From NCBI GenBank assembly GCA_963580285.1, contig OY757010.1, positions 74,442,858-74,506,857 on the forward strand: DNA of 64,000 nt, given 5' to 3'. Numbering within the stretch: the first letter of the stretch is position 1; each line of letters begins with the position of its first letter. The position numbers and the translations under genes are program-made. Below, one piece after another: positions 1 through 64,000 of this stretch. The notes under the pieces are model-generated. The model was not told the DNA's origin. It ran no database searches and saw nothing but the letters and a program-made list of their open reading frames with translations. This stretch comes from Lucinisca nassula (lineage: Eukaryota > Mollusca > Bivalvia > Lucinida > Lucinidae).

Positions 1-179
1 TATGAAGAGTTGGACTAACACAGGTTTTCTTCAGTTATCCCTATAGATTCATAATTCGAAGAACCATGTTATTTTCAAGTGATCTACTTTTGAAAATGGA
101 GGTAAGTTTTTTGTGTGTAGCCCTTCACCATGAGGTGCTCAATCATCTGGCCCTGGCTCCCAAATGAATCTGACTTTAC

Positions 180-299
180 CTCTTCATCTCGAATATCCTT
201 GAGGGTGTAGCTGACAACACAGATACCCATGTTCACTAAGTCTGAGGAGGCAACATCAAACACCTGCTTGGAGAACTTCTTACGATCTTTGTAGATTTC
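180..299 (-). CDS. FLOT1: FLOT1 coding exon 5 (residues 120-159)
   Basis: On the minus strand, tattttccag at 310-300 is the acceptor and GAG|gtaaag at 180/179 the donor. The 120 bp between them are 40 whole codons, phase 0 at both ends. They begin [20 protein letters not shown] and continue with the flotillin-typical LVNMGI and [13 protein letters not shown]. In the family this is the distal part of the SPFH domain. The next exon (alanine/glutamate-rich coiled-coil start) is not found between 179 and 1, so the gene continues off the left edge. Reading on past the donor would continue open for a while, but the sequence stops resembling flotillin exactly at the GT. Confidence 0.95.
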
Positions 300-3200
300 C
301 TGGAAAATAAAGAATATTGGCTTTTCTCATGTGAATCTACAATAAAGCTCTATCAAAGGAATATGTGCCAATTTACATCTTCAAACCAAAAAGACAGGCT
401 TTTTCTTCAGTGCTGTTTTTTTTTAAATGTCACTATGACTTTATATGGCTGGCTGATAGTTGGCTTGGGGTTTAATGACATGTTGACCACAGAGCTCTAG
501 ATAAAAGGGAGTAAAGGGTATTTCAGCATTGAATTTTTGGAACTCAGCATTGAAATTTAATTTGAAGGGTAAAATACTCAATAAAATTTTGGGTTTCAGC
601 ATTGAAATAAATATTAGAGGGTAAAATTGTCACTGGAGTTTACATTTTTAACAGAAAGCAATTACCTTCACATTGCAGTAGCAGTATTCTAGATCAGTCT
701 GGGTCTATCCCTGAACATAAAGAGAAAATAAAGCTTGGCATTCCATGTGAATTGTCTGCCTAGCAGACAATTCACATGAAATGCCAAGCTTTATTTTCTC
801 AGAAAACCAAAAATAGATTGTTTTACCAAAATTGGAATTTTGTATCCTGCTCTTACGTTTGGTTCTTCAAAAGTTAAGCATTGCATGTGGGCATTTAAGC
901 ATTAAGCTTTCAAGCAAAGGGTAAAATAGTCATTGTACCAAATTCTTATCTGGAGCAAGGGACCATTGTGGTTCATTTTGTGATATCTCCCAGAGAAAGA
1001 GATGGAAGAGATAGTGGAGAGGAAAGAGAGGGACAATGCAGACCTCCTCCTAGAGGAGCAGTCTGATCTTGGTCCACACTGTCTTAAAGAGCACAATTTT
1101 TGTGATTGGTATCTTAAAGGTTAAAGGATAAGTATCCTTAACCCTTGTTCTGCTGAATATTTATATAAGCCACACCACTACTGATTATTAGCCAATCAGA
1201 TTACTAGATTCAAATTATTGCAACAAATTCACAATCTGAATGACAAACAATGTAGATCCTGATCAGATGGCTTCTTCAGAAGCCATCTGATCTGGATCTA
1301 CATTGTTTGAAAGTTAAGGCATATCCGGGCTCAGCAGGACAAGGGTTAATCCTTTTTAGAAACCTACGCTTTGAGTACTCGCCAGAATCACATCAATGAG
1401 GGGATTCCAACATGTATCCACAAAACAGGCTTTTATAAAGAAATGTTTTCAGAAGAAAACTATGTCCCCCACCATAAATTTGACCCAAAAAACTGTGTGA
1501 CCTTGAAAATGAGGTCATGATCACTATAGAATAATCAAGTCTCTGTTAAGCTGCTATGGTTTAGTTTGAGTTGTTCCATCAGCACAGGAGATAAAACAGA
1601 GCTATTTTGGATCAAAATTTGAGATTTTTGGGGGAGTATGTAACCTTGTAAATGAGGTTAACCCTTGTCCTGCTGAATATTTTAATATGCCACACCCACT
1701 ACTGATTATCAGCCAATCAGATTACTTGATGCAAATTATTGCAGCAAATTCATAAACTGGACAGCAAACAATGAAGATCCTGATCAGATGGCATCTTCAG
1801 AAGCCATCTGATCTGGATCTTTATTGTTTGAAAGATAAGGCATATCCGGGCTCAGCAGGACAAGGGTTAATTAAGAAAACCAAGACCTAATCAAGACCTG
1901 GGTATGTGCAAAATATTTTGCACCAAATCTGACCAGAATTTATAAATTGGGTTTGGTTTGGTTTGTTTGGAGCTTAACAGCCCAGACAATACCAGTAAGG
2001 TTATTTTGAGACATTTTACAAACCGTAATGATCCTAAGTATTGGGTTAGACAGGCCTAAGCAAACAGTGGACACCCAGATCAGACTGCTCCTGATCAGGA
2101 TCTCCACTATTTGCCATTCCATCTGCACTTTTTGAAACCCTTGCATTGTAAATTTAACCGCCGAAAGAAAGAAAATTTTCAGATGCAAATTGTGATATTT
2201 TTCTGATTTCTGCTCAGAATACAGATTGTGGAAACTCATTAGAACCGCCTCAATGAGGTGGTTCTAACAAGTACCTACAACCTATATTTTAAGAGCAGAA
2301 ATAAGAAAAGTAGGGTGTACCCCTGTAAACCCAGTTTTACTATATAAAAGTGGGGTTCAAGGGGACAGAATTATATAGGCATGTTTTTGCGATGAACTCA
2401 CTGAGGTGAATATCTGACCAAAGTTAAATGAAAATATATCAAAAGGTTCATGAGATACGAGCCGACAAGAAAAGTGTTACAGACAGATAGCATAAATATG
2501 TTAAACTTCAATTGTGACCGTCACCTCAACTTGACATGGTTGAATTATGGCTTCAGCACACCATCTCACTATATAGTACAATTTACTGCCTGATGTTGTG
2601 CCTGAAAAAAGCTGGAGGAATGGCAAACAGTGTAGACCCTGATGAGACGCCGCGTCCTGCGGCGTCTCATCTGGGTCTAGACTGTTTATTCAGGCCTGTC
2701 TGTCCAAATTCATGGTGTAATTACTGTTTTTCATACCTCAACTGTCATGTTCCCCATAATGGCTCTTTGGTGACCTTCCAGTGTTTCCTGGGCCACCTTA
2801 CGAATCTCGTTCTCCGATTTACCGAGGAAGAGCTCGCATGCTGCTGCCAACATCTCCTGACTCTGGCCTTGAATCTTAACCTGCCAATACAATACGACGA
2901 TAGCAGTCAAAAGCAAACATAAAGTGAGGAGTACATGACAAGATCTGCCATGCATGCAGCAAGCCAGCTACCTGGAAAGGGGCCCACTTATGTGGACGTT
3001 GCCCCTTGTACCTGCACGTTAATCAAAAATCCGTTGATGATGATGATGATGACATGACAGCTTTAGGATAATTTTCTGTATTTTTTCCATTAAAGTAAGT
3101 TGTTCAGCACTTACGAAAATAGAATAAGCTCACCCAGTACCTACCGGACATAGCTCCAGATAAGGCGAAGTGCGTGTGTTCTGTGTTTTACATCCCTCCA

Positions 3201-6200
3201 ACAACTAAGGTATGGGCCTGCACTGATTGCCAGGACTGTGTGTGTTCTGAGTTTTACATCCTTCCAACAACTAAGGTATGGGCCTGCACTGATTGCCAGG
3301 ACTGTGTGTGTTCTGAGTTTTACATCCTTCCAACAACTAAGGTATGGGCCTGCACTGATTGCCAGGACTGTGTGTGTTCTGAGTTTTACATCCTTCCAAC
3401 AACTAAGGTATGGGCCTGCACTGATTGCCAGGACTGTGTGTGTTCTGAGTTTTACATCCTACCAACAACTAAGGTATGGGCCTGCACTGATTGCCAATGA
3501 TGAGTTTTGGAGTTTCCCAAACAAACTAAGGGTTAAATTTTCCCATTCTTGTCTGAAATATATTGTGGATACTTGTTAGAATTGCCTCAACGAGGCAATT
3601 CTAACAAGTATCTACAACATATAAATATAGAAGATTATTCCTTAACGCACACCATCAGAATCAGAATCAGAATTGTTACTGGTGACACGTCAAAAGACAT
3701 TCATACACCAGGACCTGTGATGTGGGAGTCCCTAGCTCTAACCAAAGAGGTAAATTTAGCTACACAATCATCAGCACCTTCAGCTGTCGAAATAATCGAA
3801 TCGGGAAGGGCATTCCAATCTCTAATGGTTCTGGGGAAGAACGACTCTTTATAAATGTCAGTTCTTGCAGTAAGGGTCTGAAACGCCAACGAATGGTGAT
3901 TTCTACAGTGTCTAGCTGGGGGAACAAGGTCATCTGTTGGAATGCTGGCAGCACCCTTTAGACCTTTGTATAATAGGATTAGCCTACTGTCTTTTCTCCT
4001 TTTCTTGAGAGACTCCCATGCTGAACCTTCTGGAAAACAGTATAGATCTACATCAGCTGGAAGCCAGCTGATCAGGGTCTGTTTTTCCATTCTGCTTCTG
4101 AATCCATGGTAAAAATAAAATCATGTTACAAATGTCTGACACTAGTGTAGCAAGTTGAAATAATCAGCAGGTTACTAATTACACCTCCTTATCTGGAGAA
4201 TGTATGTGTGAATTCGGGTTTGACATCGCTTTCAACAATTTTTCAGTCATATCACGACGGTGTCTGGTTGTGACAGGGAGCTCAATGCTCACTTTTATAG
4301 TTCTGCCTCACAGAAGTATCATGTCCTAGACACATACATGATACCACACCCAGTCACATTATCCTGACACTGGGTCAACCAGTCCTAGCTCTACCCCGTA
4401 AATCTGAGTGCCAAGCGAGGAGCAGCTAGTATCATTTTTAATGACTTTGGTATGTCGCGCCCCGGGATTGAACCCGTGACCTCGTTCCCCGGAGCGAACC
4501 TTATCTGGAGAAAAGCCAACATGTTTTTATAGATAAAACAAAGGCACTATTATGGTACTGTGGGTTTCTCCATAAAAATACAAGTTGTTTTGGTTTGGTT
4601 TGGGGATTAATGGCCCAGTCAACACTATTAAAGCCATGTTGAGCCAGTCAGTTTATCTAATCACACTTTTCATAGGCAGACATATACATAAATCCTCAGA
4701 AACAAACAACTGCCCATCTTGAATCAGTGGAAGGGAGAGAATGATTGTAGAACAGATTTCCTAAGCAATTTCCAAAAGAACGTTGCTAACCAGACAGGCG
4801 TTGACCCTCTGACCTCCAGATCAGTCAGATGTGCATATGACTGAGCCACCAAGGCTGGTTAACCCTTATCTTGCTGTTCACGACAACCCCTATCTTTGCA
4901 AACAGTGTAGATCCAGATCAGATGGCTTCTGAAGAAGCAATCTGATCAGGATCTACACTGTTTGGCATACAGTTTATGAATTTGTAGCAATAAATTACAT
5001 CAAGTAATTTGATTGGTTGATAGACAGAAATGGGTGTGGCTTAAATGAATATTCAGCAAGATAAGGGTTAATTTCTGGATTATCTGAATAATTCTTGCTA
5101 GAAACATGTTGTGGGTACTTGTTAGAATGGCCGCAAAGAGGCCATTCTAACAAGGACCCACATGTTCTCATGGCGAAATGAGGAAAATCCATCCCATAAT
5201 AATCCTCATTACTCACCCTTATCTGGAGCTACAATTTACATGAGAGTACCTGGCTTTGAATTTGAAATACATGTTTTACATTTGACAGTAGACCGTTCTT
5301 TATAAAATGTCCTTTTCCTTTATACATTTACCTTGCTAGTACGAGGGATGATTGATACGTTGTGAGCCTTATATTGAAGGATTTGAATTCTGTCGGACAT
5401 ATTGCATTATTTTTCAACATAATCCTCTTCAGTATATATACACTTTTGCTAGCGGTGTTTAAGGGCCTCAATGCCACTTTTATAGAACTCCTTTTCTTAG
5501 CTGTTCAGAAAGTCATCCACTGCATATATGACGTCATCATCGAACAGAAAGTGGGTGCATGAAATAGCCATTTCCAGTTTGGGAAAAAAATTAAAGGCTA
5601 ATGGAGATAGGTGAAAAAGGTGGATGCTCAATCAATTTAAAGTCACAATCGTGAATGGCAGCCATAGCAATAACAGACTTGTGAACAGGAGCATTGTCCT
5701 GATGGAACAACACACCTTTAGTGAGCTTTCCGCAGCACTTAAGTTTAATATTTTCCCGTAACTGCGTCAGAAGCGGTGCATCATATGTGCCATTGATTGT
5801 TTGTCCCTTTTAGAGATAATCTATCAGCAGAAATCTATCTGCATCCCAGAAAACTGAGGACATAACCTTCCCAGCTGATGGAACAGTCTTTGCCTTCTTT
5901 GGCGGGGGTGAGCCAGGGTGCTTCCATTGTTTCGATTGTTGTTTGGCCTCTGGGGTAAAACGATGGACCCATGTTTCATCCATAGAGACAAATCTCAGAA
6001 GAAAGTTGGCAGGATTTTCCTCAAAAAGGTTAAGATTAGCATGCGCTAATGTGTACCTGGTGTGCTTCTGATCAACTGTCAGAAGTCTTGGTACCCATCG
6101 GGCAGAAAGCTTTCTCACTGCAAGATCCTTAGTCAAAATGGAATGTGCTCTTTCCTTTGAAATGCCAACTGTACTGGCTATATATCTTTCTGTGGCTTGT

Positions 6201-9200
6201 CTGGTAGTCATAACATTATTATGGACTTTATTGACCATTTCTGGGGTTGCAAGATTGACAGGCCTTCCAGGACAGGGGTCATCCTCAAGCCTCTGTCTGC
6301 TGCACTTAAATTCCACCACCCACCTTTTCACTGTAGCCTATGAAAGGGCATCTTTCCCTAGTATTGCTACCATGAATATCTTTAGGTGTTAAACCTTTTT
6401 TATGCAAATATTGGATCACTGCTCTTTCACTGATTGTGTCCATTTTGCAAAAGCTGCTCGTCTTGTTTACTTTAGAGTGCCAAAACGATATAAACTGACC
6501 AAATGAGACCAATCCTTGGGTACACGGCCCTATATGTATAGAAAGAGAATAGTAGGACTTAAAAAGAACATCCCTGCATACCTCCTTTAAATACGAGGCT
6601 CACAACATATCAATCAGTCCTCGTAACTAGCTGTTTAGAAGATGTCATCCATCAGTAACATATTTAAAACAACAAAGTATGTATCATTGCTCTCATCTGT
6701 TTGACATCAATTACATCATTAGTAAAACACATAAATTCACTGAATCAAGCATTACCCTTGTAAGTTTGAATGTAGTTACGGCCAAACTTCAATAACTCGC
6801 TTGTAAATTTGAATGTAGTTACAGGCAAACTTCAATAATGTGCTTGTAAATTTGTATGTACTTACAGGCAAACTTCAATAACTCGCTTGTAAATTTGAAT
6901 GTTCTTACAGGCAAACTTCAATAAAGTAAATTTGAATGTACTTACAGGCAAACTTCAATAACGCTTGTAAATTTGAATGTATTTATAGGCAAACTTCAAT
7001 AACTCGCTTGTAAATTTGAATGTACTTACAGGCAAACTTCAATAACTCGAATACCTTCAGGATGATGAAATTTTTTTCGAGATAGGGGTAGCTCAAACTC
7101 ATTAGGGCTACTCATACTGCCAGCCATGGGATGACCTCAGGATATACTTTCAACTTTTTATAAAATAAAGGTGTGTTATGTGTACTCATTAGAAGCGCCT
7201 CAATAAGGCGCTTCTAATGAGTACACACAACATACCTTTTCAAGATAAAATCAAACATCCATAAATCAACCTAAATACATGTATATTCAGCAGTTTTTGG
7301 GAGAATTCTCTGCTGACTTCCGAACGAGTTTGAATTTGCCATGGTAAATGAGCCATTCAGGTTCGAGTCATCGAAATTTCATTGTATGCAGTTTCTCTCT
7401 CATTATGCACTTTCGCCCCCGCCCATAGGGGCTTGAAGAAATATATGGGCTGCATGAGGCTTCCACGCAGAGCTGAATCCGGCCCACACACTAGTACTGT
7501 TAAACCGCTTAGAGGATCTAAGCCTGTCCAGGAACTGTGGTGCAAGCGGACCGTCCATGCTAATAAACCCTATTGGTTTCATTGGGCGACAGGGCTTGAG
7601 ATGTCATTTCATCTCAATGTTGGGTAAAAGTCCCACAAAATTGGAAGCAATGTCTCCAAAATGACCTTTACAGTGTTGATTGGGACGTTAAACCTCCAAT
7701 CAAACAAACAAATCATTATGCACTTCATCGTTCAAACATACTCTATCAACCCTAAAGATTTGGACAACGAAAGGTGCATACAAAATTGTCTAGCAAACAG
7801 TGTAGACCCAGATCAGACTACTCCTGAAGGAGCAGTCTGATCAGGGTCTGCACTATTTGCAACTGAGTAGAAGTCTTCACGGCAAATATCTATAATTGAT
7901 AATGTATGATACTAAAAGTGTCCAAACACTTAAGGTAAATATGGTATGGTTCAAACAAGCAAGATAAAACATACCAAACAAGCAGAGAATGTTATACAAC
8001 ATCATAAAGGTGAGTGTTATGAGTAAGACACAAAAAGCCACAACAGAAATAACAACAACACAAAATAAAAGTAAAACAAAATGGAACACATCCTTTTTTG
8101 TTAATTTGAAGTTTAATCAAAAATCAAATACATGTATCCTCATCATGCTGAACATTTCAGTATGCTACTCTCCTACCCAATTTTCAGCCATTTCTGATGC
8201 ATGATTTCAACTTTTAACACAGATTCTAAAGCAGAACGGTGGAAAAAAACAAGAGGCCCATGGGCCACAATGCTCACCAGAGGTCTAGTTTATACCATAT
8301 ACAGACATGGAGCCCATCTTGGTCATGTGACAACAACAGGCTACCATGCAATCAGTAAAATCCACTGTCTTGCCCTTTTATCCATACACATGTCTAAGTG
8401 ACCAAATCTGACATAAAACAGGTCAAGGTCAACCAAAGATCATCATTTGAACAAAATTGTATACCACCTTTCAAGGTCATCAGTCATTTGGTTCCTGAGA
8501 AGAAGATTTTTTAAGGTTTTTACCATATATGGGCATGGTGGCCATATTGGTCATGAGACCCAGTCATTACGAACAAACTTTCGTTCCCACTTCCCACAGA
8601 AGCTCGCCATGTAATTTGGTTTCAATCAACCTAGCAGTTTGAGTAGATAAACAGATTAAACTACTGAATCTGAGCAATCCAGGACAAAGGTCAGCAAATG
8701 ACCTTAACTTTTGGAATTGACCAAACTTCCATTTTTGCCGTTAACCATTAACCGTTTGACGCTTATGACCCAAAAAGAGGGTTGACGTGTCGTTTAACAC
8801 GAAATCATCACTATCATCATTACACTTCCATTCAGCTGATTGCAAATATCATTTCTGATACAGTACCACAGGCTACCATGCAATCAGAAAAATCCACTGT
8901 TTTGCCCTTTTTCCATATAAATGTCTAAGTAACCAAATTTTACCTTGACGTAAAATAGGTCAAGGCCAACCAAAGGTCATCATTTGAGCAAACTTGGTAG
9001 GGCCCGAGTCCCCAATGATGCATACAAAGTTTCAAGGTCATTGGCCATTTGGTTCCTGAGAAGAAGATTTTTAAAGGTTTTTATCATATATGGGCATAGC
9101 GGCCATATTGGTCATGCGACCCAGTCCTTACGAACACTTCCAATAGAGGCTCCACATATAATTTGGTTTCAATTGACCTAGCAGTTTAAGTTGAGAAGAA

Positions 9201-12200
9201 GATAAAAATACTGAATCTGAGCCTTCCAGGACAATGGTCAGTAAATGACCTTGACCATTGGAATTAATAAACTTCCTTTCCGCTGATTGCAAATATCATT
9301 TCTGATGCCACAGGTTACCATGCAATCAGAAAGATCCACTGTTTTGCCCCTTTTCCATACAAATGTGCAAATTTGACCTTGACATAAAATAGGTCAATGT
9401 CAACCAAAGGCCATCATTTGAACAAACTTGGAAGTGCCCGAGTCCCCGATGATGCTTACCAAGTATCAAGATTATCGGCCGTTTGGTTCCTGAGAAGAAG
9501 ATTTTTTAAGGTTTTTACCATAAATGGGCATGGCGGCAGTCTTGGTCATGTGACCAAGATCCCATGAACAAACTTTCTTTCCCCCAACCCATGGAGGACC
9601 CACATGAAATTTGGTTACAATTGGCCCAGCAGTTTCTGAGAAGTTGTTTGAAAATGTTGACGCCGACGTGGACGGGGAGGCAGACACTGACGGCCGACCA
9701 CTGCCTATACTATAAGTTTGAGCTAAAAAAAACAATATAGATCCTGATAAGCTGGCTTCTCAGAAGCCAGCAGATCTGGATCTATACGATCTGGATCTAT
9801 ACTGCTGTCAAAAAGGGATATATCTGGGTTCAGCATGGTTAAGATTAACATGATGTACACTGTCTTCATATGAATCTGTAGCAGTCTACAGGGTTAATAC
9901 AGAATGCTTTACAAATACAGTCAAACTTCAATGGCTCGAACCGCTTTGGGACCATAAAACTTTATTCGAGACAGGGGTAGTTCGAGCCACTGAGGGTGAT
10001 ACTTTTGAACATCTTTTCGATGTTATATAATGAAAATGTCGTCACCTTAGCGCAAAAAGTCAATAACTCCAATACAAATGTATTGGAGTTATTGACTTTT
10101 TGCGCTAAGGTGACGATGTATGCTGTGTGTACTCATTAGAATCGCCTCACCGAGGCGATTCTACTGAGTACACACAGCATACATTTGAAAGATAAAAGAC
10201 TAAAATCTCCTTAATCATCCCCACCATTTCTTTTTTTGAGGATTTCCCTAGGGGCTCAAGAACTAGTTCTACCCAGCCATGGTAAACGAGCCATCGGTGT
10301 TCGAGTCATCGAAGTTCTACTGTAAGTTGACGGGATAAAGAAGCACTGTACCAGCATAAGAACATTCAAAGCAATATGGAAAAGTAAAATGTTAGGAAAG
10401 GTTTTGATGAGTTTATAAAGGACAAACCTGTTAATATGACCAACACAGCTACAAAACACTACAAATGCAGTATCATAGGTGTGAGAAGAATGTGAAACAT
10501 CGTGTCATTCTTCCAAACTCTAGCATATCAGGAGAAAGAATTTCATGTCATGAGAATCTAAGAATGGGAATGGTCTTAGTCAAGACATTAACAAAAGTCT
10601 CCATAGTTTCAGCAAAGGGAAACCAGCATGGAAAAGTAGAGACTTTGTACCCAACTTTTTGTACTGAAATCTAGAAATGATGTTTAAATAATCTGTGTAC
10701 TTTTGTTAACAAAGTTGTTAGTGCACTTTTTCTGAAGCTGCATGCTGCACTTTACCCATTAATAGTATGTGCGGTGCTGAGGTTATGAAACAATTTTATT
10801 CTCAGCTCAACCAAGCATGACACTTCCAAATACTAACTCTTACAGCGCCATGGAAAATTTATAGAGTAGAGGAGACAATTTTTTTACTTTTACCTAAAAT
10901 GCCAAAGTGAATGCTTATTTTCCACGAATAATAAAATGACTTTGAAAATATCATCTGTAGTTCCGATTGGTTGAGGGTTAAAATACCAAAAAAAAAAAAA
11001 AAGTTTTCTTCAGTCATGTTCAGAAAGGTAGATTTTGCTATTACTGGAGCCATTAGACCAATATTAATTGTTGTCAATTTTTATGAGAGGGTTCATTCTA
11101 TCTTAAGTTGAATTAATGCTCCAGGCCTAGCTTCTGTGTTATATGACATGAAATACTTTAAAACTTGCAACTAGACCTTTGCAGGGAAGCAAAATGCAAT
11201 AAAGAACATCTTACTTGAGCTATTCCTGTAACGGACACACCTACACCTAATTGTGTGTATACATTGTGAGAGTCTATTAAGAGTGTGAGAACATTCAACG
11301 ATAATCTGAAATGAGCAAGTAAATACTATTTCCTTAGCAATGAAGAACACCATATGATTGCCTAAGACAATAAATCTAACAGTGTGAATCTGATGCCCAA
11401 TAAACACATCTGTTATGGAAGAAGTCACTTTTTCAACCCATCTGAATCTAAAAAAAAAATCAAATATATGGATTAATGCCAGCAACACTATTTTACCTTA
11501 CCTTTAATCCAGTTCTTCAAAACAAACAATGTGGTTGGATAGCAATATGGCAAATACAGTCGAACCTCGATGCCTCGAAGACCGATAGCTTGTTTGCCAT
11601 GGATGTGTCGAACCCATTCTTGGGCCCCTAGCGAAATCCTCTACTTAAGAAATAGTGGGGATAATTAGAGATTTTGGTCTTTTATCTTGCAAATGTATGC
11701 TGTGTGTACTCATTAGCAGGGCTCTAGAAATTTTGAAATCCCAATCGGTCCAGAAGGTGACCAAAAATTACGGAAATTGCCGATCGGTTTCGGTAATTTC
11801 CGTAAACGCCATTGGCGATTTGCGATTTTAAAATGTGTTATTAACGCAAAGAATGACATGCCGATGTTCCTCTTACACTTGTAAACGGATATGAGCACCA
11901 GTATCTTGATTATAAACAGCAATTATTGCTCACATCGTTAATATTTCATCTACTTTCATTTTCTACGCTAGATTTGATCTACTTTCATTTTCCCAATATC
12001 CGGGTCACTCCGAACCTGAAGACTACTAAAGGGAAACAACCTACATGGGGCAGTCAGAGACCAGTTCGATGGTCACTATATTTTTTCCCCTTTTTAAAAC
12101 CTTTAAAATATTTCTCTTATTTCACGCATTTTATTTTGCCCAAATTGCTTTGTTTACAAATGGCGACCGATATGGCAGACACGTGGTCGGAAAATGACGT

Positions 12201-15200
12201 CATACGGTTTCCGTTTACACAATACACATTAATGCAGTCAAGGACGTAACACACATACACCTGTTTTATGTCATTTATTTTAATAGAGCGTATTTCTAAA
12301 AAAAACGTTTTGAACGGGTTAAAAAATCGAAAAAACATTTCTTTACTCTCGAACCAATACATGGCCGAACGAGAGTCATTGAAAATCTTACATGGCCGAA
12401 CCAAGTTTTAAAGAATATAAATACATATTTTACGAGTACACAAGCCTGAAATAAACAAATTATGTTTGATTGCCATTAGATCAAACACGATCAAGGCTTC
12501 TTTGATATCAGAATCACGCACCGCTTAATCACGTTTTGGCTGACTGTCCCGCGAGAGTCTGCGATACCTGGCGAGATCTCGAAAACGTGTTTACTGTCAA
12601 ACTCAAATTCATCCCCGAGAGAGATAATTGGATTATATTACTGGCACAATAAACAGTTTGACACCTAACCAGGTGTAATTTCTCTGTTTTTCACTTCGAT
12701 TTTAGCTTACTGGGTTTTTTTTCGGACCGATTTTTCAGCAAAATTTTTCAGCAAAATCGGTTTTCATTTTCAAAAAACGGTCTGGACCGGTAAAAAATCG
12801 GACTTCTAGAGCCCTGCTCATTAGAATCGCCTCAATGAGGCGATTCTAATGAGTACACACAGCATACATATTCATTATAGAACACCGAAAAGATGTCTAA
12901 AAGTATCTCATTATGCCTCCTGACAGTAACCTCAGTGGCTCGAACTACCCCTGTCTCGAACAGATTTTCGAGTTCCCAAAGGTGTTCGAGCCATTGAAGT
13001 TCGACTGTACACTAAAAAATTTGCTGAAAACTACCTCTTTAGTAGGTATTGTACATATGTACTTGCTATGTTTAGTTATTACTTACCACTTACCAGTATG
13101 TCAGCTTCTGGGTGTCAATTTAGTCTTAAGAATGACCACTTACCGTAAAAGGGAGCAACATTACTGTAGTTTGAATGTATTGGGCCCATGGGTTCAGGAG
13201 TTGTCATTTAAAGCAAATTGCTGATACCGCACAGAACAGGATGGAACCAGAAGATGAACAACGATCTATCACATTAGCTCACCATGAGTATTTTGGGTCA
13301 TGAGCAGTCTGTGCTCCTGTGGGCTAAACATACAATGGATCAGTCATTAGTCTTGTTTAAAAATATCCAAAGTTTGTATGTTTCAGATGCTTTTTAAATT
13401 TTCTGAACAGAAGGAGACTGGCAGCGAAACTTTCAAATATACCTTTGTAAGGAAAAGTCCTACATACTTTCTCATTAAAAAAATAAATTCTACAGTCGAA
13501 CTTCAATGGCTCAAACTCGCCGGAACCGCCGAAAAAAGTTCAAGCTATTGAGTCCAACTCGGCAAGATCCATCTTTGTGTACTATGATTTTTTATCATAG
13601 CTGCGGCGATTTTGGTGACTTCCGGTACATTTATCAGTCATAATTTAAGCCACGTAGTATACCTTTCGCACTTTCTGGCGACCTCCGACTTTGACTTCTG
13701 ACCTTTTTCGACCTCAAGAATCGCTTCATACTTTTCCTCAAGCGTCTTTTGTTCCAGTTTTCTTTGTATTCCCTGTTTTCCCGCTGCCGATCTGGGTATC
13801 CCCCCCGTTGCCGGGTCCTTCACCAGATTGCTCGGCAGTGCCAGCAGAAACCTCCGATCTGGGTATCCCCCCGTTGCGGGGTCCTTCACCAGATTGCTCG
13901 AAAGCTGACGTTCTCTCTGACATGACTGCAGGAGTGAATGATGAGCCGTTTTTTTTGGTCTGTATTTTAAGGCAAAGACTGTAATTTTGGCAGGTCTTAC
14001 TCAATGTCGGTGTTAAATTTTAATTTGTGAAAAATATTTTGCCAGCTTTAATTTCCTTATGCCGCCTCATTAGCCCTGGGTTATTATAGGTGTTTACAAT
14101 AAACTTAATTTGACACCTTCTCAACAATAATCTCTTGACCTGTTGATCAAAGTGATTGCGCCAATCAAGTACACCTGTGTTATGTAAACAGCTGTTTCGG
14201 CAAGACGCTTTGTCAATATCAAAGCGTCTTATGATACTGTGCAACTTGATCGATAAAATTTGAATTTTTAAAAAGGTAATTAGTGAGACCCATCGGTGGC
14301 ATTTTACATAGAAAATGCACTCTAGGGACCAGGCTTAGAGTTCGAGGGTTCGAGCCATCGTGGTTCGAGCTAAGGGTGGCATGTTTAGTTAAAAAGAATA
14401 GGTATTTTGCCGGGACTGAAAAGTCAGTTCGACCCAAACGTGGTGTTCGAGCCTACCGAGTTCGACCCATCGAAGTTCGACTGTAGTTTCTATCCCCAAT
14501 GAAGCACTTTAACAACTACCAAACTGAACAAAATTAAGATGTTTGACATGAAGATATACATGCACTCTGTACTAACAATCTCTTACTTGAGCAATACCAG
14601 TCATTGAAACTGCTACCCCCAGTTGTGTGTACACATTATGAGATTCTATTTGCAGTGTCAGAAGATTCAGGTTCATTCTGAAATAAGAAACCTATCTCAT
14701 AAGAAAGCTATGAACAATCTGAAGAAGCCGACCGAATAAAACTAGAATATTTATCCATCTTAACTGGAAACATAGGCCAACATAAAAGGGACACAGGCCA
14801 ACAGTGCAGACCAAGATCAGATGCCACTTAACCCTTATCCCGCTGAATAATTAAATTAGCCACAACCATTTCTCATTTTGAACCAATCAGATTACTTCAT
14901 GTAATCTATTCCTGCAAATTCACAAACAGAATGTCAAACAGTGTAGATCCTGATCAGAAGGCTTGTTCAGAAGCATCCGATCTGGATCTACACTGTTTGC
15001 AAAGGTAGGTGTTGTCGTGAACAGCAGGATAAGGGTCAATGCAGCATCTGATTGGGGTGTACAATGAGCATTTGCTAACGGGATTTTCCGTCAAAAATGG
15101 AATAAAAAATGACTAAGCAGATACGCCATCCATAAAATGACAAATGGACTTGCCCAATCTATAAAAAAAGGAATAGTCCGCCAGCATACAATGGGTAAAA

Positions 15201-18200
15201 AGAAGCTGCATTCCTGTCTTAACACCTTTCATCCCTTTCAATGGACTTTTCTATCTTTGAATTTGGCTTGGAGTTTAACAGCCAGTCAACACTATCAAGG
15301 TCATTCTGAGCCATCTGATCTGTATCTACACTGTTTGCAAATGTATGGGTTAAGGTCTGGTTGAGCTCTGAAAGCCTCACATCTTGGATGTGTTGTTAGG
15401 ATATACTGAACAAGAGGTCCAAATAACCTTGGATGATGAGTCAGAAGTTACTGGTGTGTGGTGTCAACCCTACGACACATGCAAAAACAAACCATAAGAG
15501 ATTAAAATTGATACACCAAGTGGTTTTTTTGTAAAGCTAAGTATTTAAACCTACAATAAGACATGTGCACCCAACGAAGACTCAGATCAGCCTGCACATC
15601 CGTGCAGTCTGATCAGAGTCTTCGTTGTCTGCTATAAGGATAGCTAAGGGCCCAATGCTACTTCATGCAACAAGAGAAGTGTCTGGTTAGACTATATGGA
15701 TGCGCAGGCTAATCTGAGTCTTTGATGGGCATGCATGACTTATTGTAGGTTTTGTCTTGCACTGGCTCATTTATTTTCTTAACTTTGCATCACATGTATC
15801 ATATGCAATATTCTACCATCCCCAGTCATGCACGGGAAGAGATCTCAATCGTAATATGCACTACTACAGTCTAACAACACATAGTTGAAAACATTAATTT
15901 CCACCTAGAGCCACTCTTACCTTTTTAGTAGACTATCTGTCAATCTCTGTCACTCGCTAAGTACTATTGCAACTTCTGTCACAAAAACAAGTAAACTTAC
16001 CGTAATGTTAGCTGAATCATATCCACTCACAAGTCCAATATGTCTTTTTGTTAATATCACTATTTGTTAGTATGAGAGGCAAAGATACAAGTAATCCAGC
16101 ATGCTTGCTACAAGGAGTTCCAAATATAGGTACTCTAGCTGATGAAAGAAGTGATGTTAAGGATTCTCAAGTGCTCAATGCTATACCTGTGCTATGCCTG
16201 TAACTGAGACGGCTACACCGAGCTGTGTGTAAACATCATGGGAGTCTATTGTAAGAGTTAAAACATTCAGAGAAAGCCTGCAAACAGAAGTCCATGTATC
16301 AAGTCACATATACCCGTAAACCTTTATACAAAAGATTCTCTGGTACTGAAGGTCTATTTTGTCTTCTGGGGTTAGCAAAGTGTAAATGACAACTTTCTTG
16401 ATCAGTACAAACTTGTACTTGGTCAAGGAAAGGGGGGCTAGAGCAACAAATTATGCATAAACAAATAACCATTTGTCATGCAGAGGTTAAAATTCCAGCA
16501 TTTCTAGATTTTTGTATGCCGAGTGAGACCAGGGCTACAATTCAGTACCTGAGCTATTCCTGTGACATCTACAGCTACCCCTAGCTGCGAGTACACACCA
16601 GTAGTTTCTATTGTTATAGTCACAACATTCAATGAAAGCCTGGAAGCAAACATCATGGATGAGCATGATCATGAAATGATAAGAGCTTCAAATGCTCATA
16701 GCTTCAGATAAGGCGGATTAATAAGGATTATCAAGGAATAATTTTCCTTAATTCTTGTCAGAAACATATGTTGTAGGTACTTGTTAGAATCGCCTCAATG
16801 AGGCGATTCTAACAAGTACCCACAACATATGCTTAAATAGAGAAATAAGAAAAAAAACAACACAAGAATTATCCTCCTTACTCCGCATTTGAAGCTACAA
16901 ACCCCAACCAACCATCTGCTAGTTCCGCAGACTCTTTTAACAGATTCAAAGCTTAAAGCAACAGCTAAACCTGGCATACAGTCTATTCAGCCATTTTTAC
17001 AAGGGAGGCAATTTTTGTGAACTTTCCTGTTTCTTTTTTTTTTCTCCTCTTCATTTGAGTCACTCCAAAAAGGGGTCTACTCCTTTTAGCTATTTAGGTA
17101 AGGGGCAGCCTAGGCAACATTCCTGTGAAGTTTGAATGAAATTGGCCCAAGAGTGTAGGAGGAACTTTCATTCAAAGTAACTTATACAGGAAAAAAATTG
17201 CTCTAAGGATAGATTTTGTTTTGTATGATTTTAGGATTAACATCCCCATCAACACTGTAAAGGTCATTTTGGAGACATTGCTTCAAATTTTGTGGGACTT
17301 TTACCCGGCACTGAGATGAAATGACATCTCAAGCCCTGTCGCCCAATGATACCAAAAAGGTTTGGCATGGATGGTCTGACTCGCACCGCTTTGCCTGGGC
17401 TGGCTTTGATCCTCTAAGCGGTTTACCAGTACTTGTGTGCGGTTGGTTTCAGCTCTGCGTGGAAGCATCATGCAGCCCATCTATTTCTTCAAGCCCCGAT
17501 GGGCGGGGGTTAAGGGTAGAGCTACTTATAAGGGAGTATAACATGTTTGAAAGTGTTGTCTCCATTTCCCTAAAAACCAGGCTCTTTTTTATGATGGCAG
17601 CAAGTTCATAGCAATAACATTAGCTGTCTTTACCATTCCCACTGGGGTCTCCAGCCCACCCCAGGGAAAAAAGGATAACAATACAAACACATGATAAATG
17701 CTGATGGAAGTGAAATTCACTAGCCGTAATGTTCCTGAGTAGTCGGACACAGGTCAAGGCAAACAGTGCAGACCCACATCATACTGCTGGAGCAGTCTGA
17801 TCAGGATCTACACTGCCATTTCATCTGCACATTTTGGACTCCTTACCGGATCATAGAACATATTTGTTAAAATTTTAGGAGAAATACAGCAAGTCCTCAG
17901 GGTATACAAATTTTTAAGATTTTTAAAAATACGTTTAACGGTTTTCAAACACTAGATGATACTGCTATGAAGCCGGAAGATGAGATGACATGTGATCACA
18001 ATGAATACAGAGAAAATAAAGAATACCAGGCTGATTTAAAAAATATGAACACAAAACAATATCTAACATGAGGGGACAAACTTTCAAGGGGGAACAACTC
18101 TATATAAAGTGGGTTTTAATGGGGTGTACATTACACTGACTTGTTAAGGTGATTACATGTAGTTGGATAATTTGTGATAAAATCTCATTCCACAGTCACA

Positions 18201-21200
18201 TGATGACTGTAGATAATTGTTGGAAGCCAATTATATGCCCCGCAATATTCTGTTCTGTTCTAGGACTCATGGGACAAAGCAGATAATATCTGTCCTTGTC
18301 CTATTTACATTCCCATTATTTCAGAAATTCAGAAATCAATGAGGATCATCCAACAAAGAGTCGGGGAACTGTTGCTTTGTTTCCTTCTAAAAATTCAGGT
18401 AAAACAAAGCCCTCTGAAACGGGTTCTAAATTAAAAGGGTATAATTTGCAGATCAGAAGCAAATTATAATCTGCAAGAAACATAGAATGCCAATCACGAC
18501 AACTGTCATCTGCTTTGTCGTCTGCCGGCTAATTTAAAAGCCATTGTTGCAAACTGTGTGGACCCAGATCAGACTGCTCCAAGGAGCAGTCTGATCTGGG
18601 TCCACACTGTTTGCCTATCAGCAAAAAATCAATATTCTGAAAATAGGCAGACAATGTATTGAACAGACGACATTTTTAGACCCAATTTTCTCGACTTCTT
18701 CAGGATTAACAAGGGACACAAGGTATTTTTGAAAGAGTTGCCACCCCTGGAAATTTGTCAATACCCAAAATAATAATGCTGTGGATAAAACTAGAGTGCT
18801 CTACTGTGACATAACCACAAATGTTGCAAATAAAACACCATCTTCTGAAATAAACAAGCTCATTAATAAGAATGGATACATGTTTTCTATTTTTTGTGTT
18901 GATTATTAACCCTTTTGTATCAAATGGAATCTTCCTCTTTATATACAGCAGGAGTTCATTTCAAAATTTAGGGGTGTCAGGCTGTGTTTTCATCAAAATT
19001 TGTTTTGGAAAATGACTGAACTTTTAGCAAACAGTGGAGACCCTGATCTGGGCCTACACTGTTTGCGAGGGTACCCGTTTTGGGGTATCCCGACTGAAAT
19101 GGGTTAATCAACCCCTATATTGCAGCACCTTCATTGCTATTGTCCACATGGTTATCACTGACCAATTAAGCTTTCAGTATTATTTCACCCTTTTTGTACT
19201 GAATAGACTCTTCCTGTCTGCATGTATATGAAGCAGAGTTCATTTCAAAATCTAGGGGTGTCAGCTTCAGGAGTTTTTTTTTTAGAAATTTACACCACAA
19301 CCTCTTTATAACACTATTAAATTGGTGTCTAAAGCAGAAACCAAGTTAGTTAAACAACCATGCTACATGTTTGTTTGTTTGTTTGATTTGATGTTTAACG
19401 TCCCCGTCAACAGTGTAAAGGTCATTTTGGAGACGTTGCTTCCAATTTTGTGGGACTTTTACCCGACATTGAGATGAAATGAAATCTCAAGCCCTGTCGC
19501 CCAATGAAACCAATAGGGTTTATAAGCATGAACGGTTCGGCTCGCACCGCTTTGCCTGGGCAGGCTTAGATCCTCTTAGCAGTTTACCAGTACGCTTGTG
19601 CAGTCGGACTCAGCTCTGCTAGCCCATTAATCACATGGTTATTATTGACCAAATGTAGTTGTCCGTATTATTTCACCCTTTTTGTACTGAATACTCTTCC
19701 TCTCTATACAGAGCAGGTTCAGTACTCTTCCTCTCTATACAGAGCAGGAGTTCATTTCAAAATCTAGGGGTGTCAGCTTTAGTTGTTTTAGAAATTTACA
19801 CGACAACCTCTTTATACGAGGACTGTTCAAATATGAATGCAAGTAGAACGTTTTGCTCATGCACGAATGCGAAAATCACCTGGTAATAAATATCATAGCG
19901 TAGAAAAACATTTTACCTATACATTGATACCAAACCTGTTAAAATCCGTGCACTTTAGCCAGGTCAGAGTACGCCGTTGAAATACGGTCCTATATTAAGA
20001 ATCGTTGTATTCTTGGTATACGGTGCAAAGACATTTTTGATGAAATATGTTCGGTTTATGGGCATAATGAAATGTCTTTTCCGACAGTTTTTCTTTGGTG
20101 TAAGAAATTCAGCTGTGGGCTAGGCTCAACAGAAGATGCACCACAAGATCGTCGGCCGAAAACAGCAACATTTGCCAAGATGGTTGCTTGAGTGAAAGAA
20201 ATAGTTGCTACCGATGCACGATACACCACTAGGCAAATAGCTAGTATGGTTGGCATCTCATTAGGAGCAGCTCATACAATTCTGAAACAGGATTTGAAAA
20301 TGAGAAAGATCTGTGCTAGTTGGATTCCCCATCTGTTGACAGATGAGCAGAAATAGACACGCGTTTAGTGCGCCAAGAAGTTGCTTAAAAAGTTTCGAAA
20401 TTACAATGCACGATCTTTCGCTAATGTCGTTACAGGTGACGAGACATGGGTTCACCTTTTTTAGCCAAAACGAAAGATTCAGAACAAAATATGGGCAACA
20501 AAGTATTGCAAAAGACCATGCATTGCAAAGCGGACCATGAGCGTCAAGGAGGTAATGTATGCCATATTCTTTTCAAATCAGGGCCCTGCTATTCAGGTTG
20601 CTGTGCCTAAAGGCAAATCTGTAAATGCGAAGTTTTACAAGAATAAAGTTCTTCGAAAATTGAAGAAATATTTCAAAGAACGAAGACCCGCAACTGGTTT
20701 GGCCAATGTCAGATTGCTACATGACAATGCGTCATCGCACAAGGCGTTCATTGTGCAAGACTATCTGAAGCAGGAAAAGGTTGTTGAACTCCCTCACCCC
20801 CCGTATTCCCCTGACCTTGCCCTGTATGACTTTTTTTTTGTTCCCGTGGCTGAAAAAATACCTTTCTGGTCGAAAATTTGTACAGCGCAAACACCTTGGT
20901 TCTGCAATATTCCAGTGCCTTCATAGTATACCTCGAAAAGACTACCAAAATGCGTTCAATGATTGGATCAGAAGACTGAAAGTTTGTATATCTGTTAAAG
21001 GGGAATACTTTGAGGGGACAAAATAAATTTTTCATCGAAATCTATCACAGAATCATTTTTAAAAGCTTAGTTGCATTCATATTTGAACAGTCCTCGTAAC
21101 ACTTTTAACCCTTTACCACTCAGACCCGTGTTTCGCCGTATCTATCAATTACCACACCGACCCGTATATTTACGTATCTATCCATTACCACTCCGATCCG

Positions 21201-24200
21201 TATTTGCCCGTATATCGGCCATTTGAACAAATACGTGTTTTCCCGTGTCTCAAAATCAATCGCGTCATTTTTACCTTTTTCCTAAATATAAAAACGCCAG
21301 AAATGTTAATGTTAAATGTTAATGTTAAATTAATGTTTATTAATGTTAAGTCTGGTCTTTTGCCAACAATATTTGCGAAAAAAACAAATATGTTTCTACA
21401 CAAAGTTTTTGTGTAATTTACAACCAAACACACCAGGGGTTTCTTCTACTGAATCACGATGACCTTGCCTAACCGTAATGGAAAATTACTGGGTTGAGTT
21501 ACTGAATGACGCAATATTTGTGTGTCGGTCGCGCATGATTTGCATGATTTAGGTAGAGACAATTAGCGCTGTATAATCAGTTAGATTCAAGGGATTTGTG
21601 GTTCAAGATAATTAGTTAATTGGGGATTATGATACCCTAGGAATGTTTATACAGCGGATGCCACCCGGAGCGTGCCGAGCATTGAGCCGCAATAAATTAC
21701 GTAACAGTACCCAAAAGTGTACCCAGGTGGTCATCGGAAGGGCAATAAAACCCACAGATGGGTAGAAGGCCTTTCATTGGTCAATAGTTTCAGCCCCTTT
21801 AATGAATATTAATGTCTAAAAAAAAAATATGCGACGTCTGATCAGGGTCTCACCGCCAACACGTTAACAGACAAACAGATGCAATTATTAAGCGGCACCT
21901 GATCAGGGTCTTCAGGTTTTTGGACCTTATAATGCTACGGCACCCGGATCAGACCCTCCACAATTATTGCCGCGACGTCTGATTCAGCTCCAACCGCCGA
22001 CGGTTCATTTTATTTTATTTTCCGCGACCGAACAGGTTTGGAGGATATAGCGACCGTCCAAATGTCCGTCAGTCCGTAGACACAACAGACAGATGCAAAC
22101 AATGCAGACTCGGATCAGACGCTGTACTATTATTGAACGGCGTCTGATGAGGGTCAGCATGTTTGTACAAGTGATCTGAGACGGCGCAGACCCAGACAAG
22201 ACGCTGCGCAACGTTTATGCGGCGTCTGATCAGGGTCTTATCGGCGACTGTGGTGTTTTTATCCCTAGTCTAAACAGGTTCGGATCCTGGCGTCCGTTCA
22301 TTCGCCCGTTCGTAGACACAAAATTATGAGTGACAAGACGCTGCGCAACGGTTATGCGGCGTCTGATCAGGGTCTTATCGGCGACGGTACTGTTTTTTAT
22401 CCCTAGTCTGAACAGGTTCGGAGCCTGGCGTCCGTTCAAACGTCCGTCCGTAGACGCAATAGACATATGAAAACAATGCAGATCCGGATCAGATGTACAA
22501 TTATTAAACGGCGTCTGATGATGGTCTACATGTATGTAGACGGTATCTGAGACGGCGCAGACCCGGACAAGACGTTGCGCAACGACGCGGCGTCTGATCA
22601 GGGTCTTATCGCCAACGGTGGTGTTTTTTTTAACCCTAGTCTGAACAGGTTCGGGGGATATAGCGATCAGCGTGGCGTCATTCACCCAACCGTCTGTATA
22701 ACAAAAGACAGAACACAAAGGTGCAAACAGTGCAGATTTGAATCAGACGCCATACAATAATTATACGGCGTCTGGATAGGGTCTACAAGTTTGTAGACGG
22801 AATATACGACGGCACAGACCCAGACCAGACGCTGTACAATGATCATGCGGCGTCTGATCATGGTCTGACCGCCGCCGGTGCGTTTTATTTTTATCCCCTG
22901 ACCAAATAGGTTCGGGGATATAACTATCAGCCTGGCGTCCGTCCGTCCGTCCGTCCGCAAACAAAATTATGAGTCTGGCGTCCGTTCACATGTCCGTCCG
23001 TTCGTCCGTAGACACAACAGACAGATGCAAGCAATGCAGATAAGAATCAGACCTGTACAATTATTAAACGGCGTCTGATGAGGGTCTACAGGTTTGAAGA
23101 CGGCATATGGGTCGGCGCAGACCCGGACAAGACGCTACACAACAATAATGCGGCGTCTGATCAGGGACTAATTGCCGACGGTGGTGTTTTTATCCCTAGT
23201 CTGAACATGTTCGGGGGATATAGCGATCAGCCTGGCGTCATCCACTCAACCGTCTGTATAACAATAGACAGAACACAAAGGTGCAAACAGTGCAGATTTG
23301 AATCAGACGCCATACAATGATTATAAGGCGTCTGGATAGGGTCTACAGGTTTGAAGATGGCATATGCGACGACACAGACCATGCGACGTCTGATCATGGT
23401 CTGACCGCCGCCGGTGCGTTTTATTTTTTATCCCCTGACCAAATAGGTTCGGGGATATAACAATCAGCCTGGCGTCCGTCCGTCCGCAAACAAAATTGAG
23501 TCTGGCGTCCGTTCACATGTCCGTCCGTCCGTAGACACAACAGACAGATGCAAGCAATGCAGATTCGAATCAGACTTTAACAATTATTAAACGGCGTCTG
23601 ATGAGGGTCTACAGGTTTGTAGACGGCATATGGGTCGGCGCAGACCCGGACAAGACGCTGCACAAAGGTAATGCGGCGTCTGATCAGGGACTCATTGCCG
23701 ACGGTGGTGTTTTTTATCCCTAGTCTGAACATGTTCGGGGGATATAGCGATCAGCCTGGCATCATCCACCCGTCTGTGTGTATAACTATAGACGGAACAC
23801 AAAGGTGCAAACAGCGCAGTTCGGGATCAGAGCCCAGAAAATTATTATAAGGCATCCGATCAGGGTCTACAGGATTGTAGACTGCACAGACCCAGACCAG
23901 TAGCTATCAACCTGACGTCATCCACCCGTTAGTCTGTATGACAATAGACAGAACACAAAGGTACAAACAGTGCAGATCGGTATCAGAGCCCAGACAAATA
24001 TTATAAGGCGTCTGATCAGGGTCTACAGGGTTGTAGACAGCACATGCGATGGACAGACCCAGACCAGACGCTGTACAATGACCATGCGCATCAGATGTCA
24101 TTGCACCTCAGTGTTGGGTAAAAGTCCCACCAAATTGGAAGCAATATCTCCAAAATGTCCTAAATAGTGTTGATGGGGATGTTATACCTCTAATCAAACA

Positions 24201-27200
24201 AACAAATCTTATTTATAAAAAAAAAAAAAAAATACAGAGACGGCTCTTTGGGGTGAGCTGGCTATGGGCTGGTTGATACATTTATTAAAAAAAAAAAAAG
24301 GGTAAAGTTGGGGATGGGGGTCCAAAAAAGGATAGATAGGCTGTAATAGTTATTTTAATCTTATGCAAAAGTACTGATTTTTTTCATAAACAAAACACAC
24401 CCATGTGTCATAGCACATTCTTTAATTTCTCCAAAATGGCTACTTTTCCATTGAAAACTTTTATATTTTTCTTATTTATACTCAGAACATAGGTCGTGGG
24501 TGCCGATTGAGGCAGTTCTAACGAGTACCCACAACCTTGGTCTTGGTGCAGAAATAAGTAAAATAATGTATACCGGGTTCAGATAGATGTTCATTTCACA
24601 GACTTATGAACATGATCTTATTTCTGCATAAAAAGTATGTTATGGAAACTTGTTGGAAGACCCTCAGTGACATGCCCTAATGATTACCTACAAATACGTT
24701 TTTTTCGCGGAAATAAGAAAAATAATACGTGGATACCCCCTCTTTTCTGGGGCTATGGTGGTTAAAAATACTTTCTCTGACCAACCCAAAACAGAAATTT
24801 TTGCTAACGAAAATATTTTGCTTACTTTGACACTTCATATTTTCAAAACGCAAAGAGAAACTATAATAAATTTAGTACCATTGGAAAGAAAATTTAATTT
24901 CCTAGAAACTTTACATTTACATAAATATTGTCAAATGTACAGAAAATACTAAAATAATCATTTTTGTAACATAAGGGTGAAAATCACACAAAAAATGCCA
25001 ATATCTCTGTTCAGACGGCCGGCCTCGGTGGCTCAGTCGGATGCGCGTCTGACTGGTGATCAGGAGGACGCGGGTTCGACTCCCGGGGTCGGCAACATTC
25101 TTTCGTGGAGATTGATCATGAAATCTTTTCTACGGTCATTCTCTCCCTTCCGCTGATTCAAGAAGGGCAGTTGTCAGTTTCTGGCAAAAGAATGTGCACT
25201 GTACTGGTTAACCGCTTACGTATAAGCCTGCCCAGGAAAGTGTGGATAGGTAAACTGACCGGCTCAAAAATGACCTACATAGTGTTGACTGGGCCGTTAA
25301 ACTCCAATACAAACAAACAAACAAAACAAATCTCTGTTCAGATAAGACTGTCAGGCCTATCAGCCAGATATGGACTATTGGTTATTGATTTACCTATATC
25401 AGTGTTCTGTTAAGATGCTGTATTGGATAATTTTCTGAGTGGTAAAGGGTTAATGGGGTCCAAAGCAAAAATCATGTTAGTTAAACAACTTTGCTTTATC
25501 CAAACAAAAATGTATAGATACTTTAGAAAAAATGACCATATATGGTCAAAATGATTATATATGGTCATTTTTATCCCCACTCTTTTCGAAGAAAAAGTGG
25601 GGATATGTTAATGGTCTTCGTCGTCCGTCTGTCCATCTATCTTACTGGATAACTCCTCCTGGAAGGTTATAGATAGAAACTTAAAACTTTGGGGACTGAT
25701 AGATCTTTGGTCTGGGGAGTGCATGACACTTTCGGAATTTTGATCACACCCCTAGGGGTGGGGTCCGCGGGGGTTCAAAAATCAAAATTTCCAGAACATG
25801 GTCGTGTAACATATCAAAGCGAACGGCATGATGAGTAGAAAACATTACAACCAAAATTTGACCCCTGGGGAAAATTTTGAGGTCACCAGAGGTCAAAAAC
25901 TGATTTAGACCCCTTTACCCCCATACATTACTGTTACAGGATAACTCCTCCTAGACAGTTATAGATAGAAACTTGAAACTTTGGGAACTGATACATCTTT
26001 GGTCTGGGGAGTGCATGACACTTTCGGCATTTCGATCCTACCCCCGGGAGTGTGGCCAGGGCTGGGGCACCTGGGGGGGGGGGGGGGGGGGGGGGGGGGG
26101 GTAAAAAAATCAAAGTTTTCAGAACATGGGCGTGTAGCATATTAAATCGAATGCCAGGATGAGTAGAATACAGTACAATCAAAATTTTACCCCTCTGGCC
26201 AAACGCCCCTAGGGGATGGCCCAGGGGGTGGGGCCCGCGGGGAAGCTTGGGGATATGCAATGGCTTGCCATCAACTGCGAGATTCTAGTTTCTATATAAT
26301 CTATACATATGAAACTGTGTTATAGCCAAAACTATGGTATAAGGAACAGTGAGGTCATGGTGTATTTAGTGAATGAATTTTTTTGCAAACAGTGAAGGCC
26401 CAGGTCAGGAGATGCTGCTGTATGTCTGATCTAGGCCTGCACTGTTTGCCAATGGTCTGTTTTGGGGATCCATGTGTAAAATTGGTTAATAGACTGATCT
26501 TTCCAGACCAAAGTCAGGGACAACAGACCTACCAGTCTTGTCTAGGGCTGGCTAATCGGAGCTGAAAGGATAATCGGTTATCAGTCCTGTCATTGCGATC
26601 AATAATCGATTAATAATCGCTAAGGTTTTTGTCATAATTTTACCTGTCTGGCTTCCTTCTGAGCATGACTCTTACCATATGTTGCACTTTACCAAATGTG
26701 TATTTGAACAGACAGGCCTGAGCAAACAGTGTAGACCCAGATGAGACGCCGCAGAATGCGGGTCTCATCAGGGTCTGCACTGTTTGCTACTCATCCAGCT
26801 ATTTTAGGCATAACTTTGGGTAGTAAATTGTACCTATCAAGTAATCGATTAAAAGCAAATCAGAAATGATAATCATTTTTGTTGAATTTATCGATCGATT
26901 AATCGATTATACGATTAATCGTGTCAGCCTTAGTCTTGTCAGTGCTTTGAGACACAGTTGCAACTTTCTAATTAATTTCTTACAACTGCTGAAAAACGGG
27001 GTATTCTTAAAGGAAAGAATTTCATCCCAAGGAGCTAATTCTCTCCTATAAGACTCGACACCTTATTTTGTAAAAGACCAGCATGTTTGAAAGAGATGCC
27101 TTCTTTGTATCCATTCCACTAAAACAATCATATTAAAATACTACATGTACAAATGTAAATAAACATGTTCACTAACCAAGCATTTCTAAAATAACAGACA

Positions 27201-30200
27201 TATTTATGTAGAAACTCAATTGCAAAGGAATGTTACATCTCAATACACATCCCTAACCAATACTTTCTTTTGTCTTTACGAAAATATGATTTGTCTTCCA
27301 CATGATAAGAAATGAGATTCTTTTCACACTGGACCTCTATAGTGAGATCAGAAAGTTTCATAACATAGATTTCAATATGATCATGTTTTTTTATTGTTTT
27401 TTTCTTTCATGCTTACAATAGCAAATAAATACAAAATATGTCTGTCATACAGATTTTAAAACCTAGAAGCAAGCTCACAAATGGATAAATAATAAACACA
27501 ATATGGTATAACATGAACATGAGTTGACACCCAAATAAAACAAACTTTTTCACATCTCCAGATAAGGTGTGGTAACGAGGACATTTAACCGGGTATTGGG
27601 TCTATCCTTTTTTTTTCATTTTTTATTCTATTTCTGACCAAAAAATCTTGTTAGCAAACAGTGTAGACCCTGATAAGATGCCGCATATGCGGCATCTGAT
27701 CAGGGTCCACACAGTTTGCCCATGTCTCTTATACTGATTTCCTGGAAAAAGGGGGGTTAAGACCTTGAGATCATTTTAAATCCGCTTCAAAAACCTCACT
27801 GAGATGATTCTAAAAAATACCCACAACACGTTTTTCAATTTTTTGTATAGAAAGAAGAAAAAAAGTCTTTGTCACCATCCCTTGTCTAGAGCTGTGTTGA
27901 ATTTATTATCATCAGACTTACTTGGGCTATACCAGTTACTGAGATAGCCACACCATACTTGGTGTAAACCATTGGGCTCTCTATGGCCAAAGTCATCGTA
28001 TTAAGGTTCATTCTAAGTTAGCAGCAAATAACATAAACCAAAATTACCCTTTAAAATTCACATTTGCATCAAATAACATTTGTATGGAACAGATTTTCAT
28101 TCAAACTCACTCTTATACTATGGGCGAGTAACCGAGCATAGAGCTATAAGTTTTTGACAAAATATCTAATTTATGAACAAAAACGATGGCCATATAATAT
28201 CTCACCAGAGTTCTGCTGAAGGCCACAACCCATAACGCACCAGTATGGGCCAAATCTGACATACAGTATTTACCGCATGTATTTGGACAGACAGATCTGA
28301 GCTAACAGTGTTAATCCAGATGAGATGCCACAGAATGTGGCTTCTCATCAGGGTCTACACTGTTTGCCACTCATCCAGCCAATTAAAGACACAGCATCGG
28401 GTAGTAAATTGTACTTGTTCAAAGTTCAGGGCATGTTTGGTAAGGAGATGAAGTGTCCTGGGGCCAGTTGTTCAAAACTAACGTCGTTAGTTAACGTATC
28501 GTTAAAATTTTGATCATTTATTATGGCAAATATGCTAATATTTTTGCTGAAAAAATGTGAGCAGCTGTTGCATTCGCAAAAGCTGCTCACATTTTTTCAG
28601 CAAAAATACCAAAAATTTTACATATTAAACTTGCTAGAACAGTTAACAATATGACCACTAACAAGCTCGTTAAACTAACGATGCTTTGAACAACTGGGCC
28701 CTGATATCTAAGGTAAATACAGTAAACTTGAAACTTAGATTAACACCATGATCAGAGAGGGCACAGCAACAATGAAAACAAATATCATTTTTAATACATG
28801 AATAGCTAAAATTAGAATCTTGGTGTGCAAGACTTTCACTGCTCCGGCTGCTCATGCTCTTTGCTATAATGTCAATAAACAGAGATACCAGACAGTATGT
28901 TGTCCCTAAAGAATTAATTGTACAGCAGGGTGCTACACCCTGTTGCCCTTCTGACCCATCCTGCTGTCATTTTGGCCCACCCTGTTGCCTTTTGTTGGTT
29001 TGAAATCATTTTTATGGTGAAAAATTGCAAGAACAACTTTTAGTGTATAGAAGCCCTTGATCATCATGATAGCAGGGCTTTATCCAGGCAGGGTTCGCGC
29101 TAGGAATTTTTTTTCTTTCGCCATCACTTTCGCCAATCTAATTTTTTTTGAGCCAAAATCTTAAAACCTGAGCCAGTTGAAGAAACTTCTTCGCAAAATG
29201 CAGATCATGGATAAAAAAGATCTGCTCTACAATTTTCTTTGGCACTTAAAGGGTTGAAGCTTAAATGCACAGACTGCCTGTCCTTTTGTGGCCTTTATGG
29301 ACGTGTGTAATGGGCTGTAGGTGCGCCTAAAGACCCCAGGTTTTTCGATCAAACCAACACGGTCACACGTCAAACCAGTCATCTATGCTGTCTTGCCGAC
29401 AGATAGCTTAGCAAAATCCATAGACCAAAATCATTTAGATAGCTTGAGTTTTCCGACTTCCAGCGGCATTACCTTCTCTCCCTAAAATGCAACAAAACCT
29501 TGCTTAAATGCATTTGTTTTTGCTCTAACTAGTAAGCGTTGTTAGGTCATGGAGGCTGCCATTTTGGTTGATCACTTGATCACATTACCGTAAAAATTCG
29601 GCTATAAGACGAGGATTTTTCCATCCAAAATGAGCCCCAAAAATGGCCCCGTCTTATAGCCGAGGTCATGGACTGCATGCTTTTTTCCGGCGAAGACAAG
29701 ATACACGGAAACAGCCGATCGGTGATTTTGAATTGATATAAAGCGCCGCCCACAAACCACCGCTACCATTTAGCTGCACAGGATCGGTAAATGACGTCAT
29801 CCGACACCAGCACCCAAACACGTATTTAATGTCCTTGTGTGTATCTATTTCATTAAAAAAAAAAAAACGTTAGGAACTGGGTAAAAAATATTTTCGCGAT
29901 AGCTAAACGTTTGTGAATAGAGGTGGATAGAAAACCAGCGCTATGCACAGCTCCCGAATTATCCCAAGAAGCTCCGTGTCAATAACCAACAACAGCGTTC
30001 GACTTTTCCGGCTCAGCGTCTGCTATTTGGCGCCAAAACATAACCATACATGAGATCGTAGAAAAGTCCATTTTTATTACCGTTAGATGTAGCTAATTGT
30101 CTGAGGAGCGATTAAATTATTTTCACATTGATTGCGGATTAAATTTTATGATTGACATAACTTGACCATATTTTCACACCTTATCGACACGCACCGCAGG

Positions 30201-33200
30201 GTGGCAATTATATTAAAGGGATTAACAATAGTGTCATAGTTGAACCGTAATAAATACACAAATGGTTTGTCTTTGAATTGACAGTGCAGCAATTATTGCG
30301 ATTTACTTACTGGTATAGTTTTACCGGATTTAAGGACTCCAAAAGACTGACAGTTATAGGCGATTGTTTTTTGCACTTGTCCGACCGGGCGTCATAAGGT
30401 CAAAGTGCAGTTGCCCGGTCAGCCGGGAAATGGATTTGTCAGTCCTGTCGCCTATTAAATAGGTGGAAGAAAAGGTGTGAAATACACGTGTCAGTAAACG
30501 GCTTAAGTCGACAATAACCGGGATGGTACATCTTTTACTTTTTTATAGTTTTTTTTTTTCGCCACTAGTTTTCGCCAAATGACACAGATTTGCGCCAGAT
30601 TTATTTTCTTTTCGCATTTGGCGACTTTGGCGACCGCTAGTGCGAACTCTGTCCAGGTATTTTGGGAAAAGGCTCCTGGGCAAAATTGGGAAAAAATTAC
30701 CGACAAAATACCAAAATTGGGAACACAATTTCAACAGAGAAATGCCAGAACTATGAATTTTTCTCATGACAGTCTTATGAATTTGATAATGAAGCAGAGC
30801 AATATAGCTGTAGCTTCACTGGTGTGAACTTTCATCTTGACTATCTAGCGTTAACCTCTGATGTTAAGTTTTGTTTTCTCTGTTCCTTTTGTGGCTTTTA
30901 TTTTTCATTTTTTGGGGGGAAAAATATGGTGAAATTGGAAAAATTTAGGCTATTTGGCATTGGGAATGGGGCCGAATTTCGGCCCTGCTGATTTGTTTTG
31001 TTTGATTTGAGGTTTAACGTCCCCGCCAACACTATTTAGGTCATTTTGGAGACGTTGCTTCCAATTTTGTGGGACTTTTACCCGACATTGAGATAAAATG
31101 ATATCTCAATCCCTGCTGCCCAATGAAACCAATAGGGTTTATAAGCATGGGCAAGCCGACTCGCTGCAGTTTTCCTGGGCAGGCTTAGACCTTCTAAGTG
31201 AAATACCAGTTCTAATGTGCGGTCGGTATCAGCTCTGCGTGGAAGCATCGTGCAGCCCAATCTATTTCTCCAAGCCCCGATGGGCGGGGGCGGTCGGCCC
31301 TGCTGAACAGACAGAAAATGCCCTGGATAGGCTATACAATGTAAGTATTGGTTCTGAAGCATGTAAAGCCTTTTTCAGCCTCTCTTGAAAACATGACAAC
31401 AATGTGCCCTTTAGCCAGCTTTCACACATTAAGAGCCAGCATCCTGCCCTTTTCCAAGGCTGGGTGAGTCTGAGACCCTGACCTTGTAAGGCAAAGACAA
31501 TGAAGCTTTCTGTCCGAACAGCAGATGAATGGCCATTAAAACACACTTGCTCCTCAAATTCTTTTGCAAACCCAGGAATATTATGTGTTGTGAACTTGTA
31601 GTTTTAAGTTTCATATCCCATCAATAGCCATGTTATACATGTATAGGGACAGGACCGCTTGTTTAATAACCTTTACCCTGCTGTAGGCGACAAGCCCTAT
31701 CTTTGCAAACAGTGTAGATCCAGATCAGATGGCCATCTGATCAGGATCTACACAGTTTGACATTCAGTTTATGAATATGTAGAAATAAGCTGCATCAAGT
31801 AATCTGATTGGTTCAAAGTCAGAAATGAGTGTGGCTTAATTGAATATTCAGCAGGTTAAAGGTTAAGTCTCCTGCATGTAAGAAGAAGCATCTCCAGATA
31901 AGGAGAAACAAAGATAATTTGGGGATATTTTTTCTTGTGACTGTAATGGTCATATTAGTATTGGGACAGATATGCCTTAGCAAACAGTGCAGACCCAGAT
32001 CAGACTGCTCCTGAGGAGCAGTCTGATCAGGGTCTACACTGTTTGCCAATCCATCTGCATCTTTTTGGACTCCTTGCCGGATCCTGAAATGTTAGCATTT
32101 TAGGAGGAGGTGGCGAAAGCGGCAATTTTAACAAGTACCCACAACCTATGTTTCTGACAACGAAAAATATTCCTAAATTATCTTATCTTGAGCTTTAGAA
32201 GAAGGTATTGTTTTGTTTTTTGGTTTTGGCTGTCGAGATTATTTCACTAATTTTGAGCTGATTGTTAATCAGAGGTTGATGAAAAGATGAGAACCCTTAA
32301 AAAAAAGGCTGCGTCTCCTGACAACCGGTTGTCAGGAGCATTTTTGCTATGTAAAATGCTCCTGACAACCGGTTGTCAGGAGCATTTTGCTATCCAAAAT
32401 GCTCCTGACAACCAGCAATATTTTTCCAATAAAAACCTGCTATATTAGCATTATTTTGGTTACTTATCCCAGTATTTTTAGTTTCTTGATACATGTTTAA
32501 TATAATTCGTGTTCTCTGGTATTTTAACATAACTACTGGATTGAAAATTAAAGAGAAAAAACATACGGTACTTGCAGAATTTAATGTTTTATTTACTACT
32601 GAAAATAAATACCGTATTCGGGCGTGTATTACCCGCAGATTTTTCCCTCAAATTACAGGCCCAAGTTCAGGGTGCGGGTAATCCGCCCGAAGTATTTTTG
32701 GACCATTTTATTTTTACTTTTTTTCAGCGGAAAATACGATGCATCTCGTGTTATGCTCTATCCTTTTACGATTCCCGACATAAAAAAACGTTTAATTGTC
32801 CACTAAATTTTACTTACACATGAGTAATGTAACAATCTCCATTACTAGCAAGCCCGATTTTGTGAGTATTATTCCTAAAACTCTGATTTTAAACGAACCG
32901 TTAGTTTTTTTCTGCACGCGATCGGTAAATGACGTCATCGGACCCCAGCAACCCCACACGTGTCTATTGTTTTTTCTTAATGGGGTGTATCTCTCTCATA
33001 AAAAATTGTTTGGAAACGGTAAAAATATTCTCGATAGCAAAACGATTGTGGAAAACAGCGTTTTCGTAAGCTCCGTGTCAATACCAACAACAGCATACAG
33101 ATGTGTTAACACAAATTAAAGCGTTCAACTTTTCTCGCCAAGCGTCTGCTATTTGGCGCCAAAACATAACCATTTACGAGATAGTAGAATAGTCGTAGCA

Positions 33201-36200
33201 ACTCGTCTTAGGAGCAATTAAATAATTTTCACATTGATTGCGGATTAAATTTTATGATTGGGGAATAAACGCAAATTAGAGACATAACTTGACCATATTT
33301 TCACACCTTATCGACACGCACCGCAGGGTGGCAATTATATGACAGGGATTAACAATAGTGTCATAACTGAACCGTTATAAATCATCAAACAGTGTAAATC
33401 CAAATCAGACGTCTGCGGCGTCTTTCTGATGTGTCTGATCTGGGACTGCACTGTTTGCCGATGTCTTAAAAAGAGACGTCTGCGGCGCCTTTCTGAGGTG
33501 TCTGATCTGGGACTACACTGTTTGCCGATGTCCAAAAAAAGGGCCGCGGGCATATGCGGGTTAATAAATAAATTACAATGGTTAACTGGTAAAGTTTTTT
33601 CAACATTTTAATGCAAAATACATGCTTTCTGGTGATACTCGCACGCACGTGCATTTTCCCGCCTTTTTAAGACGATCGCGCGTTCCGTTGTGTGTTACAA
33701 AAACTGGCCTAATTCTTACTTTTTCTCACTTACGCATCCACCAAAATTTCAGCAAATGTTCCATGCGGGTAATACAACAGAATAACAGTTTTCCCCCAGA
33801 TTTTGGCAAAAAAAGGGGGGTGCGGGTAGTACGCAAATGCGGGTAATACACACCCGAATACGGTACCAACTAAATATAGGGTCAATTTCACTTGAGTGCT
33901 ATGGAAAAAACATGTCATCAATTCCCTTTTAGAGAATATATATGGTGAAGGGGTGGGTATCTGAACCGTTTCTGAGATGTATTGCTTTTAATGAAGTTAA
34001 GGGGTGGGGCATGGCCCCTGGCACCCCTAGGGCGGCGGCATGCTGATGTCACTGATTGGGTCTTATAAAGAACAAGAATATAATATGGTTTAGGGTCGGG
34101 GCTCTAAATAGTGTCTCAGGTATATGGTCTTTGGTGAAGTTGAGGGGTGCAGCATGGCCCGGGCACGCCCTGGGTGAACCCTAGGTTGGTGTTACTGAAT
34201 GTGTCTTATCATAAAGAACAAGAATAAATATGGTTTAGGGATGGGGATCTGTAAGGTTTCTAGTTTGTTTGATTTGAGGTTTAATGTCCCCGTCAACACT
34301 GTAAAGGTCATTTTGGAGACATTGCTCCCAATTTTGTGGGACTTTTACCCGACATTGAGATGAAATGACATCTCAAACCCTGTCACCCAATGAAACCAAT
34401 AGGGTTTATCAGCCTGGACGGTCCGCCTCGCACTGCTGTTCCTGGACAGGCTTAGATCCTCTAAGGGGTTTACCAGTACTAGTGTGCGGGCCGGAATCAG
34501 CAGTGCGCTGAAGCATCATATAGCCCATACATTTGTCCAAGCCCCTTTGGGCGAGGGCTGGTAAGGTTTCTGGAATATTGGGCCTTTTATGAAGTGGAGT
34601 GGGGTGGGCATGGCCCCGGCACATCTTGGGGGACCCTGAGGTTGGTGTTACTGAATGCCAGTTATCATAAGGGACAAGAATATATATGGTTTAGGGGTGA
34701 GGATCTGTAAGGTTTCTGTGATATTCGGCCTTTTATGAAGTGGATGGGGGTGTGGCATGGCCCTGGCATATCCCAGGGGACCCCCAGGTTGGTGTCACTG
34801 AGTGCTTCTTATTATCAATATATATGGTTAAGGGGTGGGGATCTGAATGGTTTCTGAGATAAATGGCATTTTATGAAGTGGAGGGGGTGAGACATGGCCC
34901 CGGCACAACCTCGGGGACGCCCAAGTTGACATAAAAGCATATGGCTGAGAGAAGTTTACTCAAGGAAAATTTCTATGAAAGTTTGGCAAAATATCAGCAA
35001 AGGTTTGACAGTAAATGTCATTTTTCAATTTTCCTCATTATAAGTCTATGGAAAATCTAAGTTGCCATACAACCATCTAAATGGCTGAATTTCATAAAAA
35101 AAAAAAAAAAAAAAAAAAACCTGTAAAGGTCAATATGGTGAATATTTTCATAAAGTCTCTGCCTCTTAGAGCTTAAGGTTTTTGAGGAGATGATTTTTTA
35201 ATTATTTTTTTTTTTTTTTTTTTTTTCATCAACCAATAAAAATGAGCAGTAGGCCTAAAATCATTGTCATGCCCTGTTTATAGGGTAGTAGATAGATCAG
35301 ATAGTAGATTGCCTAAGGAACATTTTTATGAAAGTATTGTCAAAATGTCTGCAGAGGCTTGGCAGAAATGCCATTTTCAATTTTTTCCCATTATAAGTCT
35401 ATGGAATCTGTAAGTTGCCATAGCAACCAAACTAATGAGCCGATTTTCATAAAAAAGAGAGCCATGATGAGCACCTTATCCATAGAGTAACAAGTGGGTC
35501 CCGGGGAGGGCCGTTCTTGTCCCCATGGCTATAATGCGCATAGTATTGGGTAAGTCTAAAAAGGTGAAGCTTCATACCAAATATCAACAAAGGCTATAAT
35601 TTGAACAATCTTGGTACTTGGCAAAAGTCCACTACATGAAGCGCTTCATACCAAATATCAACAAAGGCTATAATTTGAACAATCTTGGTAAAGGTCTACT
35701 ATATGAAGCTACACACCAAATATCAAAGACCTGGGGGGTTGCAGTTTCAGAGAAGATTTTTTTTTAAAGATATTTCCTGCATAAGCCTAGGTAAAACCAA
35801 ATGGCCCTGAAGCAGGGGGCATTTTTGGCCTCAGGGCTTTAATTTAAACAATCTTGATAGAGGTCCACTAGATGAAGCTTCACACCAAATATCAAAGACC
35901 TGGGCCTTGTGGTTTCAGAGAAGATTTTCAAAGACTTTCTCTATATAAGTCTATGTAAAACCAAAAGGGGGGCATTTGTGCCCCCCCCCCACCCCCACCC
36001 CCACCCCGGAGGGCTATAATTTGAACAATCTTGATATAGGTCCACTTGATGAAATTTCACACCAAATATCAAAGACCTAGGCCTTGTGGTTTCAGAGAAG
36101 ATTTTTCAAGATTTTCCCTATATATATACAAGTCTGTGTAAAACCAAAGGGCCCCAGAGCGGGGGCATTTTTGGCCCCAGGGATATAATTTGAACAACCT

Positions 36201-39200
36201 TCGTAGAGGTCCCCAAGATGAAGTTTCATACCAAATATCAAAGACCCGGGCCTTGCGGTTTCAGAGAAGAAGTTTTTAAAGATTTTCCCTATATTAGCCC
36301 ATGCAAAACCAAAGGGCCCCAGGGCAGGGGCATTTATGGCCCCAGCACTATAATTTGAATATTCTTGGGTCCACTAGTTGAAGCTTCATACCAAATATCA
36401 AAGACCTGGGCCTCGTGGTATCAGAGAAGAATTTTTTTTTAAGTATTCAGTGAAAAAAATCTATTTTTGGTTCCTGTGACCTGGATGTGCAATGGACCGG
36501 AACCATTTGAACAACTCTGAAAGGGCACCACCTAAGGCTCATTATTGTGAAGTTTGGTCAAAATCCAATCAGGGGTTTAGGAGGAGGTGTGTTTACACAC
36601 GGATGTATGCACGGACAGCGGACAAAAGGTGATCCCAAAAGCTCACTTGTCTCTATGTGACAGTGAGCTTAAAACATAAACTTTCAATCCCCCAGCCCAA
36701 GGATGCTACAGATAAAATTTGGGTCAAATCGCCTTAGTGGCTTCAGAGGAGATGTCATTTGAAAGTGTTGACGCCAGTTGACGACGGACAACTGCCTATC
36801 CTATAAGCTCCCCCGGAGCCTAATTTGGCTTTGGTGACCTAAAAAATCTGAATAAAAATTACATGAATTAATTTCAATTAAGTTCATTTGAATACTAAAA
36901 AATGAAAAAAAAAACATTAAACATGTATCAAGAACCATGAAATACTAAAAAGGTAACTAAAATAATACTAATATTATAGGTTTATATTGGAAAAATATTG
37001 CTGGTTGTCAGGAGCATTTTTGATAGCAAAAATGCTCCTGACAACCGGTTGTCAGGAGCATTTTATATAGCAAAAATGCTCCTGACACCTGACAACCGGT
37101 TGTCAGGAGACACTTCCTAAAAAAAAATCACCTGACCTTCTGTTGCAGAACTTGGCATCTCATGTGACCCGTGCAGGGTTCAAGAGACCTAGTCATCAAG
37201 AGTGGCTAGGCTCCAGTATCTTAATCATCGAGTCCTGGTCATTGTTCTCTTATCTACAAGTATCAACAAGAGCTGTCATTATAAGTGAGCAATGCCCCCG
37301 AAAAAGTGCGGACTTACAAATGCACAAACCCACAAACAGACAGTGCAAAAACTATATGCCCCACTTCGGGGGCATAAAAACAGCTTCAAACATACCTCTG
37401 GAGTCTCTGAATGACAGGCCAGACAAACACACGACCACCAGGAATGAACTCTGACTGCCCAAGGCAGCATCCTGCAATACAATATACTCCGCTGTACAAT
37501 TATTTTCAAGAAAGGATTGACTGAGAGACCTATTCTATCAACAATATCAACAATGTTTTTTTTTTTACATTTCATTTCTGGTTTTACTGCCCTTTCAAGT
37601 TTCACTTAACCACTGTCCTGCTGAATATTTAAATATGCCACACCCACTACTGATTATCAACCAATCAGATTACTTGATGCAAATAATTGTAACAAATTCA
37701 TAATCTGAATGACAAAGAATGTAGATCCTGATCAGATGGCTTCTTCAGAAGCCATCTGATCAGGATCTACATGTTTGATAGGTAAGGCATATCTGGGCTC
37801 AGCAGGATAAGAGTTAATGTTGATCCTAAGTATTGGGACACATAGGCCTAAGCAAACAGTGCAAACCCAGATCAGTCTGATCAGGGTCTACACTGTTTGC
37901 CATTCTGTTTGCACCTTTCAGAATCTTTACATGATCAGGAAACAAATTTGTTAAAATTTTAGGAGAATTACAGCAAGTACCAGTGATGATTGGTGTCGTT
38001 TGTTTTGTTTGTTTGATTTGAGGTTTAATGTCCCTGTCAACACTGTAAAGGTCATTTTGGGGACGTTGCTTCCAATTTTGTGGGACTTTTACCAGACACT
38101 GAGATGAAATGACATCTCAAGCCCTGTTGCCCAATAAAACTAATAGGGTTTATAAGCATGGACGGGCCGACTGGCACCGCTTTACCTGGGAAGGCTTAGG
38201 TCCTCTTAGCGGTTTACCAGTACTTGTGTGCGGTCGGTTTCAGCTCAGCTGCTCTGCGTGGAAACATCATGCAGCCCATCTATTTCTTCCAAGTCCCGAT
38301 GGGCGGGGGCCGTGATTGGGGTCATCTGGTTGTCAATCAACCTGAGGTTAATATTATAGTCAGCACTACCGGTTTATTGTTGTCCATGTGACTGTCACTG
38401 ACCAATAAAGTTTTTGTTTGTTTGATTTGAGGTTTTAACGTCCCTGTCAAAACTATTGAGGTCATTTTGGAGACATTGCTTCCAATTTTGTGGGACTTTA
38501 ACCAGACATTGAGATGAAATGACAACTCGAGTCCTGCCGCCCAATGAAAACAGTAGGGTTAATATGCATGGATGGGCCGATTCGAGCCACTTTGCCTAGG
38601 TAGGCTTATAAAATTCCATTTCCAATGGTACGGTATCAGATTTGTTGTTTGCAAACAGTTAACCCACATGTGACAACAGAACCTTCAACCTTACAGCTTA
38701 GGGTGGGTGTATTTCCAATTAAAGGGGTGTCAGGTTTATTCAGTTTGTGGCAGATTTGCAGGGGCCGACAAATCCATTGCTCGACCACTTGGGATAAGTC
38801 CGGAATCACCCCGGGCAGGTGCACATTGACCTTACGACGCCCAGTCGCGCAAGTGCAAAAAAATCGTCTACAACTATCAGTCTTTTCAGTCCTTAAATAC
38901 GGTAAAACTAGACCAGTAAGTAAATCATAATAATTGCTGCATTGTCCTGCTTTGTCGGCAATTAAGAGATAAACCATTATGACACTATTGTTCATCCCTG
39001 TGGTATAATTGCCAATTAAACAGGATTGCCCTGTGGTGTGTGTTTTTCATTTCTGGTGTAGTTTGTACCTCCGGCGCTATCAATAAGCCTACAATGTTCT
39101 GTGTGACAAGATGTGAAAGTAAGGTCAAGTTATGTCTCTAATTTGCATTTATCCCTCAATCATAAAATTTAATCCACAATCAATGTGAAAATCATTTAAT

Positions 39201-42200
39201 CGCTCCTAAGTCGATTAGCTACATCTAACGGTAGATGTATGCATAATAAAAACGGACTATTCTACTATCTCGTGAATGATTAAGATTTGGTGCCAATAGC
39301 AGATGCTTGGCGGGAAAAGTTGAACGCTTAAATTTGTGTAAACATAGCTGTATGCTGTTGTTGGTGACTGACACAGAGCTTCCAGGGATAAGTCCAGAGT
39401 TGTGCAGGGCACCATTTTCTATCCACCTCTATCTTTAACCATTTAGCTATCAAGAAAATATTTTTTATGGTTCCAAACAATTTCTTTTGTAAAGGAGATA
39501 CGCCCCATTAAAATAAAACAATGACATTAAACATGTGTAGTGTTGCTGGGGTCCGATGAAGTCATTTACCACTTGCGTGCAGAAAAATGGTAGCGGTAGT
39601 TTGTGGACGGCGATTTGGGCGGCGGAAAACTTTGATGTTCGCATTGAACTTTTTTGTAGGGCAGGGGTGAAAAATTGGGCTCATTTTGGATGGAGGGGGT
39701 CCTCGTCTTGTGGTTGGATCATTATATTGTAAACTAAACTGCATTCTTTTAATCTCTTATCTCGCTGCCCTGACATTTCTGGTCTTTTGAGTATATTGGC
39801 TGGCTGCAGCTTGTGTTTATCATGTGTGTCAAGCTAAATGAGTTTATATAAATGTATCACAAACTGTGAAAGCACTCTACCAAATGGCTGAGCCACCTGA
39901 TTGACTTGTTCCAAGAATGAGGATAGAGAATGAAGTGGAGAAATGAATAGGAATACATGCTCTCTAATCATACTGCTGCAAAAACAGCAGATTGTAGCAT
40001 TTGCCGCATGGTCCACAAAGTCAAGCAATCCAGGTACTGAATCTGACAGCCGCTGCTTAACTTTGTGAAAAAGCCAACCACTCTACCTGCCTCGCTAAAA
40101 GAGCTAGCTCCTACAGCAAGGACGGCACACTTTATGACTTTCATCCTTGCAAATGATGCCAATGGAGTGAACACATAAATTTTATCACCACTGCCAGGGA
40201 TTGAACCCTGGGCCGGAGTGAGTGTTTTGAGTTTTACATCCCACCAACAGCTAATGTCATATGGAGACGGGACCTCGGTTTAAAGACTCATCCAAAAGTC
40301 TGGAGAAGACCGGGATTGATCCTGTGACCCCTGGTTTACAAGGCGAGTAGCATAACCACTACACCACAGAGGCTTCTGAACCCTGGGCCGGACACAGGTC
40401 GTTTCGCTTGTGAGTCGCTTTGCCCTGATTTGGTGTGTCGTTTTGCCCTTATTTTTTCCAAGCCCTATGGATTGAGGTTAGATATTTTTTGGTATATAAA
40501 GGTGTTTATGGGGTATTGGAAGTCCCGGAAAGTATTGTAATATCCTTGTTTGGTACAGCTGGATAACCTACTGACGACTTATTTGTCAGGTTTGAGCAAC
40601 TTAGCTACCGCCTTTTTGAGAAAGATATCTGAGCTCACATTACGTTAACAAGTCTTTGCAACAAGGTTGGCAAAAAGGCGGGAAATACTCATATTTCCCT
40701 GGACGGCGGGAAATACAGGGAATTCCCGGGAAATACTGGGAAATATATATTTACATAGGTGGCAACAATTGAGACTGCTTGATATACCCCAACTACCTTG
40801 CTATTTGAAAGCAAAATTATATCAAGTTCATGCAGGGCTTGATAATTCCACTTGTCTGCTTGAAATGACAAAATTAAGGACAAGTAAAAAGTTTGTCTAC
40901 CGGTAGTCCTTACAGACATTTATCAGAGTTAACATTGACTTAGTCATGTAGGACAAGTGAATTTTTGAAGACTTTTCCAGCCCTTTTTATACTGAATAAC
41001 TTGCAAGATCAATAGTCCCTTGCCTTCATATAGAATGTATATAATTTCTTTTCAAACATGTGTCTAAAATATTGGTGTTTAACTTTCAGCTATTTCCCTT
41101 GACTTGTAAATTTTTGTAATTTCAATGCTAAGGTGAGTATCTGTAGATAAAATAAGAAAATCTTTTATGCTTAAATTAACTGTGTTCTTTTAATACCTAT
41201 CTCAAACAAAACAATTAAATAATCACATCTTTTAGCATTTTGACAAACTTGCAAACAAACCTTTTCAAGTGTAAACATATTTAAAATTCAAACCATCCAA
41301 AGAGTTGTTGTAAATCTCAGAAAGAAAAAAAAAACTAACCGTGTGGTTTAGTATGTGTTATCCTAAAGCATACAAAACATGTAGTTCCAATGGCAAACTC
41401 TCTTAATAAGCTAAGCGATTCTGATCTGGGTCTGCACTGTTTGCCCAGGCATGCCTGTCCCAAATATTTGTATTTGGGTATTTTATCTTCTTAAGCATAT
41501 GAGTGATTTTAAATAACTCTTCACCCTACAGAACAACACTTTATATTAATATGCTTGTGTTTGGATGTGTAAAAGCAGACTTATGACATATATGTATGGT
41601 GAGGCATATTGCAAAATAGCTAACTGTCCATGATTTCAATTAAATAACACCAATATTAATAGTGTTTTTCTATGAAATAACAAAACAAAAATCATATTTC
41701 CCACTATTTCCCAGTATTTCCCACTTTTGCCAAAATTTGGAGTATTTCCCAGGACGGTAATTACCGGTAAATACCAGTGGGAATGCCTGCCACCGGTATT
41801 TACCGACCAACCTTGCTTTGCAATATACTGGGATTTATGGCTTTGAAAATGACTTGTGTATATGTAAAATGTGACATTTTCTCATTTCTGCTCAAAGCAT
41901 AGATTTTTGAGGCTCAATTAGCCTTTCTGGAATGTCGTCGGCCGCCATTTGCTGAAAAAGACAAAGCCTTTACGCACTGCCTTTAATTCACTATCACAAT
42001 TATTCTTACCTAGGTTAATGTGTGATTATAAATGCTTAAGAATTATCGTGGTGGATTACCACCTCTGTCAAAGCAAATGACGAAGTAATTAACATACACT
42101 TGTTTTCATACTTAACCAATTATACTGACTGCCTAAACAATCACATGTCTCTCTCTCTCTATCTCTCTATCTAACCCATCCGTACATCACCCATCAGTGG

Positions 42201-45200
42201 GTGTCATTTGACGTGTCACCATGAACAGTTCAAACTCCATCCATCCATCTATTAAACCATGCATCACTACTTCATCCATCCATCAATTCATTCCACCATC
42301 CATTCATTCATTAATTCACTTATCCATTACAGTATATTCAACTGTCCATTTAAGACCCCGCCCATCGTAGCTTTAAGAAATAGATGGGCTGCATGATGCT
42401 TCCACGCAGAGCTGAAACCGACCCGCACACGAGTACCAGACTTGCCTACCCCTTGCGACCGAAAATAGTAAGATCCCATGAAACAAATCGTAAGATTCAA
42501 ATTTTATTCGTAAGCTTTTTTAGGTATCCGATGGGAGGTCAAAATATGCCCATTTTTCGGCCGATTCAGCTTTTATTTTCCCCCATGTTTTTCCCCCTTT
42601 GTAAAGGCATCCATCTTGCCGCTCAAACCTAAACGAATTTGTTAATTGACCTGTGATTGTAATATTTACCTATCATTAGTCAATCAAATTTAATTTCATT
42701 TCGCAACAAGAGTAAGCCAGGAACAACAACTATTCCGGTATTAACGCATGCTAACCTGAACCACAACAATCGCGCCGATTTACCGATTTTTTTACAAACA
42801 CTGAAAATAGTACGGAATTCGGATGGGGTCGTAAGGTCATAATTTTGGCATTAAAATAGTAAGCCTTACGACCAAATCGTAAGGGTAGGCAAGTCTGCGA
42901 TTACCGTAAAAATTCGGCTATAAGATGAGGATTTTTCCCTCCAAAATGAGCCCAAAAAAATGACCCCGTCTTATAGCCGAGGTCATGGACTGCATGCTTT
43001 TTTCCGGCAATGTCCGGTGAAGACCAGACATACGGAAAAAGCCGATCAGTGATATTTGAATTGATATAAATCGCCGCCCACAAACCACCGCTACCATTTT
43101 TCTGCACGCGATCGGTAAATGACGTCATCCGACGCCAGTACCCCAACATGTGTTTAGGTCATTGTGTGTTTCTCTTTCATAAAAAAAACCCTTAGGAACT
43201 GGTAAAAAAAATGTTCTCGATAGCTAAAAGGTTGTGAATAGAGGTGGATAGAAAACAGAAGCTCCGTGTCAATAACCAACAACAGCGTTCGACTTTTCCC
43301 ACCCAGCGTCTGCTATTTGGCGCCAAAACATACCATTCATGAGATTGTCGACCAGTCCATTTTTATTACCTCGTATGCAAACATCTATCGTTAGATGTAG
43401 CTAATTGTCTGTGGAGCAATTAAATCATTTTCACATTTATTGTGGATTAAATTTTATGATTGGAGGATAAACGCAAATAAGAGACACAACTTGACTTTAT
43501 TTTCACACCTTATCGACACGCACCGCAGATGGCAATTATATGACAGGGATTAACAATAGTGTCATACTTGAACCGTAATAAATACACAATTGGTTTTGTC
43601 TCTGAATTGACAGGGCAGTAATTATTGCGATTTATTTACTGGTCTAGTTTTACCAGATTTAAGGACTCGAAAAGACTGACAGTTGTAGACGTTTTTTTTT
43701 TTTGCACTTGGCCTACCGGGCGTCATAAGGTCAAAGTGCACCTGCTCGGTGCGATTTCGGTCTTGTCCCGGGCAGCCGGGAAATGGATTTCTCAGCCCCC
43801 TTGTCTAATAGTCTGTGTAGCTGTCTAGCCTTAGCCAGCGAAGCATGTTTCGGGCCAACTTCGGGCCGACAGCGATATGACGTATCGGCCTGATGTTTGC
43901 CCACTATTTTGTGCTAGCTGGGGTGTTGGTTCTGAATCTGAATAGCTAGGTGTTGTGTTCCCCGATAAAAAAAAATTCAGTTACTTATAGAAAAGCTGCA
44001 ACAAATATCTCTTAACTATTTTGGATGGAAATAAATTTTCCCCTTTTCCCAACGCTTAATCTATAGACCTACCTATTCAGTAGATTCAATAAGAGTTGTC
44101 TCTCTTTGTAACTCTCACAAACGAAGACGCAGAATGTCAACAGACATAAATAAAGCCATGTGAGGGGTAAGTAGAGAGGAGAGCTCTCACTAGAATTTTG
44201 AAAACAGGATTCCAGGAATCCTTCCCTGTAAAAAGTTGGATTCATAGGTAAAAAGTTGGATTCCCATATAAAAAGTTGGAGTTCTGCTCTTGATTGCGCA
44301 TACAACATAGACAAAAATTTCTTATTATCAGGCTACACATCCATATGAATAACTGATATGTTGATTGTGGGTATTAGTTAGAACTATTTCACTGATATGT
44401 GTAAGAAGCAGCCACAATCTGTTTTGTAGAAATATCAGGAAAATAATGTATACCTCAGTAAAACCCACTTTCCCCCCACCACCAAAAAAAAAACAAAAAA
44501 AAAAAAAAAAAAAAAACATGCCATGCAGTTGCTCCGATTTATTCTCACAGTCCTAACCAAATAATGCCATATATCATGTTTTGTTAGGATAACAACAGAT
44601 ATAATGTAAACCCAGATTCTATACAGCCATGTTTGTGCTTTCATGTACGTGACACTAGCTAATAATTTTGTGAACAAATACGTAGGGCAAGCATCCTAAC
44701 TAAGTCTGACTTCCTGTAATTGTTAAAATGACTGCATTTTGAAGAATTACAGACATTTGCGTCACCAGTAAACATCGAAACATTCTTTGACCGAGCGATA
44801 AAAAGTATGATCGTGTGGTCGCGAAAATACATGACATTGGTAATTCGTCAATTATATCGTCTTTGCCGTAACTCTGGTTTAACTAAATGTGATATTTTAC
44901 CGACTAATATTAATCCGTTGATAGTACATGCTCACATCAATCAGTAATCTAATTAATTGTATTTTGTAATCCGTAATAACACAGGGATAAGCGCGGCGAG
45001 ATTAAAAAGATACAATCAGTTTTAACATGTGCCGCAAACCTACCACTTGCAAAAATACCTGTCAATATGTGGCATGTGTGCTTTCAACACAAAAAGCGGC
45101 CCCGCATTTGATCTTTTACTGGTATTGCGTAAGCGGCCTAAATTAGCTTCTGATATTACCGCTTCTGTAATTTTGGACCCGTAAAGATAAAGATACAGAA

Positions 45201-48200
45201 GCTTTATTTAACGTCGCATATTCGAAACAAATAACATAAGCTCTGTAGAGCTTTTATTGCGACAAACAAAGTATCCTCTAACAAATACTTACCTGCCTTC
45301 ATTTATCTTCCTAGGACTACCCCTGATAATGCGACCGTCAGCCAAGGGAGCTCCTAGTACCATTTTTCACGCCTTTGGTATGGCGCGACCAGGGATCGAA
45401 CCCGCGACCTCCCATTCCCGAAGCGGACGCTCTACCACTGAGCTATCGGGCGTGTCGCAATAAAAACATGCATACATAAGAATCGGCGGTAGTGAATTTT
45501 CGAGTACAACGGCAAAAAGGTGGCATAAAATACGCAGAATCCTGCGTTTCCGAGAGCTCTGGAGAGGTTTTCTGACGAAAAAAAGGCCAATTTCACACAT
45601 CTAAACGGCATCTGGCGGTATCAGATAGGCCCCGACAGATATGGCAAAAATTTGACGGGTCCCATCTTATAAAAGAATATTAGCAAAATCCCACATTAGA
45701 AAAACTGAAAAAGGGGCCCCGTCTTATAGACGAATCGCCTTATAGCTGAATTTTTACGGTACTGGTTGACAACTTGGTGGAGCTAAGCCTGCCCAGGCAA
45801 AGCCGTGCGAGTCGGACTGTCTATGCATATAAACTAGGGCTGACTATCGAGGCCAATTTTGACTATCGTGATAGTATTGCTATCGTGGAAACTACTATCA
45901 CGATACTATCACTATCGCGGCATACTATCACGATACTATCGTGATACTATCGGGTACTGTTATAAATGATTCATAGATGTTATATCACTCACATAAAAAT
46001 GGCTAAGAGTGACAGAAGGAGCTAGGAAAATTGAAATGGCCTAAAATTGTATGTTTATTTTGTGCTTCAATATCAGCATTCATTCCCTCGGGGCTATTCC
46101 AGAAAAAACATCATGGGGAGACGGCTCTTTATATACCCCTACCACCTACAGAAGGACAAACCGCCAAAAAAAAAAAATTGCTTGCTGCTTCCAGTATATA
46201 TGCCTGTCAGTGATGATTATCATGGCTTTAATACCTATGCAAATACACCTTTGCAGTGTTTGAGATTTTCTGCTTGTGGAAATTGACACATGCTGATCGT
46301 TCTTCGATTGTTTGATGTTTGCCGCCTGTGGTAAATTAATCTGTGGATTCATGTAATTAGGTAATCCGATTAATCATTACATAGTATTACGTAATCACAG
46401 CACGACATTTTAGCACCTCTTTAAGGGCGACATGAATCTAACAAACTGCATTAAAACTTGAATTTATCTATTTTTATCCCCACGTTTTTAAAAAAAAGTG
46501 GGGATATTGTTATCGCCTCCGTCCGTCTGTCTGTCCGTCCGGCTATCTCCTCCTAAACCGTTAGCCGGAATTCAACCAAATTTGGTATGCGAGTTGCTTA
46601 CATGAATGGCTTGCGCAAGAGCACATTTTTTTTTTGTCCCCGCCCCCAGGGGCCCTGGGGAGGGGTCAAAAGGTCAAATATCAATAAAATTCAATTACAA
46701 AGTCAATTTTGAAGATTTTGATGCCAAACTTTGCACATGTACTTAGTTATGAAAAAAGTAAAACATATTGAACGGGATTTTGGCTGTGACCCCTAGGTCA
46801 CGTCCTGGGGGTCGGACTTGGGGTGGGGGTCGGGGGTCAAAATTAAAGTTTTTCAGAACATAGTCATGTTGCATATCTATGCGAAGGGGATAATGGGTAG
46901 AATAAACTACAAGTAAAATTTTGACCCTGGGGTCAGATTGGGGCCCTGGGAGAGGGGTCAAAGGGTCAAAATTTAAGTTTTTTGGAACATAGTCATGTGG
47001 CATATGAAATTGAAGGGCATGATTAGTAGAATATAATACAGGTAATATTTTGACCATGGAGTCAAATTAGGGCCCAGGGTGAGGTGTTTTCGGTACTTGG
47101 CCCCTCAGTAGAAAACGTGGGGACATTTAGTCCTTGCACACCAGAGAGCTGAGACAAACAACAACAATAATAATACAACGTTTTTATTTAATGAAATTGG
47201 CCGTTTTGACTTTTTTTTCTGGAATATCCCTCAAGATATTATAGTAGAAAGACATCCAAAAATAAAATAAGAAAGACATACGAAAAAGAAAAACGTCAGT
47301 TTGTCCCATGTTGTCCAGTGTCCACCATCAAAACGCCCAGAATCATCTTAAGAAAGTGCTTGATAGACGGAGACCTAAGGCTCCTGCTGCATGTTTTTTG
47401 TGTGTGTTTTTTTCCTACAGAATGACGGCAGGAAAATAAATCTTTGTCAGCTTAAATGTTCCCCCCCCAGAGTTCATCCCAATCGGTCTGGCCAGCTGAC
47501 TGATGACATCATCCTTGATGCATTGGCGCATACTTATCGGCTAGTCTGAGTCTATCATGTACGCGCATGCGCATTCTGTGCATTTCTCAAGAAGCATTTT
47601 CTAATGAGACCACAAAAGAGCGGTTTAACAGTCTCATCCTAATACTCATTAGCTATCGTGTTTGCCGGACGCAAAAAGAGTCACATATACAACAAACTAA
47701 ACTGCATTATACCATCATTTATTATACATTTACCAATGTGAATGAGTCAGCACACAGCAATATGAAACATTTCTTCATACAAAAGATCAGCTTGTGCATC
47801 TTGCAAACGTCTTCAAAACTCAACAGGGAAATGACGTTTGTCCCAGAAGCCATACTACAGAAGGCTAATACAAACAGCAAACATTTATATATGACTGTGC
47901 AGGCTGATCTGTGTCGCACAGGTTTCAAAAAGTTGCATGCAACAACCGTGTGAGCAAACTATCATTTACATTTTGTTATTGAAAAACGCGGGAAAATTTC
48001 ATACTGCCTCAACTGCACGTGCAAAAATGACGGCGGGAAATTCATTGCCGCGAGAAATTCACCACAAAGCAAAAAACTATGTTACAAATGTGTGACCAGC
48101 GAAGACTCAGATCATCATGCACATATGTGAAGGCTTATCAGTCGGTCCTGATTATAGCTGCATGGATATCCCAAGCAAAATACTTGCGTTATTACACAAC

Positions 48201-50833
48201 AGTACAGGTATATTTTCAAAGTCTGTTCATGAAAAAAAAAAAAACTATCAAAACTATCGATAGTTGAATGAACTATTGGCGATAGTTATCGATAGTCCAA
48301 AGTACTATCGATGCATTGCTATCGAGGCAGTCCCTATCATGATGCATCGAACTATCGATCCATCGTTACACCCCTAATATAAACCCTATTGGTTCCATTG
48401 GGTGACAGGGCTTGAGATGTCAAAACAAATCAAATCAACCGTCCGTTTGTCCAGCCATCAAACATACGCAAATTCATTCATTCATTAATCCATCCATTTA
48501 CCCATCCATTCTGTTTGTCACTCCCTTAAAAATGTAATTGCAGAGGAATGACCCACGGGCGAAATGACTCACCCGAGAAGGGTGAAATGACCCATCCAGA
48601 AATCGGGGCGAAATGACCCAGGCCAAAACGAACCGGCGAAACGACTCATGGGGGCTTAACGACCCGAATTCCCTGGGCCTGGAGCCAGGGATTTTCCTAC
48701 CCTTCATAATCGGTCGGGTATAAAAGCCAAGGCCGCGCCGGGCCGGGCCGAGCCGCCGAGCCTACCGAAAATTTTATTTTTAGTCTCTAGATACAAGTTA
48801 GATATATATTTTGGTGAATGTGGGATTAAATTATTATAAATTAGATATGTTATAACTACAAGTAGTTTCACGTATCTACATTGCTTATTTATCTTTTAAA
48901 AACTGTTTTCCGAAATCCAGGGGTATAAAAGCCAAGGCGGCGAAAGAGTATTGACAATTCCGAATTTCTTTCAAAATTCATCGGTTAGATTACAGCTTTT
49001 TGGCCTTATGATATTTGAATTTGATTATACTTATTATGTGTTCGTGATAAAATTAAATATACTCACCAGAATCACTTTAATTGATCGAATTTCTTATTTT
49101 ATTTTAGTTTCTATTTTTAGAATTACCTTATTACAGGAAACGACCGAAAAGGGCCGAAAGGGAAGGCATACTGTATTACAACGACCGAAATGATCCGAAT
49201 CGAATGACGACCCATGTCAGACTGTTATCCCAGTGGACAAAGTTTGTATATGCGACGTTGTTTTAATGATTGGTCAAGGACTTCAGGGTTGTACGACGTT
49301 GATTCGACGTCGTTAAAACGGCACTGGGATACTTTGTAAGGGAAATAAACAATCTTGTCCACCAAACCTTTTTCAGAAAAAAATATAAAAATAATGTTCC
49401 CAGCAGGCACTCCACGTTGAATCAACGTTGAAACAAAGTTGATTCAACGTTGTGTGCCTGCAGGGTTCTGTTTTCTGTTTACTGCCAGTAGGAGCTGTTT
49501 ACTGACTGATGATCAGGAAGATGCGGGTTCGATACCTGCTGAGGTCGGCAGCATTCTTTCGTGGAGATTGAACATGAAATATTTTCTTCAGTCATTCTCT
49601 CCCTTTCACTGATTCAAGAAGGGCAGTTGTCAGTTTTTGGCGAAAGAATGTGCACTATACTGGTTAACCACTTTCGTATAAGCCTAATCTTGGAAAGTGT
49701 GGATAGGTAAAATTTATTATTCGGCAGTACAATAGGTAAGTATAAAAACATAATTAATATGTCTAAAACATGATTAAGAAATATGATGAGTTTCATAAAG
49801 CTCTATCTTTAGTTCCTACCATTCAGAAAGTATATTTAAATGCCCTTATCATTAACTTACATTGCCGTCCGTTGCGGTTCATTACGACGTGGCCCACATA
49901 AAACCACCAAAAAATACGGTTATTACAGATACTAAAAGGAATTGACTTGAATTATTACGATAAAAGGTTTAGAAAATACTTATTTGGGGTTGTCATGTAC
50001 ATTTTTTTACACATTCATGTCTAATTCATTCAAATTCGATCAAAACGTACGATAAAAACCGCCTTGGCTTTTATACCCCTAAAAATTTGCAAAATTGCAA
50101 TAAAACAAAAATGAGGGCACCAAAAAGAACAAAAATTATGCTGAGTATCACATTTGATACAATTAACATTATCATATTAAAATTTACCACTAACATTTCT
50201 TCTTCGGTTAGAATTCCGAAAAATAAAATCTTCGGATCGGCATTTTTTGGCTCGGCGGCTCGGCCCGGCCTTGGCTTTTATACCCGACCTTCATAATCAG
50301 GGTCCAGGGGCCGCTTGGTTTGGGAAAAAAAGCTCGCTTGTATTTAAAATTGGGAATTTAAATCAGCTGTAATTTGATCAATTTTGGTTCGATTTGCATG
50401 AAATTTTCATCAAAATGAAGCACAAAATCAGAAATTGGGAAATTTGTTGTAAAATTGGGGAATATCTGTCTCTAAATTGGGAAAAATAGGGGCCGATTAC
50501 CGGCCCCAAATTTGCACTAGGAAAATCCCTGCCAGCAGCACCTGACAGAGACAGTGCACTAACCACTGCGTGAGCATCGAAACCAGGACTTTTGGCATCA
50601 GAATTAAGAGAACTAACCACTGAACTATTAAGGTGAGTATAAAAGGAAAACACAGGGAAACATTGATGTGACAGGCCCTGTCAAACTTGTTTTCTCCAGC
50701 ATCTGCAACTTCCATCGCTCAATGTGCAATAAATAAGGACCATGCAAACGTAGTACATTTTTCTTCGTCAAGAAAATAGAATCTTACCCGAAACAACCAT
50801 AACTTCATTGGGACCACACGTCTCGAAACCCAT
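180..50833 (-). CDS. FLOT1: Flotillin-1 gene, 5' two-fifths (exons 1-5), continuing left of the window
   Basis: This is the only host protein-coding gene I can support. Joining 50833..50788, 37471..37396, one of five exon 3 copies, 2880..2737 and 299..180 gives a continuous reading frame of 159 residues that matches flotillin-1 from its first methionine. It starts [16 protein letters not shown], then [16 protein letters not shown], then one of the 30-residue exon 3 versions, then [15 protein letters not shown] and [18 protein letters not shown]. Exon lengths and phases (46, 76, 91, 144, 120 bp) are as I recall them for vertebrate FLOT1. Flotillins are membrane-scaffold proteins whose N-terminal SPFH/PHB domain binds the inner face of plasma and endosomal membranes and whose C-terminal coiled coil oligomerises; the C-terminal exons lie beyond base 1. 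Introns are very long and full of transposons. The odd point is exon 3, present five times. Confidence 0.95.
722..800. repeat. Near-perfect hairpin, arms about 37 bp
   Basis: The left arm starts gagaaaataaagcttggc and the right arm ends gccaagctttattttctc. The arms pair with one mismatch around a 4-5 base loop. I do not see a second copy in the window. It is probably a MITE core, but no target duplication is clear. Confidence 0.7.
1138..1349. mobile_element. piggyBac-like MITE, copy 1 (TTAA-flanked)
   Basis: Bounded by TTAA on both sides with terminal repeats ccctt(g)ttctgctga and tcagcaggacaaggg. The centre is a hairpin whose stem contains gtagatcctgatcagatgg. TTAA duplication plus CCC-starting ends is the signature of piggyBac-type transposition. 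At about 200 bp it has no coding capacity. Confidence 0.75.
1658..1870. mobile_element. piggyBac-like MITE, copy 2
   Basis: Nearly the same as the copy 300 bp to the left: TTAA|cccttgtcctgctgaat at one end, cagcaggacaaggg|TTAA at the other, with the central gtagatcc-type hairpin (here gaagatcc). Confidence 0.8.
2060..2114. repeat. HP1 hairpin repeat (cagtg-acacccagatcagac type)
   Basis: A degenerate copy of the commonest hairpin in this window. Left arm gcaaacagtggacacc, right arm ggatctccactatttgc. Confidence 0.65.
2228..2283. repeat. HP2 hairpin repeat (rightward flank to about 2400)
   Basis: Contains agaaccgcctcaatgaggtg with matching arms (acttgttagaa / ttctaacaagt type). The flanks carry gcagaaataag-type sequence that recurs around other HP2 copies, so the full family unit is longer than the hairpin. 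Confidence 0.65.
2622..2690. repeat. HP1 hairpin just downstream of FLOT1 exon 4
   Basis: Arms gtagaccctgatgagacgc and gcgtctcatctgggtctag. In the FLOT1 transcript it lies within about 50 nt of the exon 4 donor at 2736. Confidence 0.8.
2737..2880 (-). CDS. FLOT1: FLOT1 coding exon 4 (residues 72-119)
   Basis: On the minus strand the acceptor is attggcag and the donor is GAG|gtatga. The 144 bp are 48 codons, phase 0 at both ends. They begin [20 protein letters not shown] and go on with [20 protein letters not shown] and the last residues IMGNMTVE, all typical of flotillin-1. This is the middle of the SPFH domain and the common acceptor to which each exon 3 version must join. A longer open frame runs from 2955 to 2731 with an extra N-terminal stretch from intron sequence; I trimmed it at the acceptor because flotillin similarity begins exactly there. 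Confidence 0.96.
3176..3497. repeat. 66-bp minisatellite, five units
   Basis: Five nearly identical units of ccaggactgtgtgtgttctg... gtatgggcctgcactgattg. The unit is 66 bp (a multiple of three) and lacks stops, so two forward frames stay open through the array; these are not genes. The piece gagttttacatcc(c/t)nccaacaactaa resembles the body of the SINE at 40,190-40,375, so the unit probably came from a SINE fragment. Confidence 0.9.
3561..3620. repeat. HP2 hairpin repeat
   Basis: Palindrome centred on gcctcaacgaggc with arms gatacttgttagaatt / aattctaacaagtatc. Confidence 0.8.
3651..4040 (-). pseudogene. LINE-A 3' fragment (C-terminal end of reverse transcriptase ORF)
   Basis: The minus-strand frame at 4090-3701 includes [20 protein letters not shown] and [17 protein letters not shown], the same C-terminal tail as the longer LINE copy at 51.4 kb. 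It ends in an atcagaatcagaat short repeat, as the other copies do, which marks the 3' end. It is a 5'-truncated insertion, usual for LINEs. Confidence 0.85.
4215..4500 (-). mobile_element. tRNA-derived SINE, mollusc/Meta-SINE-like body, head truncated
   Basis: Read on the minus strand it begins in a tRNA-like head with a B-box (gggttcaatcccgg) and continues through cataccaaagtcattaaaaa and a body containing gacaccgtcgtgatatgac. This body is one I recognise as widespread in molluscs. The A-box half is missing at 4500. Confidence 0.75.
4585..4862 (-). mobile_element. SINE of the 25.0-kb family, minus-strand copy
   Basis: Minus-strand head ccttggtggctcagtcatat (A-box-like), a diverged B-box, then ttgattcaagatgggcagtt and a tail gtgttgactgggccattaa. 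Same family as 25016-25329 but more diverged. Confidence 0.75.
4859..5071. mobile_element. piggyBac-like MITE, copy 3
   Basis: TTAA|cccttatcttgctg ... cagcaagataaggg|TTAA with the central gtagatccagatcagatgg hairpin. It abuts the SINE head at 4860. Confidence 0.8.
5106..5164. repeat. HP2 hairpin repeat
   Basis: Arms tgggtacttgttagaatggcc / ggccattctaacaaggaccca. Confidence 0.8.
5342..6623 (-). mobile_element. Mariner element 1, dead, 1,282 bp with TIRs and TA duplication
   Basis: TA duplications sit at 5340-5341 and 6624-6625. The inverted ends are cgagggatgattgatacgtt and cgaggactgattgatatgtt, extending about 30 bp. The minus strand holds a mariner transposase in pieces. The N-terminal helix-turn-helix is at 6512-6306 ([20 protein letters not shown]). 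A frame break near 6350 leads into the main frame 6331-5810, which has the first catalytic Asp in [10 protein letters not shown]. An in-frame TAA follows at about 5808, after which the same frame continues to HQDNAP (second Asp). The third Asp region reads HPPFSPIS, so the last acidic residue is lost. It cannot be autonomous. Confidence 0.92.
6760..7050. repeat. Minisatellite derived from a pogo-type terminal repeat
   Basis: About six units of roughly 40-50 bp containing cttgtaaatttgaatgta and acaggcaaacttcaata. The piece acaggcaaacttcaataact matches the terminal repeat of the pogo-like elements nearby (acagtcaaacttcaatggct). The last unit runs straight into a pogo-like MITE body at 7028. Confidence 0.85.
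7028..7384. mobile_element. Pogo/Tigger-like MITE with HP2 hairpin inside
   Basis: The left end acaggcaaacttcaata is also the last unit of the tandem array. The right end is gagtcatcgaaatttcattg followed by TA. Internal sequence (tttcgagataggggtagctc) matches the elements at 9.9 and 11.6 kb. An HP2 palindrome lies at about 7176-7234. Confidence 0.7.
7408..7717 (+). mobile_element. SINE-X, plus-strand copy
   Basis: Sense strand runs from gcccccgcccataggggctt through ctaagcctgtccaggaactg and attgggcgacagggcttgag to the tail ttgggacgttaaacctccaa, tcaaacaaacaaa. It has the length and A-rich tail of a SINE. The 5' head is not clearly tRNA-like, so its RNA origin is unknown. At least ten other copies are in the window. 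Confidence 0.75.
7792..7860. repeat. HP1 hairpin repeat
   Basis: Arms gtgtagacccagatcagact and agtctgatcagggtctgcac around tcctgaagg. Confidence 0.85.
8245..9720. repeat. Dispersed repeat in three tandem-like units of about 400-450 bp
   Basis: Three successive blocks repeat the same order: ggtcaaggtcaaccaaag, catcatttgaacaaacttgg, tggttcctgagaagaagatt, gcatggcggccatattggtc. It starts at aagaggcccatgggcc and ends near gacgccgacgtggacgg. It is a common style of molluscan interspersed repeat. I see no coding frame and cannot assign a class. Confidence 0.7.
9729..9900. repeat. Degenerate piggyBac-like MITE fragment
   Basis: Contains atagatcctgataagctggc and the matching arm, partly duplicated (gatctggatctatac twice), and atctgggttcagca from the right end. 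The TTAA ends are not clear. Confidence 0.55.
9918..10322. mobile_element. Pogo/Tigger-like MITE with two palindromes inside
   Basis: The ends are TA|cagtcaaacttcaatggctc and gagtcatcgaagttctactg|TA. It contains a palindrome with perfect 36-bp arms (10040-10115) and directly after it an HP2 hairpin (about 10116-10180). Confidence 0.8.
10040..10115. repeat. Perfect palindrome, 36-bp arms, 4-bp loop
   Basis: Left arm begins cgtcaccttagcgcaaaaag and the right arm is its exact complement around aaat. Confidence 0.9.
11215..11305 (-). CDS. FLOT1: FLOT1 alternative exon 3e (residues 42-71)
   Basis: On the minus strand the acceptor is ctcatttcag and the donor CAA|gtaaga. The 91 bp are one base completing the split Arg codon from exon 2, then 30 codons. 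The peptide begins [20 protein letters not shown] and ends [10 protein letters not shown]. It aligns end to end, without gaps, with the flotillin SPFH segment that in other animals lies between IQR and VKIQGQ. It is 27/30 identical to copy 3c at the protein level, yet 16 codons differ silently from 3c and only 3 differ in meaning. It is the copy closest to exon 4. Which tissues or conditions use it cannot be read from the sequence. Confidence 0.93.
11557..13007. mobile_element. Pogo/Tigger-like MITE interrupted by an HP2 hairpin that carries a hAT
   Basis: The outer ends are TA|cagtcgaacctcgatgcctc and gagccattgaagttcgactg|TA. Inside is an HP2 hairpin (about 11696-12865), itself split by the hAT-like element 11717-12816. 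Confidence 0.85.
11717..12816. mobile_element. Non-autonomous hAT-like element, 1,100 bp
   Basis: The ends are cagggctctagaaatttt and cggacttctagagccctg. The 8-bp target duplication ctcattag lies at 11709-11716 and 12817-12824. An 8-bp duplication with CAGGG ends is hAT-type. There is no transposase frame. Removing it restores the HP2 palindrome (cattagaatcgcctcaatga). Confidence 0.9.
13493..14483 (-). mobile_element. Tigger/pogo element remnant with N-terminal transposase piece
   Basis: The ends are TA|cagtcgaacttcaatggctc and gacccatcgaagttcgactg|TA. The minus-strand frame at 13889-13638 contains [20 protein letters not shown] followed by SKSEVARK, like the CENP-B/Tigger N-terminal DNA-binding helix-turn-helix. 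The DDE domain is absent, so this is an internally deleted copy. A tandem repeat (gatctgggtatccccccgtt, two copies) lies at about 13,790-13,900. Confidence 0.8.
14587..14677 (-). CDS. FLOT1: FLOT1 alternative exon 3d (residues 42-71)
   Basis: Acceptor gtttcttatttcag, donor CAA|gtaaga. One base plus 30 codons in the same phase as the other four copies. The peptide begins [20 protein letters not shown] and ends [10 protein letters not shown]. Unique features are Leu at position 5, Gln at 9 and Met at 25 of the exon. Its first three residues (MNL) match exon 3a, and the middle ([10 protein letters not shown]) matches 3e. It is 23/30 identical to 3e and 21/30 to 3a. Confidence 0.93.
14780..15072. 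repeat. HP1 hairpin split by piggyBac-like MITE copy 4
   Basis: The left half (gccaacagtgcagaccaaga) is at about 14798 and the right half (gcagcatctgattggggtgt) at about 15041. Between them lies the MITE at 14828-15039. Confidence 0.7.
14828..15039. mobile_element. piggyBac-like MITE, copy 4
   Basis: TTAA|cccttatcccgctgaat ... cagcaggataaggg|TCAA (right site mutated), with the central gtagatcctgatcagaagg hairpin. It lies about 150 bp upstream of exon 3d in the FLOT1 transcript. Confidence 0.8.
15546..15757. mobile_element. MITE with aaacctacaataagacatg ends
   Basis: The ends taaacctacaataagacatg and catgacttattgtaggtttt are inverted. The inner hairpin is caacgaagactcagatcag / ctgatcagagtcttcgttg. 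A related piece (gcgaagactcagatcatcat) occurs at about 48,100. Confidence 0.7.
16187..16277 (-). CDS. FLOT1: FLOT1 alternative exon 3c (residues 42-71)
   Basis: Acceptor tctgtttgcag, donor CAG|gtatag (weaker than the GTAAGN of 3a, 3d and 3e). The peptide begins [20 protein letters not shown] and ends [10 protein letters not shown]. It is 27/30 identical to 3e but with many silent differences, so not a recent duplicate. It lies only 271 bp downstream of exon 3b in the transcript, the tightest pair in the array. Confidence 0.93.
16549..16639 (-). CDS. FLOT1: FLOT1 alternative exon 3b (residues 42-71)
   Basis: Acceptor gtttgcttccag, donor CAG|gtactg (non-consensus at +4 to +6). The peptide begins [20 protein letters not shown] and ends [10 protein letters not shown]. 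It is the most unusual version: ETTG replaces the DSH(N/D) of 3c and 3e, Ser replaces Thr after Tyr, and an Asp stands in VDVTG where the other four have Ser. It is 22/30 identical to 3c. An HP2 palindrome lies 126 bp upstream in the transcript (16765-16831). Confidence 0.92.
16765..16831. repeat. HP2 hairpin, 67-bp near-perfect palindrome
   Basis: catatgttgtaggtacttgt ... acaagtacccacaacatatg, centred on cgcctcaatgaggcg. The arms differ at one position. Confidence 0.9.
17211..17518 (-). mobile_element. SINE-X, minus-strand copy
   Basis: Plus-strand text runs from ttttgtatgattttaggatt through acattgcttcaaattttgtg to agccccgatgggcgggggtt; the sense strand is minus. Confidence 0.75.
17758..17815. 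repeat. HP1 hairpin repeat
   Basis: aaacagtgcagacccacatc / ctgatcaggatctacactg, followed by the family's right flank (catctgcacattttggac). Confidence 0.75.
18549..18614. repeat. HP1 hairpin, near-perfect 66 bp
   Basis: gcaaactgtgtggacccaga ... tctgggtccacactgtttgc around tccaagga. This copy is almost perfectly paired along the stem. Confidence 0.85.
18904..19330. repeat. Local duplicated repeat (ccctttttgtactgaat unit)
   Basis: Blocks containing tttgt(a)ctgaat, ctcttcctctctatatacag and gttcatttcaaaatctaggg occur at about 18,905, 19,190 and 19,670, interleaved with a partial HP1 (19026-19068) and SINE-X. The second block contains caacctctttataacactat, the empty version of the mariner 2 insertion site. 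Confidence 0.7.
19368..19620 (-). mobile_element. SINE-X, minus-strand copy
   Basis: gtttgatttgatgtttaacg ... gcagtcggactcagctctgc; the 5' part of the sense strand is cut off. Confidence 0.75.
19817..21096 (+). mobile_element. Mariner element 2, dead, 1,280 bp
   Basis: TA duplications at 19815-19816 and 21097-21098; ends cgaggactgttcaaatatga and the same inverted. The plus strand encodes a mariner transposase with breaks. Around 20,100-20,360 there is a helix-turn-helix part ([20 protein letters not shown], then a [20 protein letters not shown] stretch) with internal stops. GDETWVHLF (first Asp) is followed by a stop. The open frame 20537-20926 carries [12 protein letters not shown] (second Asp) and [12 protein letters not shown] (third Asp). 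All three acidic residues survive, but at least three stops or frame breaks make it inactive. Confidence 0.92.
21830..24080. repeat. Complex satellite: HP1-like hairpins in tandem, 2.25 kb
   Basis: Units of about 140-300 bp each combine cctagtctgaacaggttcgg or its variant ctgaccaaataggttcgggg, a cctggcgtccgtccgtccg run, acagacagatgcaaacaatg, and paired gacgc...gcgtctgatcagggtct arms. The marker recurs near 22,026, 22,262, 22,405, 22,635, 22,896, 23,193, 23,433 and 23,718. The two longer intervals (about 560 and 525 bp) repeat the same order, so there is a higher-order unit. Open frames across it (for example 22718-22230 minus) are chance. Confidence 0.85.
24083..24206 (+). mobile_element. SINE-X 3' part
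   Basis: Text from cagatgtcattgcacctcag to cctctaatcaaacaaacaaa, the SINE-X tail, abutting the satellite. Confidence 0.7.
24480..24700. repeat. Two degenerate HP2 hairpin repeats
   Basis: gtcgtgggtgccgattgagg ... ctaacgagtacccacaacc at about 24,489-24,533, and a more decayed copy at about 24,630-24,695. Confidence 0.55.
25016..25329 (+). mobile_element. tRNA-derived SINE with 13-bp target duplication
   Basis: Head with A-box ggtggctcagtcggatgcg and B-box gcgggttcgactcccggg, a body containing gattcaagaagggcagttgt, and tail gtgttgactgggccgttaaa, then (caaa)n. The target duplication atctctgttcaga is at 25003-25015 and 25330-25342. Head, body, tail and duplication are all present, so this is a full-length and fairly recent insertion. 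The family has other copies at 4585-4862 and about 49,495-49,712. Confidence 0.92.
25573..26290. repeat. G-rich 'atccccac' repeat, two tandem units, with a 29-G run
   Basis: Starts with a hairpin (atccccactctt / aaaaagtggggat). Two units follow that share ggataactcctcctggaagg, atagatagaaacttgaaact and tttggtctggggagtgcatg. An uninterrupted run of G covers 26073-26101. A related repeat is at about 46,477-47,130. Confidence 0.8.
26385..26449. repeat. HP1 hairpin, diverged
   Basis: gcaaacagtgaaggcccagg / ctaggcctgcactgtttgc. Confidence 0.75.
26543..26932. mobile_element. hAT-like MITE (390 bp) with an HP1 hairpin inside
   Basis: Ends tagggctggctaatcgg and cgattaatcgtgtcagcctta. The target duplication gtcttgtc is at 26535-26542 and 26933-26940. 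Internal sequence is rich in aatcgatt repeats. An HP1 copy lies at 26722-26788. Confidence 0.85.
26722..26788. repeat. HP1 hairpin nested in the hAT MITE
   Basis: gcaaacagtgtagacccaga / tcatcagggtctgcactgtt, around gccgcagaatgcgg. Confidence 0.8.
27653..27719. repeat. HP1 hairpin downstream of exon 3a
   Basis: gcaaacagtgtagaccctga ... atcagggtccacacagtttgc with centre gccgcatatgcggc. It lies about 200 nt downstream of the exon 3a donor in the transcript. Confidence 0.85.
27922..28012 (-). CDS. FLOT1: FLOT1 alternative exon 3a (residues 42-71)
   Basis: Acceptor tgctgctaacttag, donor CAA|gtaagt (a perfect donor). It has one base plus 30 codons. The peptide begins [20 protein letters not shown] and ends [10 protein letters not shown]. 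Of the five it looks closest to the ordinary single exon of other animals: it keeps NT(M/L)TL, the ES-P region, Tyr-Thr-Lys and Ile-Ser-Val. It is first in transcript order and stands 11 kb from the other four. HP1 hairpins flank it on both sides (27653-27719 and 28301-28368). Confidence 0.94.
28301..28368. repeat. HP1 hairpin upstream of exon 3a
   Basis: gctaacagtgttaatccaga / tcatcagggtctacactgttt. Confidence 0.75.
28461..28701. mobile_element. MITE with gggccagttgttcaaa ends and a perfect inner hairpin
   Basis: Ends gggccagttgttcaaaacta and gatgctttgaacaactgggcc are inverted. The inner stem has 26-bp arms (28541-28566 and 28581-28606; gctgaaaaaatgtgagcagc), which pair perfectly. Confidence 0.8.
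29089..30651. mobile_element. hAT-like non-autonomous element, CAGGGTTCGCGC ends
   Basis: Ends cagggttcgcgctaggaa and cgctagtgcgaactctg. The directly flanking repeat is tccagg (6 bp at 29083-29088 and 30652-30657). It carries a TA-type element copy from 29588. A further outer pair (cagggcttta at 29073 and ggccctg at 30981-30987) hints at an older element around it. Confidence 0.6.
29588..30450 (+). mobile_element. TA-type TIR element copy, right end missing
   Basis: Begins TA|ccgtaaaaattcggctata and shares its body (gcgtctgctatttggcgcca, ttatcgacacgcaccgcagg) with copies at 32.6, 38.8 and 42.9 kb. The far terminal repeat is absent. Confidence 0.7.
30988..31300 (-). mobile_element. SINE-X, minus-strand copy
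   Basis: tttgttttgtttgatttgag ... aagccccgatgggcgggggc, full length (about 310 bp). Confidence 0.8.
31665..31866. mobile_element. piggyBac-like MITE, copy 5
   Basis: Degenerate left end (accctgctgtagg) and right end cagcaggttaaagg|TTAA, with stem gtagatccagatcagatgg / ccatctgatcaggatctac. Confidence 0.65.
31980..32046. repeat. HP1 hairpin
   Basis: gcaaacagtgcagacccaga ... tcagggtctacactgtttgc around ctcctgaggag. Confidence 0.9.
32612..33863. mobile_element. TIR element with TA duplication, ccgtattcgggcgtgtatta ends
   Basis: Ends TA|ccgtattcgggcgtgtatta and taatacacacccgaatacgg|TA. The body matches the TA-type elements at 29.6 and 42.9 kb (ttatcgacacgcaccgcagg) although the tips differ. It carries two tandem HP1-like copies at 33383-33525. 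It has no transposase frame. Confidence 0.8.
33383..33525. repeat. Two HP1-like hairpins in tandem
   Basis: Both contain gacgtctgcggcg and gtctgatctgggactacact; the second repeats the first at about 70-bp spacing. Confidence 0.75.
33930..34930. repeat. Diverged tandem repeat, tatggtttaggg unit
   Basis: Repeated order: agaacaagaatat, atggtttaggg, ggggatctgtaaggtttctg, gaagtggaggggtg, catggccccggcac, ggttggtgttactgaatg. A SINE-X copy (34262-34558) is inserted in it. Confidence 0.75.
34262..34558 (-). mobile_element. SINE-X, minus-strand copy
   Basis: gtttgtttgatttgaggttt ... aagcccctttgggcgagggc. The flanking tandem repeat is split around it (ctgtaaggtttctag / ggtaaggtttctgg). Confidence 0.8.
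35540..36840. repeat. Tandem dispersed repeat, units of about 160 bp
   Basis: At least five units share tttgaacaatcttggtagag, gatgaagcttcacaccaaat, atcaaagacctgggccttg, tggtttcagagaagattttt and accaaagggccccag. It ends with tgacgacggacaactgccta. This is a widespread molluscan type of repeat, with no coding frame. Confidence 0.8.
37396..37471 (-). CDS. FLOT1: FLOT1 coding exon 2 (residues 16-41, both edge codons split)
   Basis: On the minus strand the acceptor is tgtattgcag and the donor CAGAG|gtatgt. The 76 bp are two bases completing Gly16 (GGA with exon 1), 24 codons, and two bases (AG) of Arg41, which each exon 3 copy completes with its first base (A or G). The peptide is [20 protein letters not shown] followed by QRLQ. 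[15 protein letters not shown] is the flotillin N-terminal signature, part of the hydrophobic membrane-facing region, and the paired cysteines near its start could be acylation sites (inference). The longer open frame at 37605-37279 is in a different frame and is not the gene. Confidence 0.94.
37606..37817. mobile_element. piggyBac-like MITE, copy 6
   Basis: TTAA|ccactgtcctgctgaat ... cagcaggataagag|TTAA with stem gtagatcctgatcagatgg. Confidence 0.78.
37852..37900. repeat. HP1 hairpin with shortened centre
   Basis: gcaaacagtgcaaacccaga / tcagggtctacactgtttgc; the usual centre is missing. Confidence 0.8.
37998..38312 (-). mobile_element. SINE-X, full-length minus-strand copy
   Basis: gtttgtttgatttgaggttt ... 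aagtcccgatgggcgggggc. Confidence 0.8.
38412..38610 (-). mobile_element. SINE-X, truncated minus-strand copy
   Basis: gtttgtttgatttgaggttt ... tttgcctaggtaggctta, 100 bp right of the previous copy and in the same orientation. Confidence 0.75.
38759..39705 (-). mobile_element. TA-type TIR element body, inverted, ends lost
   Basis: Contains the complement of the shared body (acgacgcccagtcgcgcaag; aatcataaaatttaatccac; tcgtcttgtggttgga). No intact tips. Confidence 0.65.
40190..40375 (-). mobile_element. tRNA-headed SINE, minus strand
   Basis: Minus strand: ctgtggtgtagtggttatgc (A-box) and acaggatcaatcccggtc (B-box) followed by a gagttttacatcccaccaac-type body (as seen on the plus strand). It is too diverged to be a functional tRNA. 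Confidence 0.7.
40662..41815. mobile_element. hAT-like element, 1,154 bp, CAAGGTTGG ends
   Basis: Ends caaggttgg and ccaaccttg. The target duplication ctttgcaa is at 40654-40661 and 41816-41823. Subterminal gggaaata/tatttccc repeats face each other across the element. There is no transposase frame. Confidence 0.88.
42353..42436 (+). mobile_element. SINE-X 5' part (split copy, part 1)
   Basis: gaccccgcccatcgtagctt ... cgacccgcacacgagtac. It stops where the MITE at 42437 begins and resumes at 45760. Confidence 0.85.
42437..42897. mobile_element. MITE with cagacttgcctaccc ends, inserted in SINE-X
   Basis: Ends cagacttgcctacccc and aagggtaggcaagtctg. The flanking duplication is cgagtac (42430-42436) and cgattac (42898-42903 plus 45762; 6 of 7 identical), the second copy being itself split by the next element. 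Confidence 0.8.
42904..45759. mobile_element. TA-type TIR element, 2.86 kb, ccgtaaaaattcggctata ends
   Basis: Ends TA|ccgtaaaaattcggctata and tatagctgaatttttacgg|TA. The left 0.9 kb matches the other TA-type copies; the right part holds an unrelated HP2 remnant (about 44,355-44,410), an A-tract (about 44,488-44,516) and a tRNA-headed SINE. No transposase frame is found, so the superfamily is uncertain (TA duplication suggests Tc1/mariner/pogo). Confidence 0.82.
45180..45475 (-). mobile_element. tRNA-headed SINE, minus strand
   Basis: Minus strand begins cgatagctcagtggtagagc (A-box) and has gcgggttcgatccctggtcg (B-box), then ccaaaggcgtgaaaaatggt. Head and spacing are very tRNA-like, but the 3' half runs into a SINE body. 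The flanks are inverted (tttattgcgaca / tgtcgcaataaa). Confidence 0.8.
45760..45834 (+). mobile_element. SINE-X middle part (split copy, part 2)
   Basis: tactggttgacaacttggtg, then agctaagcctgcccaggcaa, ending gtctatgcatataaac, where the hAT at 45835 interrupts it. Confidence 0.85.
45835..48376. mobile_element. hAT-like element, 2,542 bp, inserted in SINE-X
   Basis: Ends tagggctgactatcgagg and tccatcgttacacccctа-type (…acacccctA). The target duplication atataaac is at 45827-45834 and 48377-48384. Both ends are rich in actatcgatag-type repeats. It carries an 'atccccac' G-rich repeat (46,477-47,130). I see no hAT transposase; the open frame 47567-47953 has no recognisable feature. Confidence 0.88.
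46477..47130. repeat. 'atccccac' G-rich dispersed repeat nested in the hAT
   Basis: Hairpin start (atccccacgttttt / aaaagtggggatat), a gtccgtctgtctgtccgtcc run, then repeated ggggtcaaaattaaagtttt / gaacatagtcatgt blocks. Confidence 0.75.
48377..48430 (+). mobile_element. SINE-X (split copy, part 3)
   Basis: atataaaccctattggttcc ... gacagggcttgagatgtca; the 3' tail is lost. Confidence 0.8.
48712..50289. mobile_element. Element with 9-bp target duplication, ggtcgggtataaaagccaag ends (Mutator-like?)
   Basis: Ends ggtcgggtataaaagccaag and cttggcttttatacccgacc. The direct repeat ttcataatc is at 48703-48711 and 50290-50298. A second inverted pair (ggggtataaaagccaaggcg at about 48,921 and its complement at about 50,063) lies inside. 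Nine-bp duplications are usual for Mutator-like elements; with no transposase the class is inference. Confidence 0.75.
49495..49712 (+). mobile_element. SINE of the 25.0-kb family, 5' truncated
   Basis: gatcaggaagatgcgggttc (B-box), gattcaagaagggcagttgt, ggttaaccactttcgtataa. It lies inside the 48.7-50.3 kb element. Confidence 0.75.
50788..50833 (-). CDS. FLOT1: FLOT1 coding exon 1 (residues 1-15 and first base of 16)
   Basis: On the minus strand the ATG at 50833 starts [15 protein letters not shown] and the exon ends TCGG|gtaaga at 50788. CGPNEALVVSG-like starts are diagnostic of flotillins, and the phase-1 end joins the two leading bases of exon 2 to give GGA (Gly). Met-Gly followed by a Cys at position 6 fits N-terminal lipid modification in the family (inference). 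There is no upstream in-frame ATG close by; the bases before ATG are ttcaatcaaa, an acceptable animal start context. Confidence 0.94.
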
Positions 50834-50990
50834 TTTGATTGAAATAAACTAAAATTTTGCAATTTTGTTTATTAGGAAATGGCCGAGTGTGGATCGATTC
50901 CGAGCTGCTGCAAACAGCGCGATTTCATTGGATGAAATTTAATTTCGCAATTCCGCTTATCTCCCTTGATATATCCGCTTTAACATGAGG
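50834..50990 (-). promoter_or_regulatory. Possible FLOT1 5' UTR and proximal promoter
   Basis: A CCAAT motif on the minus strand (50931-50927, tccaatgaaatcgcgc) lies about 95 nt upstream of the ATG. No TATA box is clear. An AG (ttttag) sits 16 nt before the ATG, so a non-coding first exon farther upstream is possible. Confidence 0.25.
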
Positions 50991-51065
50991 GTCATTCAAA
51001 AAAATTAAGCAATGAAGCCGATCAGGGAAATGAGTGTTGCAGTATAAATAAAGAAAAGAAACGCC

Positions 51066-51376
51066 CGGATCAGAATCAGAATTTTTACTGGTGACACGTC
51101 CTTAGACAATCCACAGGCGCTTGAAGTTTGGTCCATCAAACGTGCTAAAAATGTCCAAATACAGAAGCTCCAGAAGCAATTTCAAATAAATGGCTTACTG
51201 TCACTGTTGTTTTTGGACATTATGAATTATTTATGGACAGAACTTCAAGCTCCTGTGGACAATCCTTCATCAGGACCTTCGACCAACAGAACTAGTCCTT
51301 AGACCTCACAAGGGTGGTGAATCTAGAGATGGGGTCATCTGCACCTTCTGCAGACATCAAGATAGAAGAGGGGAGC
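51066..51376 (-). mobile_element. LINE-A 3' end fragment split by a small hairpin insertion
   Basis: tcagaatcagaatttttact and ggtgacacgtccttagac, interrupted by 51108-51296, then ctcacaagggtggtgaatct. The insertion is flanked by cettagac-type 8-bp direct repeats (ccttagac at 51100-51107 and 51297-51304) and contains inverted gtggacaatcc / caatccacagg pieces. Confidence 0.7.
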
Positions 51377-54061
51377 TCAGAATCAGAATTATTACTGGTG
51401 ACACGTCAAATGACATTCATATACCAGGACCTGTGATATGGGAAGTTAGTCCCTAGCTCTAACCAAAGAGGTAAACTTAGCTACACAATCCTCAGCACCT
51501 TCAGCCGTCGAAATGAACGAATCGGGAAGGGCATTCCAATCTCTAATGGTTCGTGGGAAGAAAGATTCTTTATAAATGTCCGTTCTTGCAGTAAGGGTCT
51601 GAAACGTCATTGAATGGTGCTTTCTGCAGTGCCTAGCTGGGGGAACAAGGTCATCTGTTGGAATGCTGGCAGCACCCTTTAGACCTTTGTATAAGAGTAT
51701 GAGCCTACTGTCTCTTCTCCTTTTCTTGAGAGACTCCCATCTTAATTTTCCTAGAATTCCAGTCATGCTCCCAGTTTCAAAGCAGTAATTTCAAGTTACA
51801 AATCTGGCGGCTCTATTCTGAACTTTTTCAATTTCTTCATTGAGGACTACTCCGCTTGGGTCCCAGATGCAACTACCGTATTCCAAGATTGGGCAAACAA
51901 GTCCCCTGTTTGCAGTCTCTTTCACATCCTGAGGACACTGATGAAGATTTCGCCTCAGGAAACCAAGTGTTCTATTCGCCTTTGTACACATGTTGCTAAT
52001 GTGTGTATTCCATCTCAAATCATGAGTGATTGTCCCACCAAGGTACTTAATGGAATTCACGTTTTCGAGGACCGTTCCCTCTAAAGTGAAAGAAGCCTCA
52101 ATTTTATTAGATCTCTTCCTAGTTATCTGCATAATATTGCATTTAACTGGCTGAAATCTCATGCCCCATTTTCGGGCCCAACATCCTAATCTATCTATGT
52201 CAGCCTGAAGTTTCAGTGAGTCATCTGTATCTCTAATTTCCCGGTAACAAACACAGTCGTCTGCGAACAGTCTTATATCTGAGTCAATGTCAGCGGAGAT
52301 ACCATTGATGTACAGAGAGAACAATAGAGGACCAAGAACAGTCCCTTGCGAGACTCCAGACAAAACTGGCGCCCATACCGAAGATTCACCATTAACAACA
52401 ACCCGCTGTTTTCTGTAGCAAAGGAAGGAATCTATCCATTTTAGAGTCTTCCCTCCAATTCCATAACCAAATAATTTGGATTTAAGTAGATCATGCGGAG
52501 GGGTGTCAAAAGCCTTCTCGAAGTCCAGAATAAATGTGTCCACCTGCCCCCCTTTGTCCAGGATTTTTGCCCAATCATTAATAACCGTGCTCAACTGAGT
52601 TTCGCAACTATGCCTTTCCTACATGCATGTTGTCTGTCTGACAAAAGTTTATGTTCATCCAAGTGGGCCATGATGTTTGAGCAAACTATGTGTTCAAGCA
52701 ATTTACATAGAACACAGGTCAGTGACACCGGGCGATAATTTCGAGCAAGAGCCCTGTCCCCTTTTTTTGAAAAGTGGACAGATATTCGCTAGTAGCCATT
52801 CTTTGGGAATTTCACCCGTATCGAGAGATTGTTGGAAAAGATGAGTAAAAACTGGACCTAACTCGTTTGCTAGTTCCTTCAAGACTCTAGGATGAAGCTC
52901 ATCAGGCCCTAAAGCTTTAGAAGGGTTCAAGCCTTTAAGTAACTTGATCACTCCTGCCGAGGATACAACAATATTTTCCATGAAAGGGGCCGATCTTTCA
53001 GTCAATGGGACCTCGGTGAACTCAGTTTTATTAAATGCATCATTGAACTGACCAACCAATTCCTCTGCCCTTTCAGAGTCCGATTCAGCGACCCCATTCA
53101 CTCCTCTTTTATTAAGGGGTATGATACCTTGCCTATCTTTCTTCTGGCTATTGATATATCTGTAGAAGTCTCTTGGATTTGCCTTTACATCACCTACCAA
53201 GTTATTAACATACAGATCATGCTGATTTTTGATGTCATTTTTTATTTCTCGTCTCAAGTTTTCAAATTTTGCTCTGAGTTTACCACTTCCCAACTTTTTT
53301 GCCTTAGCATAAATCTTATTTCTCCTCCGAATTTTTCTTCTTATTTCTGGTGTGATCCAAGGAATTGAAGATACAGACTAGTTTTGGAGGGGATATGATT
53401 TTCGGACGAAGCTTGAATGAAAGACTTTATCAAATCAAAGTTCTCCTGGACAGACCGAGCGTCTGAATGACCATTAAAGTATTTCTCTCTTGCAAATTTT
53501 AGGGCATCCTTCCTCATAGTTTCATAGTCACCCTTTTGATATAAGTACACCTTTCTACGAGGTTTCTTTATGGGTGGTATGAAGATTTTCAAAAACCCAG
53601 AGGCAATATCATGATCACTTAGTTTGTCCGGGGATTGAATATCCCCAAACTGTCCTGGCAAAGTTGTAAGAATCAAATCCAAAGTGTTTCCGTCTCGAGT
53701 AGGGAAGTCAACAACCTGTGCCAAGCCATGATCATTTATGATGTCAATCAACACCTGTCCCTCTGACGGACTCAGCATTGTGCCTTGTTTGCTGAGCCTA
53801 TCTGGTCAAACGATCTGTCTGAAGTTGAAGTCACCTAGGACATGTACTGCGGGAAGTTTTTTTACCCTTATTCTGAGACTTAATGCGATCTAGCTGATCT
53901 TTAAATAACTGGAGGTTTTCGACAGTGTCGTTAGGTGGTCGATACCAACTTGCAATAAAGTGGGAAGTTTTGTTTGCAAAAACCTTAACCCAAACAGATT
54001 CTGAATCATTTTCCAGTTCCATGAATGGCATATGAGAGATGTCTCTGTGAGCTCGTTTCAA
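51377..54061 (-). pseudogene. LINE-A copy 1: broken non-LTR retrotransposon ORF2 (endonuclease-RT)
   Basis: On the minus strand, in order: endonuclease end (54061-53831, with ASWYRPPND; 53778-53341, with VVDFPTRDGNTLDLILTTLP and the catalytic-type SDHDI); linker and RT start (53293-52703, with GPDELHPRVLKELA and GEIPKEWLLANICPLFKK); RT core (52594-51791, with FILDFEKAFDTPPHDLLKSK, GVSQGTVLGPLLF and the intact FADD catalytic box); and C-terminal tail (51766-51446). Frame breaks lie between these blocks and the 5' end is missing, so it is inactive. It belongs to the broad Jockey/CR1 group of non-LTR elements; the exact clade needs a tree. It ends at the tcagaatcagaa repeat typical of this family. 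Confidence 0.9.
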
Positions 54062-55830
54062 TCTGAGATTGTCCTAGGGATGAAGCTAAATTTGTAGATG
54101 TCAGTCCTAGTGCCGATTTTTGGAGGGCTAATGAATGTTTTTTTCCCGAAGTGTTGTCTTTGAAGGGGGAACAAGGTCACCCATGGGTATACTAGTTTTG
54201 TTTGTTTGTATGATTTGAGGTTTAACGTCCCCGTCAACACTGTAAAGGTCATTTTGAAGACGTTGCTTCCAATTTTGTGGGACTTTTACCCGACATTGAG
54301 ATGAAATGACACCTCAAGCCCTGTCGCCCAATGAAACCAATAGGGTTTATTAGCATGGACGGTCCGCCACGCACCACGGTTTCTGGACAGGCTTAGATCC
54401 TCTAAGCGGTTTACCAGTACTAGTGTGCGGGCCGGATTCAGCTCTGCGTGGAAGCATCGTGCAGCCCATACATTTACTGGCTCTACCCTTTAGATTCTAT
54501 ATAAAAGTATCAGCCTACTTTTCTCCGTCTTTAAGAGATTCCCACTTTAACTGTTCCAGAATGCCAGTAATGCTCCCAGTTTCAAACGAGTAATTCCCAG
54601 TTACAAAACGGGCCGCACGTATTTGGACTTTCTCTTGTTCCTCCTGCAGGGTAACAGTAGGTGGATCCCAGGACGTACTTGCATATTCCAGGACTGGGCG
54701 AACCGGTCCCTTGTATGCCATTCGTTTCTTTTACGTCGTGTGGGCATGCTGACAGATTCCGTCTCAAGAAGCCAAGGGTCCTATTTGCCTTAGTAAAAGC
54801 ATTACTAATGTGAGTGTTCCACCTTAAATCACTCGTTATTGTCACACCAAAGTAATTAATGCTTTCTACATTTTCAACGAGAGTTCCTTCCAACTCATAG
54901 GTAGCATTGATCTTTTTGATCTGCTTTCTTGTAAGTTGCATCATGTTACATTTACTGGGTTGGCACCGCATTCCCCACTTTCTAGCCCAGCTAACCAATT
55001 TGTCGATATATCATACTGAAGATTCACTGTATCTTCCGAAGTTTTTATTTCTCGGTAGCAAACACAGTCATTAGCGAAAAGCCTTATTTCTGAATCAATT
55101 TCCCGAGAGATGTCATTTATGTAAAGGGAGAAAAGAAGTGGACCAAGAACCGTCCCCTGTGGGACCCCAGACAGGACAGGGGTCCAATCAGATTTACTTC
55201 CATTAACAACCAACCGTTGCTCTCTATGGCATAGAAAAGAGTCAGTCCATTTTAAAGTTTTGCCACCAATGTCATATCCATTAAGTTTGCTTTTCAGAAG
55301 CTCACGAGGAGGTGTATCAAAAGCTTTCTCAAAATCCAAGATGAATGTGTAAATTTGTCCACAATTATTCAAGACTTTAGCCCAATCATCTATCACTGTC
55401 ACTAGTTGTGTTTCACAGCTGTTGTTCTGTCTGAAAGCATGCTGTCTATCAGATAATAGTTTAATTTGGTCAAGGTGGGCCAGTACATTTGAACAAACAC
55501 TGTGCTCCAAAAGTTTGCAAGGTACACATGTGTATGATACAGGGCGATAATTTCCAGCACAAGTTCGATCACCTTTCTTGTACAATGAGCATATATTTGC
55601 TAAAGACCATTCCTTGGGAATTTCACCCGAATCAAGTGGCTGTTGAAAAAGGTGTGAGAAAACCGGACCTAATTCAACTGCAAGTTCCTTTAGGACTCTG
55701 GGATGCAACTCACCAGGTCCTAATGCTTAAGAAGGGTTCAGGCCTTTCAGAAGTTTGATTACAGCCTCTTTTGCTACAACAATTTTCTCCATGAACGGGC
55801 CGTAGAATTGTTACTGGTGGTCTTCAGCTG
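54062..55830 (-). pseudogene. LINE-A copy 2, split by SINE-X; catalytic FADD changed to FAND
   Basis: RT frame 55708-54941 has MHPRVLKELAVELGPVFSHL, FILDFEKAFDTPPRELLKSK, SGVPQGTVLGPLLF and FANDCVCY, where the family has FADD: one of the two catalytic aspartates is Asn. A frame break leads to 54998-54582 and then 54721-54515. The C-terminal tail is interrupted by the SINE-X copy at 54190-54482 and resumes at 54,190-54,062 (TRTDIYKFSFIPRTI). It stops abruptly against copy 1. Confidence 0.88.
54190..54482 (-). mobile_element. SINE-X inserted in LINE-A copy 2
   Basis: tttgtttgtatgatttgagg ... gaagcatcgtgcagcccata, minus-strand sense. Confidence 0.85.
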
Positions 55831-56330
55831 ACGAGAAGGGTATACTCCCAGTTCTTTTGGGAGTATGACTGAAATATCTTTTAATTATACTAACCTTCTT
55901 TTCGTACTGTGGGCTACAAACTCATTTGACCTACTTTGCTTATCTTTTAACGGGCTGAAATCTCATGCCCCATTTTCTTGCCCAACATCCTATAATCTAT
56001 CCATATTCTGACGTTTCAGTGAGTCACCTGCATCTCTAATTTCCCGGTAGCAAACTTTCTTTCTTTCCTTTCTTCCATTACTTCTTAACCTCATAAGAGG
56101 ACTACAGAAGGGTATCGGGTATACCAAGTGCTAAAGGGAGTTAGCTGAAATAAAAGATAAGTAGGTGAAATTAGTTTGTACAGTGCGAAAACATCCGGAA
56201 TGGGTGTTCGAGAGCGATTAAATAAGCTTGAAGCTTCCATCGCAATCGAACTAAAATAAATTAGTATAAACTAAACTAAAAGAAGGTTAGTATAATTAAA
56301 AGATAAAAACAGATCTAGAGTCTGGTGATT
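55800..56330. repeat. Inverted-repeat unit around a small LINE-A fragment
   Basis: ttttaattatactaaccttc (about 55,880) and gaaggttagtataattaaaa (about 56,284) are inverted, as are ctactttgcttatcttttaa and aaaagataagtaggt. Between them, 55,935-56,060 is LINE-A RT sequence (minus). It is probably a MITE pair, or an element that acquired the fragment. Confidence 0.6.
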
Positions 56331-57237
56331 TAGGGGGACACATGCACCACCTGAGGCATGACAGAACTGTGCCAAGGTCGGTAGCATGGCAATACAGGTT
56401 GGGAGAGCGTTCCAGTGTATAACTGATCTTGGGAAAAAGCTATACTTGTAATAGTTGGTCTGGGTTGGGGGATTTGCTTGTATGCCAAAGGGTGGATAAA
56501 TTTCGACTCTCTGCCATTTGGTGTGAGGTAATCTGAGACAGGGATTGCAACAAGGTCATATGTGACCTTGCATAACATGATAAGGCGATTGTCGATGCGT
56601 CTCTGCATAGCTGTAACACTTGATGTGTACCTATAGTCTCGTGTGGCCCACCTGGCAGCTCTGCGTTGGAAAGATTCGAGTTTGTAGATATCTGTAGCTG
56701 TATGGGGTAACCAGACACTGGAAGCATATTCCAATTGCGGTCGGATAAGAGTCTTGGTTGTGTACTTTGATGTTTCTTTTGATGAAGCTGAGAGTTTGGT
56801 TTGCCTTTTTTTGTGATATTGTCTATGTGCGTTCCCCAGCTGAAGCCATCAGATATGGTTACCCCAAAGTACTTTCCAGCAGACACACTTTCAAGTTGAG
56901 TGTTATGGAAAAAGTATTTGGAGGGAATGGGTGTCTTCAGCCTGGTGACATGTAAAACATGACATTTTGTCGGGTTAAAGTTCATGTCCCAGGCCTTTTC
57001 CCATAGCTCCAATTTGCAGAGATCTTCTTGAAGGAGGTTTGCTTCAGACAAGGAGCTAATGCATAAGTACATTGCTGTGTCGTCAGCAAAGCGTCGGACT
57101 TTTGGCCTAATCTGCTCTGGGAGGTCATTATTGTAAGCGAGAAAAAGTATGGGTCCAAGAACAGAGCCCTGCGGGACACCAGAGGAGAACGGGATAGTGC
57201 TTGACTTGGTACCATTAGTGACAACAAACGCAGTCAT
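56330..57237 (-). pseudogene. LINE-B: reverse transcriptase fragment, second family
   Basis: The minus-strand frame 57237-56440 has SSGVPQGSVLGPILFLAYNN and RRFADDTAMYL, then a frame break into 56734-56330 (MEYASSVWLPHTATDIYKLE and QRRAARWATRDYRYTSS). It has clear RT motifs but a different sequence from LINE-A. The 5' part of the RT is missing on this strand; a matching 5' part lies on the plus strand next door. A 40-bp LINE-A scrap is at 57,238-57,275. Confidence 0.88.
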
Positions 57238-57419
57238 CTTATTTCTGAGTCAATGTCAGTGGACATATCAATAAAAATGCATTTGTTTAACAATAACAAA
57301 ATGTGATTACATAGAAAACTGATCGCTTGTGGTCACATTTGTGACCCAACGGCGTCAAAAAGCTTTTGAACCGTCTTAACCCCCACAAATCTTCACTTAA
57401 GTGACCTAAGTGCACGTGT

Positions 57420-58135
57420 GTTGAAGGAATGTAGTGCTGAAATTGCTCCGGTACTAGCCTGCATCTTCAACCTGTCCTTAGCCCAGGACAAAGTTCCAGA
57501 TGATTAGTTGAAAGCCAGCGTGGCCCCCATTTACAAGAAGGGTCGGTGGGGGGGGGGGGGGTATGATCCTGTTAGTTATAGACCGGTCTCTCAGACTTGT
57601 ATTTGTTTTAAGTCTCTGGAGCAGATTCTCGTGAGCAAGATCACGCAATATCTATCTGACCACAGATCATGTGAGAATCAGTTGATCCAGTTCATTCATG
57701 ATCTGCAGGAAAACATAGACGGAGCCGATAATAGGGATCACAAGCAGACAGACAGAACTCATCATTATGGACATTGCCAAGGCATTCGATGAGGTACCCC
57801 ACAGACGACTGCTTTATAAACTGGAGTTTTATGGTATCCGAAATGATATCCTCCAGTGGATCTCAGCTTGGCTAGCGGGACGAACACAAAAAAGTTATTC
57901 TGGATGGTGTTTGTTCACCAGGTTCTATCCCTTTCAGTATCACCGTCCAAATGCATATACGGACGGTTTTAAAAACTCTTTTTTTCCCAGGACAATTGCA
58001 ACTTGGAATGGCCTTACACTCGAAGCTGCTTCTTCTGAGACAGTTGAGTGCAGTTTCGAGAGAAAGAAAGTGGTCAGTTTTCTGTATAATCTGAACTTCT
58101 TGGGATCTGTCTTTAAACCGTCTTCAATTTAAAAC
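57420..58135 (+). pseudogene. LINE-B 5' RT segment joined to the ORF end, opposite strand
   Basis: The plus strand reads PVSYRPVSQTCICFKSLEQI (57508-57792 frame), then DIAKAFDEVPHRRLLYKLEF and WISAWLAGRTQK in the next frame, then jumps to NAYTDGFKNSFFPRTIATWN, the usual C-terminus of these ORFs. The palm region with FADD is deleted. A 10-G run (57549-57559) lies near the frame change. Confidence 0.85.
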
Positions 58136-58181
58136 CTTATACTAATTGTGTTACAAAGAACGAAGTCTCTAATTATCTTAA

Positions 58182-58320
58182 TTTGTTTGTTTTGAGGTTT
58201 ACCCCCCCTCTCCCCGCCCAACGCTACATGGGTCAGTTTGGAGACGACGCTTCAAATTTTGCGGGACTTTGATGATGGTGGTGATGATGTTGGTGATGAA
58301 GATGATGATGATGATCTCGG
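58182..58320 (-). repeat. SINE-X fragment and (GAT)n microsatellite
   Basis: tttgttttgaggtttacccc ... ttttgcgggactttgatg, then imperfect gatgatgatgatgatgatc. Confidence 0.65.
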
Positions 58321-58867
58321 GCTATTTGCATAGCTTGTAGAACCGACGCCGTGGTTAAGCCATCTCAGCTTCTTGAGGTGCCTTTTCTTCTTGCGTTTGT
58401 ACTGGTTGCATGCGTAATATACAAATAAGCCTCACACGGATGTCCCAGGTGTTGAAGGAGAGCGCCTCCACTATGGATGTTGGAAAAGTTGTTCCCAATG
58501 TCCTGTTGCTAAAAACGTTCTACCTTACTTTTAGCCTGATCGCCCACATACGTGGCATCTTGTTCTACCTTCAAATATAGTAAATAGTTTACTCTTATGG
58601 AAAAGAACTGTGATTTATAATGCAGCAAATCACGGGGCGGAAAGGCATGACGAGTGACGTCATTAAAAGCAGCCGATTTATGACGTCACTCGTAGATTCC
58701 TTGACGTTAGACGTTGTAACGGCACTTTCTCGCATCGAAAACGTTACAAAAGGACATAAATGCATGTGTCGCAGTCAATAATTTTTGCGGAATTTCTTTT
58801 AACAATGGCGAAAAGTTGTGAGAATTTGAACGAAACAACATCATTGCCGATTTTCAGCGTGTAAGAA

Positions 58868-59037
58868 TCGAAATAGATCAGCTCTAGTCTGTGATTTGTT
58901 GAGCAATAAATCAGTTTGTCGGTCAGTTCTAATTAGACAAATCACGCGGGCTACACGTTCGTGATTTGATATACTTTACAACTGACCTCCAAACTATGAT
59001 TTATTACTCAACAAATCACAGCTAGAGCTGACATATT
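58868..59037. repeat. Long hairpin repeat, about 60-bp arms
   Basis: atcagctctagtctgtgatt, tgttgagcaataaatcag on the left pair with ctgatttattactcaaca-type sequence on the right (tatgatttattactcaacaa, atcacagctagagctgac). Confidence 0.75.
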
Positions 59038-59289
59038 TCTTATCTTACCCTTTATTATTTTATACACTTGAACCAATTCATTTCTCAGACGTGTATATTC
59101 AAGTGAAGTTTCCAACGTTTTGTATATGTCTTTAACTAATCTTGTCGCCCTACTTTGGACGTTTTCGTACTAGGATCTGATAGATATTACACTAACGAAA
59201 GGAGGCCTGACCAAAGATATGTAGCCCTAGAAATATTTCTTTATGATCTAAAATAATGCCCAAATTTATATTGGCTATGTTTACTTTCT

Positions 59290-59475
59290 TTGTTTTATTT
59301 TTTTGAATGAGGTTTTGTGTCCCCGTTAACACTATTTATGTCATTTTAGAGACGTTACTTCCAATTTTGTAGGACTTTTATCCGACACTGGGATAGCCCT
59401 ACCACCCAAACAAACATGCAGGTTTTATATGCAGGGACGGTCTCGCACCACTTTGGCTAGGCAGGTTTAGTCCCC
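59290..59475 (-). mobile_element. SINE-X, diverged minus-strand copy
   Basis: ttgaatgaggttttgtgtcc ... ttggctaggcaggtttag; a further piece of its 5' end is at about 59,825-59,875. Confidence 0.65.
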
Positions 59476-59619
59476 CCACCCCCCACCCCCAGTGGAATTC
59501 TAATTTATAGCCCCCAATCGATTTAAACTCCCCCACCCTCACCTGACCGCGTTCCAAGGCGGTTTATTTTTGTTATGGTTTGTCCTTGAGTGTGTGTATC
59601 GCTAATATTTTAATTTTGT

Positions 59620-60075
59620 TTTGGATAGCCAATTGGCAATTTTGTGGGAAAGTAGCTGCCCTTTTGGCTTTCCAATTAGGGTCTAGTTATTTCATGTTTG
59701 TGTTTCGTTCTCTTTGGTGTCTCTGATGGGAGCTGCGGGTTAATTGTTTCGATTCCTGATCATTGTCTACACTTCTGTTTAGACCTTTTGAGCGGTTTAC
59801 GTGGATTCATGCACGGCCTGTTTCACCATGCAGCCAAATCTATTTCTCCAAGCCCCGATGGGTGGTGGCCGTACTTTCTTTGTAATATGATCTCTGAAAG
59901 TTGATTTACTGTCAAAATGGACACTCTTCATTGTTTGTCAATTGGCAATTTTGTGGGAAAGTAACTGTCCTTTTGGCTTTCCGCTATTGATGGTTCCATT
60001 AGGGTCTAGTTATTTCATGATTGTGTCTCTGGTGGGAGCTGTTGTATAGATTCCTGATCACTGCATTCACTTTTA
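59620..60075. repeat. Two copies of a 'tttccattagggtctagttatttcatg' repeat
   Basis: caattttgtgggaaagtagc, ctttccaattagggtctagt and gtgtctctgatgggagctg recur at 59,940-60,070 and again at about 63,595-63,745. Three copies in the window; class unknown. Confidence 0.7.
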
Positions 60076-60079
60076 TTTT

Positions 60080-61120
60080 TTTATTTATCAATATCTATTG
60101 GTTGGCCTTGATCATGCATGATACAATAAAGTTGCATAGACAAATGGAAATTCTTTCCGCGATGTTTTGTAGTTAACATTCTCCAGATGTCAGTCCAATT
60201 TATGAATTGTCCTTTTTACCTTGGAGATGGCCAGCATATACTGTATTGACGTTTTGGTACATTTTTGTATCATCAGCAAAAAAGTTTAAAATAGTCTATC
60301 ACACCAGGCAGGTCACATTTACAAATATGAGAAACAATATTAGTGATGCATTAAATGTTACTTGGGGACCATATCATTGAGGAAAAGATGTCTGGATATT
60401 TGATAGAATCTTCATCAGAGAACAGCCATTAAATCTTGGACGAGTTCCATTTTGGGCCAGATCGGACTATTCGTACAAGAGTTACTTGCCTTTTAGTCTC
60501 TCGTAAACATCTACATGTAATAGGGAAATATCATTCGGATGATAGCGATTTCATTTTAGATTGGCTTTTCATCGTACTTGTCGTCAACAGGGACAAGACA
60601 AATTCGATTTTATATAGCCCAGTTTGGGCTATTGACGTGATAGTTATCCGCCATTGAGTGTTGCATGAACTTGGAAAATGTTGACTTGATCCTCGATGAT
60701 ATCGTCTGTGATTTTATCAGAATTTATCAGACTTGCAGGTAACGAGGACATGCATGAAATCTCGACTATTGACAGGATCGTTATCCGTCCTTGGATGTTG
60801 CATAAACTTATAAAATTGTTGGCTGGATGATAGCGACTTCATTTTTATCAGAATCCATCAGACTTGCAGGTAATGAGAACAGTCGTGTTAATTTTGGGTC
60901 AGATCAAACTATTCACTTGAGATTTACTAGCCCCTTAGTCTCTCACAGACATAATGTGTAAAAATGTCCAGGCCATAACGACTTCATTATTAATCAGATC
61001 TTCCTGAAACTTGATATTACGAAAACACGCCAATTCAAATATATTGAATTTTACCACACATACAAAAAAGAGAGTGAAAAAAAAAAAAAAAACAAGAAAA
61101 TTTTCAGAAAAAAAATCGTA
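60080..61120. other. Nothing recognised
   Basis: About 1 kb with only short chance frames. Two partly similar blocks around 60,430-60,720 and 60,740-60,960 (cagacttgcaggtaacgagg / cagacttgcaggtaatgaga) suggest an old duplication. Confidence 0.5.
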
Positions 61121-61290
61121 TATTTTCGCATTTCTGCTCAAAACATGGATTGTGGGCACACTTTAGAACCGCCTCGCCGAGTATTCATAAACTACGTTTT
61201 GAGCAGAAATAAGAAAAATAATTCCTTCCACTGTAACCCCCAGTTTTACTATATTATGGGGGTCAAAATTATAGAGGCGTGTTTTCGTGA
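61120..61290. repeat. HP2-family copy, degenerate
   Basis: atttctgctcaaaacatgga ... cgttttgagcagaaataag, the outer arms of the longer HP2 unit; same right flank as the copy at 2.3 kb (cccagttttactatat). Confidence 0.65.
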
Positions 61291-61519
61291 TGCAGATATC
61301 AAAAACAGACATGAAGACTGAGAAATTTAAATTTGGTCCAGTTTTGGCTACTGACTTTGTGCTGGTTCGCAAGTGAACGATCGATTGTACCTGTCAAGGC
61401 GATGATTCTAAACAAGTTTCGTGAAAATTGGGCTAAAATTGTGGCCTCTAGACACTAAATCTAGAAGCTTATTAGCTCACCTGAGCAGGTGATGCTTAAA
61501 GTACCCATCGTCCGTCGTA

Positions 61520-62550
61520 CGAGGGGCGTTCATTTTACCATGTCAATAATGAACCACCATACCGCGTCTAATCCGTTCGGTCTTTCAAAAGAAGTTGGTT
61601 AAGTCATACACTCAACCCTTACTGTAAGCAAAATGAAAAACAAAACAAGCCTACATGTGCATTAAATCGGCCTAATTGGCCGAAACTAGCTTGGTTCAGA
61701 AAAACATGTCCATTCCATACCTTTCAGTTCTATGGTATATTGCTTGCTTCCAAAGGATAACCCTTTCATAGAACATAATTAAAGGCAGCGTTGGTCTGAA
61801 TGTTTCAGTTTCACAGATACATGGAACATCTGTTGTCTCTACAACGTCGATTTTCAGGTGGCATTAAAAACATAAAGGTGGTAAAACCGACCTGAAAGAA
61901 AAGCCCCGTCCCGGCCAGCCAAGAAAAGCTGTTACAAAAGCTAATGGTGCTGCTGTGGCAGATACGGTCAAAATGATGCAAGGTTCACGGTGAAAGAAAT
62001 TGCTGACAGTGTTGGTGATTCATCGGGAATAGTTCATAAGATTTTGACTCGGGAGTTAAACTTAGAAAGGTTTGTGCACGATGGGTCCCGCATCTCTTGA
62101 CCAAAGAACAAAAAAGCATCCGTGTGAAATGGTGAAAAATCTTTTGAAAAAGTACAAAAAAATGACAACCGTAGAAATTCGGAGCTGTTCACAGGTGATG
62201 AAAGCTGGGTATATTATTTTGAGCCACAGACGCATCAATAACAAGAAGTGGCTGCGAAAAGACCAAGCAAGACAGGCCATGGCCAAAAAGAATTAAAAGC
62301 GCGGGAAATGTTATGTCATGATGAGATTGCGATGGACCCATTGTTCAAATTCCCGTACCAAATGGCAAGACAAAACAGGTGAATTTTATAAGAATGGTGT
62401 GTTGTCAAAAGTAAAGGCACACTATGAAAAACGTAGACCTGCAACAGGTTTAAGAGGCATGTGTCTTATCAATGGCACGCACCTGCTCACAAGTGTGTTC
62501 TTGCCTCAAGGCTTCTTGCAAGAGGAAAGGGTAGTTCAGCTATACTAGAA
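61520..62550 (+). mobile_element. Mariner element 3, remnant with left end only
   Basis: Left end TA|cgaggggcgttcatttta. The plus-strand transposase is in pieces: KEIADSVGDSSG and WVPHLLTKEQKSI, then a LFTGDESWVYYFEPQ stretch (first Asp), then GEFYKNGVLSKVKAHYEKRR and PATGLRG at 62318-62548. The second Asp site reads LINGTHLLTS where HDNA is expected. The right end is missing, replaced by the tandem repeat at 62,550. It is inactive. Confidence 0.85.
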
Positions 62551-63060
62551 TGTTTGTCTAGATGATATCTTGACGAAATTTGAATATGGGTCATGTTGAA
62601 GCAAAAACTAGGTCACTAGACCAAATTGCAGTAAAATCTTGTTCAATCGCTAAAACCTTGTTCACTCGCAAGGGCCACAGTTTTGCTTTCATCTTCATGA
62701 AACTATATCTTGATGAAATCTTGGTCAAGTTTGAATACATGGGTTATGCCGTCGGGTGAAAAACAAGGTCACTGGGTCACATTTTCTTTAAAACCTTGTT
62801 CAACCTCTCGAAGGCGCAGTTTTTGCTTCAATTTTCCTGAAACTTTACCAGAATATTTGTCTTGATGTTATTTTGGTCAAGTTTGAATATGGGTTATGTC
62901 GAGTCAAAAACTAGGTTACTAGGTCAAATGTCTTTAATATCTTGTTTTCCCTCTGTAGAGGCCACACTTTTGCTTCAGTTTTCATGAAACTTTACCAGAA
63001 TGTCTTGGTTATATCTCGATCGCATTTGAAAATGGGTCACGTCAGGTCATAAATTAGGTC
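62550..63060. repeat. Tandem repeat, about 125-bp units (aaaaactaggtcactaggtc)
   Basis: Four units share cttggtcaagtttgaatat, gggtcatgtcg, aaaactaggtcactag, aaaaccttgttca and ttttgcttcaattttcatga. The array resumes at about 63,750-64,000 and continues beyond the window. Confidence 0.8.
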
Positions 63061-63424
63061 ACTAGGTCTTTATAATTAAATATAAATGTTAAACGACAGA
63101 CTGCATGCATGGTAGTGAACACACTCACGGTTGATAACTTTGCTTCCCTCTTTAATTGCACGCCGGCGGTTCGGACATCGGGTTATATGCTGACTCCAGC
63201 GTAAAGGCTTATTTTTTTTATTTCAGGTAATATCGGTTGGTACTGATGCTGTCTCTGGTCGGGTCCACCGGAGTCTAACTGTTGTTTTTCTTTTGTTCAA
63301 ACATTTCAGTTATTTTATGCTGTCTAGGCCTCATCGTTGTTGCTTGATTTTTATGTTCTCAGAGATGTAGCACTGATGAGTTAGATGAGTTTCCCCTGTC
63401 TAATGAGATTCGGAACTGCTAGAC

Positions 63425-63570
63425 TTATTTTCATACTCTTTATACCCTCAGACGCAGTGCTGGACCCACACTGAGCCACCAAAATGGCTCGACCGGGACT
63501 CGAACCCAGGGCGTCTCGCATACCGTGTGAACACTCTACTGACCGAGCTACCAAGCCACACGGTCGACCT
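63425..63570 (-). mobile_element. tRNA-headed SINE, minus strand
   Basis: Minus strand: cttggtagctcggtcagtag (A-box) and cctgggttcgagtcccggtc (B-box), followed by gagccattttggtggctcag. Inserted in the tandem-repeat block. Confidence 0.75.
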
Positions 63571-63594
63571 GTATCATATCTTGATAGCCGTTTG

Positions 63595-63745
63595 GCCATT
63601 TTGTGGGAAAGTAACTGTCGTTTCGGCTATCTGGTAGAGATGTTTTCATTAGGGTTTAGTTACTTCATGTACATGTTTCTTTCCCTTTGGTGTCTCTGAT
63701 GGAAGGTGTGAGGTAATTGTGTCGATTCAAGATCAATGCCTTCAC
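63595..63745. repeat. Third copy of the 59.6-kb repeat
   Basis: attttgtgggaaagtaactg, cattagggtttagttacttc, ggtgtctctgatggaagg. Confidence 0.7.
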
Positions 63746-63749
63746 TTTT

Positions 63750-64000
63750 TTTACCAGAACGTTTGTCTGAATAATAGCTCTTGGTAAAAAAAAACTAGGT
63801 CACTATGTTGAATATGGGACACGTCAGGTCAAAACTAGGTTAGTTGGTCAGACTTTTTAAACCCTTTTTCACTTTCTCAGAGGCAGTAGTTTTGCATTAA
63901 TCTTCCAGAATGTTAGTCTTGATATGTCTGTCAATATAAACTATGAGTCATGCCGTATAAATAGAGGTCACTAGGTCAAATTTCTTTAAAACCTTGTTCA
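63750..64000. repeat. Tandem repeat (aactaggtcactaggtca), continues off the window
   Basis: Same units as 62,550-63,060. Confidence 0.75.

Follow-up and report, generated by a model that had tools for sequence, protein, structure and literature searches.

Why should the gene for an intracellular scaffold carry one of its exons in five versions, and would these be used one at a time? The question is raised by a window of 64,000 nucleotides from the bivalve Lucinisca nassula, in which a FLOT1 gene lies on the minus strand. A sequence-only reading had proposed five mutually exclusive 91-nt versions of exon 3 between exons 2 and 4, and all of these exons, the two flanking ones included, lie where it placed them. 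The product is a flotillin-1: it carries an SPFH domain and a flotillin body, is alike human flotillin-1 (PDB 9bq2, 9l3g) along its length, and is closer to FLOT1 than to FLOT2 (571.8 bits with 9bq2_B vs 361.1 with 9l3g_a).

With human FLOT1 as the tblastn query, and with the help of the splice borders, coding exon 1 (16 residues) was placed at 50788..50833 and the single-copy exon 2 at 37396..37471. The donor of exon 2 is common to five copies of exon 3, namely 3.1 (27922..28012), 3.2 (16549..16639), 3.3 (16187..16277), 3.4 (14587..14677) and 3.5 (11215..11305). Each of these is 91 nt long, on the minus strand and in the same frame, with AG/GT borders and 30 open codons, and all have a common acceptor in the single-copy exon 4 (2737..2880, again found by tblastn with human FLOT1). 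The donor of exon 5 (180..299) is compatible with either of two copies of exon 6, which lie about 10 kb past the end of the window (G000:C1, window-relative -10009..-10104 and -11007..-11102), are 96 nt each, encode residues 160-191 and have 25/32 residues alike. All seven copies have AG/GT borders, with one phase within each cluster. Among ten coding exons tested in 144 kb, a scan of all but the short last exon, only exons 3 and 6 are duplicated; no sixth exon-3 copy or duplicate of another coding exon was found there at E 0.01 or better. When the spliced exons are translated, all 10 combinations of exon 3 and exon 6 are stop-free through exon 10. A second complete FLOT1 gene was also considered and rejected: among the best candidates of a genome-wide search with exons 3-5 (12 matches listed), exons 4 and 5 matched only at this locus. 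Besides the locus, these 12 matches held what we take to be a separate FLOT2-like gene on contig C16, and an orphan exon-3 block on contig C6.

We read the locus as a flotillin-1 gene in which two clusters of exons (5 + 2) arose by tandem duplication and are mutually exclusive, and give this reading a probability of about 0.88. One of the five copies of exon 3 and one of the two copies of exon 6 would be joined in each mRNA, resulting in up to 10 proteins. The earlier expectation was of at least five proteins differing only in residues 42-71; the exon-3 swap stands, but exon 6 is a second swap site and the number rises to 10. Frame logic and constraint strongly support the alternative use of one exon 3 in five, and the main support comes from isoforms of other species, which vary at this exon and at exon 6 and nowhere else.

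The copies of exon 3 are old, as their synonymous sites are near saturation (pS 0.59-0.86, pN 0.11-0.35). They match each other within the window at tblastn E-values of about 1e-7 to 2e-13, have 16-27/30 residues in common and are 53-73% identical in DNA, and the similarity among 3.2-3.5 does not reach beyond about 12 nt from the exon borders. It is conceivable, if improbable, that the gene relies on one or two copies and that the remaining ones are relics which are no longer spliced. Divergence is indeed uneven: in an exon tree the branch of exon 3.2 is longer than those of the other four (0.64), the best match of this copy among the other-species proteins compared is 22/30, and the donors of 3.2 and 3.3 deviate from GTAAG. 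However, all five copies retain AG, GT and frame despite the near-saturated synonymous sites. In a neutral simulation that started from copy 3.3 and allowed point changes only (4000 runs each), just 4.5, 1.2 and 0.5% of sequences were still open with AG and GT at d=0.6, 1.0 and 1.5, and these survivors kept a mean of 9.6, 5.6 and 3.5 of 30 residues (maximum 19, 14 and 10).

The orphan block on contig C6 provides a contrast. The part of the window that carries exons 3.2-3.5 (8243..17672, no strand assigned) has a second version at G000:C6:51944194-51966912 that is inverted, interrupted and damaged. Aligned blocks of the two differ by only 3-7% substitutions, yet two of the four exon-3 copies on C6, those of 3.4 and 3.5, are broken. 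This contrast argues against relics at the locus and for the use of one exon 3 in five.

Exon 3.1, which we call M-type, is identical to a version from the freshwater mussel Sinanodonta at 28/30 residues vs 16-21/30 for its own sister copies. In the exon tree the M-type group takes in bivalves, gastropods and a chiton, with a support of 83/86 that falls short of what the tool counts as firm, in a tree of 30 columns with 29/42 inner branches open. Copy 3.4 likewise starts with Met-Asn, yet falls outside this group.

The same two swap sites recur in public flotillin-1 models. From a first list of 120 proteins we hand-picked 15 species sets, and the ten of equal length entered a count of variable columns, with zones (41-73 and 157-193) slightly wider than the exons; H. 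rufescens X7 was absent from the lists, and Sinanodonta P0121 (395 aa) was set aside. In 9/10 of these sets, which are mostly automated annotations, all differences between isoforms fall in the exon-3 zone, the exon-6 zone or both. Across the seven models of Haliotis rufescens, 9 columns vary within the exon-3 zone, 4 within the exon-6 zone and 0 elsewhere. There are likewise none elsewhere in H. cracherodii (4 models), Mytilus californianus (4), M. trossulus, Sinanodonta and Bradybaena (3 each), or Littorina, Biomphalaria and M. coruscus (2 each). The six models of Lingula have 10 variable columns in the exon-3 zone and 5 in the exon-2 region. Alternatives for both segments have apparently been kept since the molluscan ancestor. 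That said, each oyster species among the models listed has a single exon 3 and a single exon 6, therefore the clusters are not retained in every bivalve; Crassostrea angulata, Ostrea edulis and, with a second model from another list, Saccostrea echinata, all outside the 15 sets, have one exon 3 each and vary at the joint of exons 5 and 6. A search limited to pairs with no more than 6 differences beyond the segments returned P0177 and P0204, from arthropod-like 1.8-kb contigs, which are 450 aa long and have 11 differences, all in exon 3. Other same-species pairs were rejected as exon swaps: those of Babylonia (43 differences) and Solemya (72) have the appearance of separate genes, and those of Nephila, Centruroides, Macrosteles, Rhynchophorus and Hyposmocoma differ only near the C-terminus.

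Are the copies strictly used one at a time? Skipping exon 3 results in an early stop at codons 85-105, and so does each of the 10 pairs, each of the 10 triples and the full set of five copies, the sets tested. The exclusivity of exon 3 would therefore be enforced at least after splicing. Alternative but not strictly single use has in its favour that exon 6, with 96 nt, preserves the frame on double inclusion or skipping, and that two models fuse two copies in the order seen at our locus (Plakobranchus exon 3, M- then L-type; Batillaria exon 6, K- then A-type). We consider it very unlikely: every multiple inclusion of exon 3 that was tested meets an early stop, the models in the equal-length sets have one copy each, and the Plakobranchus and Batillaria models look like fused predictions, each being a single automatic one. 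That the copies stem from duplication in the assembly or from haplotype artefacts, as the second version of the 3.2-3.5 block on C6 might suggest, is already contradicted by their low DNA identity, by the end of similarity near the exon borders and by the recurrence of the exon types in other species, and we give it next to no credence.

Under the two-cluster reading, exon 6 would require control at the level of splicing because both errors preserve its frame. Two mechanisms were rejected: steric exclusion by a short intron, as the copies are separated by introns of which the shortest has 271 nt, and U2/U12 incompatibility, as all 7 copies are GT-AG with U2-like donors (judged by eye). Docking/selector pairing was tested in one species and with low power, using four settings with two measures each and 6 shuffles per setting. 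At a site about 1.39 kb downstream of exon 2, two of the eight measures surpass every one of the 6 shuffles, with margins of 1-5 kcal/mol; none of the other six measures does so. After exon 2, the summed energy for the upstream flanks (-127.3) beats all 6 shuffles (best -122.4), with the weakest-of-five (-21.4) reached by 1/6; for the downstream flanks it is the weakest-of-five (-22.2) that beats all 6 (best -21.1), with the sum (-131.0) reached by 1/6. For the region before exon 4, pairing is equal or better in 3 to 6 of the 6 shuffles. Since the shuffles, too, mostly have their peak at the 1.39-kb site, the signal after exon 2 points to composition, and the putative pairing site is at most a weak lead. 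The likeness to arthropod Dscam drawn in the sequence-only reading thus fits the layout only, a multi-copy exon cluster from which one member is chosen: there are 5 x 2 = 10 forms of a scaffold here vs thousands of combinations in a gene that encodes a recognition receptor, and the pairing signal is faint.

What would be exchanged? Comparison with the structures places exon 3 at a beta-hairpin of SPFH1, the membrane-inserting domain, and exon 6 at the hinge that links the SPFH domains to the long wall helix, with the Tyr160 equivalent and the stretch directly after this phosphorylated tyrosine. PMC11260169 describes the membrane insertion of SPFH1, the position of Tyr160 in the hinge and cages with 22 FLOT1 subunits each. 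The choice of exons would most likely retune, in different cells, the seat of the flotillin cage on the membrane and the bending that it causes there. The membrane recognition target of these cages is, to our knowledge, unsettled.

Mutually exclusive exons are recognized by similar length, compatible splice sites and reading frame, and homologous sequence (PMC3228551). The known clusters of muscle myosin heavy chain and Dscam, like those described here, consist of adjacent internal exons that agree in length, phase and type of splice site and code for one and the same part of a fold; here the gene is flotillin-1 and the clusters are two, of five and two. Flotillin-1 would be an added case of this known class. 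Human FLOT1 is not known to have more than one version of either segment. The swapped isoforms of Haliotis, Mytilus, Sinanodonta and Lingula exist as pipeline models (isoform X1, X2), and in the literature searched we found neither an analysis of them nor a description of flotillin-1 exon clusters, in agreement with the earlier impression.

A wider proposal, tentative and in our view rather doubtful, is that exon 3 serves repeatedly, across animals, as a place for tuning, with an array that molluscs retained from their ancestor, that a brachiopod also has and that recurs in an arthropod. Cells might then combine different hairpins and hinges in a single cage of 22 FLOT1 subunits to set which membrane is gripped and how strongly it is bent, a cell-type code from one gene. 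The swaps are ready-made natural experiments on the membrane-domain hairpin and the Tyr160-equivalent hinge, with which the role of each piece can be tested, and work on flotillin in mussels, abalones, snails and clams may involve mixtures of isoforms.

Among the ten coding exons of the flotillin-1 (FLOT1) gene tested in 144 kb, only exons 3 and 6 are duplicated. The gene lies on the minus strand of the window, which is 64 kb of contig C1 in a genome of 2.93 Gb. Of its exons, numbers 1, 2, 4 and 5 and five versions of exon 3 were placed within the window; exons 6 to 10 were located in the flank fetched beyond it. A candidate terminal exon, NIRSSIRRQ-stop at window-relative position -33845, is likely the last exon of FLOT1, and was preferred among four candidates from a pattern scan because it resembles clam C-termini. 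The protein scores 571.8 bits against human FLOT1 (9bq2_B) and 361.1 bits against FLOT2 (9l3g_a); by score, the top two named flotillins are those of Ruditapes (89%) and Mercenaria (88%), both venerid clams. The window also carries mobile-element frames: long ones upstream of exon 1 (51449-57249, minus), where the single frame tested, at 51794-52618, is a reverse transcriptase (Pfam RVT_1), and DDE transposase fragments within the introns (5813-6337, minus, and 20465-20923, plus, the latter scoring under Pfam's cut-offs).

The exon-3 copies, here 3.1 to 3.5 (27922..28012, 16549..16639, 16187..16277, 14587..14677 and 11215..11305), lie between exon 2 (37396..37471) and exon 4 (2737..2880), and our analysis confirmed what the sequence-only reading had reported of them: 91 nt each, AG/GT borders, a shared phase and an open frame. 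That reading had further proposed at least five proteins differing only in residues 42-71, the exon-3 segment. The number is supported, but the proteins need not be restricted to differences in one segment, as exon 6 (residues 160-191) is duplicated too. Its two 96-nt copies (window-relative -10009..-10104 and -11007..-11102 on C1) have 902 nt between them, 25 of 32 residues alike and near-identical donors (AAG/GTGATAG).

A full protein requires exactly one exon-3 copy in every combination tried, which covered none, pairs, triples and all five. Skipping the exon leads to a stop at codon 86, and every pair, every triple and the complete set of five run into stops at codons 85-105. A frame check acting after splicing clearly applies to exon 3; exon 6 is without a safeguard of this kind, because the frame survives whether it is skipped or doubled. 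Plain crowding of the splice sites was rejected as the selector, the introns between copies (271 to 11282 nt) being too long. A scan for a shared pairing site gave two of eight measures exceeding all six shuffles. Both concern a position some 1.39 kb beyond exon 2, where shuffled sequences mostly peak as well; it is a weak lead at most.

The exon-3 copies have DNA identities of 53-73%, with synonymous pS of 0.59-0.86 (near saturation) and pN of 0.11-0.35. When each copy was compared by blastn with 1.5 kb of flank per side, the mutual matches of 3.2-3.5 at the exon stopped no more than about 12 nt from its borders. No DNA-level exon match was found between 3.1 and the others; the remaining matches pair up positions that do not correspond and resemble dispersed repeats. 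In neutral simulations started from 3.3 (4000 runs per setting), the exon stayed open with AG and GT in 4.5, 1.2 and 0.5% of runs at 0.6, 1.0 and 1.5 changes per site, retaining at most 19, 14 and 10 of 30 residues, whereas the real copies have 16-27 in common.

A natural control is found on C6, another contig of the same genome. A genome-wide search matched exons 4 and 5 at this gene only, and exon 3 at two strong and one weak extra places on C6, among the matches listed. These belong to an inverted duplicate of window positions 8243-17672 (G000:C6:51944194-51966912) with about 16 kb inserted and 3-7% substituted in six aligned blocks measured; no further FLOT1 exons were found around it in the 70 kb fetched. 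Its versions of 3.2 and 3.3 keep an open frame, with 29/30 and 30/30 residues, and those of 3.4 and 3.5 are broken by a one-base insertion and a 25-base deletion. Of the four copies detached from the gene, two are broken at a few percent divergence; in contrast, all five copies in the gene are whole after a far longer time.

Copy 3.1, of the type we call M, matches Sinanodonta at 28 of 30 residues, Dreissena at 27 and Mercenaria at 26, against just 16-21 for its own sister copies. A tree built from 45 exon-3 peptides (30 columns, 29 of 42 inner branches open) places the M-type in one group of ten rows, from five bivalves, a limpet, an abalone, a sea slug, a land snail and a chiton, with support of 83/86, under the tool's mark for firm support; 3.1 sits in its bivalve part (98/81). 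Copy 3.4 also starts Met-Asn, yet is placed elsewhere. The copy order of the window gene recurs in two automatic models that run adjacent copies together: in Plakobranchus the M-type of exon 3 precedes the L-type, and in Batillaria the K-type of exon 6 precedes the A-type. Two or more types of exon 3 are therefore probably older than the divergence between chitons and the rest of the molluscs.

Both segments were also extracted from the listed public proteins, giving 15 hand-picked same-species sets, ten of them of equal length. In nine of these ten all variable columns fall inside the exon-3 or exon-6 zone (given here in that order): Haliotis rufescens (7 models; 9 and 4), H. cracherodii (4; 8 and 4), Mytilus californianus (4; 12 and 8), M. 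trossulus (3; 8 and 8), Sinanodonta (3; 13 and 0), Bradybaena (3; 6 and 7), Littorina (2; 0 and 6), Biomphalaria (2; 0 and 8) and M. coruscus (2; 0 and 8). The 'isoform X' labels of these models are annotation-pipeline names, and such models rest partly on RNA-seq. The tenth set, from the brachiopod Lingula, varies in 10 exon-3-zone columns and 5 of the exon-2 region, which comes in two versions (proteins P0064, P0067 and P0068 vs P0072, P0074 and P0075), one carrying Cys and the other Gly at the position of human Cys34. Cys34 is a palmitoylation site, and choosing between exons here may switch lipidation.

The unequal-length sets of Babylonia and Solemya look like separate genes, and those of Nephila and Centruroides differ near the C-terminus; none was accepted as an exon swap. 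In the fifth, that of Crassostrea virginica, the joint of exons 5 and 6 carries an insert. The oyster models examined have one exon 3 and one exon 6 per species, with variable short inserts at this joint (P0027, P0045, P0048, P0060, P0063, P0069 and P0081), immediately ahead of the residue equivalent to Tyr160, as though microexons were adding variety to the hinge in species with only one exon 6.

An annotation-independent case comes from two 450-residue metagenome proteins, P0177 and P0204, on contigs of 1848 and 1849 bp. They differ at 11 residues, all in exon 3, and are identical otherwise. Unbroken frames that long on contigs so short suggest cDNA. Outside exon 3 the nearest of 20 named flotillins are cricket (81%), bee (79%), Daphnia (78%) and salmon louse (78%), so the pair is arthropod-like and would extend the exon-3 swap beyond molluscs.

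A full-text literature search, which included PMC7760292 and PMC8292550, gave no title on alternative flotillin exons among the matches listed, most subscription papers lying outside its reach. The defining features of mutually exclusive exons were taken from PMC3228551, which reports them for only 90 of 16180 other exons (0.56%) on the Drosophila X chromosome.

A structure predicted for the Ruditapes protein (mean pLDDT 73.9, pTM 0.38) has residues 42-71 covering strand 47-57 and most of strand 63-74, a hairpin of SPFH1, and residues 160-191 forming a low-confidence hinge that precedes a 183-residue helix. In the solved human complex, as described in PMC11260169, 22 FLOT1 and 22 FLOT2 form the cage, SPFH1 enters one membrane leaflet, and phosphorylation of Tyr160 at the hinge is proposed to start bending. 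Both exon-6 copies begin Gly-Tyr, with the Tyr aligned to Tyr160. Among the copies, 17 of 30 positions differ in exon 3 and 7 of 32 in exon 6. With five versions of the one and two of the other, 5 x 2 = 10 different proteins could come from the FLOT1 gene.
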